The position numbers were made by a program, and so were the translations under genes. A stretch of DNA of 41,150 bases from the NCBI RefSeq assembly GCF_002735695.1, contig NZ_PDZH01000031.1, positions 1 through 41,150 on the forward strand, read 5' to 3'. The notes beneath the pieces were generated by a model. The model had not been told where the DNA came from. It did no database searches and saw nothing but the letters and a program-made list of their open reading frames with translations. Each line of letters starts with the position of its first letter. Positions within the stretch are counted from its first letter, which is position 1. The stretch comes from Chitinimonas sp. BJB300 (GTDB taxonomy: Bacteria > Pseudomonadota > Gammaproteobacteria > Burkholderiales > Chitinimonadaceae). Of this stretch, positions 1-41,150 are shown in pieces.

Positions 1-92
1 CCACCTACCATCGCCGACAAGCCCGTTGCTGTCGCCGCACCAAACGTGCTCAGCAAATAGTCGGTGTACAAATCGAGTTCTTTGTTCTTCAT
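1..92 (-). CDS. Transposase N-terminus, IS4/IS701-like (partial, runs off left edge)
   Basis: An ATG at 92 on the minus strand opens a frame that stays open to base 1 (30 full codons). Its product starts MKNKELDLYTDYLLSTFG and continues with ATATGLSAM. The LYTDYLLS..FG..TATGLSA pattern is what I recall from the N-terminus of DDE transposases of the IS4/IS701 type; this is a recognition by eye, not a search. The catalytic DDE residues would lie outside the window. The insertion sequence end should lie in the few tens of bases upstream of its start, at roughly 93-125, which overlaps the apparent 5' end of the kinase gene on the other strand. The alternative is that this is only an antisense frame, but the match to a known N-terminus makes that less likely. 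Confidence 0.66.
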   Translation of the reverse strand, partial: MKNKELDLYTDYLLSTFGAATATGLSAMVG

Positions 93-120
93 GGCGACAG
101 GTTATCGTATGCACTGCGTA
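1..120 (-). mobile_element. Terminal part of an insertion sequence (boundary approximate)
   Basis: This covers the transposase start and its short leader. The exact end of the element is not visible, because only one terminus is present and no inverted repeat or target duplication can be compared. The end is placed near 120 because the kinase frame reads as ordinary PAS-linker sequence (SERKQLEDHF) from about base 121 onward, while the residues before it do not. Confidence 0.5.
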
Positions 121-1161
121 ACATCAGAACGTAAGCAATTGGAAGATCACTTCCGCCAGGCGATTCAAGAAGCCCCCAATGCGATGATCCTAATCAATAC
201 AAATGGGGAGATTGTTCTATTCAACCGCCAAGCTGAAAATACCTTCCTCTACCGTGCACATGAGGTATTAGGGAAATCAATGGAAACCCTGGTGCCGGAA
301 CGCTATCGACCCGCTCACCAGGCATTGCGTAGTGGCTATATCGCCCATCCAGAAGCACGCCCAATGGGATTGGGCCGCGAACTATATGGGCTACGGCAGG
401 ATGGCACGGAATTCCCGGTGGAAATTGGCCTTACGCCCATCGATGCCAATGAAGGCCGAATGGTATTGGCGGCCATTGTTGATATTACGGCCCGTAAAGC
501 CGTCTTATTGCAAATAGAAAATGCGCTGCAAGAAAAAACTGTTCTTTTGAATGAGATACACCACCGGGTAAAAAACAACCTTCAAATCATCATCAGCCTG
601 TTGAATATGCAAGTGAATACCATGGAGGACGGCGGTGCCCGAAATGCGCTGATGGATAGCCAGATCAGGGTGCGGTCCATGGCGCTGATTCATCAACTAC
701 TCTATGAGAGACGCGATTTTTCTCGCGTGGAATTAGGCGAATATATACAAAAATTTGGCCAGTTATTATTAAGCACGTTTGGTTCAACACTTAAGAACAG
801 CCAGCTGAAGATTATTACCAGCCCCGAACCCATTCATATCGAACTGCAACGTGCCACGCCTTGCGGGTTATTAATCAATGAACTGGTCACCAATGCCATT
901 AAGCATGCCTACCCTCATGGTGAAGGCACCATCTGGGTTAAGCTGAATAAGATTGACGAGAAACTGGCTTTATTGGTGGTTGAAGACCATGGCGTAGGGC
1001 TTAAGGAAAAAACAGCACCCGTCACAAATAAATCATTGGGTTTACAACTGGTGCCCATATTGGCCGAACAGATAGGCGGCTCGATAAACTGTCATGACAA
1101 CCAACCAGGTGTGCGATTTGAAGTATGTATCCCATTAATTGATGAAAAGAACGAACTATGA
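64..1161 (+). CDS. PAS-domain sensor histidine kinase, HisKA_2 type; 5' end probably altered by IS
   Basis: This is a 365-aa cytoplasmic-looking kinase with no membrane segment. A PAS domain lies at about residues 28-145. It is followed by a HisKA_2 dimerisation helix with the motif EIHHRVKNNLQ (likely phospho-acceptor His167), then a HATPase_c domain with N-box NELVTNAIKHAY and G-box DHGVGL. It should autophosphorylate and pass phosphate to a receiver, plausibly the REC domain encoded next, whose start overlaps its stop by 4 bp. The frame opens right after an in-frame TAG at 58-60. GTG64, ATG91 and ATG109 are all possible starts, and none has a strong Shine-Dalgarno sequence. Residues before about 20 lie over the start of an antisense transposase, and SERKQLED resembles the linker after an upstream PAS, so the native N-terminus may have been lost. 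Confidence 0.85.
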   Translation: MYKSSSLFFMATGYRMHCVTSERKQLEDHFRQAIQEAPNAMILINTNGEIVLFNRQAENTFLYRAHEVLGKSMETLVPERYRPAHQALRSGYIAHPEARPMGLGRELYGLRQDGTEFPVEIGLTPIDANEGRMVLAAIVDITARKAVLLQIENALQEKTVLLNEIHHRVKNNLQIIISLLNMQVNTMEDGGARNALMDSQIRVRSMALIHQLLYERRDFSRVELGEYIQKFGQLLLSTFGSTLKNSQLKIITSPEPIHIELQRATPCGLLINELVTNAIKHAYPHGEGTIWVKLNKIDEKLALLVVEDHGVGLKEKTAPVTNKSLGLQLVPILAEQIGGSINCHDNQPGVRFEVCIPLIDEKNEL

Positions 1162-3593
1162 ATCCCATTCGCGTGCTGGTTGTTGAGGATGAGCGCATCA
1201 TTGCCTTCGACTTGAAGCAGCAATTACAAACAATGGGTTATGACGTCTGCCAAACCGTAGCAACCGGCTTGTTGGCAATTCAGTACGCCATGGAATTGAA
1301 ACCCGACATCATCCTGATGGACATCAACCTGGAAGGAGAAATGGATGGCATTGAAGCCGCACGACAAATCCATCAGGAAATCAGAACGCCCATCGTATTT
1401 CTGACCGCTTACGCGGAAGACGCCACCTTGCAACGGGCGGTTGCTGCGCTACCTTATGGCTATTTAATCAAACCCGTTTCACCTCGGGAATTGAATGCCA
1501 CACTGAAGATGGCCACTGCACGCTATACAGAAAATAAAAGGATGGAAAGTAGTTCCACGCAAGTTAATCAGGCTTTATCCGCCGCCTCTCTTATCAATAT
1601 ATGGGAATGGAATACAGCTTCTGAGAATTTCCAGATATACAACCTGACTGGCTCTAATTACTCCGCCACCTGTACACCCATTAATGAGCCACTTTCCCGT
1701 TTTTATAAACGAATCGACGAACGTGATGTTGAAAATATCAAATCCACCATTGAACGGGTTCGGCGGGAAGGGGGTAGTGTCAATGCGATTTTTCGGGAAA
1801 ACAGCGCTGACAACCAGCCTCGGTGGATCGAAGTACATGCAAAGAAGCTGGAAAGTGAATCGCCTAATGCCGCCCGCATTGTCGGCGTTGAACAGGATAT
1901 AACGGAACGCCGTAAAAATGAGGAATGCCTGCGTCAAGCAGCGGCGGTTTTTGAATCCACCGCCGATGGCATCATCATTATTGATAAAGAATTAAAAGTC
2001 ATCTCTGTCAATCCGGCCTTTTCTCAACTGACTGGGTACAGTGCAACAGAAGCACAGGACTGGGACAGCGCGGAGACTTTATATTCCCAAGCTCATAGCG
2101 AATCCTTTTTCCAACAGCTTATTGATATAAAAGGCCAGCAGTGGCAAGGGCATATCCGCTATCAAAAGAAAGACGGTACGGCATTATCGGTGTGGGAAAC
2201 GGTGAATGTGATTGAGGGTGATGAGGGCCTCATCAATTATGTCTTGGTATTTTCCGACATTGGCGCCATTTTATCAATTCAGGAGCGACTGGAATATCTG
2301 GCAAAGCATGATTCACTCACCAATCTCAGTAACCGGCGGATGTTTATCGACCGATTAGGTGTTGATATCGGTCGGTGCCTGCGCAATGCCAAATCACTGG
2401 CGGTAATGTTGATCGATCTGGACCATTTCAAAATGGTCAATGATACGCTTGGCCATGCCGCAGGAGATTTACTCCCAAAGGAGGTAGCGGTAAGATTAAC
2501 GTCCTGCACACGGGAAACTGATACCGTAGCCCGATTGGGTGGTGATGAATTTACCATTGTCATCAGCGACCTTGAAAATCTAGGCATTGTCGATAAAATT
2601 GCGCAAAACATATTGGAAAAACTCGCCCAACCATTTCGGTTGGGTGATGAAATCTGTTATATCAGCGGCAGTATAGGTGTCGCCGTCGCCCCGGCAGATG
2701 GTTGTGAAACGTCATTGCTGGTCAAAAATGCCGACCAGGCCATGTATGAAGCCAAAAAGAATGGCCGAAATTGCTATCGGTTTTTCGAACCCTTTATGCA
2801 AAAAGCCGCAGAAAGCCGGCTACTTATTTCCAACAACCTACATAACGCTATAAAGAGAAACCAGTTCTGGCTTGCTTATCAACCCATTTTCAGTTTGAAA
2901 GACCGACGCCTACATAAAGCAGAAGCCTTGATCCGGTGGGACCACCCGCAATATGGCGTCATCGACCCCATGACCTTTGTAAAGATTGCCGAGGAAACCG
3001 GGTTTATTTCTGTTATTGGCGAATGGATTCTTGTTGAAGTATTAAGTAAATTGCAGACATGGCGCAAAACGGTACATGACCTGCAAATCAGTATTAATAT
3101 TTCCCCACTTCAAATCCGTAATCGGTCCGGCAAGCTGGATTTGGTCAAGGTATTAGACGATATGGCGCTTGACGGGAATGCATTGGTGATTGAAGTAACT
3201 GAACACTTGCTGCTTGACGCCAATGCTGCGGTTGCGGATTGCCTCGCCAGTTATCGTAAGAGTGGTATCCAGGTTTCGTTGGATGACTTCGGAACAGGCT
3301 ATGCATCGCTTGCCGCCCTGAATAAATTTGAGATGGATTACCTAAAAATTGATCAATCCCTAGTAAAGAACCTAGTTGAGAGAAGCCGAAACTTCACGTT
3401 ATGCGAAACCATGGTCGCCATGGCGCATAAATTGGGGCTGAAGGTAGTCGCAGAAGGTGTAGAAACAAAAGAACAGGCCGCCTTGCTCACCACGGCTGGA
3501 TGTGACTATGCCCAAGGATTTTATTTCTCACAACCGATGAATGCGACGAGCTTTGAGCGGCTGTTTACCCAGAACAATTCTTCCTACTTATAA
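1158..3593 (+). CDS. Response regulator with REC-PAS-PAS-GGDEF-EAL domains (c-di-GMP turnover)
   Basis: This 811-aa protein begins with a receiver domain (acidic VEDE at 9-12, phospho-acceptor Asp55 in DIILMDIN). Two PAS domains follow at about 165-255 and 262-375. The GGDEF domain has an intact GGDEF at 461-465 and an RETD inhibitory I-site five residues before it. The EAL domain has EALIRW at 589, DDFGTGYAS, KIDQSLV and AEGVET. Both catalytic signatures look intact, so it may make and break c-di-GMP, or one domain may be regulatory. The ATGA overlap with the kinase gene implies translational coupling and a two-component pair. c-di-GMP often controls exopolysaccharide production, so a link to the large polysaccharide operon is plausible but is inference. 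Confidence 0.93.
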   Translation: MNPIRVLVVEDERIIAFDLKQQLQTMGYDVCQTVATGLLAIQYAMELKPDIILMDINLEGEMDGIEAARQIHQEIRTPIVFLTAYAEDATLQRAVAALPYGYLIKPVSPRELNATLKMATARYTENKRMESSSTQVNQALSAASLINIWEWNTASENFQIYNLTGSNYSATCTPINEPLSRFYKRIDERDVENIKSTIERVRREGGSVNAIFRENSADNQPRWIEVHAKKLESESPNAARIVGVEQDITERRKNEECLRQAAAVFESTADGIIIIDKELKVISVNPAFSQLTGYSATEAQDWDSAETLYSQAHSESFFQQLIDIKGQQWQGHIRYQKKDGTALSVWETVNVIEGDEGLINYVLVFSDIGAILSIQERLEYLAKHDSLTNLSNRRMFIDRLGVDIGRCLRNAKSLAVMLIDLDHFKMVNDTLGHAAGDLLPKEVAVRLTSCTRETDTVARLGGDEFTIVISDLENLGIVDKIAQNILEKLAQPFRLGDEICYISGSIGVAVAPADGCETSLLVKNADQAMYEAKKNGRNCYRFFEPFMQKAAESRLLISNNLHNAIKRNQFWLAYQPIFSLKDRRLHKAEALIRWDHPQYGVIDPMTFVKIAEETGFISVIGEWILVEVLSKLQTWRKTVHDLQISINISPLQIRNRSGKLDLVKVLDDMALDGNALVIEVTEHLLLDANAAVADCLASYRKSGIQVSLDDFGTGYASLAALNKFEMDYLKIDQSLVKNLVERSRNFTLCETMVAMAHKLGLKVVAEGVETKEQAALLTTAGCDYAQGFYFSQPMNATSFERLFTQNNSSYL

Positions 3594-3597
3594 AAAA

Positions 3598-3662
3598 CTG
3601 TCTAAAGTCTGCGGCACATCAGCAATACGGCGTTGAGAATACCCTCAGAATACGCATTTACC
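3598..3662. repeat. Degraded copy of the dispersed MITE-like repeat
   Basis: Aligned by eye without gaps to 37700-37764, this stretch matches at about 52 of 65 positions, including CTGTCTAAAG, GGCGTTGA and CATTTACC. It represents only the left half of the complete element at 37695-37836; the right terminal inverted repeat is not present. It lies between the stop of the GGDEF-EAL gene and the stop of the convergent MFS gene. Confidence 0.7.
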
Positions 3663-3674
3663 ATTTGTAAATGC
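3654..3674. terminator. Small hairpin between convergent genes (possible terminator)
   Basis: GCATTTAC and GTAAATGC form a perfect 8-bp stem around a 5-nt loop. It sits between two convergent stop codons, where a bidirectional terminator is expected. The stem is AT-rich and no T-run follows directly, so it is weak as an intrinsic terminator. The rest of the 131-bp gap shows only the repeat fragment. Confidence 0.3.
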
Positions 3675-3724
3675 CGAACCCCCAGAGGCGTTTGCAACAC
3701 TGAATCGCCGACGCCTGGGCATGA

Positions 3725-4906
3725 TTAAAGAGGTTTTGACAAGCGGCGCAATGCCGGCCACATAGCCAAGCTGACCATCAGCATGACCATGGGCTGAAAC
3801 CAAAGCCCTGGCTGATACAAAGTACCCACCAAGCCCAAACCACCTGCGATCGCCAGGTAATACAACAGGCTGAACAACGCGCCCGCACTTCCTTGTACCG
3901 ACCGGTAGGTAAGCAGCGCTGTCGACAGCACATTGGGTATCGCACAGCCATATGCGACCAGCAGCACAGCCTGCGTCAGCAACAAACCCGCTGCCGTTGC
4001 CACAGGCATATCTCCCAATAAGTAGACGCACACCCACTGCAGCACCGAACCAGTAATGCTTGCGAACACCGCGTACCGGACCAGCCTGGCAGGCGTATGG
4101 CGCTGCAAAGCATGGCGATTAAGCCAGGCACCGCCCCCACTGGCCGCCGCTACCATCAGTCCACTCGCACCGAATAGCCAATGCGGCATACCCAGTTGCG
4201 CTAGGGTGAACGGCGCCAAGGTGTAATAACCAAACAGCAGCAGATTAAACCCCGCTACCAGCACAGCCGAAGCAAGGATGTGCCGATCTGCCAGTACACG
4301 CCTCGCCACCTGTATAAAAGGCGGTGGCGGTGGTTGGTCAACCGGTTTCGTTTCAACCAAACGGCTGCTGGACGCCAGCAGCAACAGGGCCAATATGCAG
4401 AGGGCGGCAAACACCCCGGTATGGCCATAGGCTGCCGCCAACAATGCACCAGCTGGCGGGCCAAGCGCTGGCGATAACGACAGTACAGCCGCTGCGGTTG
4501 AGAACACCACACCCAGCGCAGCACCTTGGTAGGTATCACGCAAGATCGTCTGCACCACGATAGACCCGGCACTCGCACCGAAAGCCAGCAGCATTCTTGC
4601 CAACAGTAATACCGTGAAATCAGGGGCATACAAGGCAAGCAATGCGCCACCGCCATAACAGCACAATGCTGCCCACAAGGCTGGGCGGCGCCCCCAATGG
4701 TCGGCCAACCGGCCCCAGTAGACGACGCCGGCAGCAAATGCGATGAAATAGATGCTCATCGTCCACTGTGCCTGCCCGGCTGTGACATTGAACACCCGGG
4801 CAATATCCGGCAATACCGGGGCATAAATCGTTTCGCTCAGCTGTGGGAACCCCAACAGCAACATTAACAACATCAGCGGCGGGCCCGCTGTTTTACGCGT
4901 ATCCAT
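3725..4906 (-). CDS. MFS drug/metabolite exporter (DHA1, Bcr/CflA-like)
   Basis: This 393-aa inner-membrane protein has about 12 hydrophobic segments and fits the 12-TM DHA1 family. It carries the loop 2-3 signature GRLADHWGRRPAL and a motif-C-like region rich in Gly/Pro (SLSPALGPPAGALLAAAYG). The likely role is proton-driven efflux of a small molecule. The ATG at 4906 is preferred because GGGAG lies 5 nt upstream on the minus strand; a TTG at 4921 would add five residues. The AraC-type regulator gene is divergent, 94 bp away, an arrangement seen for substrate-responsive efflux pairs such as E. coli nimR/nimT. The substrate cannot be told. Confidence 0.88.
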   Translation of the reverse strand: MDTRKTAGPPLMLLMLLLGFPQLSETIYAPVLPDIARVFNVTAGQAQWTMSIYFIAFAAGVVYWGRLADHWGRRPALWAALCCYGGGALLALYAPDFTVLLLARMLLAFGASAGSIVVQTILRDTYQGAALGVVFSTAAAVLSLSPALGPPAGALLAAAYGHTGVFAALCILALLLLASSSRLVETKPVDQPPPPPFIQVARRVLADRHILASAVLVAGFNLLLFGYYTLAPFTLAQLGMPHWLFGASGLMVAAASGGGAWLNRHALQRHTPARLVRYAVFASITGSVLQWVCVYLLGDMPVATAAGLLLTQAVLLVAYGCAIPNVLSTALLTYRSVQGSAGALFSLLYYLAIAGGLGLVGTLYQPGLWFQPMVMLMVSLAMWPALRRLSKPL

Positions 4907-4911
4907 AACTA

Positions 4912-4934
4912 CTCCCAACAATAAGCTGTGGGAG
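4912..4934. promoter_or_regulatory. Inverted repeat in divergent promoter region, overlapping MFS ribosome binding site
   Basis: CTCCCA and TGGGAG pair across an 11-nt spacer. On the minus strand the second arm contains the GGGAG that would serve as Shine-Dalgarno for the MFS exporter, so in mRNA the hairpin could hide it. As DNA it could be an operator for the divergent AraC regulator. No experimental support; the arms are short. Confidence 0.35.
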
Positions 4935-5000
4935 ATTGTAGGGAATTCATATACGGCGCATTATCGATGTTATGTCAAAAAGCATTGCAAATAAGACAAT

Positions 5001-5822
5001 ATGCCTCGCTACCTTTCGACTACCGCCCCCAACCCCGACACACTGCCGGTGCCACTGGCCGGTTTCGCCATCGATACGCCCGCCCCGCATGATTCGGGCC
5101 TGCATTGCCACCAGCGCGCCCAGTTGCTCTATGCGGTAAGCGGGGTGCTGCAAATCCAGGTGAACAACCTATGTTGTGTGCTCCCGCCACATATGGCGGC
5201 GTGGATACCCGCAGGTGCGTCGCACCAAGCACAGGCCACCAAACCCTTTGCCTACCGCAGCCTGTATTTCGACCCAGCTGCTTTCACAAGGCTGCCAGCC
5301 AAAGCGCAAATCCTGGCTGTTGACCCTCTCTTACGGGAGTTGATCGTACGCATTGCCGAATGGCCGCTAGCACCGGCAGACCCATGCCAACAGCGGCTAA
5401 TCGAAGTATTGCTGGACGAAATTCAAAATGCGCCGGTAGCACCGCTAAGCCTACCCTTGCCTGAAGACCGACGGCTACTACGCATTACAGCGCTGCTGAT
5501 GAATGAACCGGGCAACCCCGCGACACTGGACCAACTCGCCACCCAGGCCGGGGCCAGTAGCCGCACCATCAACCGGTTGTTCCAAAACCAGACCGGTCTG
5601 AGTTTTTCCGCGTGGCGACAGCAGCTGAAAATCATGGCTGCAAGGCGATATCTGGCCGAAGGAATGAGCATCACGGCAACCGCCGTGGCCTTGGGTTATG
5701 CGCAGGAAAGCGCCTTTATCGCCATGTTTCGCAAGGTGACGGGGAAGACGCCAGGGCAGTTCAAGCAGTCGGGCTTAGAAGCTATTCAAAGTCTCGCGAA
5801 CTTCGCGGAAACTGCTATCTGA
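5001..5822 (+). CDS. AraC-family transcriptional regulator with N-terminal cupin domain
   Basis: This is a 273-aa protein. Residues about 25-95 form a cupin-like sensor domain (H..QLLYAVSGVLQIQ, then WIPAGASHQ). A C-terminal double helix-turn-helix spans about 185-268 and carries the family pattern QLATQAGASSRTINRLFQ and ALGYAQESAFIAMFRK followed by TGKTPGQF. It resembles the NimR/YeaM-like group that controls a neighbouring MFS exporter, and here the MFS gene is divergent. It likely binds the shared 94-bp intergenic region. Its last 8 bp overlap the end of the convergent ATP-grasp gene (5815-5822), so transcription of the two could interfere. ATG5001 is the only good start. Confidence 0.9.
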   Translation: MPRYLSTTAPNPDTLPVPLAGFAIDTPAPHDSGLHCHQRAQLLYAVSGVLQIQVNNLCCVLPPHMAAWIPAGASHQAQATKPFAYRSLYFDPAAFTRLPAKAQILAVDPLLRELIVRIAEWPLAPADPCQQRLIEVLLDEIQNAPVAPLSLPLPEDRRLLRITALLMNEPGNPATLDQLATQAGASSRTINRLFQNQTGLSFSAWRQQLKIMAARRYLAEGMSITATAVALGYAQESAFIAMFRKVTGKTPGQFKQSGLEAIQSLANFAETAI

Positions 5823-7044
5823 AACGTAATGCCCCGCGCAGTAAGTTGGTCAAGTCTGCCCAGAAAGGTTTGGGGTCGTTCCAGCACCACACGTAATAGC
5901 GCACACCAGGGCGGAAGAAATCGATGACAAAACGGGTAATTTCAGCCATAGGTCGTATCGAAAAAGACCGGTCGGCAATTTTGTCCGGTTGCAGGCAAAT
6001 CCGCACCAACCGTTTCAGCTCGGTTGCCACCATACGACAACGTACATCGCTACGCGGTGCAGGCAGGGCGCTGATGGGCAAACCACTGCCGACCTGATAG
6101 CTTAGTAAAGCGAAGTCAGCCTGGGCATACAGCGCCAGCGGGTAGCTGCCCCAGAAGCGGCCGTTTATTTCCATCAACACGGCGCGTTGACTGACAGGGT
6201 CGTAACGGTATTCAACCATGGCGACCCCTTCCCACCCGATGGCACGCAGCAAGGCGATGGATTTTTCCTGTAAATCCGCATGCTCATGTAGCGGTAAGGC
6301 GTCGCATACGCTGGAAAAGCCACCTTCCGGTGGCCACTCGGCGATACGCCGATGCTGAAAGCGCCGCAACGCCTGCCCTTGGTGCATGAAGAAAAACTGC
6401 CCTAACCCATATCCGCCGCAATATGCCTGCACCAAGGGCCACGCATCGATAACGCTATAGCGGTTCAGCGCTGCCAGCAGCGCCTCGGCCGAATACACAT
6501 ATTCCGCCTTGATCAGACTTAACCCATGCTGGGCCAAAAGAGGTGCAATCAGGTTGGGGTCTTTCCACTTCAATACAGCAGGCAAGGTTATCTGTTGGGC
6601 CAATGCCGCCAATTCGGCGTGCGAATGCGGCTCTACCGAGGTAGGAATAGCGATACCTACTTGCTGGGCAGCCTGCAAGGTAGCCTGCTTGTCCAGCACC
6701 GTGGCCAACGCCACCGGGTCGGGCAGGATGGGCTCGACCTTGCCGAATTGGCCCCGATGCTCGCTCAGCCAGTTCAAGTTGACTTCCGCTACCGCCATCA
6801 AACAGCATGGCCCATAGCGTTCCCCCAGGCTGCGGATGGTCTCCATCAACTCAGGGCTGCGGGCCGTCTTGACCACCACGCCCTCGCTGAGGAATCGGGA
6901 ATGCAAGCCGATAGCATGCGGGTCTTGGGTAATACCGATCACGCGCACGCCTGCCCGACCTAATTCCCGTACCAGACTCAAGCCGATCTGGGTTTCCAGG
7001 CCCAGCACAATGCAGGGGGGCTGCACTCTATTTACCGAGTTCAT
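5815..7044 (-). CDS. ATP-grasp domain protein (carboxylate-amine ligase-like), last gene of the EPS operon
   Basis: This is a 409-aa protein. The N-terminus (PPCIVLGLETQIGLSLVRELG) looks like the Rossmann-like pre-ATP-grasp domain. The middle and C-terminal parts carry ATP-grasp features, notably MVEYRYD and LMEINGRFWGS, the E-x-N-x-R metal/ATP-binding region. Such enzymes join a carboxylate to an amine or thiol through an acyl phosphate. In this setting it may attach an amino acid or similar group to a sugar or precursor, but the substrate is unknown. It overlaps the O-acyltransferase gene by 17 bp and ends 8 bp inside the convergent AraC gene, with no room for a separate terminator. Confidence 0.82.
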   Translation of the reverse strand: MNSVNRVQPPCIVLGLETQIGLSLVRELGRAGVRVIGITQDPHAIGLHSRFLSEGVVVKTARSPELMETIRSLGERYGPCCLMAVAEVNLNWLSEHRGQFGKVEPILPDPVALATVLDKQATLQAAQQVGIAIPTSVEPHSHAELAALAQQITLPAVLKWKDPNLIAPLLAQHGLSLIKAEYVYSAEALLAALNRYSVIDAWPLVQAYCGGYGLGQFFFMHQGQALRRFQHRRIAEWPPEGGFSSVCDALPLHEHADLQEKSIALLRAIGWEGVAMVEYRYDPVSQRAVLMEINGRFWGSYPLALYAQADFALLSYQVGSGLPISALPAPRSDVRCRMVATELKRLVRICLQPDKIADRSFSIRPMAEITRFVIDFFRPGVRYYVWCWNDPKPFWADLTNLLRGALRFR

Positions 7045-8134
7045 GCTGCTCTGCCGGGAAAAAACGCCCTAGGCCACGCAACTGCGCTTCCAGCCAATGC
7101 CGTAGGGCATGGCGCTTGTTTTCAGTGAAGTGGCCCACAACCAATACCGACACAATCAGCAGCCCTGTCGTCGCCAGCCAATAGCCATAACCGGAGGGGT
7201 CGCCGCGCAATACCGCCGCCCAGAATAGGAAAAGCGGCTGATGCAGCAAATAGAGGGTGAAGGTATGCGCAGCCAAAAAGCGTACGGGCCGCTCGACCCT
7301 CAGCAGCAAGGGGCCCAGCACCGGGGCAAGCTGCCGCATGCCTACAAAGTTTGCAAACACCAAGAGTGCCAGCAAATAGTCGCTAAGGAAGAACTTCGAG
7401 AAGGTCAGCTGGGTATGCCATTGCGGGCCAATGATGCCTTTGAAAACCGCCGTCACCTGCGCCTCGACCTCGTAAGCATGAAATGCCACGATGCCGACGC
7501 TGGACAGCACCACCAGCACCACCGCTACCGCCATTGGCAGGGTATGTAGACGCTGCCAACGGTATAGCAGCACGCCCGCCGCCCAGATGGGGGCCAACAG
7601 TAAAACTTTGGGGCCCAAGAGCAGCAGCAAGCCCGCTACCGCCCAATACGCCAGCCGCCGCGGCAAAAACATCAATAGACCAAAGCCCACGTAATACCAA
7701 AGCTCGTAACAAATCGACCAATACGGCACATTGGAAAAACTGGTGATGGAAACAAACCAGATTTCGTTCAACATTAAAAGGCTGCTGACCGAACGCACCA
7801 GGAACTGGTCGAATGGATAGGCATAGATTGCAGGGTAAAGCTGCCTTCCAATGCCATCGAGCAGCAAGGTCAATACTAGCGCCGGCACCGCCACCGAGTA
7901 CACGCGCGACAGTCGGCTGGCGGTGTATGTCGCCCAATGCTTTTCCTTGGTATCGGTAATGTAGGCAATCACAAAGCCCGACAGCACGAAGAACACAATG
8001 ACCGAGCTATGCCCATAGGTGCTGGCCGGCAGGATATCGGCTACCAACAAGCGCTGGTTGGAGTGGTAGAGGTACACCAGGCAGGCTGCGATAAAACGGA
8101 CAGCATCGAGATAAATCGAAAAGGCGCGGTTCAT
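7028..8134 (-). CDS. Membrane O-acyltransferase (Acyl_transf_3/OafA-like)
   Basis: This 368-aa integral membrane protein has about ten hydrophobic segments. The N-terminus shows the family pattern YLDAVRFIAACLVYLYHS (conserved His in LYHS), then FFVLSGFVIAY and the conserved Arg region ASRLSRVYS. Family members move acetyl or other acyl groups from the cytoplasm onto surface sugars. Here it probably O-acylates the exopolysaccharide made by the operon. Gene spacing to the deacetylase-fold gene upstream is 9 bp. Confidence 0.88.
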   Translation of the reverse strand: MNRAFSIYLDAVRFIAACLVYLYHSNQRLLVADILPASTYGHSSVIVFFVLSGFVIAYITDTKEKHWATYTASRLSRVYSVAVPALVLTLLLDGIGRQLYPAIYAYPFDQFLVRSVSSLLMLNEIWFVSITSFSNVPYWSICYELWYYVGFGLLMFLPRRLAYWAVAGLLLLLGPKVLLLAPIWAAGVLLYRWQRLHTLPMAVAVVLVVLSSVGIVAFHAYEVEAQVTAVFKGIIGPQWHTQLTFSKFFLSDYLLALLVFANFVGMRQLAPVLGPLLLRVERPVRFLAAHTFTLYLLHQPLFLFWAAVLRGDPSGYGYWLATTGLLIVSVLVVGHFTENKRHALRHWLEAQLRGLGRFFPAEQHELGK

Positions 8135-8143
8135 GGTATCGAC

Positions 8144-9100
8144 TCAAAGGCGGCGCAACAGTTGTTCGGCATAACGCCGCGTGGTAGCCAAGGTGCTGGC
8201 CCTTGGCATTGCCAACCGGGGTGGCTCGGTCAAAACCGGCTTGCAGTCGCGGTAGCTCACCGTCGGCAAACGTTGCTGCTGCGCGCCCAGAAAGGCACAT
8301 AGCTGCTCGAAACGACGCACCACAATCGCATCGGGCAACGCACTATCGGGCTTCAGCAACTCAAAATTGTGCGAAACAATCACAAACATCTCCTGCCCAC
8401 CATGCCACCCATTGAGCATGGCACTACGTAGTTCAGTAAAACTGCAACCCGAAACCTGGGCCGGCTTCTCACGCCCAAACCCATCGCGGAACACGGTAAC
8501 CGGGTAGCTGTGAACACCCGAGATGAACAAAGGGGACAGCAAATTATGCGTATCGCGCATATCCATGCCGCTAATGGGGTAGAAACGGTTCAGACTGCTG
8601 TCAAGATGGATACCGTTGCGTTGCAACGCCAGGAAGGTATCGCGGTTGGCGGCAAAGCTACCGGCGCGAAAAGTCGTAATCGGCTCGGCGCCCGCCTCCA
8701 GCAGCATTTTTTTCCCATGGGCAATTAGTGCGGTCTGCTCATCCAGGTCGTAGTAACTCAGGTGTTGGCGCTTGACCTGATTATTGGGGATTAGCGCCGT
8801 CGTGATTTCATCGGTCCATTCCGGGTGCAGATGCAATTGCACTTCTTGCCCAGCCGCCAGAATCATCTGCACAATGGTGTCGAGGTATTGCTGGCCAAAG
8901 CGAGCAGCAAACAACGGCTCGACAAAGAACACACCGTGCAGACCATGCTGGTTCAATATCTCCAGCGTCTTGGGCAGGGCATAGTCTCCCTGGGCAGACC
9001 TGCCATACACATAGCGCTCGAAACTGCTGGGGAATACCTGATCCAAGGCATTCCAGCCATTGCACCAAACCTCCACGTCGAATGTCAGCAGCACCTTCAT
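8144..9100 (-). CDS. WalW-like polysaccharide-deacetylase-fold protein
   Basis: This is a 318-aa protein. The start is taken at ATG9100, which overlaps the previous stop as ATGA; a longer frame begins at 9112. Motifs resemble the NodB fold: TFDVEVW near the N-terminus, HLHPEW and FRAGSF. The DVE in place of the classic DDG is seen in WalW-type and XrtA-type deacetylases. It likely removes N- or O-acetyl groups from a glycan, or has become a binding variant. It follows the tyrosine-phosphatase gene and precedes the O-acyltransferase, suggesting successive decoration steps. Confidence 0.75.
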   Translation of the reverse strand: MKVLLTFDVEVWCNGWNALDQVFPSSFERYVYGRSAQGDYALPKTLEILNQHGLHGVFFVEPLFAARFGQQYLDTIVQMILAAGQEVQLHLHPEWTDEITTALIPNNQVKRQHLSYYDLDEQTALIAHGKKMLLEAGAEPITTFRAGSFAANRDTFLALQRNGIHLDSSLNRFYPISGMDMRDTHNLLSPLFISGVHSYPVTVFRDGFGREKPAQVSGCSFTELRSAMLNGWHGGQEMFVIVSHNFELLKPDSALPDAIVVRRFEQLCAFLGAQQQRLPTVSYRDCKPVLTEPPRLAMPRASTLATTRRYAEQLLRRL

Positions 9101-9702
9101 GGCTGCACACACGGGCTGCCTGCTTGGCGCAACTCTGCCAGCAGGTTGATGACGGCGACGTGGATCAGCGTGAAGCAGGTATAGAAATAGCGTTCTGACA
9201 AGGTATGGGGGTCATGCAGGTGGATACGCTTGGGCGTGGCCCAGGCACCCAGCAGGGCGATAGCACGCATCGGAATGCCGCGCGCCAGCAGTTGTCTGGC
9301 ATGGCGAATCTCCATCACCAACAATAAATCCCCTTCACGGTACTGATAGTCACCGATATCGGTAGCAGCATGCCTGCCCAGGTCGATACCAAACCGTGGG
9401 GCGGTTTGCAACGCCAACTCAAACGCCGGTGCACCGGTCGTGGTGGCAAGGCCCAAAGAGCAAACCTTGCCCCCCTGCGCCCGCGCCACGCCTTCGGCAA
9501 ATGCGCTGCGATTGATATTACCCAGGCACACGAAGACCAGTCGGTGCACGGTGGCCGGCTCAAGCGCTACCCAGGGGTCTACCCTCCCCGTCACCAACTC
9601 GACCTGCCCCAATAGGTGGCGAACCCAGCCCCGGAAAGTGCCGTAATTGGTGCGCGTTAGTTCCGCCAATGTTTGGCGGGCGGCTTGGAGTCGTTTAAGC
9701 AT
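9097..9702 (-). CDS. Low-molecular-weight protein tyrosine phosphatase with N-terminal extension
   Basis: This is a 201-aa protein. The LMW-PTP loop C-x5-R-S is intact (CLGNINRS, Cys59/Arg65/Ser66), and the general-acid Asp is in HDPH (Asp164). Typical members are about 140-160 aa; here about 50 residues precede the catalytic domain and have no recognised motif. In capsule systems a phosphatase of this fold (Wzb) reverses tyrosine phosphorylation of the Wzc kinase, and the tyrosine autokinase of this operon is the obvious partner. The DNA just upstream of ATG9702 is pyrimidine-rich with no Shine-Dalgarno, so the real start may be internal. Confidence 0.85.
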   Translation of the reverse strand: MLKRLQAARQTLAELTRTNYGTFRGWVRHLLGQVELVTGRVDPWVALEPATVHRLVFVCLGNINRSAFAEGVARAQGGKVCSLGLATTTGAPAFELALQTAPRFGIDLGRHAATDIGDYQYREGDLLLVMEIRHARQLLARGIPMRAIALLGAWATPKRIHLHDPHTLSERYFYTCFTLIHVAVINLLAELRQAGSPCVQP

Positions 9703-9780
9703 GGAGAAAGGAAGAGGAAGGGGTAAAAGTAGGCAACACCCTGGGCAGGCTGTCTGGGTAGGCAGAAAAAAGCAGCATGC
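9703..9780. other. 78-bp gap, the longest inside the polysaccharide operon
   Basis: Most neighbouring genes overlap or are less than 15 bp apart; this gap is an exception. It contains a pyrimidine-rich leader on the minus strand before the phosphatase and a run of T after a short GCATGC palindrome near 9770-9780, which is too weak to call a terminator. A promoter or processing site is possible but not visible. Confidence 0.4.
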
Positions 9781-10743
9781 TCACGCCAGTTGCGCCGCTG
9801 GAGCACGCAGATTGTTCAACATGCGCACGCCATAACGCAGGGCAGTACGGTCCCAAGGCTTGAAGCGCGGCAGTTGCAGCGGGTCGCTGGCCTGTGTGGC
9901 AGCACCTACTGCGGTGGAGACAGCCGCTTTGAAGCCTGCATGGCCCAGCATATCGACATGCTTGGCATGGTAGTCACGCCCCGGACGGCCATTGGGATAG
10001 GCGAACAACGTAACCGGCGCATCCAGCAAACCTTCCAGCTGCTGCTTGCTGCGCATGATTTCGTCGTCCGCCTCCGCATCCGTAATACTGCTCAGAATAG
10101 GATGGGTACAGGTGTGTGCCCCAATCTGCATGCCCGCCCGGTGGAGTTGCACTACTTGATCAGACCGCATCATCAAATCGGTGGGTAAGGTCACTGCGGC
10201 ACGCTCACGCACCGCGTCCACGATCTTTGCGCGGATGATGGGCTCCAGGTATTTGATCTTGCCGATCAATGCATTGATCGCCGTGCGGCGGTCTTCCATG
10301 CTCGCCAGCGGGTGGCGGCCGAGGTTCAGGTCGGCAAGGTCCAGCTGTGCCTGGGTACAGGCCCGCACGGTTTCGATGATTGCATCGTTCCACATCCGCC
10401 CGCCATCCAGAAACGACGTCGCAACAAAAAAAGTCGCGCTCATACCGTGCCGCTGCAAGATAGGCAACGCATTCACCGCGTTGTTGGCATAGCCATCATC
10501 AAAGGTGATCACCGCTGCGCGCCCAGGCAAGGTGCCCGCTTTCAAGCGGCTTGCGGCTTCATCCAACGGTAGGACCTGAAACCATCGCGCCAGCCAGCGC
10601 AGCTCTTCGTCAAAGCGCTGTATATCCGGCTCGTCGGGCAACAGCACATCCGGCTGGCTTAGCACGCGATGGAAGGTCAGGATGGAGAGCCGGGCTCTCG
10701 GGCCGGCTGGCGACAGCAGCCCTGCAATGCTGCGTAAAATCAT
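9781..10743 (-). CDS. Polysaccharide deacetylase (NodB domain)
   Basis: This is a 320-aa protein. The start is chosen at ATG10743, which overlaps the upstream stop as ATGA; the frame is open to 10755. A NodB domain is clear: TFDDGYANN at about residue 80, then GAHTCTHP supplying the metal-binding His pair, and FAYPNGRPG downstream. An insertion of about 60 residues lies between the first and second motifs, as in deacetylases found in exosortase-type loci. It probably de-N-acetylates the exopolysaccharide or a precursor. No signal peptide is obvious. Confidence 0.86.
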   Translation of the reverse strand: MILRSIAGLLSPAGPRARLSILTFHRVLSQPDVLLPDEPDIQRFDEELRWLARWFQVLPLDEAASRLKAGTLPGRAAVITFDDGYANNAVNALPILQRHGMSATFFVATSFLDGGRMWNDAIIETVRACTQAQLDLADLNLGRHPLASMEDRRTAINALIGKIKYLEPIIRAKIVDAVRERAAVTLPTDLMMRSDQVVQLHRAGMQIGAHTCTHPILSSITDAEADDEIMRSKQQLEGLLDAPVTLFAYPNGRPGRDYHAKHVDMLGHAGFKAAVSTAVGAATQASDPLQLPRFKPWDRTALRYGVRMLNNLRAPAAQLA

Positions 10744-12062
10744 GTGCCAGCCCACCCTGCTTTACCCTGCGGTTTATTGAGCCGCTGCACCGGCGCAGCA
10801 GAACCAAATGCGCCGCTTGTTTCCGTCTCCCAGCGTTTTTCCTTCAACCACCGTTCCGACACCAGCAACACCACCAGGATGTTGTAGGGTAAGTCGAAAT
10901 ACGAAAGTGCAAGGAAAGCGCCGCCCACCGCATAGCCGATGATGGAAACTTGGCACATCCCCGCCAGATGAAACAGCCACATGGTGTCGGGCCGCTGCTT
11001 GGCTTGCTTGCGCACACGGGCGGCGGTGCGCAACGCCAATATCCATACCAGGAGGAACAGCGCCAGCCCGCCCCAGCCATGTTCGCCCAACACCGAGAAA
11101 TAAATGCTGTGTGCACCCAGAATCAGATTGGGATTCGGGGCGTAGATGGCGTATAGGTCGGGCTGGTAGATGGCGAAACCACCACCCAGGAAGCGATCGT
11201 TGGCAAGGTTGTAGGTCATATGCCACGCATTGATGCGGCCCATGGCCGACCCGTCGGTTTCGTAAGTCTGGATCGTGCCCATCCGGTTGCTCCAGCTATC
11301 GGGCATGAACGCGAGCAGGCCGGCAGCCACCACCGCCACCATCACGCCGGTCAGCACCTTGCTTTCCGACCGCAACCACAGCACCGCACCCATCGCACAA
11401 ATCGCCAGTAATGCGCCGCGTGACTGGGTACCGAGCGCGGCGATGGTCGTCAGCACCATCAACACCAGCAAGCTTTGCCGGACCCAGATGCGGGTGGCCA
11501 CCACCCTCAGGTAATACATCAGCGGAATCGTCATGATCAACGCGACGGCCAACTCGTTATTTCCCTCAATAAACCCACCTGGCGGACCCCATACCCGGGC
11601 GCCACCCCCACTGGTAATCGTGAAAATACCGCCCTTGAAGCCATAAAAGCCAATCGACAGGATATTGATCCAGACAAACAGTTCAATATGCTTGCGCTCA
11701 TACAACACCGCCAAGGCCACCAGTGTCATCAGCTGGATCTTCAACACCTTGTTCAGCTGCATCCAGGAGGCTTCGGTATGCATGGCGAACATGGTCGTCA
11801 AACACATCCACAACACGAACAGCAGCAAGACCACGACCGGCGGGCTCCACGGCACCTTGATCTTGTCCTTGGTGAACACCATGGCGACAAAGGTGACGGC
11901 CGCAGCTATCGCAGCAAACGGGGCATTATTGGCAAACCCGAATGCCAGCTTGTGCGGGTTCATGATGCTGACCCAGGTCCAGATCAGCACGCCGACCCAA
12001 GGCCGGCGCAAAGCATAGAATGACGCCACAAGCAGGACAGCAACCAGCGCCAGATCACGCAC
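10740..12062 (-). CDS. O-antigen-ligase-like polymerase, exosortase A system-associated
   Basis: This 440-aa protein has about 10-12 transmembrane segments and a large extracytoplasmic loop at about 260-330, as in the Wzy/WaaL family. The N-terminus with PWVGVLIWTWVSIMNPHKL matches my memory of the putative O-glycosylation ligase family tied to exosortase A (TIGR03097). It also has TQSRGALLAI and a loop with AHSIYFSVLGEHGW. It likely polymerises or transfers the repeat unit at the periplasmic face. It overlaps the PaaK-like gene by 8 bp and the deacetylase gene by 4 bp. Confidence 0.88.
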   Translation of the reverse strand: MRDLALVAVLLVASFYALRRPWVGVLIWTWVSIMNPHKLAFGFANNAPFAAIAAAVTFVAMVFTKDKIKVPWSPPVVVLLLFVLWMCLTTMFAMHTEASWMQLNKVLKIQLMTLVALAVLYERKHIELFVWINILSIGFYGFKGGIFTITSGGGARVWGPPGGFIEGNNELAVALIMTIPLMYYLRVVATRIWVRQSLLVLMVLTTIAALGTQSRGALLAICAMGAVLWLRSESKVLTGVMVAVVAAGLLAFMPDSWSNRMGTIQTYETDGSAMGRINAWHMTYNLANDRFLGGGFAIYQPDLYAIYAPNPNLILGAHSIYFSVLGEHGWGGLALFLLVWILALRTAARVRKQAKQRPDTMWLFHLAGMCQVSIIGYAVGGAFLALSYFDLPYNILVVLLVSERWLKEKRWETETSGAFGSAAPVQRLNKPQGKAGWAGT

Positions 12063-13434
12063 GGCCCACCTCCCTCTCTGCCGAGAATGCCGGTACGGCG
12101 CTTACCACGTAGCGGAACTTGCCCGAGGCTTCAGCCGCAATTTCGGTCACCTTTTCAACCTGGATATCCACGTCCGCACCCAGCCGCGCTTTGAAGTCGC
12201 GCACAATGCGCGCCTCGGCAGCCTCATCAAAACCTGCACCGGCCACCACCTTCACCACCGTCTGCGCCAGCGATCGCTGTTCGATACGGAAGCGCTCCAC
12301 CCCTGGGAGGTCCCGCACGGTGTAGATCAGCGCCAGGCCATGCATCACCGTGCCATCCTGCGCCACGACAAAGTCCGTTGTACGGCCCTGCACTTCCTGT
12401 AACACCGGCAAGCCACGCTCACAGCTGCACGGCGTCTGGCTCAGCACCCCCATGTCACCGGTGCGGTAGCGTACAAACGGAAAATCCCGCGTGCCCAGAT
12501 GCGTGACGACAATTTCGCCCGCTTCACCCGCCGGGGCGGGGCTGCCATCGGGCAGCAGGGTTTCGACAATGATGTCCTCGGCGCTGATATGCAGGCTGCC
12601 AGCCGGGCACTGGTGGGCAATGAAGCCCGCATCCCGCGCCCCATAGCCATTGGCCACCGGGCAACCAAACACGCTGCTGATCAGTTCGCGTTGCTCGTCA
12701 TACAGTTTTTCGGACGTGACAAAGACTACCTTGATGCCCAGCTTGTCCATGGCGGTGCCTTGCTGCCGGGCGTGCCGTGCAATCAGCGACAGGCTGGACG
12801 GGTAACCGAACAACATGGCTGGCCGCTGGGTGCAGATGGTATTCACGAAGCGGTCGAGATTGACTGCCGACATTTCAAATGCGGGCAGAAGAAAGCTACG
12901 CATCAAGCCATCACGCATGCGCCGCACTCTATCTTGTGCGCCCAACTCAATCGGGCTGCCCCACACAACGAGTTCCCTATCGCCGATATCCACACCCCAC
13001 CAACGCGTGGCACGCCATTTGGCTGCCACATCGTGGCTCTTGCGGCCTTTGCCCATGTAGAAAATCAACGGTTCACCCGACGACCCACCGGTGTTGTAGC
13101 GGGTTAGGGGGCCATGCCCCTCGGCCTTGAGCTGCTCAACATGCGCGCGAATTTCCGGCTTACCCAGACGAGGCAACTGGCGCAAGTCTGCGGTACTACG
13201 TACCTGGGTTGGATCAAACCCAAGTTGATGGAAAAGATCGCGGTAGTACGGCACGCGCTGGCCAATTTCAGTCAGAAACGCCCGCAGGCGTTCGGCACGA
13301 TAAGCCTCCAATTGCTCGGCCGTCCACCATTGGCTCGCTTCCAAGCGGCGGCGCAGGGCGACTGAATCGTGACCCTTCAAGCGCTCGTGCAGCGGGAAAA
13401 ATACGCCGGAACAAAGCGTGGTATAGACACTCAC
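12055..13434 (-). CDS. PaaK/CapK-like adenylate-forming enzyme
   Basis: This is a 459-aa protein. GTG13434 is preferred because it overlaps the upstream TGA as GTGA and has AAGGAG 6 nt upstream; the frame is open to 13479. The adenylate-forming P-loop is at about 115-120 (TGGSSGEP), followed by NGYGARDAGF and VRYRTGDMG, the adenine- and ribose-binding regions of the phenylacetate-CoA ligase group. CapK-type members occur in many polysaccharide loci. The reaction would be activation of a carboxylic acid as AMP ester, perhaps for transfer to the glycan. The acid is unknown. Confidence 0.86.
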   Translation of the reverse strand: MSVYTTLCSGVFFPLHERLKGHDSVALRRRLEASQWWTAEQLEAYRAERLRAFLTEIGQRVPYYRDLFHQLGFDPTQVRSTADLRQLPRLGKPEIRAHVEQLKAEGHGPLTRYNTGGSSGEPLIFYMGKGRKSHDVAAKWRATRWWGVDIGDRELVVWGSPIELGAQDRVRRMRDGLMRSFLLPAFEMSAVNLDRFVNTICTQRPAMLFGYPSSLSLIARHARQQGTAMDKLGIKVVFVTSEKLYDEQRELISSVFGCPVANGYGARDAGFIAHQCPAGSLHISAEDIIVETLLPDGSPAPAGEAGEIVVTHLGTRDFPFVRYRTGDMGVLSQTPCSCERGLPVLQEVQGRTTDFVVAQDGTVMHGLALIYTVRDLPGVERFRIEQRSLAQTVVKVVAGAGFDEAAEARIVRDFKARLGADVDIQVEKVTEIAAEASGKFRYVVSAVPAFSAEREVGRA

Positions 13435-14564
13435 GACATACTCCTTGTTGCCGCAGCACGGCGATAGGCATCCAGCCACTGTTCACGCACTTGCGGCCAG
13501 GCATAGCGCTCGGCTTCATCCCGCCCGGCTTGGCGCAGACGCCCCGCCAACTGGCGGTCTTGCAGCACTCGCAGTACAGCAGCACACATCGCCGCCGGGT
13601 CGCCTATCGGCACCAACAAGCCTGATACCCCGTCGCTGAGCATATCGGGGATGCCACCAGCGCAAGTGCTCACCACCGGCACACCACTTGCGAAGGATTC
13701 GAGGATGGAAATCGGCATGTTATCGACGGTGCTCGGGTTGAGCATGCAGTCGGCCTCGGCATAGAGCCTGGGGATATCGGCGTTTTCGATGCGCCCGGAA
13801 AAATGTACGGCCTTGCCCAAGCCTTGTTCGGCCACCAATACTTGCAGCTTCGGCAAATCTGGCCCACTGCCCGCTACGGTCATTCTGGCAGCTGGGAAAT
13901 GTGTCCGTAATTGCGCAAAGGCCAGGATGGCGGTAGGAATATCGTAGATCGGCTCCAGATTGCGCGTCACGACAATGTGGGGTGCATTGCCGAAATGACG
14001 TAGCGGCCCGGCGGAAAAACGTGACAGGTCGATGATGTTGGGAATAACTTCGGCACCCAAGCCGTAATTAGCAAATACCCGCAGCAGAAAATTGGACGGT
14101 GTTACCCGCAACGCCACCTTGCCCAGCATGCGCAATACATAACGAGGGGCCGATTCAAAGAACGGGGCGGCATTACCCCCCCGGTAGTTGATGACCACTG
14201 CACATCCACGCAACCGTGCCAGCCACACGGCCGGCGCGGTAAAGAGGTGCCACGCCCAACCGGAATTCGCCAGGATATGCAACACCTCCACCCGCCCCAG
14301 CGCCCCCCAAAGCTGCCATAGATAAGGCAGCAGGCGGAAACCCGCGCGGATAACCGGTAAACGACCAACCCAAGCGGGCTGATAAGGCGAATTGGTGCGT
14401 ACATGCTCAATCGGCAAGCCCTCGGCGCGCAGCAAACGCACCAATTGCTCACATTGATTGGCCATGCCGCCCGATGGCGGCGGCAACGGGCCGACGATCC
14501 CGACACGCGGCAAGACCACACCCTGCTGGTTTTGTGTCGCCATGCCCGCCTCCCATCGCTTCAT
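13431..14564 (-). CDS. Glycosyltransferase family 4
   Basis: This 377-aa protein has the GT-B layout. The N-terminal acceptor domain begins with RVGIVGPLPPPSGGMANQ. The C-terminal donor domain carries NIIDLSRF, VVTRNLEPIYD, VAGSGPDLPKL and the E-x7-E region STVDNMPISILESFASGVPVVST. It probably adds one sugar of the repeat unit at the cytoplasmic side of the membrane. It is flanked by 4-bp overlaps on both sides (transglutaminase-like gene before, PaaK-like gene after). The sugar specificity cannot be read from sequence. Confidence 0.9.
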   Translation of the reverse strand: MKRWEAGMATQNQQGVVLPRVGIVGPLPPPSGGMANQCEQLVRLLRAEGLPIEHVRTNSPYQPAWVGRLPVIRAGFRLLPYLWQLWGALGRVEVLHILANSGWAWHLFTAPAVWLARLRGCAVVINYRGGNAAPFFESAPRYVLRMLGKVALRVTPSNFLLRVFANYGLGAEVIPNIIDLSRFSAGPLRHFGNAPHIVVTRNLEPIYDIPTAILAFAQLRTHFPAARMTVAGSGPDLPKLQVLVAEQGLGKAVHFSGRIENADIPRLYAEADCMLNPSTVDNMPISILESFASGVPVVSTCAGGIPDMLSDGVSGLLVPIGDPAAMCAAVLRVLQDRQLAGRLRQAGRDEAERYAWPQVREQWLDAYRRAAATRSMS

Positions 14565-15622
14565 GGCGTTGCCTCGCCACGATTCTTTTTCGCGCGCCTA
14601 GCGGCTGCCCAGCAAAAAACCAGGCCAAGCGTCGCCAGTACGCTGACCACAAACAGTACACGTAAGCGGATGTGCAATGCCCACATCGCTTCCAGCTGAC
14701 GCATATTGGCCGGCTCGGCCAGTACCTGGACATGCGGTTGCACCCCTTGCACGATGCCACCGACTTGCTCCAGGGACCGGTGCATGTCGCCCAGCGCCTG
14801 CACCAGCCAAGCCTGGTCGTATTCAAATACATTGTTACCCCACCACAGGTACCACTCGTTCAAGCCACGCCGATAGTAATCCCACGCCTTGGCTTCTTCG
14901 ACATAGCCGGGCCGGGCCGTGGGCACGACGCGGTGCATCTGGATGCTGTCCGGCTTGGTCAACATGGCTTGGCGAAACGCCAATGCGGACAATATTTGCC
15001 CGTCCGGCCCTGTGAAATAGGCATTGTTGAAGATATCAACCAGTTGCCACTTACGTTGCTGCCGGTTCCATATCTCCGGCCAGATATGGCCGTATCCGCC
15101 AAACCCATCGAAGGAAAACGCCCATTGCCGCACAGGTATGTCCGCAGCCAACGCCAGGGCCGAGAAGGTACGCACAAAATCACCGCAATAACCATTACCA
15201 CGCTCAGTAATGTCACGATAGGTCGACAGCAAGTCGTCCTGAACCGCACCACCACGCAACGCCGGCGCGCTGCTCAGCAAGTCCTTGCTGATGACAACCA
15301 CACGTTGCCAATCGTCCGGCAATGCAGCCAAGCCCAGCGTATTTGCCTTTTCCACAAAGAATGGCATGGGCGGACCCGGCTCCAGCTTAAAGTCTGCCGG
15401 TGGTGCGTCAGGCGTCCAATTGAAGTCCACGCTGCGGATGTCCTCCATCACCCAGGCATTGCGTAGGCGGACCAATTCCGTGCCGCCACCCAGCACATAG
15501 GGCATTAGGAATGCTGCACACATCAGTAGGATACCGGCGCAAACCCAAGCGCCTCTTCGCCAATTACGCCCCGGTTGCACCGCCTCCGGCATCATTAGTT
15601 GCTCTGCCGTGGTTACCAACAC
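14561..15622 (-). CDS. Transglutaminase-like membrane-anchored protein
   Basis: This is a 353-aa protein. One hydrophobic segment lies at about 25-45 and another at about 320-340, with a soluble domain between that is likely periplasmic. A papain-like transglutaminase triad is visible: Cys146 in GYCGDF, His179 in GYGHIWPE and Asp196 in LVDIF. Family members hydrolyse or form amide bonds. In this operon it might act on a peptide, a PEP-CTERM protein or an amide-bearing glycan. GTG15622 is favoured because GGAGG lies about 6 nt upstream; the gene overlaps the dehydrogenase by 10 bp. Confidence 0.78.
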   Translation of the reverse strand: MLVTTAEQLMMPEAVQPGRNWRRGAWVCAGILLMCAAFLMPYVLGGGTELVRLRNAWVMEDIRSVDFNWTPDAPPADFKLEPGPPMPFFVEKANTLGLAALPDDWQRVVVISKDLLSSAPALRGGAVQDDLLSTYRDITERGNGYCGDFVRTFSALALAADIPVRQWAFSFDGFGGYGHIWPEIWNRQQRKWQLVDIFNNAYFTGPDGQILSALAFRQAMLTKPDSIQMHRVVPTARPGYVEEAKAWDYYRRGLNEWYLWWGNNVFEYDQAWLVQALGDMHRSLEQVGGIVQGVQPHVQVLAEPANMRQLEAMWALHIRLRVLFVVSVLATLGLVFCWAAARRAKKNRGEATP

Positions 15623-16929
15623 AAGCCCTCCACCTCGGCATGGATGGCCCCTACATTAGGCAGGCGGACCAGATCGAGCAGCAATTGTCCGGGCTTGCAT
15701 ATGCTAGCCAAGGTTTCGGCAACAGCCTGGCCCGACAAGCCCACGACGAGCACCTCCGACTCCGCAATCACATCCGCCAGCTCGGGCCGTAGCAATTGGC
15801 CGATGTGTGGCAAGGTAGTTTCGATGTAACGCCGGTTGGCCCCCAAGAGGCGTGACAGATGCACTTCCGGGTCATAAATCGACAGTTGCATGCCTTTGCC
15901 GATCAACTGCTCGGCCAGCGTCACCAAAGGGCTTTCGCGCAGGTCGTCGGTGCCGGTCTTAAATGAAAGGCCGACAAAGCCAATCTTGCGCTTCCCGCTA
16001 TCAAGAATCTTTTGCAACGCTACGTCGAGATGGGCGCGATTCGACGGCATGATGCCGGCCAGCATCGGGATTTCCACATCATGCTTCTTGGCCAGATACG
16101 TCGTGGCACGCAGGTCCTTGGGCAGGCAGGAACCGCCAAAGGCAAAGCCCGGCTTAAGGTAGGCCCGTGAGATATTGAGTTGCGTATCCTGGCAGACGAG
16201 GTCCATCACTTCGAAGGCGTCCACCCCCAGCGCTTCGCACAACCGGGCGGTTTCATTGGCGAAGGTGATTTTCAGCGCATGGAAATTGTTGCAGCAGTAC
16301 TTCATCATCTCGGCTGAACGCACCGAGGTTTGCAGGAAATTACATGGCAGGTGGCCGAACAAGGCACGTAGGCGTTCTACCGGGTAGGCATGGTTCGCGC
16401 CAACAATGGTAAAGGGCGGCTTGTCGTAGTCGCGAATCGACGAGCCCTCGCGCAGGAATTCGGGCTGGAAGCAAAGATAGAAACCTTCACTGTCCTTCTT
16501 GCCCGAAGTGCGTTCGATAATGGGGCGCAAGACATCTTCCACCGTGCCCGGCACCAGGGTGGAACGAAACACCACCACATGGGGCTCGGCCTTGCTGCCA
16601 ATGGCGACGCCGATCTGCTCGGCCAGCCGCAGCACAGCACCTTGGTCCTGGCTGCCATTAGCAGCGGAGGGGGTACCTACGCACACCAGCGAGATGTCGC
16701 TGCCCAATACGGCCTCCTGCGCATCGGTGGTGACCGACACCTTGCCGCTTTTGGCTACCCGCTCCATCAATTCAACCATGCCCTCTTCCACCACCGGCGT
16801 CTTACCGGCGCGGATCAGGTCCAGCTTGGTTTTTTCAATATCGACGCCGATCACCTCATGCCCATCGCGCGACAAGCAAGCCAGCGACACGGCCCCCACA
16901 TAACCCAAACCAAAGATGCTTATTTTCAT
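15613..16929 (-). CDS. UDP-glucose/GDP-mannose dehydrogenase family (AlgD-like)
   Basis: This is a 438-aa protein starting at ATG16929, with a purine-rich GAGGGGAG upstream and an ATGA overlap with the preceding gene. The NAD-binding GLGYVG is at residues 7-12. The catalytic cysteine is at 268 in GGSCLPKDL, and the substrate region has NNFHALKITFANE, which resembles GDP-mannose 6-dehydrogenases more than UDP-glucose dehydrogenases. It oxidises the C6 hydroxyl of a nucleotide sugar twice to give a uronic acid. This predicts an acidic polymer. The exact nucleotide sugar is inferred. Confidence 0.9.
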   Translation of the reverse strand: MKISIFGLGYVGAVSLACLSRDGHEVIGVDIEKTKLDLIRAGKTPVVEEGMVELMERVAKSGKVSVTTDAQEAVLGSDISLVCVGTPSAANGSQDQGAVLRLAEQIGVAIGSKAEPHVVVFRSTLVPGTVEDVLRPIIERTSGKKDSEGFYLCFQPEFLREGSSIRDYDKPPFTIVGANHAYPVERLRALFGHLPCNFLQTSVRSAEMMKYCCNNFHALKITFANETARLCEALGVDAFEVMDLVCQDTQLNISRAYLKPGFAFGGSCLPKDLRATTYLAKKHDVEIPMLAGIMPSNRAHLDVALQKILDSGKRKIGFVGLSFKTGTDDLRESPLVTLAEQLIGKGMQLSIYDPEVHLSRLLGANRRYIETTLPHIGQLLRPELADVIAESEVLVVGLSGQAVAETLASICKPGQLLLDLVRLPNVGAIHAEVEGLCW

Positions 16930-18140
16930 TGTTTCTCCCCTCGTTTTTCGCTGAAATTCTTTACGCCGCGCGCGATGATGGTGTCCAGCCGCGCCATGGA
17001 ATGGGGCCACGCATGGTGACTAAGCATGCGCTCGCGTCCAGCCTCGGCCAGCCGCTGCCTTTCCGCCGGATCATCCACGACACGCAGAATCGCCTGCGCC
17101 AGCTGTTCGGGTGTATCGGCCACCAGTAAATGGGATTCGGCATCGGCATCGACGCCACCGGCAGCGATCGTGCTGGTCACCACGGGCACACCCATGGCCA
17201 TGGCCTCCAGAATCTTGTTTTGAGTGCCGCGCGCAATATTGAGTGGGGCCACCATCAGCGCGGACTTGCGTATATAGGGCCGCACATCGGGCACCGAGCC
17301 CGTTACCGTTACACCGGGCAGCTCGCCCAGCTTGCGCATCGCGGGCGTTGGGTCTGCCCCCACGATCAGCAGTTTCATCGTGGGCTTTTTGGTACGCAGC
17401 AAAGGCCAAACCTGCTCGCAGAAGCGGCTCATACACTCCTGATTGGGGTAATAGTCCATGCGGCCGATAAAGCTGATGGTTTCGACATCGTAGGGTTCGT
17501 CAACCGGGCAGAAAAAAACCGCGTCGACACCATTGGGAAACCAGTCTGTCGCCGCGCCTGTGCCATAGTCGTTCAGGGTTTCCCACTCTGCCCGCGTTGT
17601 AGCAGTACAAAGGTCGAAACGCTTGGCGAGCCGCTTTTCCGCCGCCAGCATCTTGCTGCCTTCCAAGCGGTAACCGAGCGAAATCGGAAACGGCTTGTAA
17701 TTGGCGTACTCGAACCACTTTTGCGAATCCATATCGCCAAAATCGAGAATCTTGGGGATGTCCTGCACATGCTCGACATACTGCGCAACCGAGGAGCAAT
17801 GCACGAAAATCAAATCCCACTGTTTCTCGGCCAGCAACTTGCGCACCTTGCCCGCCAGCTCGGGCGAGTAAAAAAACCCCATCGATGAGGGTGTGGTGAT
17901 AGGCAGGCGGGCCACCATACGCAGTGCCTGGACGGGGTTCCACACCTGGCCGACTTCAAACTGGTCGCAATGCGGAGCAATGCCCTGCCCTTCCACGGCT
18001 TCTTCGGGGCTACGTGCCAGCGAACACACGGTGACCTTATGCCCCTGGCTGCTCAGGTGCCGAATCATGTTGAATGGCCGGATCTTGCCGCCACGCTTGG
18101 GCGGAAAGGGGAAACGATGGCAGACGTAAAGGATATTCAT
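16926..18140 (-). CDS. Glycosyltransferase, PEP-CTERM/EpsH1-associated (stp1-like)
   Basis: This is a 404-aa GT-B enzyme. The N-terminus ILYVCHRFPFPPKRGGKIRP is the hallmark I associate with the XrtA-linked sugar transferase family TIGR03087. Further signatures are FGDMDSQKW, WFPNGVDAVFF, FIGRMDYYPN and the donor-site region RGTQNKILEAMAMGVPVV. It transfers a sugar during repeat-unit assembly. It overlaps the amidotransferase gene and the dehydrogenase gene by 4 bp each. Confidence 0.92.
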   Translation of the reverse strand: MNILYVCHRFPFPPKRGGKIRPFNMIRHLSSQGHKVTVCSLARSPEEAVEGQGIAPHCDQFEVGQVWNPVQALRMVARLPITTPSSMGFFYSPELAGKVRKLLAEKQWDLIFVHCSSVAQYVEHVQDIPKILDFGDMDSQKWFEYANYKPFPISLGYRLEGSKMLAAEKRLAKRFDLCTATTRAEWETLNDYGTGAATDWFPNGVDAVFFCPVDEPYDVETISFIGRMDYYPNQECMSRFCEQVWPLLRTKKPTMKLLIVGADPTPAMRKLGELPGVTVTGSVPDVRPYIRKSALMVAPLNIARGTQNKILEAMAMGVPVVTSTIAAGGVDADAESHLLVADTPEQLAQAILRVVDDPAERQRLAEAGRERMLSHHAWPHSMARLDTIIARGVKNFSEKRGEKQ

Positions 18141-20059
18141 GCAAGGTAACTTTTCAGTTCATCGGCGACATCCGCGGGTTCACGCCGGTCGAGGTAGATA
18201 CGGCTCCACACTTCCAGATTAAGCAGCGCAATCAACGCTTCGGTGCCATCCACGCGATTCGAAGCATGATCCGCCATCAGTTGCTGAATGGCATCGCTGC
18301 GGAACAACCCACGGGTACGGATCACCTCGGGGGACAGCAAGCGCTGCAACAGTGGGGCCAATTCACGCTTGAGCCATGCCCCCATCGGGGTGCCGAAACC
18401 GCGCTTTTTGCGATCCAGAATTTCTGCCGGCAGCATGTCGGATACCGATAGCTTCAGAATGTGCTTGAGACGACCATCGCGAATCTTGATAGCAGAGGGG
18501 ATCGCCGCCATCAACTCAACCAATTCATGGTCCAGCAAGGGCACCCGGCATTCGAGCGACACGGCCATGCTCATCTTGTCGGTCAGCAGCAGGATGTCGT
18601 CTGGCAGTTGGGTTTCAAGGTCCACCGCACACATCCGGTGCAGCTCGTCGCATTTGCCTACGCGGTCAAACGCCGCTTGCAATGGGTCGGGCCCCGCCGT
18701 GTCGTGCAACAACATCGCCGCAACGGCTTCGCGGCCCAATACCTGCAGGTAGCTGCGATAGCGCTCGTCTGGCCCGAATTCGGTCGAGGCGAGGAAGCTC
18801 TTGGCCAACCGCAGGGTATTGAGTAAACCGGAATGACGATCTGCCGGCAAATGCTTGGCTGCATAGCTGGCCGAGCGGCGCACCCAAACCGGCAATGCCT
18901 GAAAGCGCTCGGCATAGTGGCCGCCTAGATAACGCCGGTAACCCGCGGCGATTTCATCCCCACCCGCGCCGGAGAGAATCACCTTCACATCCTGACGGGC
19001 AAATTCCGATACCAGGAAGGTCGTGATAAAAGCGGTATCGGCAATCGGCTCATCCATATGCCAGATCAGCTTGGGCAACAAACCCACCACATCGGGCTTG
19101 ACCATAATTTCACGATGCTGCGTGCCAAACAGCTCGGACACCTGGCGTGCATAGGGCAGTTCGTTGTACAGCGCCTCAGCCTCGCCACCTTCAAAACCAA
19201 TGGCATAGGTGCGGATAGGCTGGTCGGCATGCTTGGCCATCATGCCTACGACAGCACTCGAATCCACCCCGCCCGACAGGAACGCACCAATCGGCACATC
19301 ACTGACCATCTGCATGCTGACCGACTTTTCCAGCTGGGTGCGAACGCTGCTCACCCACTCTGCTTCAGTCAATGTGGTGTCGATACGGTCGGGCAATTGC
19401 CAGTAGCGCCATTCGCGTATCTGGCCATCTTCAATGGCCAGCAAGGTGGCCGGCGGTAGCTTGCGCATGCCTTTGAAGATGCAGCCAGGTGCGGCCACAT
19501 AACCAAGCTGCAAGTAGGATGCGAGCACGCTGCGGTCGAGCTCTGCCGTTACACCGGGCAACGCCAACAGCGCCTTGGCTTCGGTGGCGAAGGCCAGGCG
19601 TTGGCTATCCTGCATCACATAAAGCGGCTTCACCCCGATGCGGTCGCGGCCTATCAATAGTCGGCGGCGGCGTGCATCCCACAAGGCGAAGTCAAACATG
19701 CCGTTGAGGCGTTGCACAAAGGCATCGCCCTCTTCGGCATATAAATGCAGCATCACTTCAGAATCGGAACCCGTCTTGAAGACATGGCCCTTGGCCAACA
19801 GTTCGTTGCGCAACTCGCGATAGTTGTAGATCTCGCCGTTGCACACCAACCAAAGCGTTTCGTCTTGATTGGACAAAGGCTGGTGCCCACCGGCAAGGTC
19901 GATGATCGACAACCGTCGCATCGCAAAGCCGCATGCCCCGTCGATATGCATGCCTTCGTCGTCCGGGCCGCGGTGCCGGGTGATATTGCCCATGGCCGAG
20001 AGCAGGTCGGGGGTAACGCGCTGGCCATCAAACCGGTAAAGTCCGTGTATGCCACACAT
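18137..20059 (-). CDS. Asparagine synthase-like glutamine amidotransferase (second copy)
   Basis: This is a 640-aa protein. Cys2 (MCGIHG) is the glutaminase nucleophile, and the N-terminal Ntn domain has RHRGPDDEG and NGEIYNY. The synthetase domain has the ATP PP-loop LSGGVDSSAVV and SGAGGDEIAAGYRRYL. It should release ammonia from glutamine and use it on an adenylated carboxylate. In a polysaccharide operon the acceptor may be a uronic acid or an amino acid side group rather than aspartate. A paralogue lies at 21283-23223 with a glycosyltransferase gene between. The 9-bp gap from the previous gene supports co-transcription. Confidence 0.92.
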   Translation of the reverse strand: MCGIHGLYRFDGQRVTPDLLSAMGNITRHRGPDDEGMHIDGACGFAMRRLSIIDLAGGHQPLSNQDETLWLVCNGEIYNYRELRNELLAKGHVFKTGSDSEVMLHLYAEEGDAFVQRLNGMFDFALWDARRRRLLIGRDRIGVKPLYVMQDSQRLAFATEAKALLALPGVTAELDRSVLASYLQLGYVAAPGCIFKGMRKLPPATLLAIEDGQIREWRYWQLPDRIDTTLTEAEWVSSVRTQLEKSVSMQMVSDVPIGAFLSGGVDSSAVVGMMAKHADQPIRTYAIGFEGGEAEALYNELPYARQVSELFGTQHREIMVKPDVVGLLPKLIWHMDEPIADTAFITTFLVSEFARQDVKVILSGAGGDEIAAGYRRYLGGHYAERFQALPVWVRRSASYAAKHLPADRHSGLLNTLRLAKSFLASTEFGPDERYRSYLQVLGREAVAAMLLHDTAGPDPLQAAFDRVGKCDELHRMCAVDLETQLPDDILLLTDKMSMAVSLECRVPLLDHELVELMAAIPSAIKIRDGRLKHILKLSVSDMLPAEILDRKKRGFGTPMGAWLKRELAPLLQRLLSPEVIRTRGLFRSDAIQQLMADHASNRVDGTEALIALLNLEVWSRIYLDRREPADVADELKSYLA

Positions 20060-20068
20060 GGCGTCAAC

Positions 20069-21286
20069 TCAGAGGCTAAGGGGTTGTGCAACACCACGGC
20101 CTGCCAATGCACGGCCGTAGACTTCCTGATAACGGGCCACAGAACTGCGCCACGTACGTTCCTGCTCGACAAACTGTCGTGCTTGCGCCTTGATCTGCGG
20201 CCAGCGTTCACGCTGGGCCAACACTGACTCCAACGCATCCTCTAACGAAGCCACATCACCGGCCTTGAACAGAAACCCGGTCTCGCCATGGCGAATCAGC
20301 TCGCGGTGCCCACCCACGTCCGAGGCCACGAACATACGCCCCTGCGCCATGGCCTCTAGCGGCTTAAGTGGTGTAACCAGCTCGGTCAACCGAATCGGCA
20401 GGCGCGGGTAGGCCAATACGTCGATCATTTCGTAATACCGCTGCACATCAGCATGCGGCACGCGACCAGTGAAAATAACTTGCTGCTGCATACCGGCGGC
20501 CTCTACCTGACTGCGCAGCGCGGCCTCCTGCGGGCCGCCACCCACCAACAGCACTCGCAGGTCTGGATGGCGCGGCAGCATACGTTGCGCTGCGGCCAGC
20601 AATAAACTCAACCCCTCATAGCCATAGAATGAGCCGGCGAACCCAAGCACCGTCGCCCCATCGAGACCTAACTGGCTACGCAATGCCGCGTCCGGCTCCG
20701 CACCAAAGCGAAAGACCGCCACATCCACGGCATTGGGAATCACCGTAATGCGCGATTCAGGTATGCCGCGGATAGCGATATCGCCCCGTAACCCCTCGCA
20801 AATGGTGGTGACCTCATCGGCCCAGCGCAGCGCAAAGCTTTCCAGCGCGCGCGAGGCCCGATAACGCAAGCTACCTTCCTGAGTAGTGCCATGGTCCACC
20901 GCGGCGTCCTCCCACGAGGCGCGCATTTCGTAGACCACCGGCAACTTCAGTTTGCGGCCCACCCACAAGCTGGGCAGCGCATTGAGCACCGGCGAATGCG
21001 CGTGGATCAGGTCGGGCTTGGTAGCGCGCACTACTTCAGCCAGGCGCTTGGCGGTCAGCCGCATCTGCGCTAAAAGGCCCGTGCCCTCGGCGCTGGGTGT
21101 GCGGTAAAACACCAGTCCATCGACCTCTTCGCTCGCAGCCGAACCGGGCCCTTGCTTGGGGGTGGTCAAGTGCACCGTCTCCCAGCCCAATTCGCGTTGT
21201 TCACGCAGAATGGACAAGGTACGGAAGGTATATCCGCTATGCAGGGGTGCCGAATGATCGAGCACGTGCAACACACGCAGACTCAT
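20069..21286 (-). CDS. Glycosyltransferase, PEP-CTERM/exosortase A-associated (Daro_2409-like)
   Basis: This is a 405-aa GT4 enzyme starting at ATG21286 (ATGA overlap with the amidotransferase stop; the frame is open to 21379). The start LRVLHVLDHSAPLHSGYTFR matches the exosortase A-associated family I know as TIGR04063. The donor domain has VIPNAVDVAVF, GFAGSFYGYEGL, and a P-L-K-P-L-E-A-M-A-Q-G stretch typical of this group. It builds the repeat unit on the cytoplasmic side. Confidence 0.92.
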   Translation of the reverse strand: MSLRVLHVLDHSAPLHSGYTFRTLSILREQRELGWETVHLTTPKQGPGSAASEEVDGLVFYRTPSAEGTGLLAQMRLTAKRLAEVVRATKPDLIHAHSPVLNALPSLWVGRKLKLPVVYEMRASWEDAAVDHGTTQEGSLRYRASRALESFALRWADEVTTICEGLRGDIAIRGIPESRITVIPNAVDVAVFRFGAEPDAALRSQLGLDGATVLGFAGSFYGYEGLSLLLAAAQRMLPRHPDLRVLLVGGGPQEAALRSQVEAAGMQQQVIFTGRVPHADVQRYYEMIDVLAYPRLPIRLTELVTPLKPLEAMAQGRMFVASDVGGHRELIRHGETGFLFKAGDVASLEDALESVLAQRERWPQIKAQARQFVEQERTWRSSVARYQEVYGRALAGRGVAQPLSL

Positions 21287-23223
21287 GACAATGCCACCGC
21301 CTCGGATTGTTGCTGCGGTGCGGCCACGCTCACATCCAACACATTGCGCAAGAAAGCCTCGAACATCAGCAATGTCCATAACGGGGCACTGTAGTCGCGC
21401 ACGCCCGACTGATGCGCGTCAACCAGATGGCGCAGGTAGTCGGCATTGAACCAACCAGTGGCGGCCAGGCGCGGGCCTAGTACCGCCTCTCGCACCCGCT
21501 GCTTCAACGGCCCGCGGAACCACCGCGCCAGGGGCACGGCAAAACCCATCTTGGGCCGATACAGCACATCGTCAGGTAGATAGGGCTCCATGCCCTTCTT
21601 GAGCAGGAATTTGCCTTCTTGCCCGCGGATTTTCAGCGAGGACGGCAAGGTGGCCAGCCATTCCACCAGTTCATGGTCCATCAAGGGTTCACGCACTTCC
21701 AGCGAGTGCGCCATGCTGGCACGGTCGACTTTGGTATTGATGTCGCCTACCAGATAGGTTTTCAGGTCAAGGTATTGAATCAGTGCCAATGGGTCGTCAG
21801 TCTCCGCTTTGGCGGCATGCTGCTCGAATACGGTGCGCGCGTTGTAGCCCGCAATTTCCTGTTTGAAACGCGGGCTGAATAGTTGGTCACGCATCGGCCC
21901 GCGCAAAATGGAAACCGAGTGGAAATACGCCTCGACCGAACTGCGCGCCATGCCTTCAAAGGTCGTCTTGGCGCGGAAGATGCGCGGGGCCCAGTCGGCT
22001 TTCGGGTACACCCTCCCCAACAGGCCAAACAAGGGCCGGCGCACCCCCTGCGGCAAGGCGGCGCGCAGACGCTCTTCCATCAAGTGCATGCGATAGCGCC
22101 GATAGCCGCCAAAACTTTCATCACCACCATCACCCGACAACGCCACTGTCACATACTTGCGCGCCAACTCGCACACCCGGTAGGTGGGAATCGCCGAGCT
22201 GTCAGCGTAGGGTTCGTCGTATAAACGTGCCAGCGTGTCGATCAGATCGAAGTCATCGCTCTTGACGGTTTCGACGTGATGGTTGGTCTGATAACGCTTG
22301 GCCACCATGTCCGCAAAGGCTGACTCATTGAAGACCGGGTCGTCAAATGCAATCGAGCAGGTATTGACCGGCTCTTGCGACAGCCCTGCCATCATCGCCA
22401 CCACGGCACTTGAATCCACCCCGCCGGACAAGAACGCCCCCAGTGGCACCTCGGCAATCATGCGTAGCTTCACCGACTCGCGCAGCTTGTCGGTCATCTG
22501 CGCACACGCGTCTTCAGCGGACAATGATTGGTCGGTGCTGAAACGCACGTCCCAATAGGGCTGCTCTTCCGGTATCGGCTGGCCACGGCGCAGGGTGAGG
22601 GTGTGGGCGGGCGATAGCTTGCGCGCCTGCTTGAAAATGGTGCGCGGTTCGGCCACGTAACCGAGGGCAAAGTATTCTTCCACAGCCAAGGGGTCGATAT
22701 CCCGTGCCAAGCCGCCATGCGCCAACAAGGACTTGAGTTCCGAACCAAACAGGAACGTCCCATCGGGCAAGTAAGCGTAATAGAGCGGCTTTACCGCCAA
22801 CCGGTCGCGCGCAAGGAACAGTGTTTCCTGGTTTCTATCCCATAGCGCAAAGGCAAACATGCCGCGAAAACGTTTGACGCAATCCGTCCCCCAGGCAGCC
22901 CAGGCATGCACAATCACTTCCGTGTCGCTGCGGGTACGAAACAGGAAACCCAATGCCTGCAACTCGGCAATCAACGGATGGTAGTTGTAGATCTCGCCAT
23001 TGAACACCACGCAGATGCTGCCATCGGCGTTGTACAGGGGCTGCTGGCCGGTAGAAAGGTCGATGATGGACAGTCGCCGATGCCCCAAGCCAACACCCGG
23101 CTCAATATGCACCCCACCCTCGTCCGGCCCACGGTGATGCTGCGATTCGTTCATGCGGTGCAGCACGGCACGGTCAATATCGCGCTGGCTGCGGGTATCA
23201 AAAATACCGGTTATGCCACACAT
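21283..23223 (-). CDS. Exosortase A system-associated amidotransferase 1 (asparagine synthase family)
   Basis: This is a 646-aa protein. Cys2 nucleophile in MCGITGIFDTR, QHHRGPDEGG and GLGHRRLSIIDLS form the glutaminase domain. LSGGVDSSAVV and SGDGGDESFGGYRRY form the ATP/synthetase domain. The N-terminal wording matches the XrtA-associated amidotransferase family (TIGR03108). It is a core member of these loci, although its acceptor has not, to my knowledge, been proven. It is separated from the stp2-like glycosyltransferase gene by 14 bp. Confidence 0.93.
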   Translation of the reverse strand: MCGITGIFDTRSQRDIDRAVLHRMNESQHHRGPDEGGVHIEPGVGLGHRRLSIIDLSTGQQPLYNADGSICVVFNGEIYNYHPLIAELQALGFLFRTRSDTEVIVHAWAAWGTDCVKRFRGMFAFALWDRNQETLFLARDRLAVKPLYYAYLPDGTFLFGSELKSLLAHGGLARDIDPLAVEEYFALGYVAEPRTIFKQARKLSPAHTLTLRRGQPIPEEQPYWDVRFSTDQSLSAEDACAQMTDKLRESVKLRMIAEVPLGAFLSGGVDSSAVVAMMAGLSQEPVNTCSIAFDDPVFNESAFADMVAKRYQTNHHVETVKSDDFDLIDTLARLYDEPYADSSAIPTYRVCELARKYVTVALSGDGGDESFGGYRRYRMHLMEERLRAALPQGVRRPLFGLLGRVYPKADWAPRIFRAKTTFEGMARSSVEAYFHSVSILRGPMRDQLFSPRFKQEIAGYNARTVFEQHAAKAETDDPLALIQYLDLKTYLVGDINTKVDRASMAHSLEVREPLMDHELVEWLATLPSSLKIRGQEGKFLLKKGMEPYLPDDVLYRPKMGFAVPLARWFRGPLKQRVREAVLGPRLAATGWFNADYLRHLVDAHQSGVRDYSAPLWTLLMFEAFLRNVLDVSVAAPQQQSEAVALS

Positions 23224-23237
23224 GGTCTTGTCCGCTT

Positions 23238-24443
23238 CTAATCGTTAATGGGGGGTTGGGGGCTGTGCACCGGCAAGGCGCTGGCTGCGCCGGAGGCCGT
23301 GCGCTGAAGGTGGTCGTAGAGCTGCTGGTAATGCGCCACCATGGCGTCCAGACTGAAACGGCGCTCAATCAGCTGGCGGCCATGCAGGCCTGCTGCTTGC
23401 CCCTCGGAGGGCGAACGGGCGTAATGCATGATTGCGTTGGCAAGCGCTTGTGGATTGGCGGCAGGCACCAGATAGCCGCTTTCGCCAGGTTCCAAGAGTT
23501 CGGCATTGCCGCCCACCTCGGTAGCTATCACCGGTAAGCCACAAGCCATGGCTTCCAATATCGTGTTGGACACCCCTTCGGCGAGCGAAGGCAGCACAAA
23601 GCAATCCAAGCCCTGCAGGATATCGGCCACATCGCTGCGCGCACCCGGTAGCCAAGCCAGTTCGGCCAGGCCCGCTGCCGTCAGCATAGCGATTACCTGC
23701 TCGCGCAAAGGTCCGTCCCCCACCAGTAGCAATCGTAGCCGAGACTTCAGCGCGGGTGCCTGTTGCACTGCGCGGATAAACGCCTGAGCCAGATTGGTTT
23801 GGTCTTTCACGGTCTGCATACGGCCGACCGTGCCGATCAGGTACTGCGTCGGGTCGTTGAACGGGCAGCCTGCAATCGCGTGGCGACTTGCCACCGGCCT
23901 GAACTTGCCGGCATCCACGCCGTTATAGATTTGCGTCACCCGCGCCGTCGGCACCCCGACCCGTTGAGTGAGGTAGTCTGCCAAATCGCGCGACAAGGCG
24001 ATGTAATGGGTGACAAATGGCCGGTACAACCGCCGTAACCATTGGTATTTACGGCTGCTACCATCAAGGTCGTCCACATCGCGCCCGTGCTCGCCATGGA
24101 TTCTCACCTTCACGCCAGCCAGCCACGCGGGTACCTGCGCTTCCAGCGCTGCGAGGTTACGGCTGTGTACGATAGCAGGCCGCAAGCGGCGAAAAAGGCG
24201 ATACAACTGCGGGTAGATGCGCAAGGCATGCCCAGGCGGCTTGACCAAGGCAATGCATTCCACATCGTCGCGGGTAAGCCGCTGCCGGAAGTCGGTGACT
24301 TCAGTCAGGGCGATGACCACATGGCGATAGCTATCGGCAGGCATCCGGTTGATGAGATTCACCACGCCGTTTTCCAACCCGCCCACATCAAAGCGGTAAA
24401 CCACATGCGCGACCAGCGGGCGCAGATCGACTGGCGCATTCAT
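23238..24443 (-). CDS. Glycosyltransferase, PEP-CTERM/EpsH1-associated (stp2-like)
   Basis: This is a 401-aa GT4 enzyme. The N-terminal pattern VAHVVYRFDVGGLENGVVNL is the signature of the XrtA-linked transferase family TIGR03088. It continues with HSRNLAALEAQ, HGEHGRDVDD, IYNGVDAGKF, and the donor region PSLAEGVSNTILEAMACGLP. Its start overlaps the exosortase stop by 4 bp, linking glycan assembly and protein sorting in one transcript. Confidence 0.93.
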   Translation of the reverse strand: MNAPVDLRPLVAHVVYRFDVGGLENGVVNLINRMPADSYRHVVIALTEVTDFRQRLTRDDVECIALVKPPGHALRIYPQLYRLFRRLRPAIVHSRNLAALEAQVPAWLAGVKVRIHGEHGRDVDDLDGSSRKYQWLRRLYRPFVTHYIALSRDLADYLTQRVGVPTARVTQIYNGVDAGKFRPVASRHAIAGCPFNDPTQYLIGTVGRMQTVKDQTNLAQAFIRAVQQAPALKSRLRLLLVGDGPLREQVIAMLTAAGLAELAWLPGARSDVADILQGLDCFVLPSLAEGVSNTILEAMACGLPVIATEVGGNAELLEPGESGYLVPAANPQALANAIMHYARSPSEGQAAGLHGRQLIERRFSLDAMVAHYQQLYDHLQRTASGAASALPVHSPQPPIND

Positions 24444-26008
24444 GGCATACCCCGCACCTGCTGCAAACGCGACGCCAATGCCGGCATGGATGCCGCTAGG
24501 AACGACTGCATGGCTGGCGGAGCGGGATAGTCTTTGTCCTCACGGCCATAAAGCATAACGACCGCGGTGTCATCGCCCTGGCCAGCAAGTTGCGCCAGGG
24601 CAGTGTAGGCCCGGGCCCAACGTGGGCTGTCTGTCCAACGGCCATTCACCCAATACCACTGCCACACCAACAGTCGGTCACCATACCGGTTACGCAACTC
24701 AGCTTGCTGCACAGACAGAACCTGATCAGGCAAGTCAACGCTATGCGCACGATGGTTAAGCTGCTTCCAGTTCAGCTCGTCCAGCCTTACCAACACATTG
24801 CGTGAACTGATGGCCTTGTGGTTGTCATCCTGCTGGCGGTAATAGGCCACATACAGCCCGACCATCTGCTTGCCATGTTCATACACCACGGTGCGCTGCA
24901 CCGATGGCGTTTCCATGCTCGGCTGCCACCCGGTAAACAGCTGCCCCGACGCCTGCCAGGGGCCGGTGCCATCCAGCACAGCCAAGTCACCTAGTGGGGG
25001 TGGTTGCTTATGTTCAATCGACCACTGCCAAACAGGCCATACAGTGATGAGCCCCAACAACACCACCGCTACCGGCCATAACGGCGGCCGCCCACGATGG
25101 CTTGAGGCTGCAGGGTTGGGCGGCGTCAACCCGGCTGGCGCAGTGTGCTCCTGCCAACGTGCGCCAATCGAGAACATCGCCAGAATCACCACCCCAAAAA
25201 AGACCCAGCCATAAATCAAATGATCCACACCGACTGCCAGCGTGTTACCCGACAGGTGACCGATCATCACGATCGAATACGCGCGTACCCAGTTGGCGGC
25301 GATTGGCACCAGGCTGGCGACCAGAATAAAAATCAATCGCCGCTTGAGCGAGTAGTAGTTCAGGTAGGCGAAGAGCGTGCCCACCATCAGCGATGCAATC
25401 AGATAACGCACACCGCTACAGGCCTCCACCACCGACCAATTACCCGACGGAATGACAAACTCCAGGCCCTCGCGGTACACCGGCACGCCGCTGAAACGGA
25501 TGCCCAGCACCGCGACATCCGCAGTCCAGGTCATCAAGGTGGGGATGACGAATTCTCCAAAGGGCACCGCAAACAAAAGGAAAAACAACGGAAAAGTAAT
25601 TTGCCGCGCAATCTGCCAGCCCAATAGCGCCGGCACGGTCAAAATCAAACTGAAAACCAGCCCGAACTGCGCCAGAACATTTGTCGAGGCGAGCGCCCCC
25701 AGCAGCCAGACAAAACCCGCCCCCGCCAGAAGTGGCAACGCCAGCCAGCCCGGCCTGGGCGTCAAGGGGCGAAGCTGATCCCGGCTGCGCCAGATCAACC
25801 ACAAGCTGATAGGCAACACCAGGAAACCATGGGTAAAGGTTTCAGAACGCGTCCAAATTCCCACCATGCCGACCAAGGTATCGCGATAGCAGAACAGGAG
25901 CCAAAGCTGGGCGAGCAACAGCATTGACAAGGCATGCTGCCAGCCAGACGCCGTCAAAGGGCGACGCGCTTGAACCGACAATGCAGCTGGAGGATTCACC
26001 TCATTCAT
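24440..26008 (-). CDS. xrtA: Exosortase A fused to C-terminal EpsI domain
   Basis: This 522-aa protein starts from ATG26008; the frame is open to 26041, but the earlier start adds residues unlike the family. About eight transmembrane segments form the exosortase part, with the catalytic triad Cys197 (VEACSGVR), Arg242 (NWVRAYS) and His263 (VDHLIYGW). After about residue 310 a soluble, probably periplasmic EpsI-type domain follows (VVYEHGKQMVGLYVAYYRQQ, then LVWQWYWVNG). Exosortases recognise PEP-CTERM tails and cut them for export to the surface. It sits between the FemAB-like and stp2-like genes, the usual place in XrtA loci. The likely client here is the PEP-CTERM protein at 37898-38743. 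Confidence 0.94.
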   Translation of the reverse strand: MNEVNPPAALSVQARRPLTASGWQHALSMLLLAQLWLLFCYRDTLVGMVGIWTRSETFTHGFLVLPISLWLIWRSRDQLRPLTPRPGWLALPLLAGAGFVWLLGALASTNVLAQFGLVFSLILTVPALLGWQIARQITFPLFFLLFAVPFGEFVIPTLMTWTADVAVLGIRFSGVPVYREGLEFVIPSGNWSVVEACSGVRYLIASLMVGTLFAYLNYYSLKRRLIFILVASLVPIAANWVRAYSIVMIGHLSGNTLAVGVDHLIYGWVFFGVVILAMFSIGARWQEHTAPAGLTPPNPAASSHRGRPPLWPVAVVLLGLITVWPVWQWSIEHKQPPPLGDLAVLDGTGPWQASGQLFTGWQPSMETPSVQRTVVYEHGKQMVGLYVAYYRQQDDNHKAISSRNVLVRLDELNWKQLNHRAHSVDLPDQVLSVQQAELRNRYGDRLLVWQWYWVNGRWTDSPRWARAYTALAQLAGQGDDTAVVMLYGREDKDYPAPPAMQSFLAASMPALASRLQQVRGMP

Positions 26009-26053
26009 CGCAACGCCCCACCACCCCAAATCACTGCACATCCCCTACAGCAC

Positions 26054-27166
26054 TCATCCCAGATTCCGTACCAACAAGGGTCCGATGCGGTTCGCCAAGC
26101 CTATCGGCATCCGCCGCCATGCTTCGATGAAAAAGCGGTATTTGGCGTTGGAAGGATTGTTCTGTGGAATCGCATCCCGCTTGTAAAGGCAGTATTCGTA
26201 GAACAAAGGTTGTGGCTCGAACCCCCAGTTTTTCTTGAAGGAATAAGAGCCCGTCCCTTGCTTGCTTCGGCCATAGTCAAACACACGCACGCCTCGCTCG
26301 CAGGCGCGCCGCATCAATTCCCAATATTTGAAGTCATTGGCCGCCATATCGCGCGCCAATACATCGTCTCCGGCGTAGTACGGCAACACCTCGTCACGGA
26401 AATAGAAGCTGAGAACACTGCTGAGCACGCGGCCAGACTCATCCTGCACGCTCATGACTTCGCAGTCGGCCCCGAAGACTTTCTGTAATTCGGCAAAGTA
26501 GCGTTTTGGCATCGCCGGCGTGCCATGACGGTGCACATTGTCGGCATAGAGGGCGAAGAAACGATCCACCGTGCTGTCGATATGGCTGCTCAGGCCGTTC
26601 TTGATGCCCTTACGCACCATGGCGCGCTGCTTGCGCGGAATCGCCAGCATATTGGCTTCCACCTCGGGAACGATTTCCTTACGGAAGCTGACGTACAGGT
26701 CTTGCATGGGCCAATCGGGATGGCGCTGCTGCACATTGCGCAGTTCCAGATGCTCGACCCCCAGTCGGCGGGCCAGAACCTGGGCTTCAATCTCCAAGCG
26801 CTCTGCCGCCGCGGCATTACTGGCCGCCACCCCGCCATACACCGCAAACGGCAGCGACACCAGTGAATTGCCAAACAGCCAGCTTTTAACCTGCGCCAGT
26901 GGCAGCACCGCTTCAATCCCACCTGCCCGCTCGGCATACAGAAAATGTGTGGTGTGATTGAACACATCGCGAATGATCCTCTGCCAGCCCGCGCGATGGA
27001 AAAAGGTCGCTTGCGGGCAAGCCCGCACAAACGCATCCCACCGGGCACACACCGCCGCATCTTCAGGTTGCAGCCACTTCACCTGCAATGGCTGGGCATC
27101 GCTATCGGGCACATCGGTAGCGGCGGGGTAGGTGGACTGCTTCATCAAGAGATTCGATTCATGCAT
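26054..27166 (-). CDS. FemAB-related protein, PEP-CTERM system-associated
   Basis: This 370-aa protein has a double GNAT fold like FemAB peptidyltransferases. Visible landmarks are FFHRAGWQRIIRDVF, RKQRAMVRKGIKNGL, YAGDDVLARDMAANDF and DYGRSKQGTGSYSFKKNWG, the last being a strong family signature (TIGR03019). FemAB relatives transfer an amino acid from aminoacyl-tRNA. In XrtA loci the acceptor is unknown, possibly a sugar or lipid intermediate. It overlaps the deacetylase gene by 8 bp. Confidence 0.92.
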   Translation of the reverse strand: MHESNLLMKQSTYPAATDVPDSDAQPLQVKWLQPEDAAVCARWDAFVRACPQATFFHRAGWQRIIRDVFNHTTHFLYAERAGGIEAVLPLAQVKSWLFGNSLVSLPFAVYGGVAASNAAAAERLEIEAQVLARRLGVEHLELRNVQQRHPDWPMQDLYVSFRKEIVPEVEANMLAIPRKQRAMVRKGIKNGLSSHIDSTVDRFFALYADNVHRHGTPAMPKRYFAELQKVFGADCEVMSVQDESGRVLSSVLSFYFRDEVLPYYAGDDVLARDMAANDFKYWELMRRACERGVRVFDYGRSKQGTGSYSFKKNWGFEPQPLFYEYCLYKRDAIPQNNPSNAKYRFFIEAWRRMPIGLANRIGPLLVRNLG

Positions 27167-28049
27167 GGGCGGCCATATCCTGGCTGGATGGCGAAATAAC
27201 CTTTGCAGCGGTGGAGTTCAGGAACACCTCATCCATCCGTCCCCAGCGAAAATCGCCCAACAGGCGGCGCAAACGCGCCTCCATATGGTGCAGATTCAAG
27301 TAGTGCCGGAAGCGCGTCTTGGCGTTGATGCCTTTGATGCGCGGCTGATCTGGGTCAATTTCCCACGGGTGGAAATAGAAAATCGCGGCTTGGCAGTCTG
27401 TCTGGTTGATACGTTGCAACAGCCAGCGTGACAGCGGATAAGGCATCAGACGGAAATACCCGCCACCGCTGGAAGGCCAGTTCTTCCCCTGCCAACGGAC
27501 CGTACTGACCGGCACCTCCAGCAAGCCTTCGCGCACAGCATGGGCAAAACGCGGCGCATCGGGCATGCCGTAATGGTCGTGCACAATCGGGTAGATGCTG
27601 GAGCTGTAGCGATAACCTGCCCGGCGCAGGCAATCGAAAGCCCACAGATTTCCCTGCCCGATTGAGAAGCTCGGGGCTCGGTAACCTTTCACTTCCTGCC
27701 CCGATATCGACTCCAGGATTTGCTTGGCGCTCGAAATATCGGCAAAGAACGCGGCTTCGCTCAAATCACTGACCCGTTGATGGCCGTAACCATGGCTCGC
27801 CAGTTCATGCCCGCCGGCAACAATCTGACGCACCAGTTGTGGATAGCGCTCGGCAATCCATCCCAGCGTGAAAAAGGTCGCCTTGACACCGGCGTCATCC
27901 AACATTCGCAAGATGCACTCAACATTACGCTCGACCCGGCATGGGCGCTGGTCCCATTCTTCACGCGGGATATACGGCGCAAAGGCCGAGACCTGGAAAT
28001 AGTCCTCGACGTCAATCGTCAAAGCATTGGTGATCGCGTTGCTGCGCAT
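27159..28049 (-). CDS. XrtA-system polysaccharide deacetylase
   Basis: This is a 296-aa protein. The motif TIDVEDYFQVSAF near the start, the metal-binding pair His86 and His90 in HELASHGYGH, GYRAPSFS and FHPWEIDPDQPR match the exosortase-linked deacetylase family (TIGR03006). It likely removes acetyl groups from the growing or finished glycan. No signal peptide is apparent, so it may act in the cytoplasm on lipid-linked precursors. Confidence 0.93.
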   Translation of the reverse strand: MRSNAITNALTIDVEDYFQVSAFAPYIPREEWDQRPCRVERNVECILRMLDDAGVKATFFTLGWIAERYPQLVRQIVAGGHELASHGYGHQRVSDLSEAAFFADISSAKQILESISGQEVKGYRAPSFSIGQGNLWAFDCLRRAGYRYSSSIYPIVHDHYGMPDAPRFAHAVREGLLEVPVSTVRWQGKNWPSSGGGYFRLMPYPLSRWLLQRINQTDCQAAIFYFHPWEIDPDQPRIKGINAKTRFRHYLNLHHMEARLRRLLGDFRWGRMDEVFLNSTAAKVISPSSQDMAAHA

Positions 28050-28063
28050 AGGCGGCCTCTATC

Positions 28064-29224
28064 CTAGGACTGCGCGGGGGCCAACAGCCAGCGCGCCAAA
28101 TCGTCAGCGATACGTTCCGCCGCCTTGCCATCCCACAACTCCGGCACACGGCCCGACTTGCCACCACTAAGCAGCACCTCTTCCACATGCTGCACTATCA
28201 CTTTCGTATCCACCCCGACCAAGGTATTGCTGCCTTGCTCGATCGTAATCGGGCGCTCGGTATTTTCACGCAGCGTCAGGCACGGCACACCCAGCGCGGT
28301 GGTTTCTTCCTGCAAGCCACCGGAATCGGTCAGTACCAATTTGGCACCCGCCATCAAGCCCAACATTTCCAGGTAACCCTGAGGTGGTAACAGTGCAATA
28401 CGCGGGCTGCGCACCAATTCCATCAGATGGAAACGCTCGATATTGGCACGGGTGCGCGGATGCATGGCGAAGGCCAGCGGCAAGCGTTCCGACACATCCC
28501 GCAAGACTTTCAACAACGGTTGCAAGGTCGCCAGCTGGTCGACATTCGACGGGCGATGCAGGGTCACAACGGCATAGCCGTCTGCGTTGGCCAGCAGGTC
28601 AGTCGGCAATCCCGCCTCTGCCAGGGTTTGGGCTACCGGGCGCGCCATACTGCGGTTATGCAGCAGCGAGTCGATCATCACATTGCCGACAAAACTGACC
28701 CGATCAGCCGCGATACCCTCGCGCACCAGATTGCCCAGCGCGCTGCGCTCGGTGGTATAGAGCCGGTCCGCCATCTGGTCGGTCAGCACCCGATTGATTT
28801 CCTCCGGCATCGCGCGATCGTAGCTCCGCAGGCCGGCCTCGATATGCACCACCCGTATGCCCTTTTTCGCCGCTACCAGGCTACAGGCCAGTGTGGAGTT
28901 CACATCGCCCACCACCAGCACACAGGACGGCTTGTATTCATCTACCACAGGCTCGAAATGACGCATGACTTCGGCTGTCTGCAAGGTATGCGAGCCCGAA
29001 CCCACACCGAGATTGATATCTGGCTTGGGCAGTTGCAGGTCCTCGAACAGCCGGTCATTCATATCCTTGTCGTAATGCTGTCCCGTATGCACCAACAAGG
29101 TCGGAATCCTCGGCTGGTGGGCGGCAAACGCACGCAGCAGGGGTGCCATCTTCATGAAGTTGGGACGGGCACCCACGACGCAGATGACAGGCCCAATATC
29201 TTGCAGGCAGGGTTGAGAGCTCAA
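28064..29224 (-). CDS. wecB: UDP-N-acetylglucosamine 2-epimerase (non-hydrolysing)
   Basis: This is a 386-aa protein. GARPNFMKMAPLL, VHTGQHYDKDM, VVGDVNSTLA, HIEAGLRSYDRAMPEEINR and LTDSGGLQEE are the canonical WecB signatures. It converts UDP-GlcNAc to UDP-ManNAc, so ManNAc or its uronic acid derivative may be part of the polymer. This fits the presence of a nucleotide-sugar 6-dehydrogenase in the same operon, although that enzyme looks closer to the GDP-mannose type. It overlaps the ATPase gene by 4 bp. Confidence 0.96.
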   Translation of the reverse strand: MSSQPCLQDIGPVICVVGARPNFMKMAPLLRAFAAHQPRIPTLLVHTGQHYDKDMNDRLFEDLQLPKPDINLGVGSGSHTLQTAEVMRHFEPVVDEYKPSCVLVVGDVNSTLACSLVAAKKGIRVVHIEAGLRSYDRAMPEEINRVLTDQMADRLYTTERSALGNLVREGIAADRVSFVGNVMIDSLLHNRSMARPVAQTLAEAGLPTDLLANADGYAVVTLHRPSNVDQLATLQPLLKVLRDVSERLPLAFAMHPRTRANIERFHLMELVRSPRIALLPPQGYLEMLGLMAGAKLVLTDSGGLQEETTALGVPCLTLRENTERPITIEQGSNTLVGVDTKVIVQHVEEVLLSGGKSGRVPELWDGKAAERIADDLARWLLAPAQS

Positions 29225-30354
29225 GTTTGCTTCTCCTTGTCGATATGCTTTTCTTTATCCGCCAGGTTGTCCGCGGGCGTACGGATAGCCCCAACCAGAT
29301 GCTGCAACAAAGATAGCAATGACGCCGTATTACGCTCCAGGCGCAGCATCGAGCGTTCCAGCCGGATCAACCGCTGCTCGCTCTGCCCGCCGCGCAGCTC
29401 GGTCAGCATGCGATTGGCTTCTTCAGTCAGGGTGCCATCCAGCACCCCGCGGGAAACATCCAGATCGTGCAGATAACTGTCGATCAGCGATGCATGCATA
29501 TCCTCGCCGGACATCGGTTTTTTGCCCCGACCTGCCGGTGAAAGCAACTCCTCATTGATTTCCAACGCCACCTCTTCTACCTCCAAGCGAGTGAAATGCG
29601 GCTTACCTGATAGAAAACCCGACAGCAATATCCGGTCACACAGGGTGTTGATGCGCCGTGGCACGCCGCCACTGGCTTCAAATACCGCCTCCAACGCGCC
29701 CGCATCGAATAGCGCCGTCTGTTGTGCGCCGGCGCATTTAAGCCGGTGTTCGATATAGCCCTGAGTTTCTTCCTGGTCCATCGGCCCGATATGGCATGCA
29801 GCAATGACACGCTGGCGCAGCTGCTGCATGTGCGGGCTTTGCATGATGCTGCGGAACTCGGGCTGGCCGATCAGGAAGCTCTGCAACAAGGCATGGGTTT
29901 CGAACTGGAAGTTGGACAACATCCGCAGCTCTTCCACTGCCCGTGGCGTCAGGTTCTGCGCTTCGTCGACAATCAGCAGGCAACGCTTGCCCTGACGGGC
30001 GATATCCACCAAAAAAGCTTCCAGTGACAGCAGTACTTCGGACTTCCCCAGGCCCTTGGTGCGTACACCAAAGGCTGCCGCCACCATGCGCAGGGTGTCT
30101 TCTGCATCCATTTGCGTGCTGACCAGTTGGGCCGCCACGACTTTATTAGGGTCCAACTTGTTCAAGAGGCCCCGCACAATCGTCGTTTTGCCGGCCCCCA
30201 CCTCGCCGGTGACGACGATAAACCCTTCGTTCTGATGCAGGCCGTACTCCAGAAAAGCAGTAGCGCGCTTGTGCTGGGTGCTTCCAAAGTAAAAGGAAGG
30301 ATCGGGGTTCAGTTGGAAAGGCTTGCTGGACAAGCCATAGAAGGATTCATACAT
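29221..30354 (-). CDS. XrtA-associated ATPase (ExeA-like AAA)
   Basis: This is a 377-aa protein. The N-terminus MYESFYGLSSKPFQLNPDP is diagnostic of the ExeA-like AAA family found in exosortase A loci (TIGR03015). Walker A is GEVGAGKTT at 50-58, Walker B is LLIVDE at about 126-131, followed by AQNLTPRAVEELRMLSN and an arginine-rich sensor region with RRINTLCDRILL. The C-terminal 90 residues are charged and probably coiled coil. The role is thought to be energy-coupled assembly or regulation of export; the mechanism is not established. Confidence 0.94.
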   Translation of the reverse strand: MYESFYGLSSKPFQLNPDPSFYFGSTQHKRATAFLEYGLHQNEGFIVVTGEVGAGKTTIVRGLLNKLDPNKVVAAQLVSTQMDAEDTLRMVAAAFGVRTKGLGKSEVLLSLEAFLVDIARQGKRCLLIVDEAQNLTPRAVEELRMLSNFQFETHALLQSFLIGQPEFRSIMQSPHMQQLRQRVIAACHIGPMDQEETQGYIEHRLKCAGAQQTALFDAGALEAVFEASGGVPRRINTLCDRILLSGFLSGKPHFTRLEVEEVALEINEELLSPAGRGKKPMSGEDMHASLIDSYLHDLDVSRGVLDGTLTEEANRMLTELRGGQSEQRLIRLERSMLRLERNTASLLSLLQHLVGAIRTPADNLADKEKHIDKEKQT

Positions 30355-30363
30355 GGGATTTGA

Positions 30364-31911
30364 CTAGAATTGGTGCGACAGCGTGCCGGTAAGCGCACTC
30401 TCGGCATAATTGCTGGCGCCATCGACCAGAGTCCGGCGCATGCTGAGCAAGGCACGCGTCAAAGGGGAAAGCTGAGTGGAGAACAGCAGGCTCAGTCCGT
30501 CGGTAGTGGTCTCAATGGGGGTTGCGCCAATGCCTTTGCTCTGTTGATGCATGAGCATGGCGGACAAAGACGATAGTGGCGAAAGCTGATGTGACCACTG
30601 CATGGCGTAGCTTTGCTGCTTGATCAGCTCATTGTTGGAAAGGTCATCCGGCAGATTCGCCCCTGCCAACAAACCCCGGGATTCTGTCTGGCTGGCGGAA
30701 AACGTGATGCTGTTGCTCGCCCCCAGCAAGCCGACGCTGACATCGCGCCGGTGCTGCACCGTGATACGTGACGTCAGGAATCCACCGTTGACGACTCCGG
30801 TGGGCGAAATACCACTTGCCACCAGGAAGCGATTGACCAGCACTGCCCGTTTGATGGGGTCCGGCTCAATCGACGCAAAGAGCTGGAAATACATATCGTA
30901 GGTAGAGCTGACCTTACCAATCGTGAACTGATTGGGCACCACGGATATGTCCTTACTATTGCTGATCTGCCAGACGCTCAACGGTGTGCGATGGCTGAAA
31001 CTCACATTCGTGCTATTGCCGAAAAAGCGCTTCTGCCGGCTCGACGCCAAGCGGGTCCGCTCTGTCGGGTTCCATTCGAACCCGACACCCGGTGTACTGG
31101 TGCGCTCCTTTTCTTGGCTGGCGTAGTCATTACGCTCTACGCCACCGAATACGGAAAGCTTCAATTGAGAAATCGGCTGGTAACCCAACAGCGCCCGGAT
31201 GTATTCCGACTGAGTACTACGGCCATTTTTATACTTGACCTGTTGCCCGCCACCATCGAGCGACCAACTAAAGCTGCCGCCACTGATGCTGGAGAGGCCC
31301 GCAGACCACTCACCGGTATTCACATCGGCAACCTGAGGCGAATCCGCCCGCGCCAGCGATTCGCGATAGCGAAGCTGATAGGCTGCCCAGCCACCCAATT
31401 GGCCACGCATATACGGCGAAACCCGGTAATTCGCGGTTTCGGTGCGGTTGGCGTTGACATTGGCATCGCTGGTGGGCGAACCACCAAAAGCTGAAATATC
31501 CTGCTGCGCAATAATCGCGTCGAAGTCGACAAACAACCAGTTATCGAGCAACTCGACCAAACCATTGGTTCCCAACGATTTGGTCCCTTTATTACGCGAT
31601 GAATCCTGGGCATACAGGTATTTCTGCAAGCGGAAGTCGAAATTAAGCTTCACCCTATCGCCCTCCCCTCGTAGCCGTATACCCGGACTGAGTTCGGTAA
31701 TGGATTCCCGCTTCTGGTTGGTCTGCTTCAACTCTGCATTGTTGGTGACCGTCTCGGTGACTGAAACACTCGGTTCCAGCGCCCAATTACCCGCCTGCGT
31801 TGAAACAGACCCCACGGCAATGGCTGCAACCAACGACTTGGACACCGTACGCACCACTACCTCGGCAGCATGGGGTAATGCACGTCTACTAACCACCATA
31901 GCCATAACCAT
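30364..31911 (-). CDS. PEP-CTERM system-associated outer-membrane beta-barrel protein
   Basis: This is a 515-aa protein. A signal-peptide-like segment (SLVAAIAVGSVSTQA) follows a long basic N-region. The body alternates aromatic and polar residues in beta-strand fashion and the chain ends in LSHQF, with a terminal Phe typical of BamA-inserted barrels. EPSVSVTETVTNNAEL and the overall layout fit the family TIGR03016. It may form the outer-membrane export channel for the polymer, with the Wza-like lipoprotein. The start is one of three in-frame ATGs (31911, 31905, 31899) lying inside the tyrosine-rich 3' end of the kinase gene, an overlap of up to 23 bp. Confidence 0.88.
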   Translation of the reverse strand: MVMAMVVSRRALPHAAEVVVRTVSKSLVAAIAVGSVSTQAGNWALEPSVSVTETVTNNAELKQTNQKRESITELSPGIRLRGEGDRVKLNFDFRLQKYLYAQDSSRNKGTKSLGTNGLVELLDNWLFVDFDAIIAQQDISAFGGSPTSDANVNANRTETANYRVSPYMRGQLGGWAAYQLRYRESLARADSPQVADVNTGEWSAGLSSISGGSFSWSLDGGGQQVKYKNGRSTQSEYIRALLGYQPISQLKLSVFGGVERNDYASQEKERTSTPGVGFEWNPTERTRLASSRQKRFFGNSTNVSFSHRTPLSVWQISNSKDISVVPNQFTIGKVSSTYDMYFQLFASIEPDPIKRAVLVNRFLVASGISPTGVVNGGFLTSRITVQHRRDVSVGLLGASNSITFSASQTESRGLLAGANLPDDLSNNELIKQQSYAMQWSHQLSPLSSLSAMLMHQQSKGIGATPIETTTDGLSLLFSTQLSPLTRALLSMRRTLVDGASNYAESALTGTLSHQF

Positions 31912-32854
31912 AGCCGTAGCCGTATTCGCTATGCTTCGAAGATTTAACCTGATTCAAGAGCATCATCTTCACAGGACACGCTTCAATGGTACCCAGCGCA
32001 TGTCGGACCTCGCTTTGCAAAGTGCCTTCGGCACGCACCACCATAACGATCTGCCCCATATGCGCTGCCAGCACCCGTGATTCCGTCGTCACCAACAAAG
32101 GCGGGGAATCAAAAATAATGATCCGGTCTGGATAGCGCGTGGCCATCTCTTCCAACAAGTTATTCATCGCATCACTGGCCAGCAGCTCAGTAGCCCTGAC
32201 ATGCGGTGTGCCGCTAGGCAAAATGGTCAGCGTCTCGATATTGGTCCGTAGTAGAACGCCAGAAAGATCATTCGTCTCGTTGACCAGCACATCCAGCAAT
32301 CCAGGTGCAGGCGGCAGGCCCAGCATCTTGAGCAAGGATGGCCTTGCAACATCGGCATCCACCAGCATCACCGTCTTGTCCAACTCCATGGCGATGCTGA
32401 TTGCAAGATTGGCGGCAGTGAAGCTCTTGCCCTCATGCGGCAGGGCGCTGGTGACCATGATCAAATTGCCGTTTTTGACAGGCGCCGCCCCCTTGCCCAT
32501 TGCATTGGCAATCAAAGGACGTTTGATCACTCGAAATTCGTCCGCCAACTGCGAACGTGGCGCATTCGGGTAAATCAAACCCGCAGCCGCCAATTGCTCC
32601 ATTTGAAGCGTCACCAGACGCGACTTGACCAACACCGCGTCATTCAGCACCGGCGGAGAAGGCACGACGGCAGGTCGGGGGGCCGGCGCCTTTTCGGCAA
32701 CAGCCGGCACGGGTACCGGAGCGGGGGTCGGAACAGGTGTGGGTATGGGGGCGAGCTTTGGCTCGATATGCCGCGCAGGCGCAGAGTCCGGCACCTCCAC
32801 CCCTGCCAGCCGTAACTCTTCCAGCCGTTTAGCTGCTTGTTCAATGAGGTTCAT
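31889..32854 (-). CDS. Exosortase A-associated tyrosine autokinase (BY-kinase)
   Basis: This is a 321-aa cytoplasmic BY-kinase. A Pro/Ala-rich linker lies at about 35-70, the Walker A region is SALPHEGKSF at 136-145, Walker A' is VMLVDADVARP at 163-172, and Walker B is IIIFDSPP at 245-252. The C-terminus is a tyrosine cluster (alternating Tyr and Gly, Tyr311 to Tyr319) that should be autophosphorylated. It lacks the transmembrane part of Wzc; that role is taken by the chain-length protein encoded 9 bp upstream. The partner phosphatase is probably the LMW-PTP at 9097-9702. Family: TIGR03018-like. Confidence 0.94.
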   Translation of the reverse strand: MNLIEQAAKRLEELRLAGVEVPDSAPARHIEPKLAPIPTPVPTPAPVPVPAVAEKAPAPRPAVVPSPPVLNDAVLVKSRLVTLQMEQLAAAGLIYPNAPRSQLADEFRVIKRPLIANAMGKGAAPVKNGNLIMVTSALPHEGKSFTAANLAISIAMELDKTVMLVDADVARPSLLKMLGLPPAPGLLDVLVNETNDLSGVLLRTNIETLTILPSGTPHVRATELLASDAMNNLLEEMATRYPDRIIIFDSPPLLVTTESRVLAAHMGQIVMVVRAEGTLQSEVRHALGTIEACPVKMMLLNQVKSSKHSEYGYGYGYGYGG

Positions 32855-32863
32855 CAGTAGTCC

Positions 32864-34423
32864 TCAAACCGTTCGGGAGGAAATAACAAACAACAGCGCG
32901 ATACCTGCGCCATATACCCCGATTAGTGACACAAACCCTGCAATAAACCGATATAAGCCTCTTTTTTCCCGCCGCTTAGCCGCGTCACTGGCGACCAAAG
33001 TCACCGTACCCAGCAGGGGAAGCCCACTCAGCTCTCGCAAAGTACGCGAATCCAAAATAACAGGGCGAATCTGGCTGGCGACAAAGCTCGCCACCACGCC
33101 CGCCAGCAAGGCGGCCAATAAAGTAAGGGGTAGCAATAAGAGCCGGTTGGGGGCCACAGGTTGAGAAGACACCCGCGGCGGATCAATCAACCGAAAGTCC
33201 AATCCGCTCGCACTGGCTTCCATTTCACCGGAAATGGTGGCCGACTCACGTCGTGCAACCAGGCTTTCATAGTTCTTTTTGTTGATATCGTAGTCACGGT
33301 TCAACTGGGTGAATTCAGCCTCCACCTGTGGAATCAACCGTGCAGAAGCCTGCAAGGTGTTGAAGCGGGACTGATATTCCGCCGCCTTGGCTTGCAGAGA
33401 AGCGACATTGGCTTCGCTTTCCGCCAGGGAAATCTTTAGCTGTTGGTAGACTGGGTTACTGTTTACCGACGTCACTGGATTAGCCTGCGCCGCCTTGCGC
33501 CGCGTGGCGACTTCCTGGCGCTTTTGCTCTTCCAGATCCTTTAACAGGCGACGGGCACTCAGTACATCCGGGTGCTGCTCGGTAAAGCGTTGCAGTAAAG
33601 CATCGAGGTTACGCTGCATAGCCTCGATACGTCCGTCGATCTCAGGAATGGAAACCCCCGCGGTCGAGGGTGGCGCATCGGGCAATAGCACGGTGTCTTC
33701 GCCCAATAATTGGCGCTTCAACGCGTCACGCGAATTTTCAGCTGCGCGTAACTCGAGTCTCGCCAGCTCCAAGGCCGACCCCACTTCACTCACCCGGCCG
33801 AAATAGTCCTTGCCATCGGATGACTGCATACCAAAATTACGCAGCTTGAATTCTTTGAGGCGGTTTTCTGCATCTTCAAGCTTCTTTTCATAGACACGAA
33901 TCTGGTCATCAATAAACTTCTTGGCTGAATCCGAATCCTCGCGCTTGCCACCGAGGCTGGACTCCACAAATATGGACACCAACGATTGCACCACCCGCTT
34001 GGCTTGGTCAGGTTTGGTGTCCCGATAAGACAAGGTATAGAGATTGTCACGCGAGGTACTTTTAATCACCAATGACTTCATCAAGTCATCGATCAAATCC
34101 TCTTGGGCATTCTTGGTTTTTATTTTCAAATCCAAGTCAGCCATACGTACCAGCTTTTCGACATTTGGCCGGCTGATAAGGGTTCTGCTTAAAATAGATA
34201 TCTGCTGGTCTACATCCGGCTCAACAGCCAGCCCCGACATCAACGGCTTTAAAATAGACTGGGTATCGACAAATATTCTGGCACTCGCCTCATATTTATC
34301 CGGCATTTTAAGCAACACACCCACGCTGATAATTCCCGCAATCCATGCGACGGCCAGACCTAACCAGCGGCGCGTCCACATTTCACGCAATACTCTTGTT
34401 ACCTGTCGAAGTAAATCATCCAT
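32864..34423 (-). CDS. Chain-length determinant protein (Wzz-like), XrtA system
   Basis: This 519-aa inner-membrane protein has a first membrane segment at about 20-40 and further hydrophobic segments near 425-450 and 492-517. The large periplasmic middle part is helical and coiled-coil rich. The pattern PDKYEASARIFVDTQSILKP and a PxxP-like region before the second segment (LIDPPRVSSQPVAPN) match the XrtA chain-length family (TIGR03007). It sets polymer length and activates the neighbouring tyrosine autokinase. Confidence 0.94.
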   Translation of the reverse strand: MDDLLRQVTRVLREMWTRRWLGLAVAWIAGIISVGVLLKMPDKYEASARIFVDTQSILKPLMSGLAVEPDVDQQISILSRTLISRPNVEKLVRMADLDLKIKTKNAQEDLIDDLMKSLVIKSTSRDNLYTLSYRDTKPDQAKRVVQSLVSIFVESSLGGKREDSDSAKKFIDDQIRVYEKKLEDAENRLKEFKLRNFGMQSSDGKDYFGRVSEVGSALELARLELRAAENSRDALKRQLLGEDTVLLPDAPPSTAGVSIPEIDGRIEAMQRNLDALLQRFTEQHPDVLSARRLLKDLEEQKRQEVATRRKAAQANPVTSVNSNPVYQQLKISLAESEANVASLQAKAAEYQSRFNTLQASARLIPQVEAEFTQLNRDYDINKKNYESLVARRESATISGEMEASASGLDFRLIDPPRVSSQPVAPNRLLLLPLTLLAALLAGVVASFVASQIRPVILDSRTLRELSGLPLLGTVTLVASDAAKRREKRGLYRFIAGFVSLIGVYGAGIALLFVISSRTV

Positions 34424-34489
34424 AAGTTTTTATATTCCACCGCAAGTGCCGGAATTATATTCCGGCACCATATAAATAATTAAAGACGC

Positions 34490-35119
34490 TCAAAACCAGC
34501 TACGCGGAATAATCAGCACATCGCCCGGTTTCATTTCGACATCAGCAGAAACATCCCCATTTTTCATTAAATCCTTCAGTCGCACACGATACTGCTTGGA
34601 ACCTTCTGCGGTACGCATGAGTGTCGCGCCATTACCATCAGCAAAGTCAGTAATGCCATTCACGGCGATCATGACATCGAGCAGGGTCATTTTTTGCTTG
34701 TACGGTAAGGTTTGTGGTCTTGCAGCTTCGCCGATAACGCGAATCTGTTCACTGTAAGGGCCAACAAAGCTAGTCACAACCACCGTCACGACTGGATCGC
34801 GAATGAATTTACCCAATGCCTTTTCAATGTCACGCGCTAGCAACGAAGAATCCTTACCCAGCGCTGGTAAATCTTCGACCAACGGTGCTGAAATTTTTCC
34901 ATCCGGACGCACTGGAACCGACATCGACAACTCAGGATTTCGCCACACAACGATATTTACCGTGTCGCCAGGTCCAATTAAATAATTATATTCAGATGAA
35001 GCAGCTTTAACGGGTGCCGGCGGATAATGTGAAGCGCACCCCACTAGAAACACAGCGAGAAAACTAGTTACAACCCAACGAAAGCCAATGCCGAAGACTC
35101 GATACTGGTCGATATTCAT
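34490..35119 (-). CDS. Polysaccharide export lipoprotein (Wza-like), first gene of the EPS operon
   Basis: This is a 209-aa protein. A lipoprotein signal ends at LVGC (Cys28). The mature part has the polysaccharide export domain, GPGDTVNIVVWRNPELS..VPVRPDGKISAPLV, followed by a SLBB-like domain (IRVIGEAARPQTLPY, then ILIIPRSW). It is shorter than E. coli Wza, as is normal for XrtA-type exporters (TIGR03027). GGAGGAAACTT precedes ATG35119, a strong ribosome binding site fitting the first gene of the operon. Confidence 0.95.
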   Translation of the reverse strand: MNIDQYRVFGIGFRWVVTSFLAVFLVGCASHYPPAPVKAASSEYNYLIGPGDTVNIVVWRNPELSMSVPVRPDGKISAPLVEDLPALGKDSSLLARDIEKALGKFIRDPVVTVVVTSFVGPYSEQIRVIGEAARPQTLPYKQKMTLLDVMIAVNGITDFADGNGATLMRTAEGSKQYRVRLKDLMKNGDVSADVEMKPGDVLIIPRSWF

Positions 35120-35343
35120 AAGTTTCCTCCAATATACTCAGATGTGTGTTCTTAGTAGAGTAATTCAAACATCGTAGCGCAGGGTGACATTCTAAGACAT
35201 ATGACCGCGCGTGGAAATTTGCTTACTAACTCGCGCAGCAAGTCGCCCTTGCACGACATTTAAGAAAACTTATAACAAAGCATTTTAAATCACACACTTA
35301 ACGTAAATATTTACAGCGGTGATCTTATTGAATCAGTTTTTCA

Positions 35344-35373
35344 GTCGCCAATTTACGACAATTAAATGTCGTA
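35344..35373. promoter_or_regulatory. Candidate enhancer (activator-binding) site
   Basis: Two overlapping palindromic arrangements are present: GTCGCCAATTTACGACA, and TACGACA with TGTCGTA around 6 nt. They end about 64-77 bp upstream of the -24 element at 35437, a usual place for enhancer-binding protein sites. A related sequence (GTCG, spacer, TTTACGGCA) lies upstream of the other sigma-54-type promoter at 38911-38929. Binding by a PrsR-like activator is inferred only. Confidence 0.35.
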
Positions 35374-35436
35374 CTTAATTAAATTATTTATGTCTAATTA
35401 TTTGCAATTCCAGCAATGACAAAAGAATGTCGCCTT

Positions 35437-35452
35437 TGGCATGCCCCATGCT
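35437..35452 (+). promoter_or_regulatory. Sigma-54 -24/-12 promoter upstream of FeeM-type gene
   Basis: TGGCATG-CCCC-ATGCT matches the consensus TGGCACG-N4-TTGCW with two mismatches and keeps the invariant GG-N10-GC spacing (GG 35438-35439, GC 35450-35451). Transcription should start near 35462, leaving a leader of about 105 nt before the TTG at 35569. Confidence 0.68.
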
Positions 35453-35568
35453 TATTGAATTACCGACCATCGAGTCATTTGTTCGGATTGCCTTGTTCCT
35501 GCGTAGAGGTGCCACCAAGCACAGCAGTCCGTCCTTAATCGGGGTAGTGCTACAGGGACTTTTCAATC

Positions 35569-36402
35569 TTGGATTCAACTCTCAATCTTTGCCCAGAACA
35601 TTACAATGCAGGGCAACAGCACGCAGCACATTTTCAACTAGGGCGGCTGGTTCGGGACACTCCCTCAAAAAGAGCGCCCACTACGCTACCGTGGTTACCG
35701 CCCTCGGCTGACCACACTTTTACGGATGAAATTGCACTAGATATCCCACCTGCCGCCTTTGATGAGCGCCCCTATCGATTCTTCTGCGCTCACGAAACTG
35801 CCAGTAAAGCCCGTGCAGCAGAACTCGTCTCGCAACGCTATCAATGGCGCGGATATGGTGAAGAATGTGGGCAGGCATTGCTGGAGTCTTCGCAGCCCGC
35901 TCAGATGACATTCATCGCAACGCAACGTGGCCAGGTTGTTGGCACTGTGTCGACCCGGCTTGATGGCGGCTCCCCCTTGAACTGTGACGCGCTGTATCCC
36001 GATATCACTGCAGCCAAGCGCGCACAGGGGCATCGGCTTGCCGAATTCGGCCAACTGGCGATTAACACTACCAACAAACCGCTTGAAGCCATGGGGCCGC
36101 TTTTTCATTTGACGGTCATGTTCGCGCACAAGAAAAATGCCGCCACGCATGCATTAATTGAGGTTAATCCGCGACACGTCGCTTTTTACCGACGCGCCTT
36201 TGGCTTTACGGTTATTGGCGAGCAGCGACACTGTCTGCGTGTCGATGCACCCGCCATACTCATGCAGTTGGACCTGAAAATAGTACAAGACCAAATAACC
36301 GAACAAGGCGGAAGCCGCTATGGTCGAATTTCGGTCTTTCCTTACTGTTTCTCGTTGGCTGAAAGTAAAGTAATCGAACGTACTTTACTGCGTCCTATTT
36401 GA
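35569..36402 (+). CDS. N-acyl amino acid synthase-like GNAT (FeeM domain)
   Basis: This is a 277-aa protein. The first 60 residues have no recognised motif. From about 65 a FeeM-like acyltransferase domain follows: RFFCAHETASKARAAELVSQ, TFIATQRGQVVGTVSTRLD, LAEFGQLAI, then IEVNPRHVAFYRRAFGF and RVDAPAILMQLDL. FeeM-type enzymes join a long-chain acyl group from acyl carrier protein to an amino acid, and such genes have been reported near PEP-CTERM/exosortase genes. The TTG start at 35569 is the only plausible one in a frame open from 35548; AGGGA lies upstream. A sigma-54-type promoter stands about 120 bp upstream. The acyl acceptor here is unknown. Confidence 0.82.
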   Translation: MDSTLNLCPEHYNAGQQHAAHFQLGRLVRDTPSKRAPTTLPWLPPSADHTFTDEIALDIPPAAFDERPYRFFCAHETASKARAAELVSQRYQWRGYGEECGQALLESSQPAQMTFIATQRGQVVGTVSTRLDGGSPLNCDALYPDITAAKRAQGHRLAEFGQLAINTTNKPLEAMGPLFHLTVMFAHKKNAATHALIEVNPRHVAFYRRAFGFTVIGEQRHCLRVDAPAILMQLDLKIVQDQITEQGGSRYGRISVFPYCFSLAESKVIERTLLRPI

Positions 36403-36561
36403 CCTTTCCCCTTCCTATACCGTTGTCACGCTGAAAAAAGAAAGCATCACCAATCGTGAGGTATGAATTATTGAATGTCTCCCAGGGATTGCTTGGCGGT
36501 GGAATCGACCACCAAGGACGCCTATACTTCTTTACGTCCGAGCGAGACTGGAGTAGGTAAA
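36403..36561. other. 159-bp spacer before the nitroreductase-like gene
   Basis: No clear promoter, terminator or small gene was recognised. The nitroreductase frame is open from 36475, so part of this stretch could be coding if the upstream ATG is used. Co-transcription with the FeeM-type gene is possible. Confidence 0.4.
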
Positions 36562-37674
36562 ATGCAACATGAAACGCTGATGCAAATTCTAGACCTTGCT
36601 CGTTGGGCACCCAGCGGGGATAACCATCAACCCTATCGTCTTGAAATCATCTCTCCCATACATGTAGCAATACATGGGTTTGATACGCGCAAGCACACCG
36701 ATATCAGCGGTAAAGACTCGGCTAGCCAAGTACCTGTAATTTATGACTATGATGGCCATTCGAGTCATATCGCACATGGCGCTTTATTGGAAACAATGCG
36801 TATTGCGGCTAGCCGCTTTAATGTCGCAATGGCATGGCAGATTCGGGATAATTGTGCAGAAGACGCGCCCATTTATGATGTGTTCTTCGATGATGCCAAT
36901 ATCAAACCGAGTCCCTTGGCTAATTTCATTGAGTCACGCTGCGTCCAACGAAAATTAATGGCCCGTAAGCCCTTAAGCGAAGAGCAGAAAAAATCCTTGA
37001 TTGAATCAGTGGGGGACCAATATACCCTTCAATTCTTTGAATCCAGCCAGGATAAACGAAATATCGCCAAGCTGCTTTGGGACAACGCCGAAGTTTGTCT
37101 GACCTGCGAAACAACTTATAAGATCCATTACGCAGCAGTTGAGTGGGGTACCCAATTCAGTAAGACACGTATTCCACAGGATGCTATAGCCATGGACCCA
37201 CTCTCGGCAGTGCTGATGACATGGGTAATGAAAAGCTGGAAGCGGGTCAGTTTCTTCAATCGATATATGTTTGGCACACTTGTACCGAAGCTGGAATTAT
37301 ATTTCCTGCCGGCAATATTCTGTTCCAGCCATATTTTGATTAAACCCAAAAATCCTCTGGTCGATTTACAGGACTATGTGGAAGCGGGTATCGCAATGCA
37401 ACGGTTATGGTTAACTGTCAGTTCGCTTGGCCTGTACCTTCAACCGGAAATGATACCCGTCATTTTCCGTTGGTATACCAATGCCGGTAAATCCATCGTT
37501 CAGGATCCTCCTACATTGAATGCCGAGGCAGCCAAGGGTACAACGGAATTTGAGAAACTGGCTGGGGTAAATGCAAGCCAACCCTTCAGTTTCTTTTGCC
37601 GGGTTGGATATTCTGCCCCACCGACTTCACGATCAATTCGTAGGGATTTGAAAGACCTGATGTACACGCCTTGA
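36562..37674 (+). CDS. Nitroreductase-fold protein associated with the E1-like/acyltransferase set
   Basis: This is a 370-aa protein from ATG36562 (GGAG upstream); ATG36475 would add 29 residues unlike the family. The N-terminal LDLARWAPSGDNHQPYRLEI is the FMN-binding pattern of nitroreductases, HGALLETMRIAA follows, and a late GIAMQRLWLTVSSLGL fits the C-terminal part of the fold. It is longer than simple nitroreductases (about 200 aa). Similar domains occur joined to ThiF domains in mycobacterial Rv1355c-like proteins, and a separate ThiF-like gene lies 1.3 kb away here. A redox step on an acylated or adenylated product is possible; the reaction is unknown. Confidence 0.75.
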   Translation: MQHETLMQILDLARWAPSGDNHQPYRLEIISPIHVAIHGFDTRKHTDISGKDSASQVPVIYDYDGHSSHIAHGALLETMRIAASRFNVAMAWQIRDNCAEDAPIYDVFFDDANIKPSPLANFIESRCVQRKLMARKPLSEEQKKSLIESVGDQYTLQFFESSQDKRNIAKLLWDNAEVCLTCETTYKIHYAAVEWGTQFSKTRIPQDAIAMDPLSAVLMTWVMKSWKRVSFFNRYMFGTLVPKLELYFLPAIFCSSHILIKPKNPLVDLQDYVEAGIAMQRLWLTVSSLGLYLQPEMIPVIFRWYTNAGKSIVQDPPTLNAEAAKGTTEFEKLAGVNASQPFSFFCRVGYSAPPTSRSIRRDLKDLMYTP

Positions 37675-37694
37675 AATGCATTGTGTTAATCCTT

Positions 37695-37836
37695 AGAACC
37701 TGTCTAAAGACTGCTACGCGTCGGCAATATGGCGTTGAAAACGCCCTCGGAATGCTCATTTACCGCCTGAAAACTCTGTTTCCTCGGCTGTTTTCGCCTT
37801 ATCCTGCGCTAGCTCGCGAGACTTTAGACAGGTTCT
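37695..37836. repeat. 142-bp MITE-like element with 15-bp perfect terminal inverted repeats
   Basis: AGAACCTGTCTAAAG at 37695-37709 is the exact reverse complement of CTTTAGACAGGTTCT at 37822-37836. The inside has no gene of its own; short frames reading through it are artefacts. A half-copy lies at 3598-3662, so it is a dispersed family. No clear target-site duplication is seen at the ends. The right end touches a 60-bp palindrome. It is probably a non-autonomous transposable element mobilised by an unseen transposase. Confidence 0.82.
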
Positions 37837-37894
37837 CAGTAGTGTCAAATGAAAAAGGAGGGAATTCCCTCCTTTTTCATTTGACACTACTGAG
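37835..37894. terminator. 60-bp perfect palindrome, probable bidirectional terminator of the PEP-CTERM gene
   Basis: Two 30-nt arms are exactly complementary with no loop, centred between 37864 and 37865. The core, AAAAAGGAGGG followed by its complement CCCTCCTTTTT, has the G/C stem and T-run of an intrinsic terminator in both directions. It starts 3 bp after the stop of the PEP-CTERM gene and also faces the nitroreductase gene. Arms of this length without mismatch are unusual for a simple terminator. Confidence 0.75.
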
Positions 37895-37897
37895 CAC

Positions 37898-38743
37898 TTA
37901 AACAGCACGGCTAATCCGACGACGGCTAATTGCACCCATCCCAAGTAAACCAAGGGCGATCAAAGCAACCGAACCGGGTTCAGGAATCTTCAAGAGATCC
38001 CCACTACCATCGCTGGTTACTTTACCAGTTGCACAGAACGCAGCCTGGTTGAAAGAACAAACACCGGAAAAGGTAAAGGGATTGGAAATCTTGTTGGTGG
38101 TCTGAACCTGCAAGAACAAGTCAGATGCCGAGTCATAACCTAATCCGGCACCATCCAGATCAAGCTGGAAGCCATTCATAAACGAATCAAACTGCAGTAA
38201 CAGTGTCGATTGGCCGAGAGTTTGATTCCGGCCGTTGAAGTCAGCCAAATCACCGCCAGATGGGCTGCGCATGGATAAATTCGCCATGTCTACCCAAGTA
38301 GCCGCACCATCGGTAGTTGCTTGCAACTTGATGCTGCCAATGCCAGGGGTAAAGGCATAATTGATGCCGCCAGTGAGCGCATTGTAAGCAGTCACCACTC
38401 CTGATAACCCGGTAAACACAAAACGAAGCCCATCAAGCGGTTGGGCATAGCTTTGAGGAAACCCGAAATCACCAAAACCTGGGACGTTTTCAGTTACATA
38501 ATTGAGCGAAAAGATATTACCGAATTCTTGGAATTGAGCGCCTACGAAGGGGGTGCCACCAGGTCCAATTTGTTGCGTTACCGTTGCAACACCACCGTTA
38601 AGGCCAACGTGGCCTATATTGCTGGTGGTCGTGCCACCGGCAGTCATGGTCCAGGCATCTTCAACTACCATGGCATGCGCGGCCGAACCCATGGCTGCAA
38701 CACCAGCTAGAGCGAGCGCCGTGATAAGCTTTTTGAGTTGCAT
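37898..38743 (-). CDS. PEP-CTERM sorting-domain protein (exosortase substrate)
   Basis: This is a 281-aa secreted protein. ATG38743 has AAAGGAG 7 nt upstream; an ORF open to 38851 overshoots the promoter. The N-terminal signal peptide is MQLKKLITALALAGVAAMG ending at AHA. The C-terminus is the tripartite PEP-CTERM signal: IPEP (Pro-Glu-Pro at 254-256), a hydrophobic helix and a basic tail RRRISRAV. Between them is a Gly/Thr/Asn-rich beta-type domain with a possible disulphide pair (VCSFNQAAFC). Exosortase A should cleave at PEP and pass it to the surface, likely into the polysaccharide matrix. A sigma-54-type promoter lies upstream. Confidence 0.94.
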   Translation of the reverse strand: MQLKKLITALALAGVAAMGSAAHAMVVEDAWTMTAGGTTTSNIGHVGLNGGVATVTQQIGPGGTPFVGAQFQEFGNIFSLNYVTENVPGFGDFGFPQSYAQPLDGLRFVFTGLSGVVTAYNALTGGINYAFTPGIGSIKLQATTDGAATWVDMANLSMRSPSGGDLADFNGRNQTLGQSTLLLQFDSFMNGFQLDLDGAGLGYDSASDLFLQVQTTNKISNPFTFSGVCSFNQAAFCATGKVTSDGSGDLLKIPEPGSVALIALGLLGMGAISRRRISRAV

Positions 38744-38836
38744 CGCTAATCTCCTTTGAACTTGCAATGTGTTCTGTCGGTATGCCGCACTTGGCGTTGC
38801 CCCGAGCCCTAAAAATCTGTTGCAGGCTATATAAAG

Positions 38837-38851
38837 CAACGCGCATGCCAC
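38837..38851 (-). promoter_or_regulatory. Sigma-54 -24/-12 promoter of the PEP-CTERM gene
   Basis: On the minus strand TGGCATGCGCGTTGC matches TGGCACG-N4-TTGC with a single mismatch and exact GG-N10-GC spacing, followed by T. Transcription should begin near 38826, giving a leader of about 83 nt before ATG38743. PEP-CTERM genes in XrtA bacteria are known to be switched on by the PrsK/PrsR pair with sigma-54. Confidence 0.8.
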
Positions 38852-38909
38852 AAATTCAACCCACTGTTTTTAAACACATTTTGTTCGAATTCAACACTAG
38901 CAACCCGCT

Positions 38910-38931
38910 CTGCCGTAAAGTATTCCGACAG
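38910..38931. promoter_or_regulatory. Candidate enhancer site upstream of the PEP-CTERM promoter
   Basis: On the minus strand CTGTCG, a 10-nt spacer and CGGCAG form a near-perfect inverted repeat ending about 59 bp upstream of the -24 element. It shares GTCG and TTTACGRCA with the candidate site at 35344-35360. It lies just beyond the ThiF-like stop codon at 38948. Confidence 0.35.
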
Positions 38932-38947
38932 CCGCCAAGCGACCTTT

Positions 38948-39832
38948 CTATTTGGTAGCTGACTGCGACAGCATCGCCATACCCAGCTTGAATCCCAAGC
39001 GTTGCAAGGGGTTCCGGTAGCCCATTGGACGCCAGCTCCATGCTGCATGATGGGTGTAAGCATCCACGTGGTAACTCCACGGCGCAGCTCTGATCTCGCC
39101 ACGGCCCAATATCAATTTCACCGTCTCGGTCGCCGCCACCCCAGCGCATAACATGCAACCCGCAACGGTCGATGGTCCGCGCTTTTCCTGCAGATTGATC
39201 CGGTCCGGTTCCACCAGATAACTATTGTGTAGACGCTTGGGGGTAAGGCCCAGCAAGAAGCGCAACGCTTTCTCGGTATCGTTGCAGCCCTCAAAGCCGA
39301 AGTACTCTTCAAAGCTCATTTGCCCTGGCAAAAATACCAACACTGATGTCCCCATACCCAGCGGTGCCGCCGTCACTGCGGGAATCCCCAAACGATGGCA
39401 AGCTGCAAAGGCCAACTGGCGCGCCTTGAATGCAAAAAAATCCAGCCCATCGACATACACCGTGGCACCCTTCAAAAACTCATCGATGTTGGATTCATCC
39501 ACCCCTTTGGGATAGACCTGGAGGTCGGCGCTGGGGTTGATATCTTTGACCATGGCCCCGATAACCTCTGCCTTGGGGCGCCCCAAGGTACTGACCATTG
39601 CCCCAGCCTGACGATTAAAGTTTGGGACATCAAAATTATCAAAGTCAGCTATAGAGAAAGCACCGATACCAAAGCGGGCAAGTGTCGTGACATGAAAACC
39701 GCCTACGCCACCTAAACCCGCGACTGCAACCTTTGCTTTGCGCAATTTCTGCTGTTCTGCTTCGGTTACCCACCCCAAATTGCGGGAAAACGCGTTGTCG
39801 TAAGGGAATGCGCCCTCGGTTATTGAACTCAT
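38948..39832 (-). CDS. ThiF/E1-like adenylyltransferase family protein
   Basis: This is a 294-aa protein. The nucleotide-binding Rossmann motif GLGGVGGFHV, then IADFDNFDVPNFNRQ, are standard for the ThiF/MoeB/HesA/E1 family. Late in the chain is GCMLCAGVAATE, with only one CxxC instead of the two zinc pairs of ThiF. Such enzymes adenylate a carboxyl end of a protein, peptide or small molecule. AGGAG precedes ATG39832. It is divergent from the exosortase-associated acyltransferase (66-bp gap) and lies in the same module as a nitroreductase-fold protein; E1-like and nitroreductase domains are fused in Rv1355c-like proteins. Its substrate is not known. Confidence 0.85.
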   Translation of the reverse strand: MSSITEGAFPYDNAFSRNLGWVTEAEQQKLRKAKVAVAGLGGVGGFHVTTLARFGIGAFSIADFDNFDVPNFNRQAGAMVSTLGRPKAEVIGAMVKDINPSADLQVYPKGVDESNIDEFLKGATVYVDGLDFFAFKARQLAFAACHRLGIPAVTAAPLGMGTSVLVFLPGQMSFEEYFGFEGCNDTEKALRFLLGLTPKRLHNSYLVEPDRINLQEKRGPSTVAGCMLCAGVAATETVKLILGRGEIRAAPWSYHVDAYTHHAAWSWRPMGYRNPLQRLGFKLGMAMLSQSATK

Positions 39833-39858
39833 GCCTTTTTCTCCTGGTTATCCGGCAA

Positions 39859-39872
39859 GGGGCAGCTGCCCC
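39859..39872. promoter_or_regulatory. 14-bp perfect palindrome in the divergent ThiF/acyltransferase promoter region
   Basis: GGGGCAGCTGCCCC lies in the 66-bp gap between the two divergent genes. Its position suits an operator for a dimeric regulator shared by both genes. No -24/-12 element was found here. Function is inferred from position only. Confidence 0.3.
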
Positions 39873-39898
39873 GTCTAACTCGTTACTAACTAGATGCG

Positions 39899-40678
39899 GT
39901 GGTTTCTATGAGTGGCTCTCCCTCTGTAGACAATCTTGGCGCTAGCTTCAATAGCTACTTTGAAATCGTACCCGCCCTGGACGACACAACACGCAAAGAA
40001 GTGTTCCGTGTTCGTCATTCTGTGTACTGCAGCGACTTGCATTTTGAAGCGGAGCGCAGCGATGGAGAAGAGTGCGATGAGCATGATGCACACTCCGTCT
40101 TATGCTTGCTACGCACCCGGGGCAGCCAGCCAAAACCAGTGGGTTGCTGTCGCATGATCCTGACCGACCCCAAGCACCCTGCAGCGGAATTGCCCTTCGA
40201 GCATCACTGTGCCGCCGTGCTGGACCGCAGTTTGATGGACCCTGCCAGCCTGGACCGGCACCGAATCGCTGAGGTTTCGAGGCTGGCCGTCGTCTCAGAC
40301 TTCCGACGACGGAAAGAAGAACAAGATCGACCCGTTTCCATCAGCGATCAGGACTTCGACCAGGTCGGCGGCGCATCACGCTTCCCATTTATACCTGTCG
40401 GCCTCTACCTTGCCTGCGTGGCAATTTCGCTACGCATTGGTATAGACCACTTGTTCGTCCTGACGGAACCCCGGCTGGCAAAGCATTTTTCCAAGATCGG
40501 ATTTGATATACGCCAAATCGGTGGTGAAATAGAACATCGTGGTACTCGCGTACCCTCACACCTTAGTCCCATTCTCATTCAGCAAAACCTCAAACCCATG
40601 CTCCGCCCTCTGTATGAGGTCGTCAAAGTGTCAGTCGACCGCGGATTTGAAGCGCACGCACGCAATACATCCAAGTAA
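39899..40678 (+). CDS. PEP-CTERM/exosortase system-associated acyltransferase
   Basis: This protein is 256-259 aa long. ATG39908 or GTG39899 can start it; neither has a strong Shine-Dalgarno. The pattern YFEIVPALDDTTRKEVFRVR at the start, CRMILTDP, and EVSRLAVVSDFRRR match the exosortase-associated acyltransferase family TIGR03694, relatives of autoinducer synthases and long-chain N-acyl amino acid synthases. It likely transfers an acyl chain to an amino acid or similar amine. It is divergent from the ThiF-like gene. Ten bases after its stop the inserted group II intron begins, so its natural downstream sequence is displaced. Confidence 0.9.
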   Translation: MVSMSGSPSVDNLGASFNSYFEIVPALDDTTRKEVFRVRHSVYCSDLHFEAERSDGEECDEHDAHSVLCLLRTRGSQPKPVGCCRMILTDPKHPAAELPFEHHCAAVLDRSLMDPASLDRHRIAEVSRLAVVSDFRRRKEEQDRPVSISDQDFDQVGGASRFPFIPVGLYLACVAISLRIGIDHLFVLTEPRLAKHFSKIGFDIRQIGGEIEHRGTRVPSHLSPILIQQNLKPMLRPLYEVVKVSVDRGFEAHARNTSK

Positions 40679-40690
40679 CAGAATCGGCAT

Positions 40691-40758
40691 AGGGGCGGCT
40701 AGATTACCTGGCCGACCCCTGCCACACCACCCGGCATGCGGGTCCGCACCGGGCGGTT
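40691..40758 (-). ncRNA. Group II intron domains V and VI
   Basis: In the minus strand CCGCCCGG pairs with CCGGGTGG, and inside it TGC pairs with GCA around a GGACCC-type loop, giving the domain V hairpin (about 40725-40758). A second hairpin at 40691-40720 (AGGGGTCGGC against GCCGCCCCT) is domain VI, holding the branch-point region. This is the catalytic core of the ribozyme. Confidence 0.8.
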
Positions 40759-40771
40759 CGAGAAGTTGAGG

Positions 40772-41150
40772 TTAGGCGAGTCTTGGTACACCAAGGCGGT
40801 CGAAGTAGGCAATCGGCAACACCCGGTTCAGAACACCGCAGCCGTTACGCCACCAGCGTCTAGAATTGCCGGCGATCCGCTTCGCGTCTGCTTCGCTCGC
40901 ACCCAGCTTCTTCAGTTCCCGATACATCGTCGTGCCCCGCCTCCAGTGTTTCAGATGCAGGGTGCGCAATCGGTGACGCAGCCATTTGTCCAGCTCTCGA
41001 AACACCGTCGGCGTCTGCGCCACTTGGAAATAACCCTTCCAGCCAGGCATATACGCTTTCAGTTTGTCGATTACCTGCTCCAGGCTGCGGCCACCACTAC
41101 GTCGCGTCATTTCCCGAACGCGCTGTTTGTATTTCTCCAGCGCTTTCTTG
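40772..41150 (-). CDS. Group II intron reverse transcriptase/maturase, C-terminal fragment (runs off right edge)
   Basis: The frame is open from the right edge to the TAA at 40772-40774; an internal Met at 41110 is not the true start. The visible about 126 residues include MPGWKGYFQVAQTPTVF, LDKWLRHRLRTLHLKHW and YFDRLGVPRLA, the maturase X/thumb region (GIIM domain) of bacterial intron proteins. No HNH endonuclease domain follows, so retrohoming would not use target cleavage by that domain. The YADD polymerase motif would be outside the window. Confidence 0.9.
   Translation of the reverse strand, partial: KKALEKYKQRVREMTRRSGGRSLEQVIDKLKAYMPGWKGYFQVAQTPTVFRELDKWLRHRLRTLHLKHWRRGTTMYRELKKLGASEADAKRIAGNSRRWWRNGCGVLNRVLPIAYFDRLGVPRLA

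Follow-up and report, generated by a model that had tools for sequence, protein, structure and literature searches.

A probable acyl-oxazolone (N-acyl dehydro-amino acid) pathway within the XrtA/PEP-CTERM regulon of Chitinimonas sp. BJB300

In the published accounts of acyl-oxazolone biosynthesis, an amino acid is N-acylated, its carboxyl group is cyclised with ATP and the product is desaturated with O2 (PMC10404671, PMC12856293). TrzS, the founder of the Rv1355c family (NF005901), is described as joining a ThiF cyclase and a flavin oxidase in one protein, and the same account names the function of acyl-oxazolones as a major question still awaiting an answer (PMC12856293). In the description of the exosortase system, the target of PEP-CTERM attachment is drawn as an unknown periplasmic nucleophile, and genes of the PEP-CTERM PrsR/sigma-54 regulon carry a sigma-54 motif 23-221 nt upstream of their start together with a 17-nt motif 1, which ends in TTTACA and lies 32-92 nt before the sigma-54 motif (PMC1569441). 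Judging from profile matches, three of the four enzymes at the locus described here most likely correspond to the genes known for making acyl-oxazolones (OxzAB, TyzACB, TrzAS), and we consider it probable that the locus encodes such an acyl-oxazolone (N-acyl dehydro-amino acid) pathway inside the XrtA/PEP-CTERM regulon.

The window analysed is the whole 41,150-nucleotide stretch. A sequence-only reading had placed four enzymes around a PEP-CTERM substrate, and profile searches of the window bear this out: five genes at 35.4-40.7 kb, beside the XrtA locus, all match their profiles above chance (Table 1). The identical five genes occur in identical order in Chitinimonas taiwanensis (L132), with dN of 0.09-0.38 and dS of at least 2.4 or saturated. 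L132 and G232 are one genome (77 of 77 sampled 50-mers of L222 occur in L132) and therefore count as a single piece of evidence. Both XrtA and a PEP-CTERM protein exceed their cut-offs in the BJB300 genome (TIGR03109, PF07589), which thus carries an XrtA/PEP-CTERM system. The earlier remark that no described pathway uses all four enzymes stands only in part, as a pathway exists for three of them, whereas the fourth, the TIGR03694 protein, lies outside it and looks like a second synthase. Additionally, position 35,437, where the sequence-only reading let the region begin, is not a gene start; a sigma-54-type -24/-12 sequence opens at this base.

Table 1. Genes and putative regulatory sequences of the locus and its XrtA surroundings (window coordinates)
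Feature	Position	Strand	Remarks
FeeM-type N-acyl amino acid synthase	35569..36402	+	TTG start; PF21926 148.8 bits, cut-off 27
Nitroreductase-fold flavin-dependent oxidase/desaturase (predicted)	36562..37674	+	ORF opens 36475; NF005901 76.6 bits
PEP-CTERM surface protein	37898..38743	-	PF07589 24.0 bits, cut-off 20.7
E1-like (ThiF) carboxylate-adenylating enzyme, predicted oxazolone cyclase	38948..39832	-	NF006077/PRK08223 426.9 bits, cut-off 266
TIGR03694 exosortase-associated acyltransferase	39899..40678	+	GTG 39899 or ATG 39908; 241.7 bits, cut-off 111.95
Exosortase A (XrtA)	24440..26041	-	TIGR03109 348.9 bits, cut-off 208
XrtA-system exopolysaccharide export protein	34490..35119	-	Adjoins FeeM; TIGR03027 228.6 bits, cut-off 180
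TTTACG + sigma-54-type sequence before FeeM	35352..35452	+	sigma-54 part 35437-35452 (-24/-12)
TTTACG + sigma-54-type sequence before PEP-CTERM gene	38835..38919	-	sigma-54 part 38835-38850
Palindrome GTCGCNNNNNNNCGAC, possible activator site	35242..35257		Paired with second copy
Second palindrome GTCGCNNNNNNNCGAC	35344..35359		Overlaps TTTACG of FeeM element

The FeeM protein matches both PF21926 and the FeeM structure in the PDB (2G0B, E 9.9e-12), which places it among the FeeM-fold/LuxI-fold N-acyl amino acid synthases of the Oxz, Tyz and Trz pathways, and its gene has 56% identity to the L132 counterpart. Craig et al. in 2011 reportedly found N-acyl amino acid synthase (NasP/TIGR03694) genes beside PEP-CTERM/exosortase genes, and following their reading we take the TIGR03694 family to be N-acyl amino acid synthases; we know of no E1-like or nitroreductase partner described for this link. 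Their link to PEP-CTERM is cited in later accounts (PMC7293339, PMC4897644). In the window, the TIGR03694 protein matches the FeeM model too (28.3 bits, cut-off 27). Across genomes we used two sets, a 232-genome sample with 24 ThiF-positive genomes (raw counts, kinship ignored) and the best 80 of at least 471 ThiF matches, which are taxonomically clustered and include 35 stretches under 20 kb. Among these best 80 of at least 471 loci, 30 carry a TIGR03694-like gene, 20 a FeeM-like gene and only 4 both, while searches with the two profiles find neither in 34. In 19 of the 24 ThiF-positive sampled genomes, no more than 11 kb separates TIGR03694 from ThiF; among 41 relatives, TIGR03694 is present in only three of nine ThiF-positive genomes, once on a separate contig. 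The TIGR03694 protein is best read as a further N-acyl amino acid synthase, a second one or an alternative to FeeM, rather than an extra step. An arrangement with both acyltransferases in series within one four-step pathway was rejected on the basis of the FeeM-model match and the rarity of loci with both.

The pairing of E1-like protein and nitroreductase, likened before to Rv1355c-like proteins, is recovered in the profiles. Specifically, the E1-like protein matches positions 91-223 of NF005901 (67.7 bits) and the nitroreductase positions 366-716 (76.6 bits), so that both halves are covered, although these partial matches are far under the full-length cut-off of 476 and relate the window to TyzB, OxzB and TrzS through a family profile rather than by direct sequence comparison. 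NF011424 (PRK14851) is likewise matched by the E1-like protein (23-302, 277.1 bits) and the nitroreductase (318-622, 71.4 bits), and NF011425 (PRK14852) by FeeM (40-212, 54.5 bits), ThiF (312-583, 241 bits) and, weakly, the nitroreductase (E 0.016). The three-part single chain of PRK14852 is not found in the window, where the genes are separate and the best piece scores 241 bits against a cut-off of 1337. ThiF and nitroreductase occupy a single open frame at 8 of 24 sampled loci and at 6 of the best 80 of at least 471. In an alignment of 21 ThiF sequences including that of the window, GxGGxG, R66, Q67, K79, D120 and D123 are invariant, with roles that we assign by analogy to MoeB/ThiF, and no cysteine is invariant. 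The retained nucleotide-site residues and the lack of an invariant cysteine thus fit a cyclase and not a thioester-forming E1.

Homology of the nitroreductase with L132 starts near 36,562, and GGAG precedes this start. Its AlphaFold model (pLDDT 86.2, pTM 0.89) has Acg (2YMV) as top Foldseek match (E 2.5e-13), Acg is also the best profile match (8.3e-17), and PSxDNxQ is invariant in the nitroreductase alignment. By sequence and modelled fold, it is a nitroreductase-superfamily protein of the flavin oxidase type of Oxz, Tyz and Trz, with a predicted oxidase activity; Acg was the closest structure for the authors of TrzS as well (PMC12856293). The nitroreductase is absent at 9 of 24 sampled ThiF loci, and a whole-genome search of these nine genomes finds none in seven and weak matches elsewhere in two. 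Desaturation would therefore not be universal.

The PEP-CTERM protein matches NF033554, the model of the flocculation protein PepA, over nearly the whole length of the model with 48.1 bits, under the cut-off of 80; by this curated threshold its sequence is PepA-like, not PepA. Among 62 PEP-CTERM proteins (that of the window and the nearest at 61 of the best 80 of at least 471 loci), the PepA model recovers 48 at E 1e-5, EDSAP-1 47 and THxN 43, these models overlapping because the C-terminal signal is shared. With the C-terminal end removed, 77 ThiF-adjacent PEP-CTERM proteins form 23 groups, of which 12 have a single member, and no cysteine or lysine is invariant. A single dedicated PEP-CTERM family near ThiF was therefore rejected, as only the C-terminal signal is common. 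Only five matches in the 232 genomes pass the PepA cut-off, and four of the five are no more than 1.3 kb from ThiF, a suggestive pattern in a small number.

The FeeM and PEP-CTERM genes are preceded by the same arrangement. TTTACG-N60..90-TGGCAY-N6-TGCW, a pattern picked after the sites were seen, has two matches in the window and none in 100 shuffles, and the arrangement recurs before the PEP gene of L132 (10,887-10,970). The sigma-54 motif lies 116 nt upstream of FeeM and 91 nt upstream of the PEP gene, and TTTACG lies 79 nt and 63 nt, respectively, before the sigma-54 part. TTTACG differs by one letter from the ending of the published motif 1, the two being compared on that ending alone. 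PrsR is encoded in the genome (TIGR02915, 741.6 bits, cut-off 502.6); thus, both genes have the sigma-54 motif within the published range in a genome with PrsR. The window ThiF and TIGR03694 genes have no sigma-54 sequence of their own in the motif scan. Exact patterns were used because a loose-threshold sigma-54 score did not discriminate, scoring ThiF genes like shuffles and nitroreductase genes like their own reverse strand. The palindrome pair upstream of FeeM occurs with like spacing in L132 (14,330 and 14,229), and two more window matches, at 21,394 and 36,178, fall inside genes.

The neighbourhood comparison suggested by the sequence-only reading turned out in its favour. The neighbourhood is conserved in sampled genomes, in Chitinimonas taiwanensis and among the best 80 of at least 471 loci, 61 of which have a PEP-CTERM gene no farther than 3 kb from the ThiF/nitroreductase core, at 15 times the density found at greater distance; these genes were detected by simple pattern matching on open frames, a method that overlooks some, such as a PepA-like match near ThiF in G055. 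An exosortase is present in 23 of 24 ThiF-positive genomes versus 50 of 208 others (232-genome sample, kinship ignored). ThiF-positive genomes without an exosortase match are G085 and G253; G148 also has none, but its ThiF match of 144 bits does not reach the cut-off, so that this genome is among the ThiF-negative ones. We found no account of the strength of this tie in the literature. Several of the best 80 of at least 471 loci come from Janthinobacterium, Duganella and Rugamonas, near relatives of Massilia.

Based on characterised relatives, FeeM would attach a fatty acyl chain to the nitrogen of what is probably an aromatic amino acid, and TIGR03694 would probably be a second synthase with a different substrate choice. 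By the same analogy, the E1-like protein would adenylate the carboxyl with ATP, and the carboxyl would close on the amide to give a 5-oxazolone (azlactone), into which the nitroreductase-fold protein would introduce an alpha,beta double bond with FMN and O2. The lipid in the cell may stay an oxazolone or open to the N-acyl dehydro-amino acid. The earlier suggestion that the E1-like protein activates the carboxyl of an N-acyl amino acid before the product is oxidised matches the pathway as published (PMC10404671, PMC12856293). PrsR, presumably as activator, and sigma-54 would turn on FeeM and the PEP-CTERM gene together, and the nitroreductase would be switched on with FeeM if the two are cotranscribed. 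Because FeeM and the PEP-CTERM gene share this switch, we propose that production of the lipid coincides with that of the sorted surface protein, and that the lipid would most likely act with that protein in the matrix, floc or envelope. Acyl length, amino acid and biological role we infer only.

Instead, the pathway might end in an open-chain N-acyl dehydro-amino acid resembling kyonggic acid, thalassotalic acid or the stieleriacines, with the oxazolone as a passing intermediate that eases desaturation and is then hydrolysed, which we regard as quite possible but short of probable. N-acyl amino acid synthase (NAS), ThiF and nitroreductase genes occur together in producers of kyonggic acid (Massilia kyonggiensis) and thalassotalic acid (Thalassotalea), M. 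umbonata has saturated compounds only and candidate clusters without ThiF and nitroreductase, and the account reports no oxazolone from thalassotalic, kyonggic and stieleriacine producers (PMC12479983). Oxazolones hydrolyse readily, but the missing oxazolones may reflect acid or alcohol extraction, which destroys them (PMC12856293). The Massilia-like hosts among the best 80 of at least 471 loci suit an open-chain product, whereas ThiF loci without nitroreductase make little sense if cyclisation only serves desaturation. Six of these nine loci keep a PEP-CTERM gene (L092, L093, L095, L103, L112 and L114, but not L097, L109 and the short contig L115), as might be expected if the E1-like enzyme made a reactive azlactone or acyl adenylate that a membrane-side transfer delivered to the PEP-CTERM protein or exosortase product, a lipidation of sorted proteins that we think unlikely. 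LolC/E-like permease genes near ThiF in 35 of the best 80 of at least 471 loci (28 of these within 300 bases), with LolD-like genes in 18 and LolA-like genes in 17, would also suit a lipoprotein, and by a speculative extension of low probability the azlactone would be an activated lipid that acylates PEP-CTERM proteins or another exosortase partner, Lol-like transporters carrying the anchored proteins to the outer membrane. However, no Lol-like gene is seen in L132 or among the scanned window proteins, ThiF has no noted export signal whereas the PEP-CTERM substrate is secreted, the PEP-CTERM proteins form many groups without an invariant cysteine or lysine, and characterised relatives produce free lipids. 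The known relatives of ThiF are cytoplasmic.

It also seems improbable that the enzymes lie near the exosortase merely since XrtA/exopolysaccharide loci gather accessory genes, with no functional tie. Exopolysaccharide export genes do occur near ThiF in 27 of the best 80 of at least 471 loci, and these loci are taxonomically clustered; yet 39 of the 62 PEP-CTERM-bearing loci have no XrtA-type export, chain-length or kinase gene in the stretch, PEP-CTERM density falls steeply beyond 3 kb of the core, and the window's FeeM and PEP genes have a common sigma-54-type sequence. A role of the E1-like protein in activating a ribosomal peptide, a sulfur carrier or a ubiquitin-like protein, while the nitroreductase oxidises azolines in the manner of azole-peptide pathways, would suit its sequence likeness to ThiF, MoeB, TcdA, PaaA and MccB, but is highly improbable given the missing invariant cysteine, the lack of a YcaO match among 27 window proteins scanned (NCBIfam) and the company that this family keeps with N-acyl amino acid synthases.

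If oxazolone synthesis in these bacteria belongs to the PEP-CTERM regulon, its role becomes testable in environmental hosts that can be cultured, through phenotypes of floc, matrix or surface proteins. The TIGR03694 family, so far named after its genomic neighbours, would then also have a likely pathway. An export route that can be tested is suggested by the Lol-like genes close to ThiF at 35 of the best 80 of at least 471 loci, and azlactone lipidation of PEP-CTERM proteins, if true, would be the missing lipid step of the exosortase system.

Among described systems, TrzAS (tryptazolone; Rv1356c/Rv1355c, with homologues in M. smegmatis and Rhodococcus) combines an acyltransferase, a ThiF cyclase and a flavin-dependent oxidase as here, and the window's ThiF and nitroreductase match both halves of the TrzS family; TrzS, however, is one fused protein from mycolic-acid bacteria (PMC12856293), whereas in the window each enzyme has its own gene, both strands are used, and a PEP-CTERM gene and a second synthase are interspersed. 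TyzACB (tyrazolone) shares the three separate genes on both strands, but its account describes no exosortase/PEP-CTERM context and mainly mycobacterial TyzA homologues (PMC10404671). OxzAB of Pseudoalteromonas rubra, compared by description only, likewise has NAS, ThiF and nitroreductase but a fused OxzB (via PMC10404671, PMC12856293). The stieleriacine, kyonggic and thalassotalic clusters resemble the window in holding NAS, ThiF and nitroreductase genes together, although their accounts give no cross-genome count, exosortase dependence or common regulatory sequence, and the Stieleria clusters differ in having up to four NAS and a methyltransferase (PMC12479983, PMC7293339). As in the window, the Stieleria maiorica cluster contains a PEP-CTERM gene, Mal15_37300, numbered next to the nitroreductase gene Mal15_37310 (PMC12479983, PMC7293339).

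The 35.4–40.7 kb stretch of the window holds five genes, with the locus of exosortase A (XrtA) on its left side. The XrtA locus also encodes an XrtA-associated FemAB protein, a deacetylase, an amidotransferase, glycosyltransferases and an O-ligase, and the gene for an XrtA-system export protein adjoins FeeM. No gene starts at position 35437, taken as the start of the enzyme set in the sequence-only reading; a promoter sequence of the sigma-54 type begins there.

Features of the five-gene stretch, its promoter elements and the exosortase gene
Feature	Position	Strand	Remark
XrtA	24440-26041		profile 348.9 bits, cut-off 208
TTTACG + sigma-54 element before FeeM	35352-35452		spacer 79, 116 nt to start
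FeeM-type acyltransferase (FeeM)	35569-36402	+	
nitroreductase-fold protein	36562-37674	+	
PEP-CTERM protein	37898-38743	-	
TTTACG + sigma-54 element before PEP-CTERM gene	38835-38919		spacer 63, 91 nt to start
E1-like ThiF protein (ThiF)	38948-39832	-	
TIGR03694 acyltransferase	39899-40678	+	

Several further elements lie in the same region. The XrtA locus has two paralogous amidotransferases (18137-20059 and 21283-23223), one scoring far above the TIGR03108 cut-off and the other below it, and an AMP-dependent ligase-like protein (12055-13479) in this locus, adjoining the O-ligase, could be a source of activated acyl groups. A mobile-element-like piece (37692-37897) with 21-nt inverted repeats (37692-37712 / 37819-37839) separates the converging nitroreductase and PEP-CTERM genes, and these repeats run into the beginning of a 66-bp palindrome that is almost perfect (37832-37897). 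The perfect palindrome GGGGCAGCTGCCCC (39859-39872) lies inside the 66-bp gap of the divergent ThiF and TIGR03694 genes. Directly behind the TIGR03694 gene, the contig's right end cuts through a group II intron maturase, whose C-terminal portion lies at 40772-41149.

The four enzymes, grouped as one candidate module in the sequence-only reading, do share a conserved neighbourhood. Among the matches listed, the ThiF gene has its closest named relative (91% over the best segment) in Chitinimonas taiwanensis DSM 18899 (locus L132, genome G232). There, TIGR03694, ThiF, PEP-CTERM, nitroreductase and FeeM genes, then the export gene, keep the order and relative orientation that they have in the window. 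Protein identity between the two loci is 88% for ThiF, 76% for the PEP-CTERM protein, 74% for TIGR03694, 58% for the nitroreductase and 56% for FeeM. Because dN is 0.09-0.38 and dS is at least 2.4 or saturated in this comparison, all five genes are under purifying selection. ThiF is present in 2 of the 7 genus genomes, namely the window's own and G232, in each case together with exosortase and TIGR03694; another four lack all three. The remaining genome, G233, has exosortase only, without ThiF or TIGR03694, and offers a natural contrast.

In the Rv1355c family NF005901, one half is matched by the window's ThiF (67.7 bits) and the other by its nitroreductase (76.6 bits); the same holds for PRK14851 (277.1 bits for ThiF, 71.4 bits for the nitroreductase). 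FeeM matches the extra GNAT part of PRK14852 (54.5 bits). Rv1355c is TrzS, which turns N-acyl tryptophan into a tryptazolone by cyclisation and desaturation (PMC12856293); TyzA, TyzB and TyzC are separate proteins with equivalent chemistry on tyrosine (PMC10404671). The predicted nitroreductase model (pLDDT 86.2, pTM 0.89) has Acg (2YMV) as its nearest structure (E 2.5e-13; TM-score 0.64, normalised by query length), and the crystal structure of FeeM is matched by the window's FeeM-type protein at E 9.9e-12. When 21 ThiF proteins, that of the window included, are aligned, the nucleotide-site residues are invariant and there is no invariant cysteine, a pattern that fits adenylation followed by ring closure better than thioester transfer. 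Taken together, these matches make it probable that FeeM, ThiF and the nitroreductase form an acyl-oxazolone pathway.

Several results stand against the oxazolone reading. Of the 24 ThiF genes sampled, 9 have no nitroreductase nearby, and whole-genome search of these nine genomes gave none in seven and only weak, distant matches in two. Additionally, no synthase (FeeM or TIGR03694 profile) was found in 34 of the 80 loci around the best 80 of 471 ThiF matches. The reported products of Massilia and Thalassotalea producers are open-chain dehydro-amino acids, not oxazolones (PMC12479983), although oxazolones are destroyed by acid and alcohol (PMC12856293).

TIGR03694 proteins are reportedly N-acyl amino acid synthases. 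Among 232 genomes of the class, with ThiF (PRK08223) and TIGR03694 each counted above cut-off, ThiF occurs in 24, TIGR03694 in 32 and both in 20 (Fisher p 5e-17); a 25th ThiF match, in genome G148, is below cut-off and was left out. TIGR03694 lies on one contig with ThiF, at most 11 kb away, in 19 of the 24 ThiF-positive genomes, and 22 kb away in G218. A FeeM-type gene is near ThiF in three (G130, G210 and G229), and G058 has neither TIGR03694 nor a nearby FeeM-type gene. TIGR03694 therefore replaces FeeM in most sampled ThiF loci, and the window, having both, is unusual, as both occur in only 4 of the best 80 of 471 loci. The link is weaker among 41 relatives, with TIGR03694 in 3 of 9 ThiF-positive genomes.

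ThiF is associated with the exosortase in the 232 genomes: exosortase is found in 23 of the 24 ThiF-positive genomes (TIGR03694 in 20) versus 50 of 208 others (p 3e-12, uncorrected for descent). The 73 exosortase-positive genomes comprise 19 with ThiF and TIGR03694, 4 with ThiF only, 4 with TIGR03694 only and 46 with neither. Among the 41 relatives, exosortase is present in 8 of 9 ThiF-positive versus 7 of 32 other genomes. The exceptions, ThiF-positive without an exosortase match, are G085 and G253, joined by G148 should its weak match to ThiF count.

Within the best 80 of 471 ThiF loci, a nitroreductase accompanies ThiF in 69, in one frame with it in 6, and a FeeM- or TIGR03694-like gene is present in 46. 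A PEP-CTERM-type frame occurs in 62 of these 80 loci, in 61 of them no more than 3 kb from the core formed by ThiF and the nitroreductase; 67 such frames fall in the 438 kb within this distance and 8 in the 791 kb beyond. Of the sampled-genome ThiF stretches, 16 of 24, window included, have such a frame, compared with 1 of 17 stretches centred on a FeeM or TIGR03694 gene that lies apart from such a ThiF gene, and 0 of the 10 among these that come from exosortase-positive genomes. One of the 17, L128, contains a distant ThiF-nitroreductase frame. Since the sorting signal is the sole part common to the PEP-CTERM proteins near ThiF, the tie of the ThiF locus is to the sorting system, not to one PEP-CTERM protein.

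Haft et al. 2006 described a two-part element upstream of proteobacterial PEP-CTERM genes, in which a 17-nt motif ending TTTACA is followed, after a 32-92 nt spacer, by a sigma-54 motif; from the latter to the start are 23-221 nt (PMC1569441). The TTTACG of the window pattern (TTTACG, 60-90 nt, TGGCAY-N6-TGCW) differs by one letter from this ending, and the pattern has 2 sites in 41,150 bases versus 0 in 100 shuffles, a count that overstates the surprise because the pattern was picked after both sites were seen. Better evidence is that the only two window sites precede FeeM and the PEP-CTERM gene, and that the L132 PEP gene is also preceded by TTTACG and a sigma-54 site; L132 FeeM has a sigma-54 sequence at a like place (14137, - strand) without TTTACG. 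In the best 80 of 471 loci, the sigma-54 pattern, expected by chance at 0.007 per gene, precedes 31 of 75 PEP-CTERM, 3 of 22 FeeM and 1 of 30 TIGR03694 genes, and 0 of 80 ThiF and 0 of 63 nitroreductase genes. A putative shared control is thus well supported for the window and for Chitinimonas, and found only now and then in other loci. The window's genome has PrsR, the predicted activator acting with sigma-54 (741.6 bits, cut-off 502.6), and dependence of Aquincola pepA on RpoN1 has been shown (PMC9850573). Between the export gene and FeeM are two GTCGCNNNNNNNCGAC palindromes (35242-35257 and 35344-35359, 102 bp apart), with a counterpart pair in L132 at 14330 and 14229.

Among the neighbours of ThiF in the best 80 of 471 loci, a LolC/E-like (MacB/FtsX-type) permease gene pair occurs in 35, at most 300 bases away in 28 and mostly at 7.4-9.9 kb of the stretches. 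LolD-like (18), LolA-like (17) and DUF1302 genes (16) are also present, as is a glycosyltransferase whose C-terminal domain is of the GT28 type (35). The Lol-like families are named from one representative apiece: the permease (120.9 bits) is below the TIGR02212 cut-off of 362, the ATPase (211.7 bits) is below the LolD cut-off of 308 with DevA scoring alike, and the LolA-like protein (162 bits) is above the Pfam cut-off of 30. These genes suggest that a lipid, or a lipidated protein, may be moved to the outer membrane, possibly by a dedicated lipid export route. No Lol-like or DUF1302 genes were found in L132 or among the window proteins scanned.

A literature search, with subscription journals mostly outside it, found no tie of oxazolone-type ThiF/nitroreductase genes to exosortase or PrsR, nor, among the papers listed, do passages of PMC12078418, PMC11511702, PMC4897644, PMC1569441 and PMC9850573 contain such a tie. 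Oxazolone and exosortase came together only in a methanobactin context, citing Craig et al.; PEP-CTERM was not among the topics of literature joining ThiF, nitroreductase and acyltransferase, and literature found on PrsK, PrsR and PEP-CTERM did not mention N-acyl compounds. The oxazolone chemistry itself is already known, and a PEP-CTERM gene within a stieleriacine cluster, together with a general link between N-acyl amino acid synthases and PEP-CTERM, is already published (PMC7293339).
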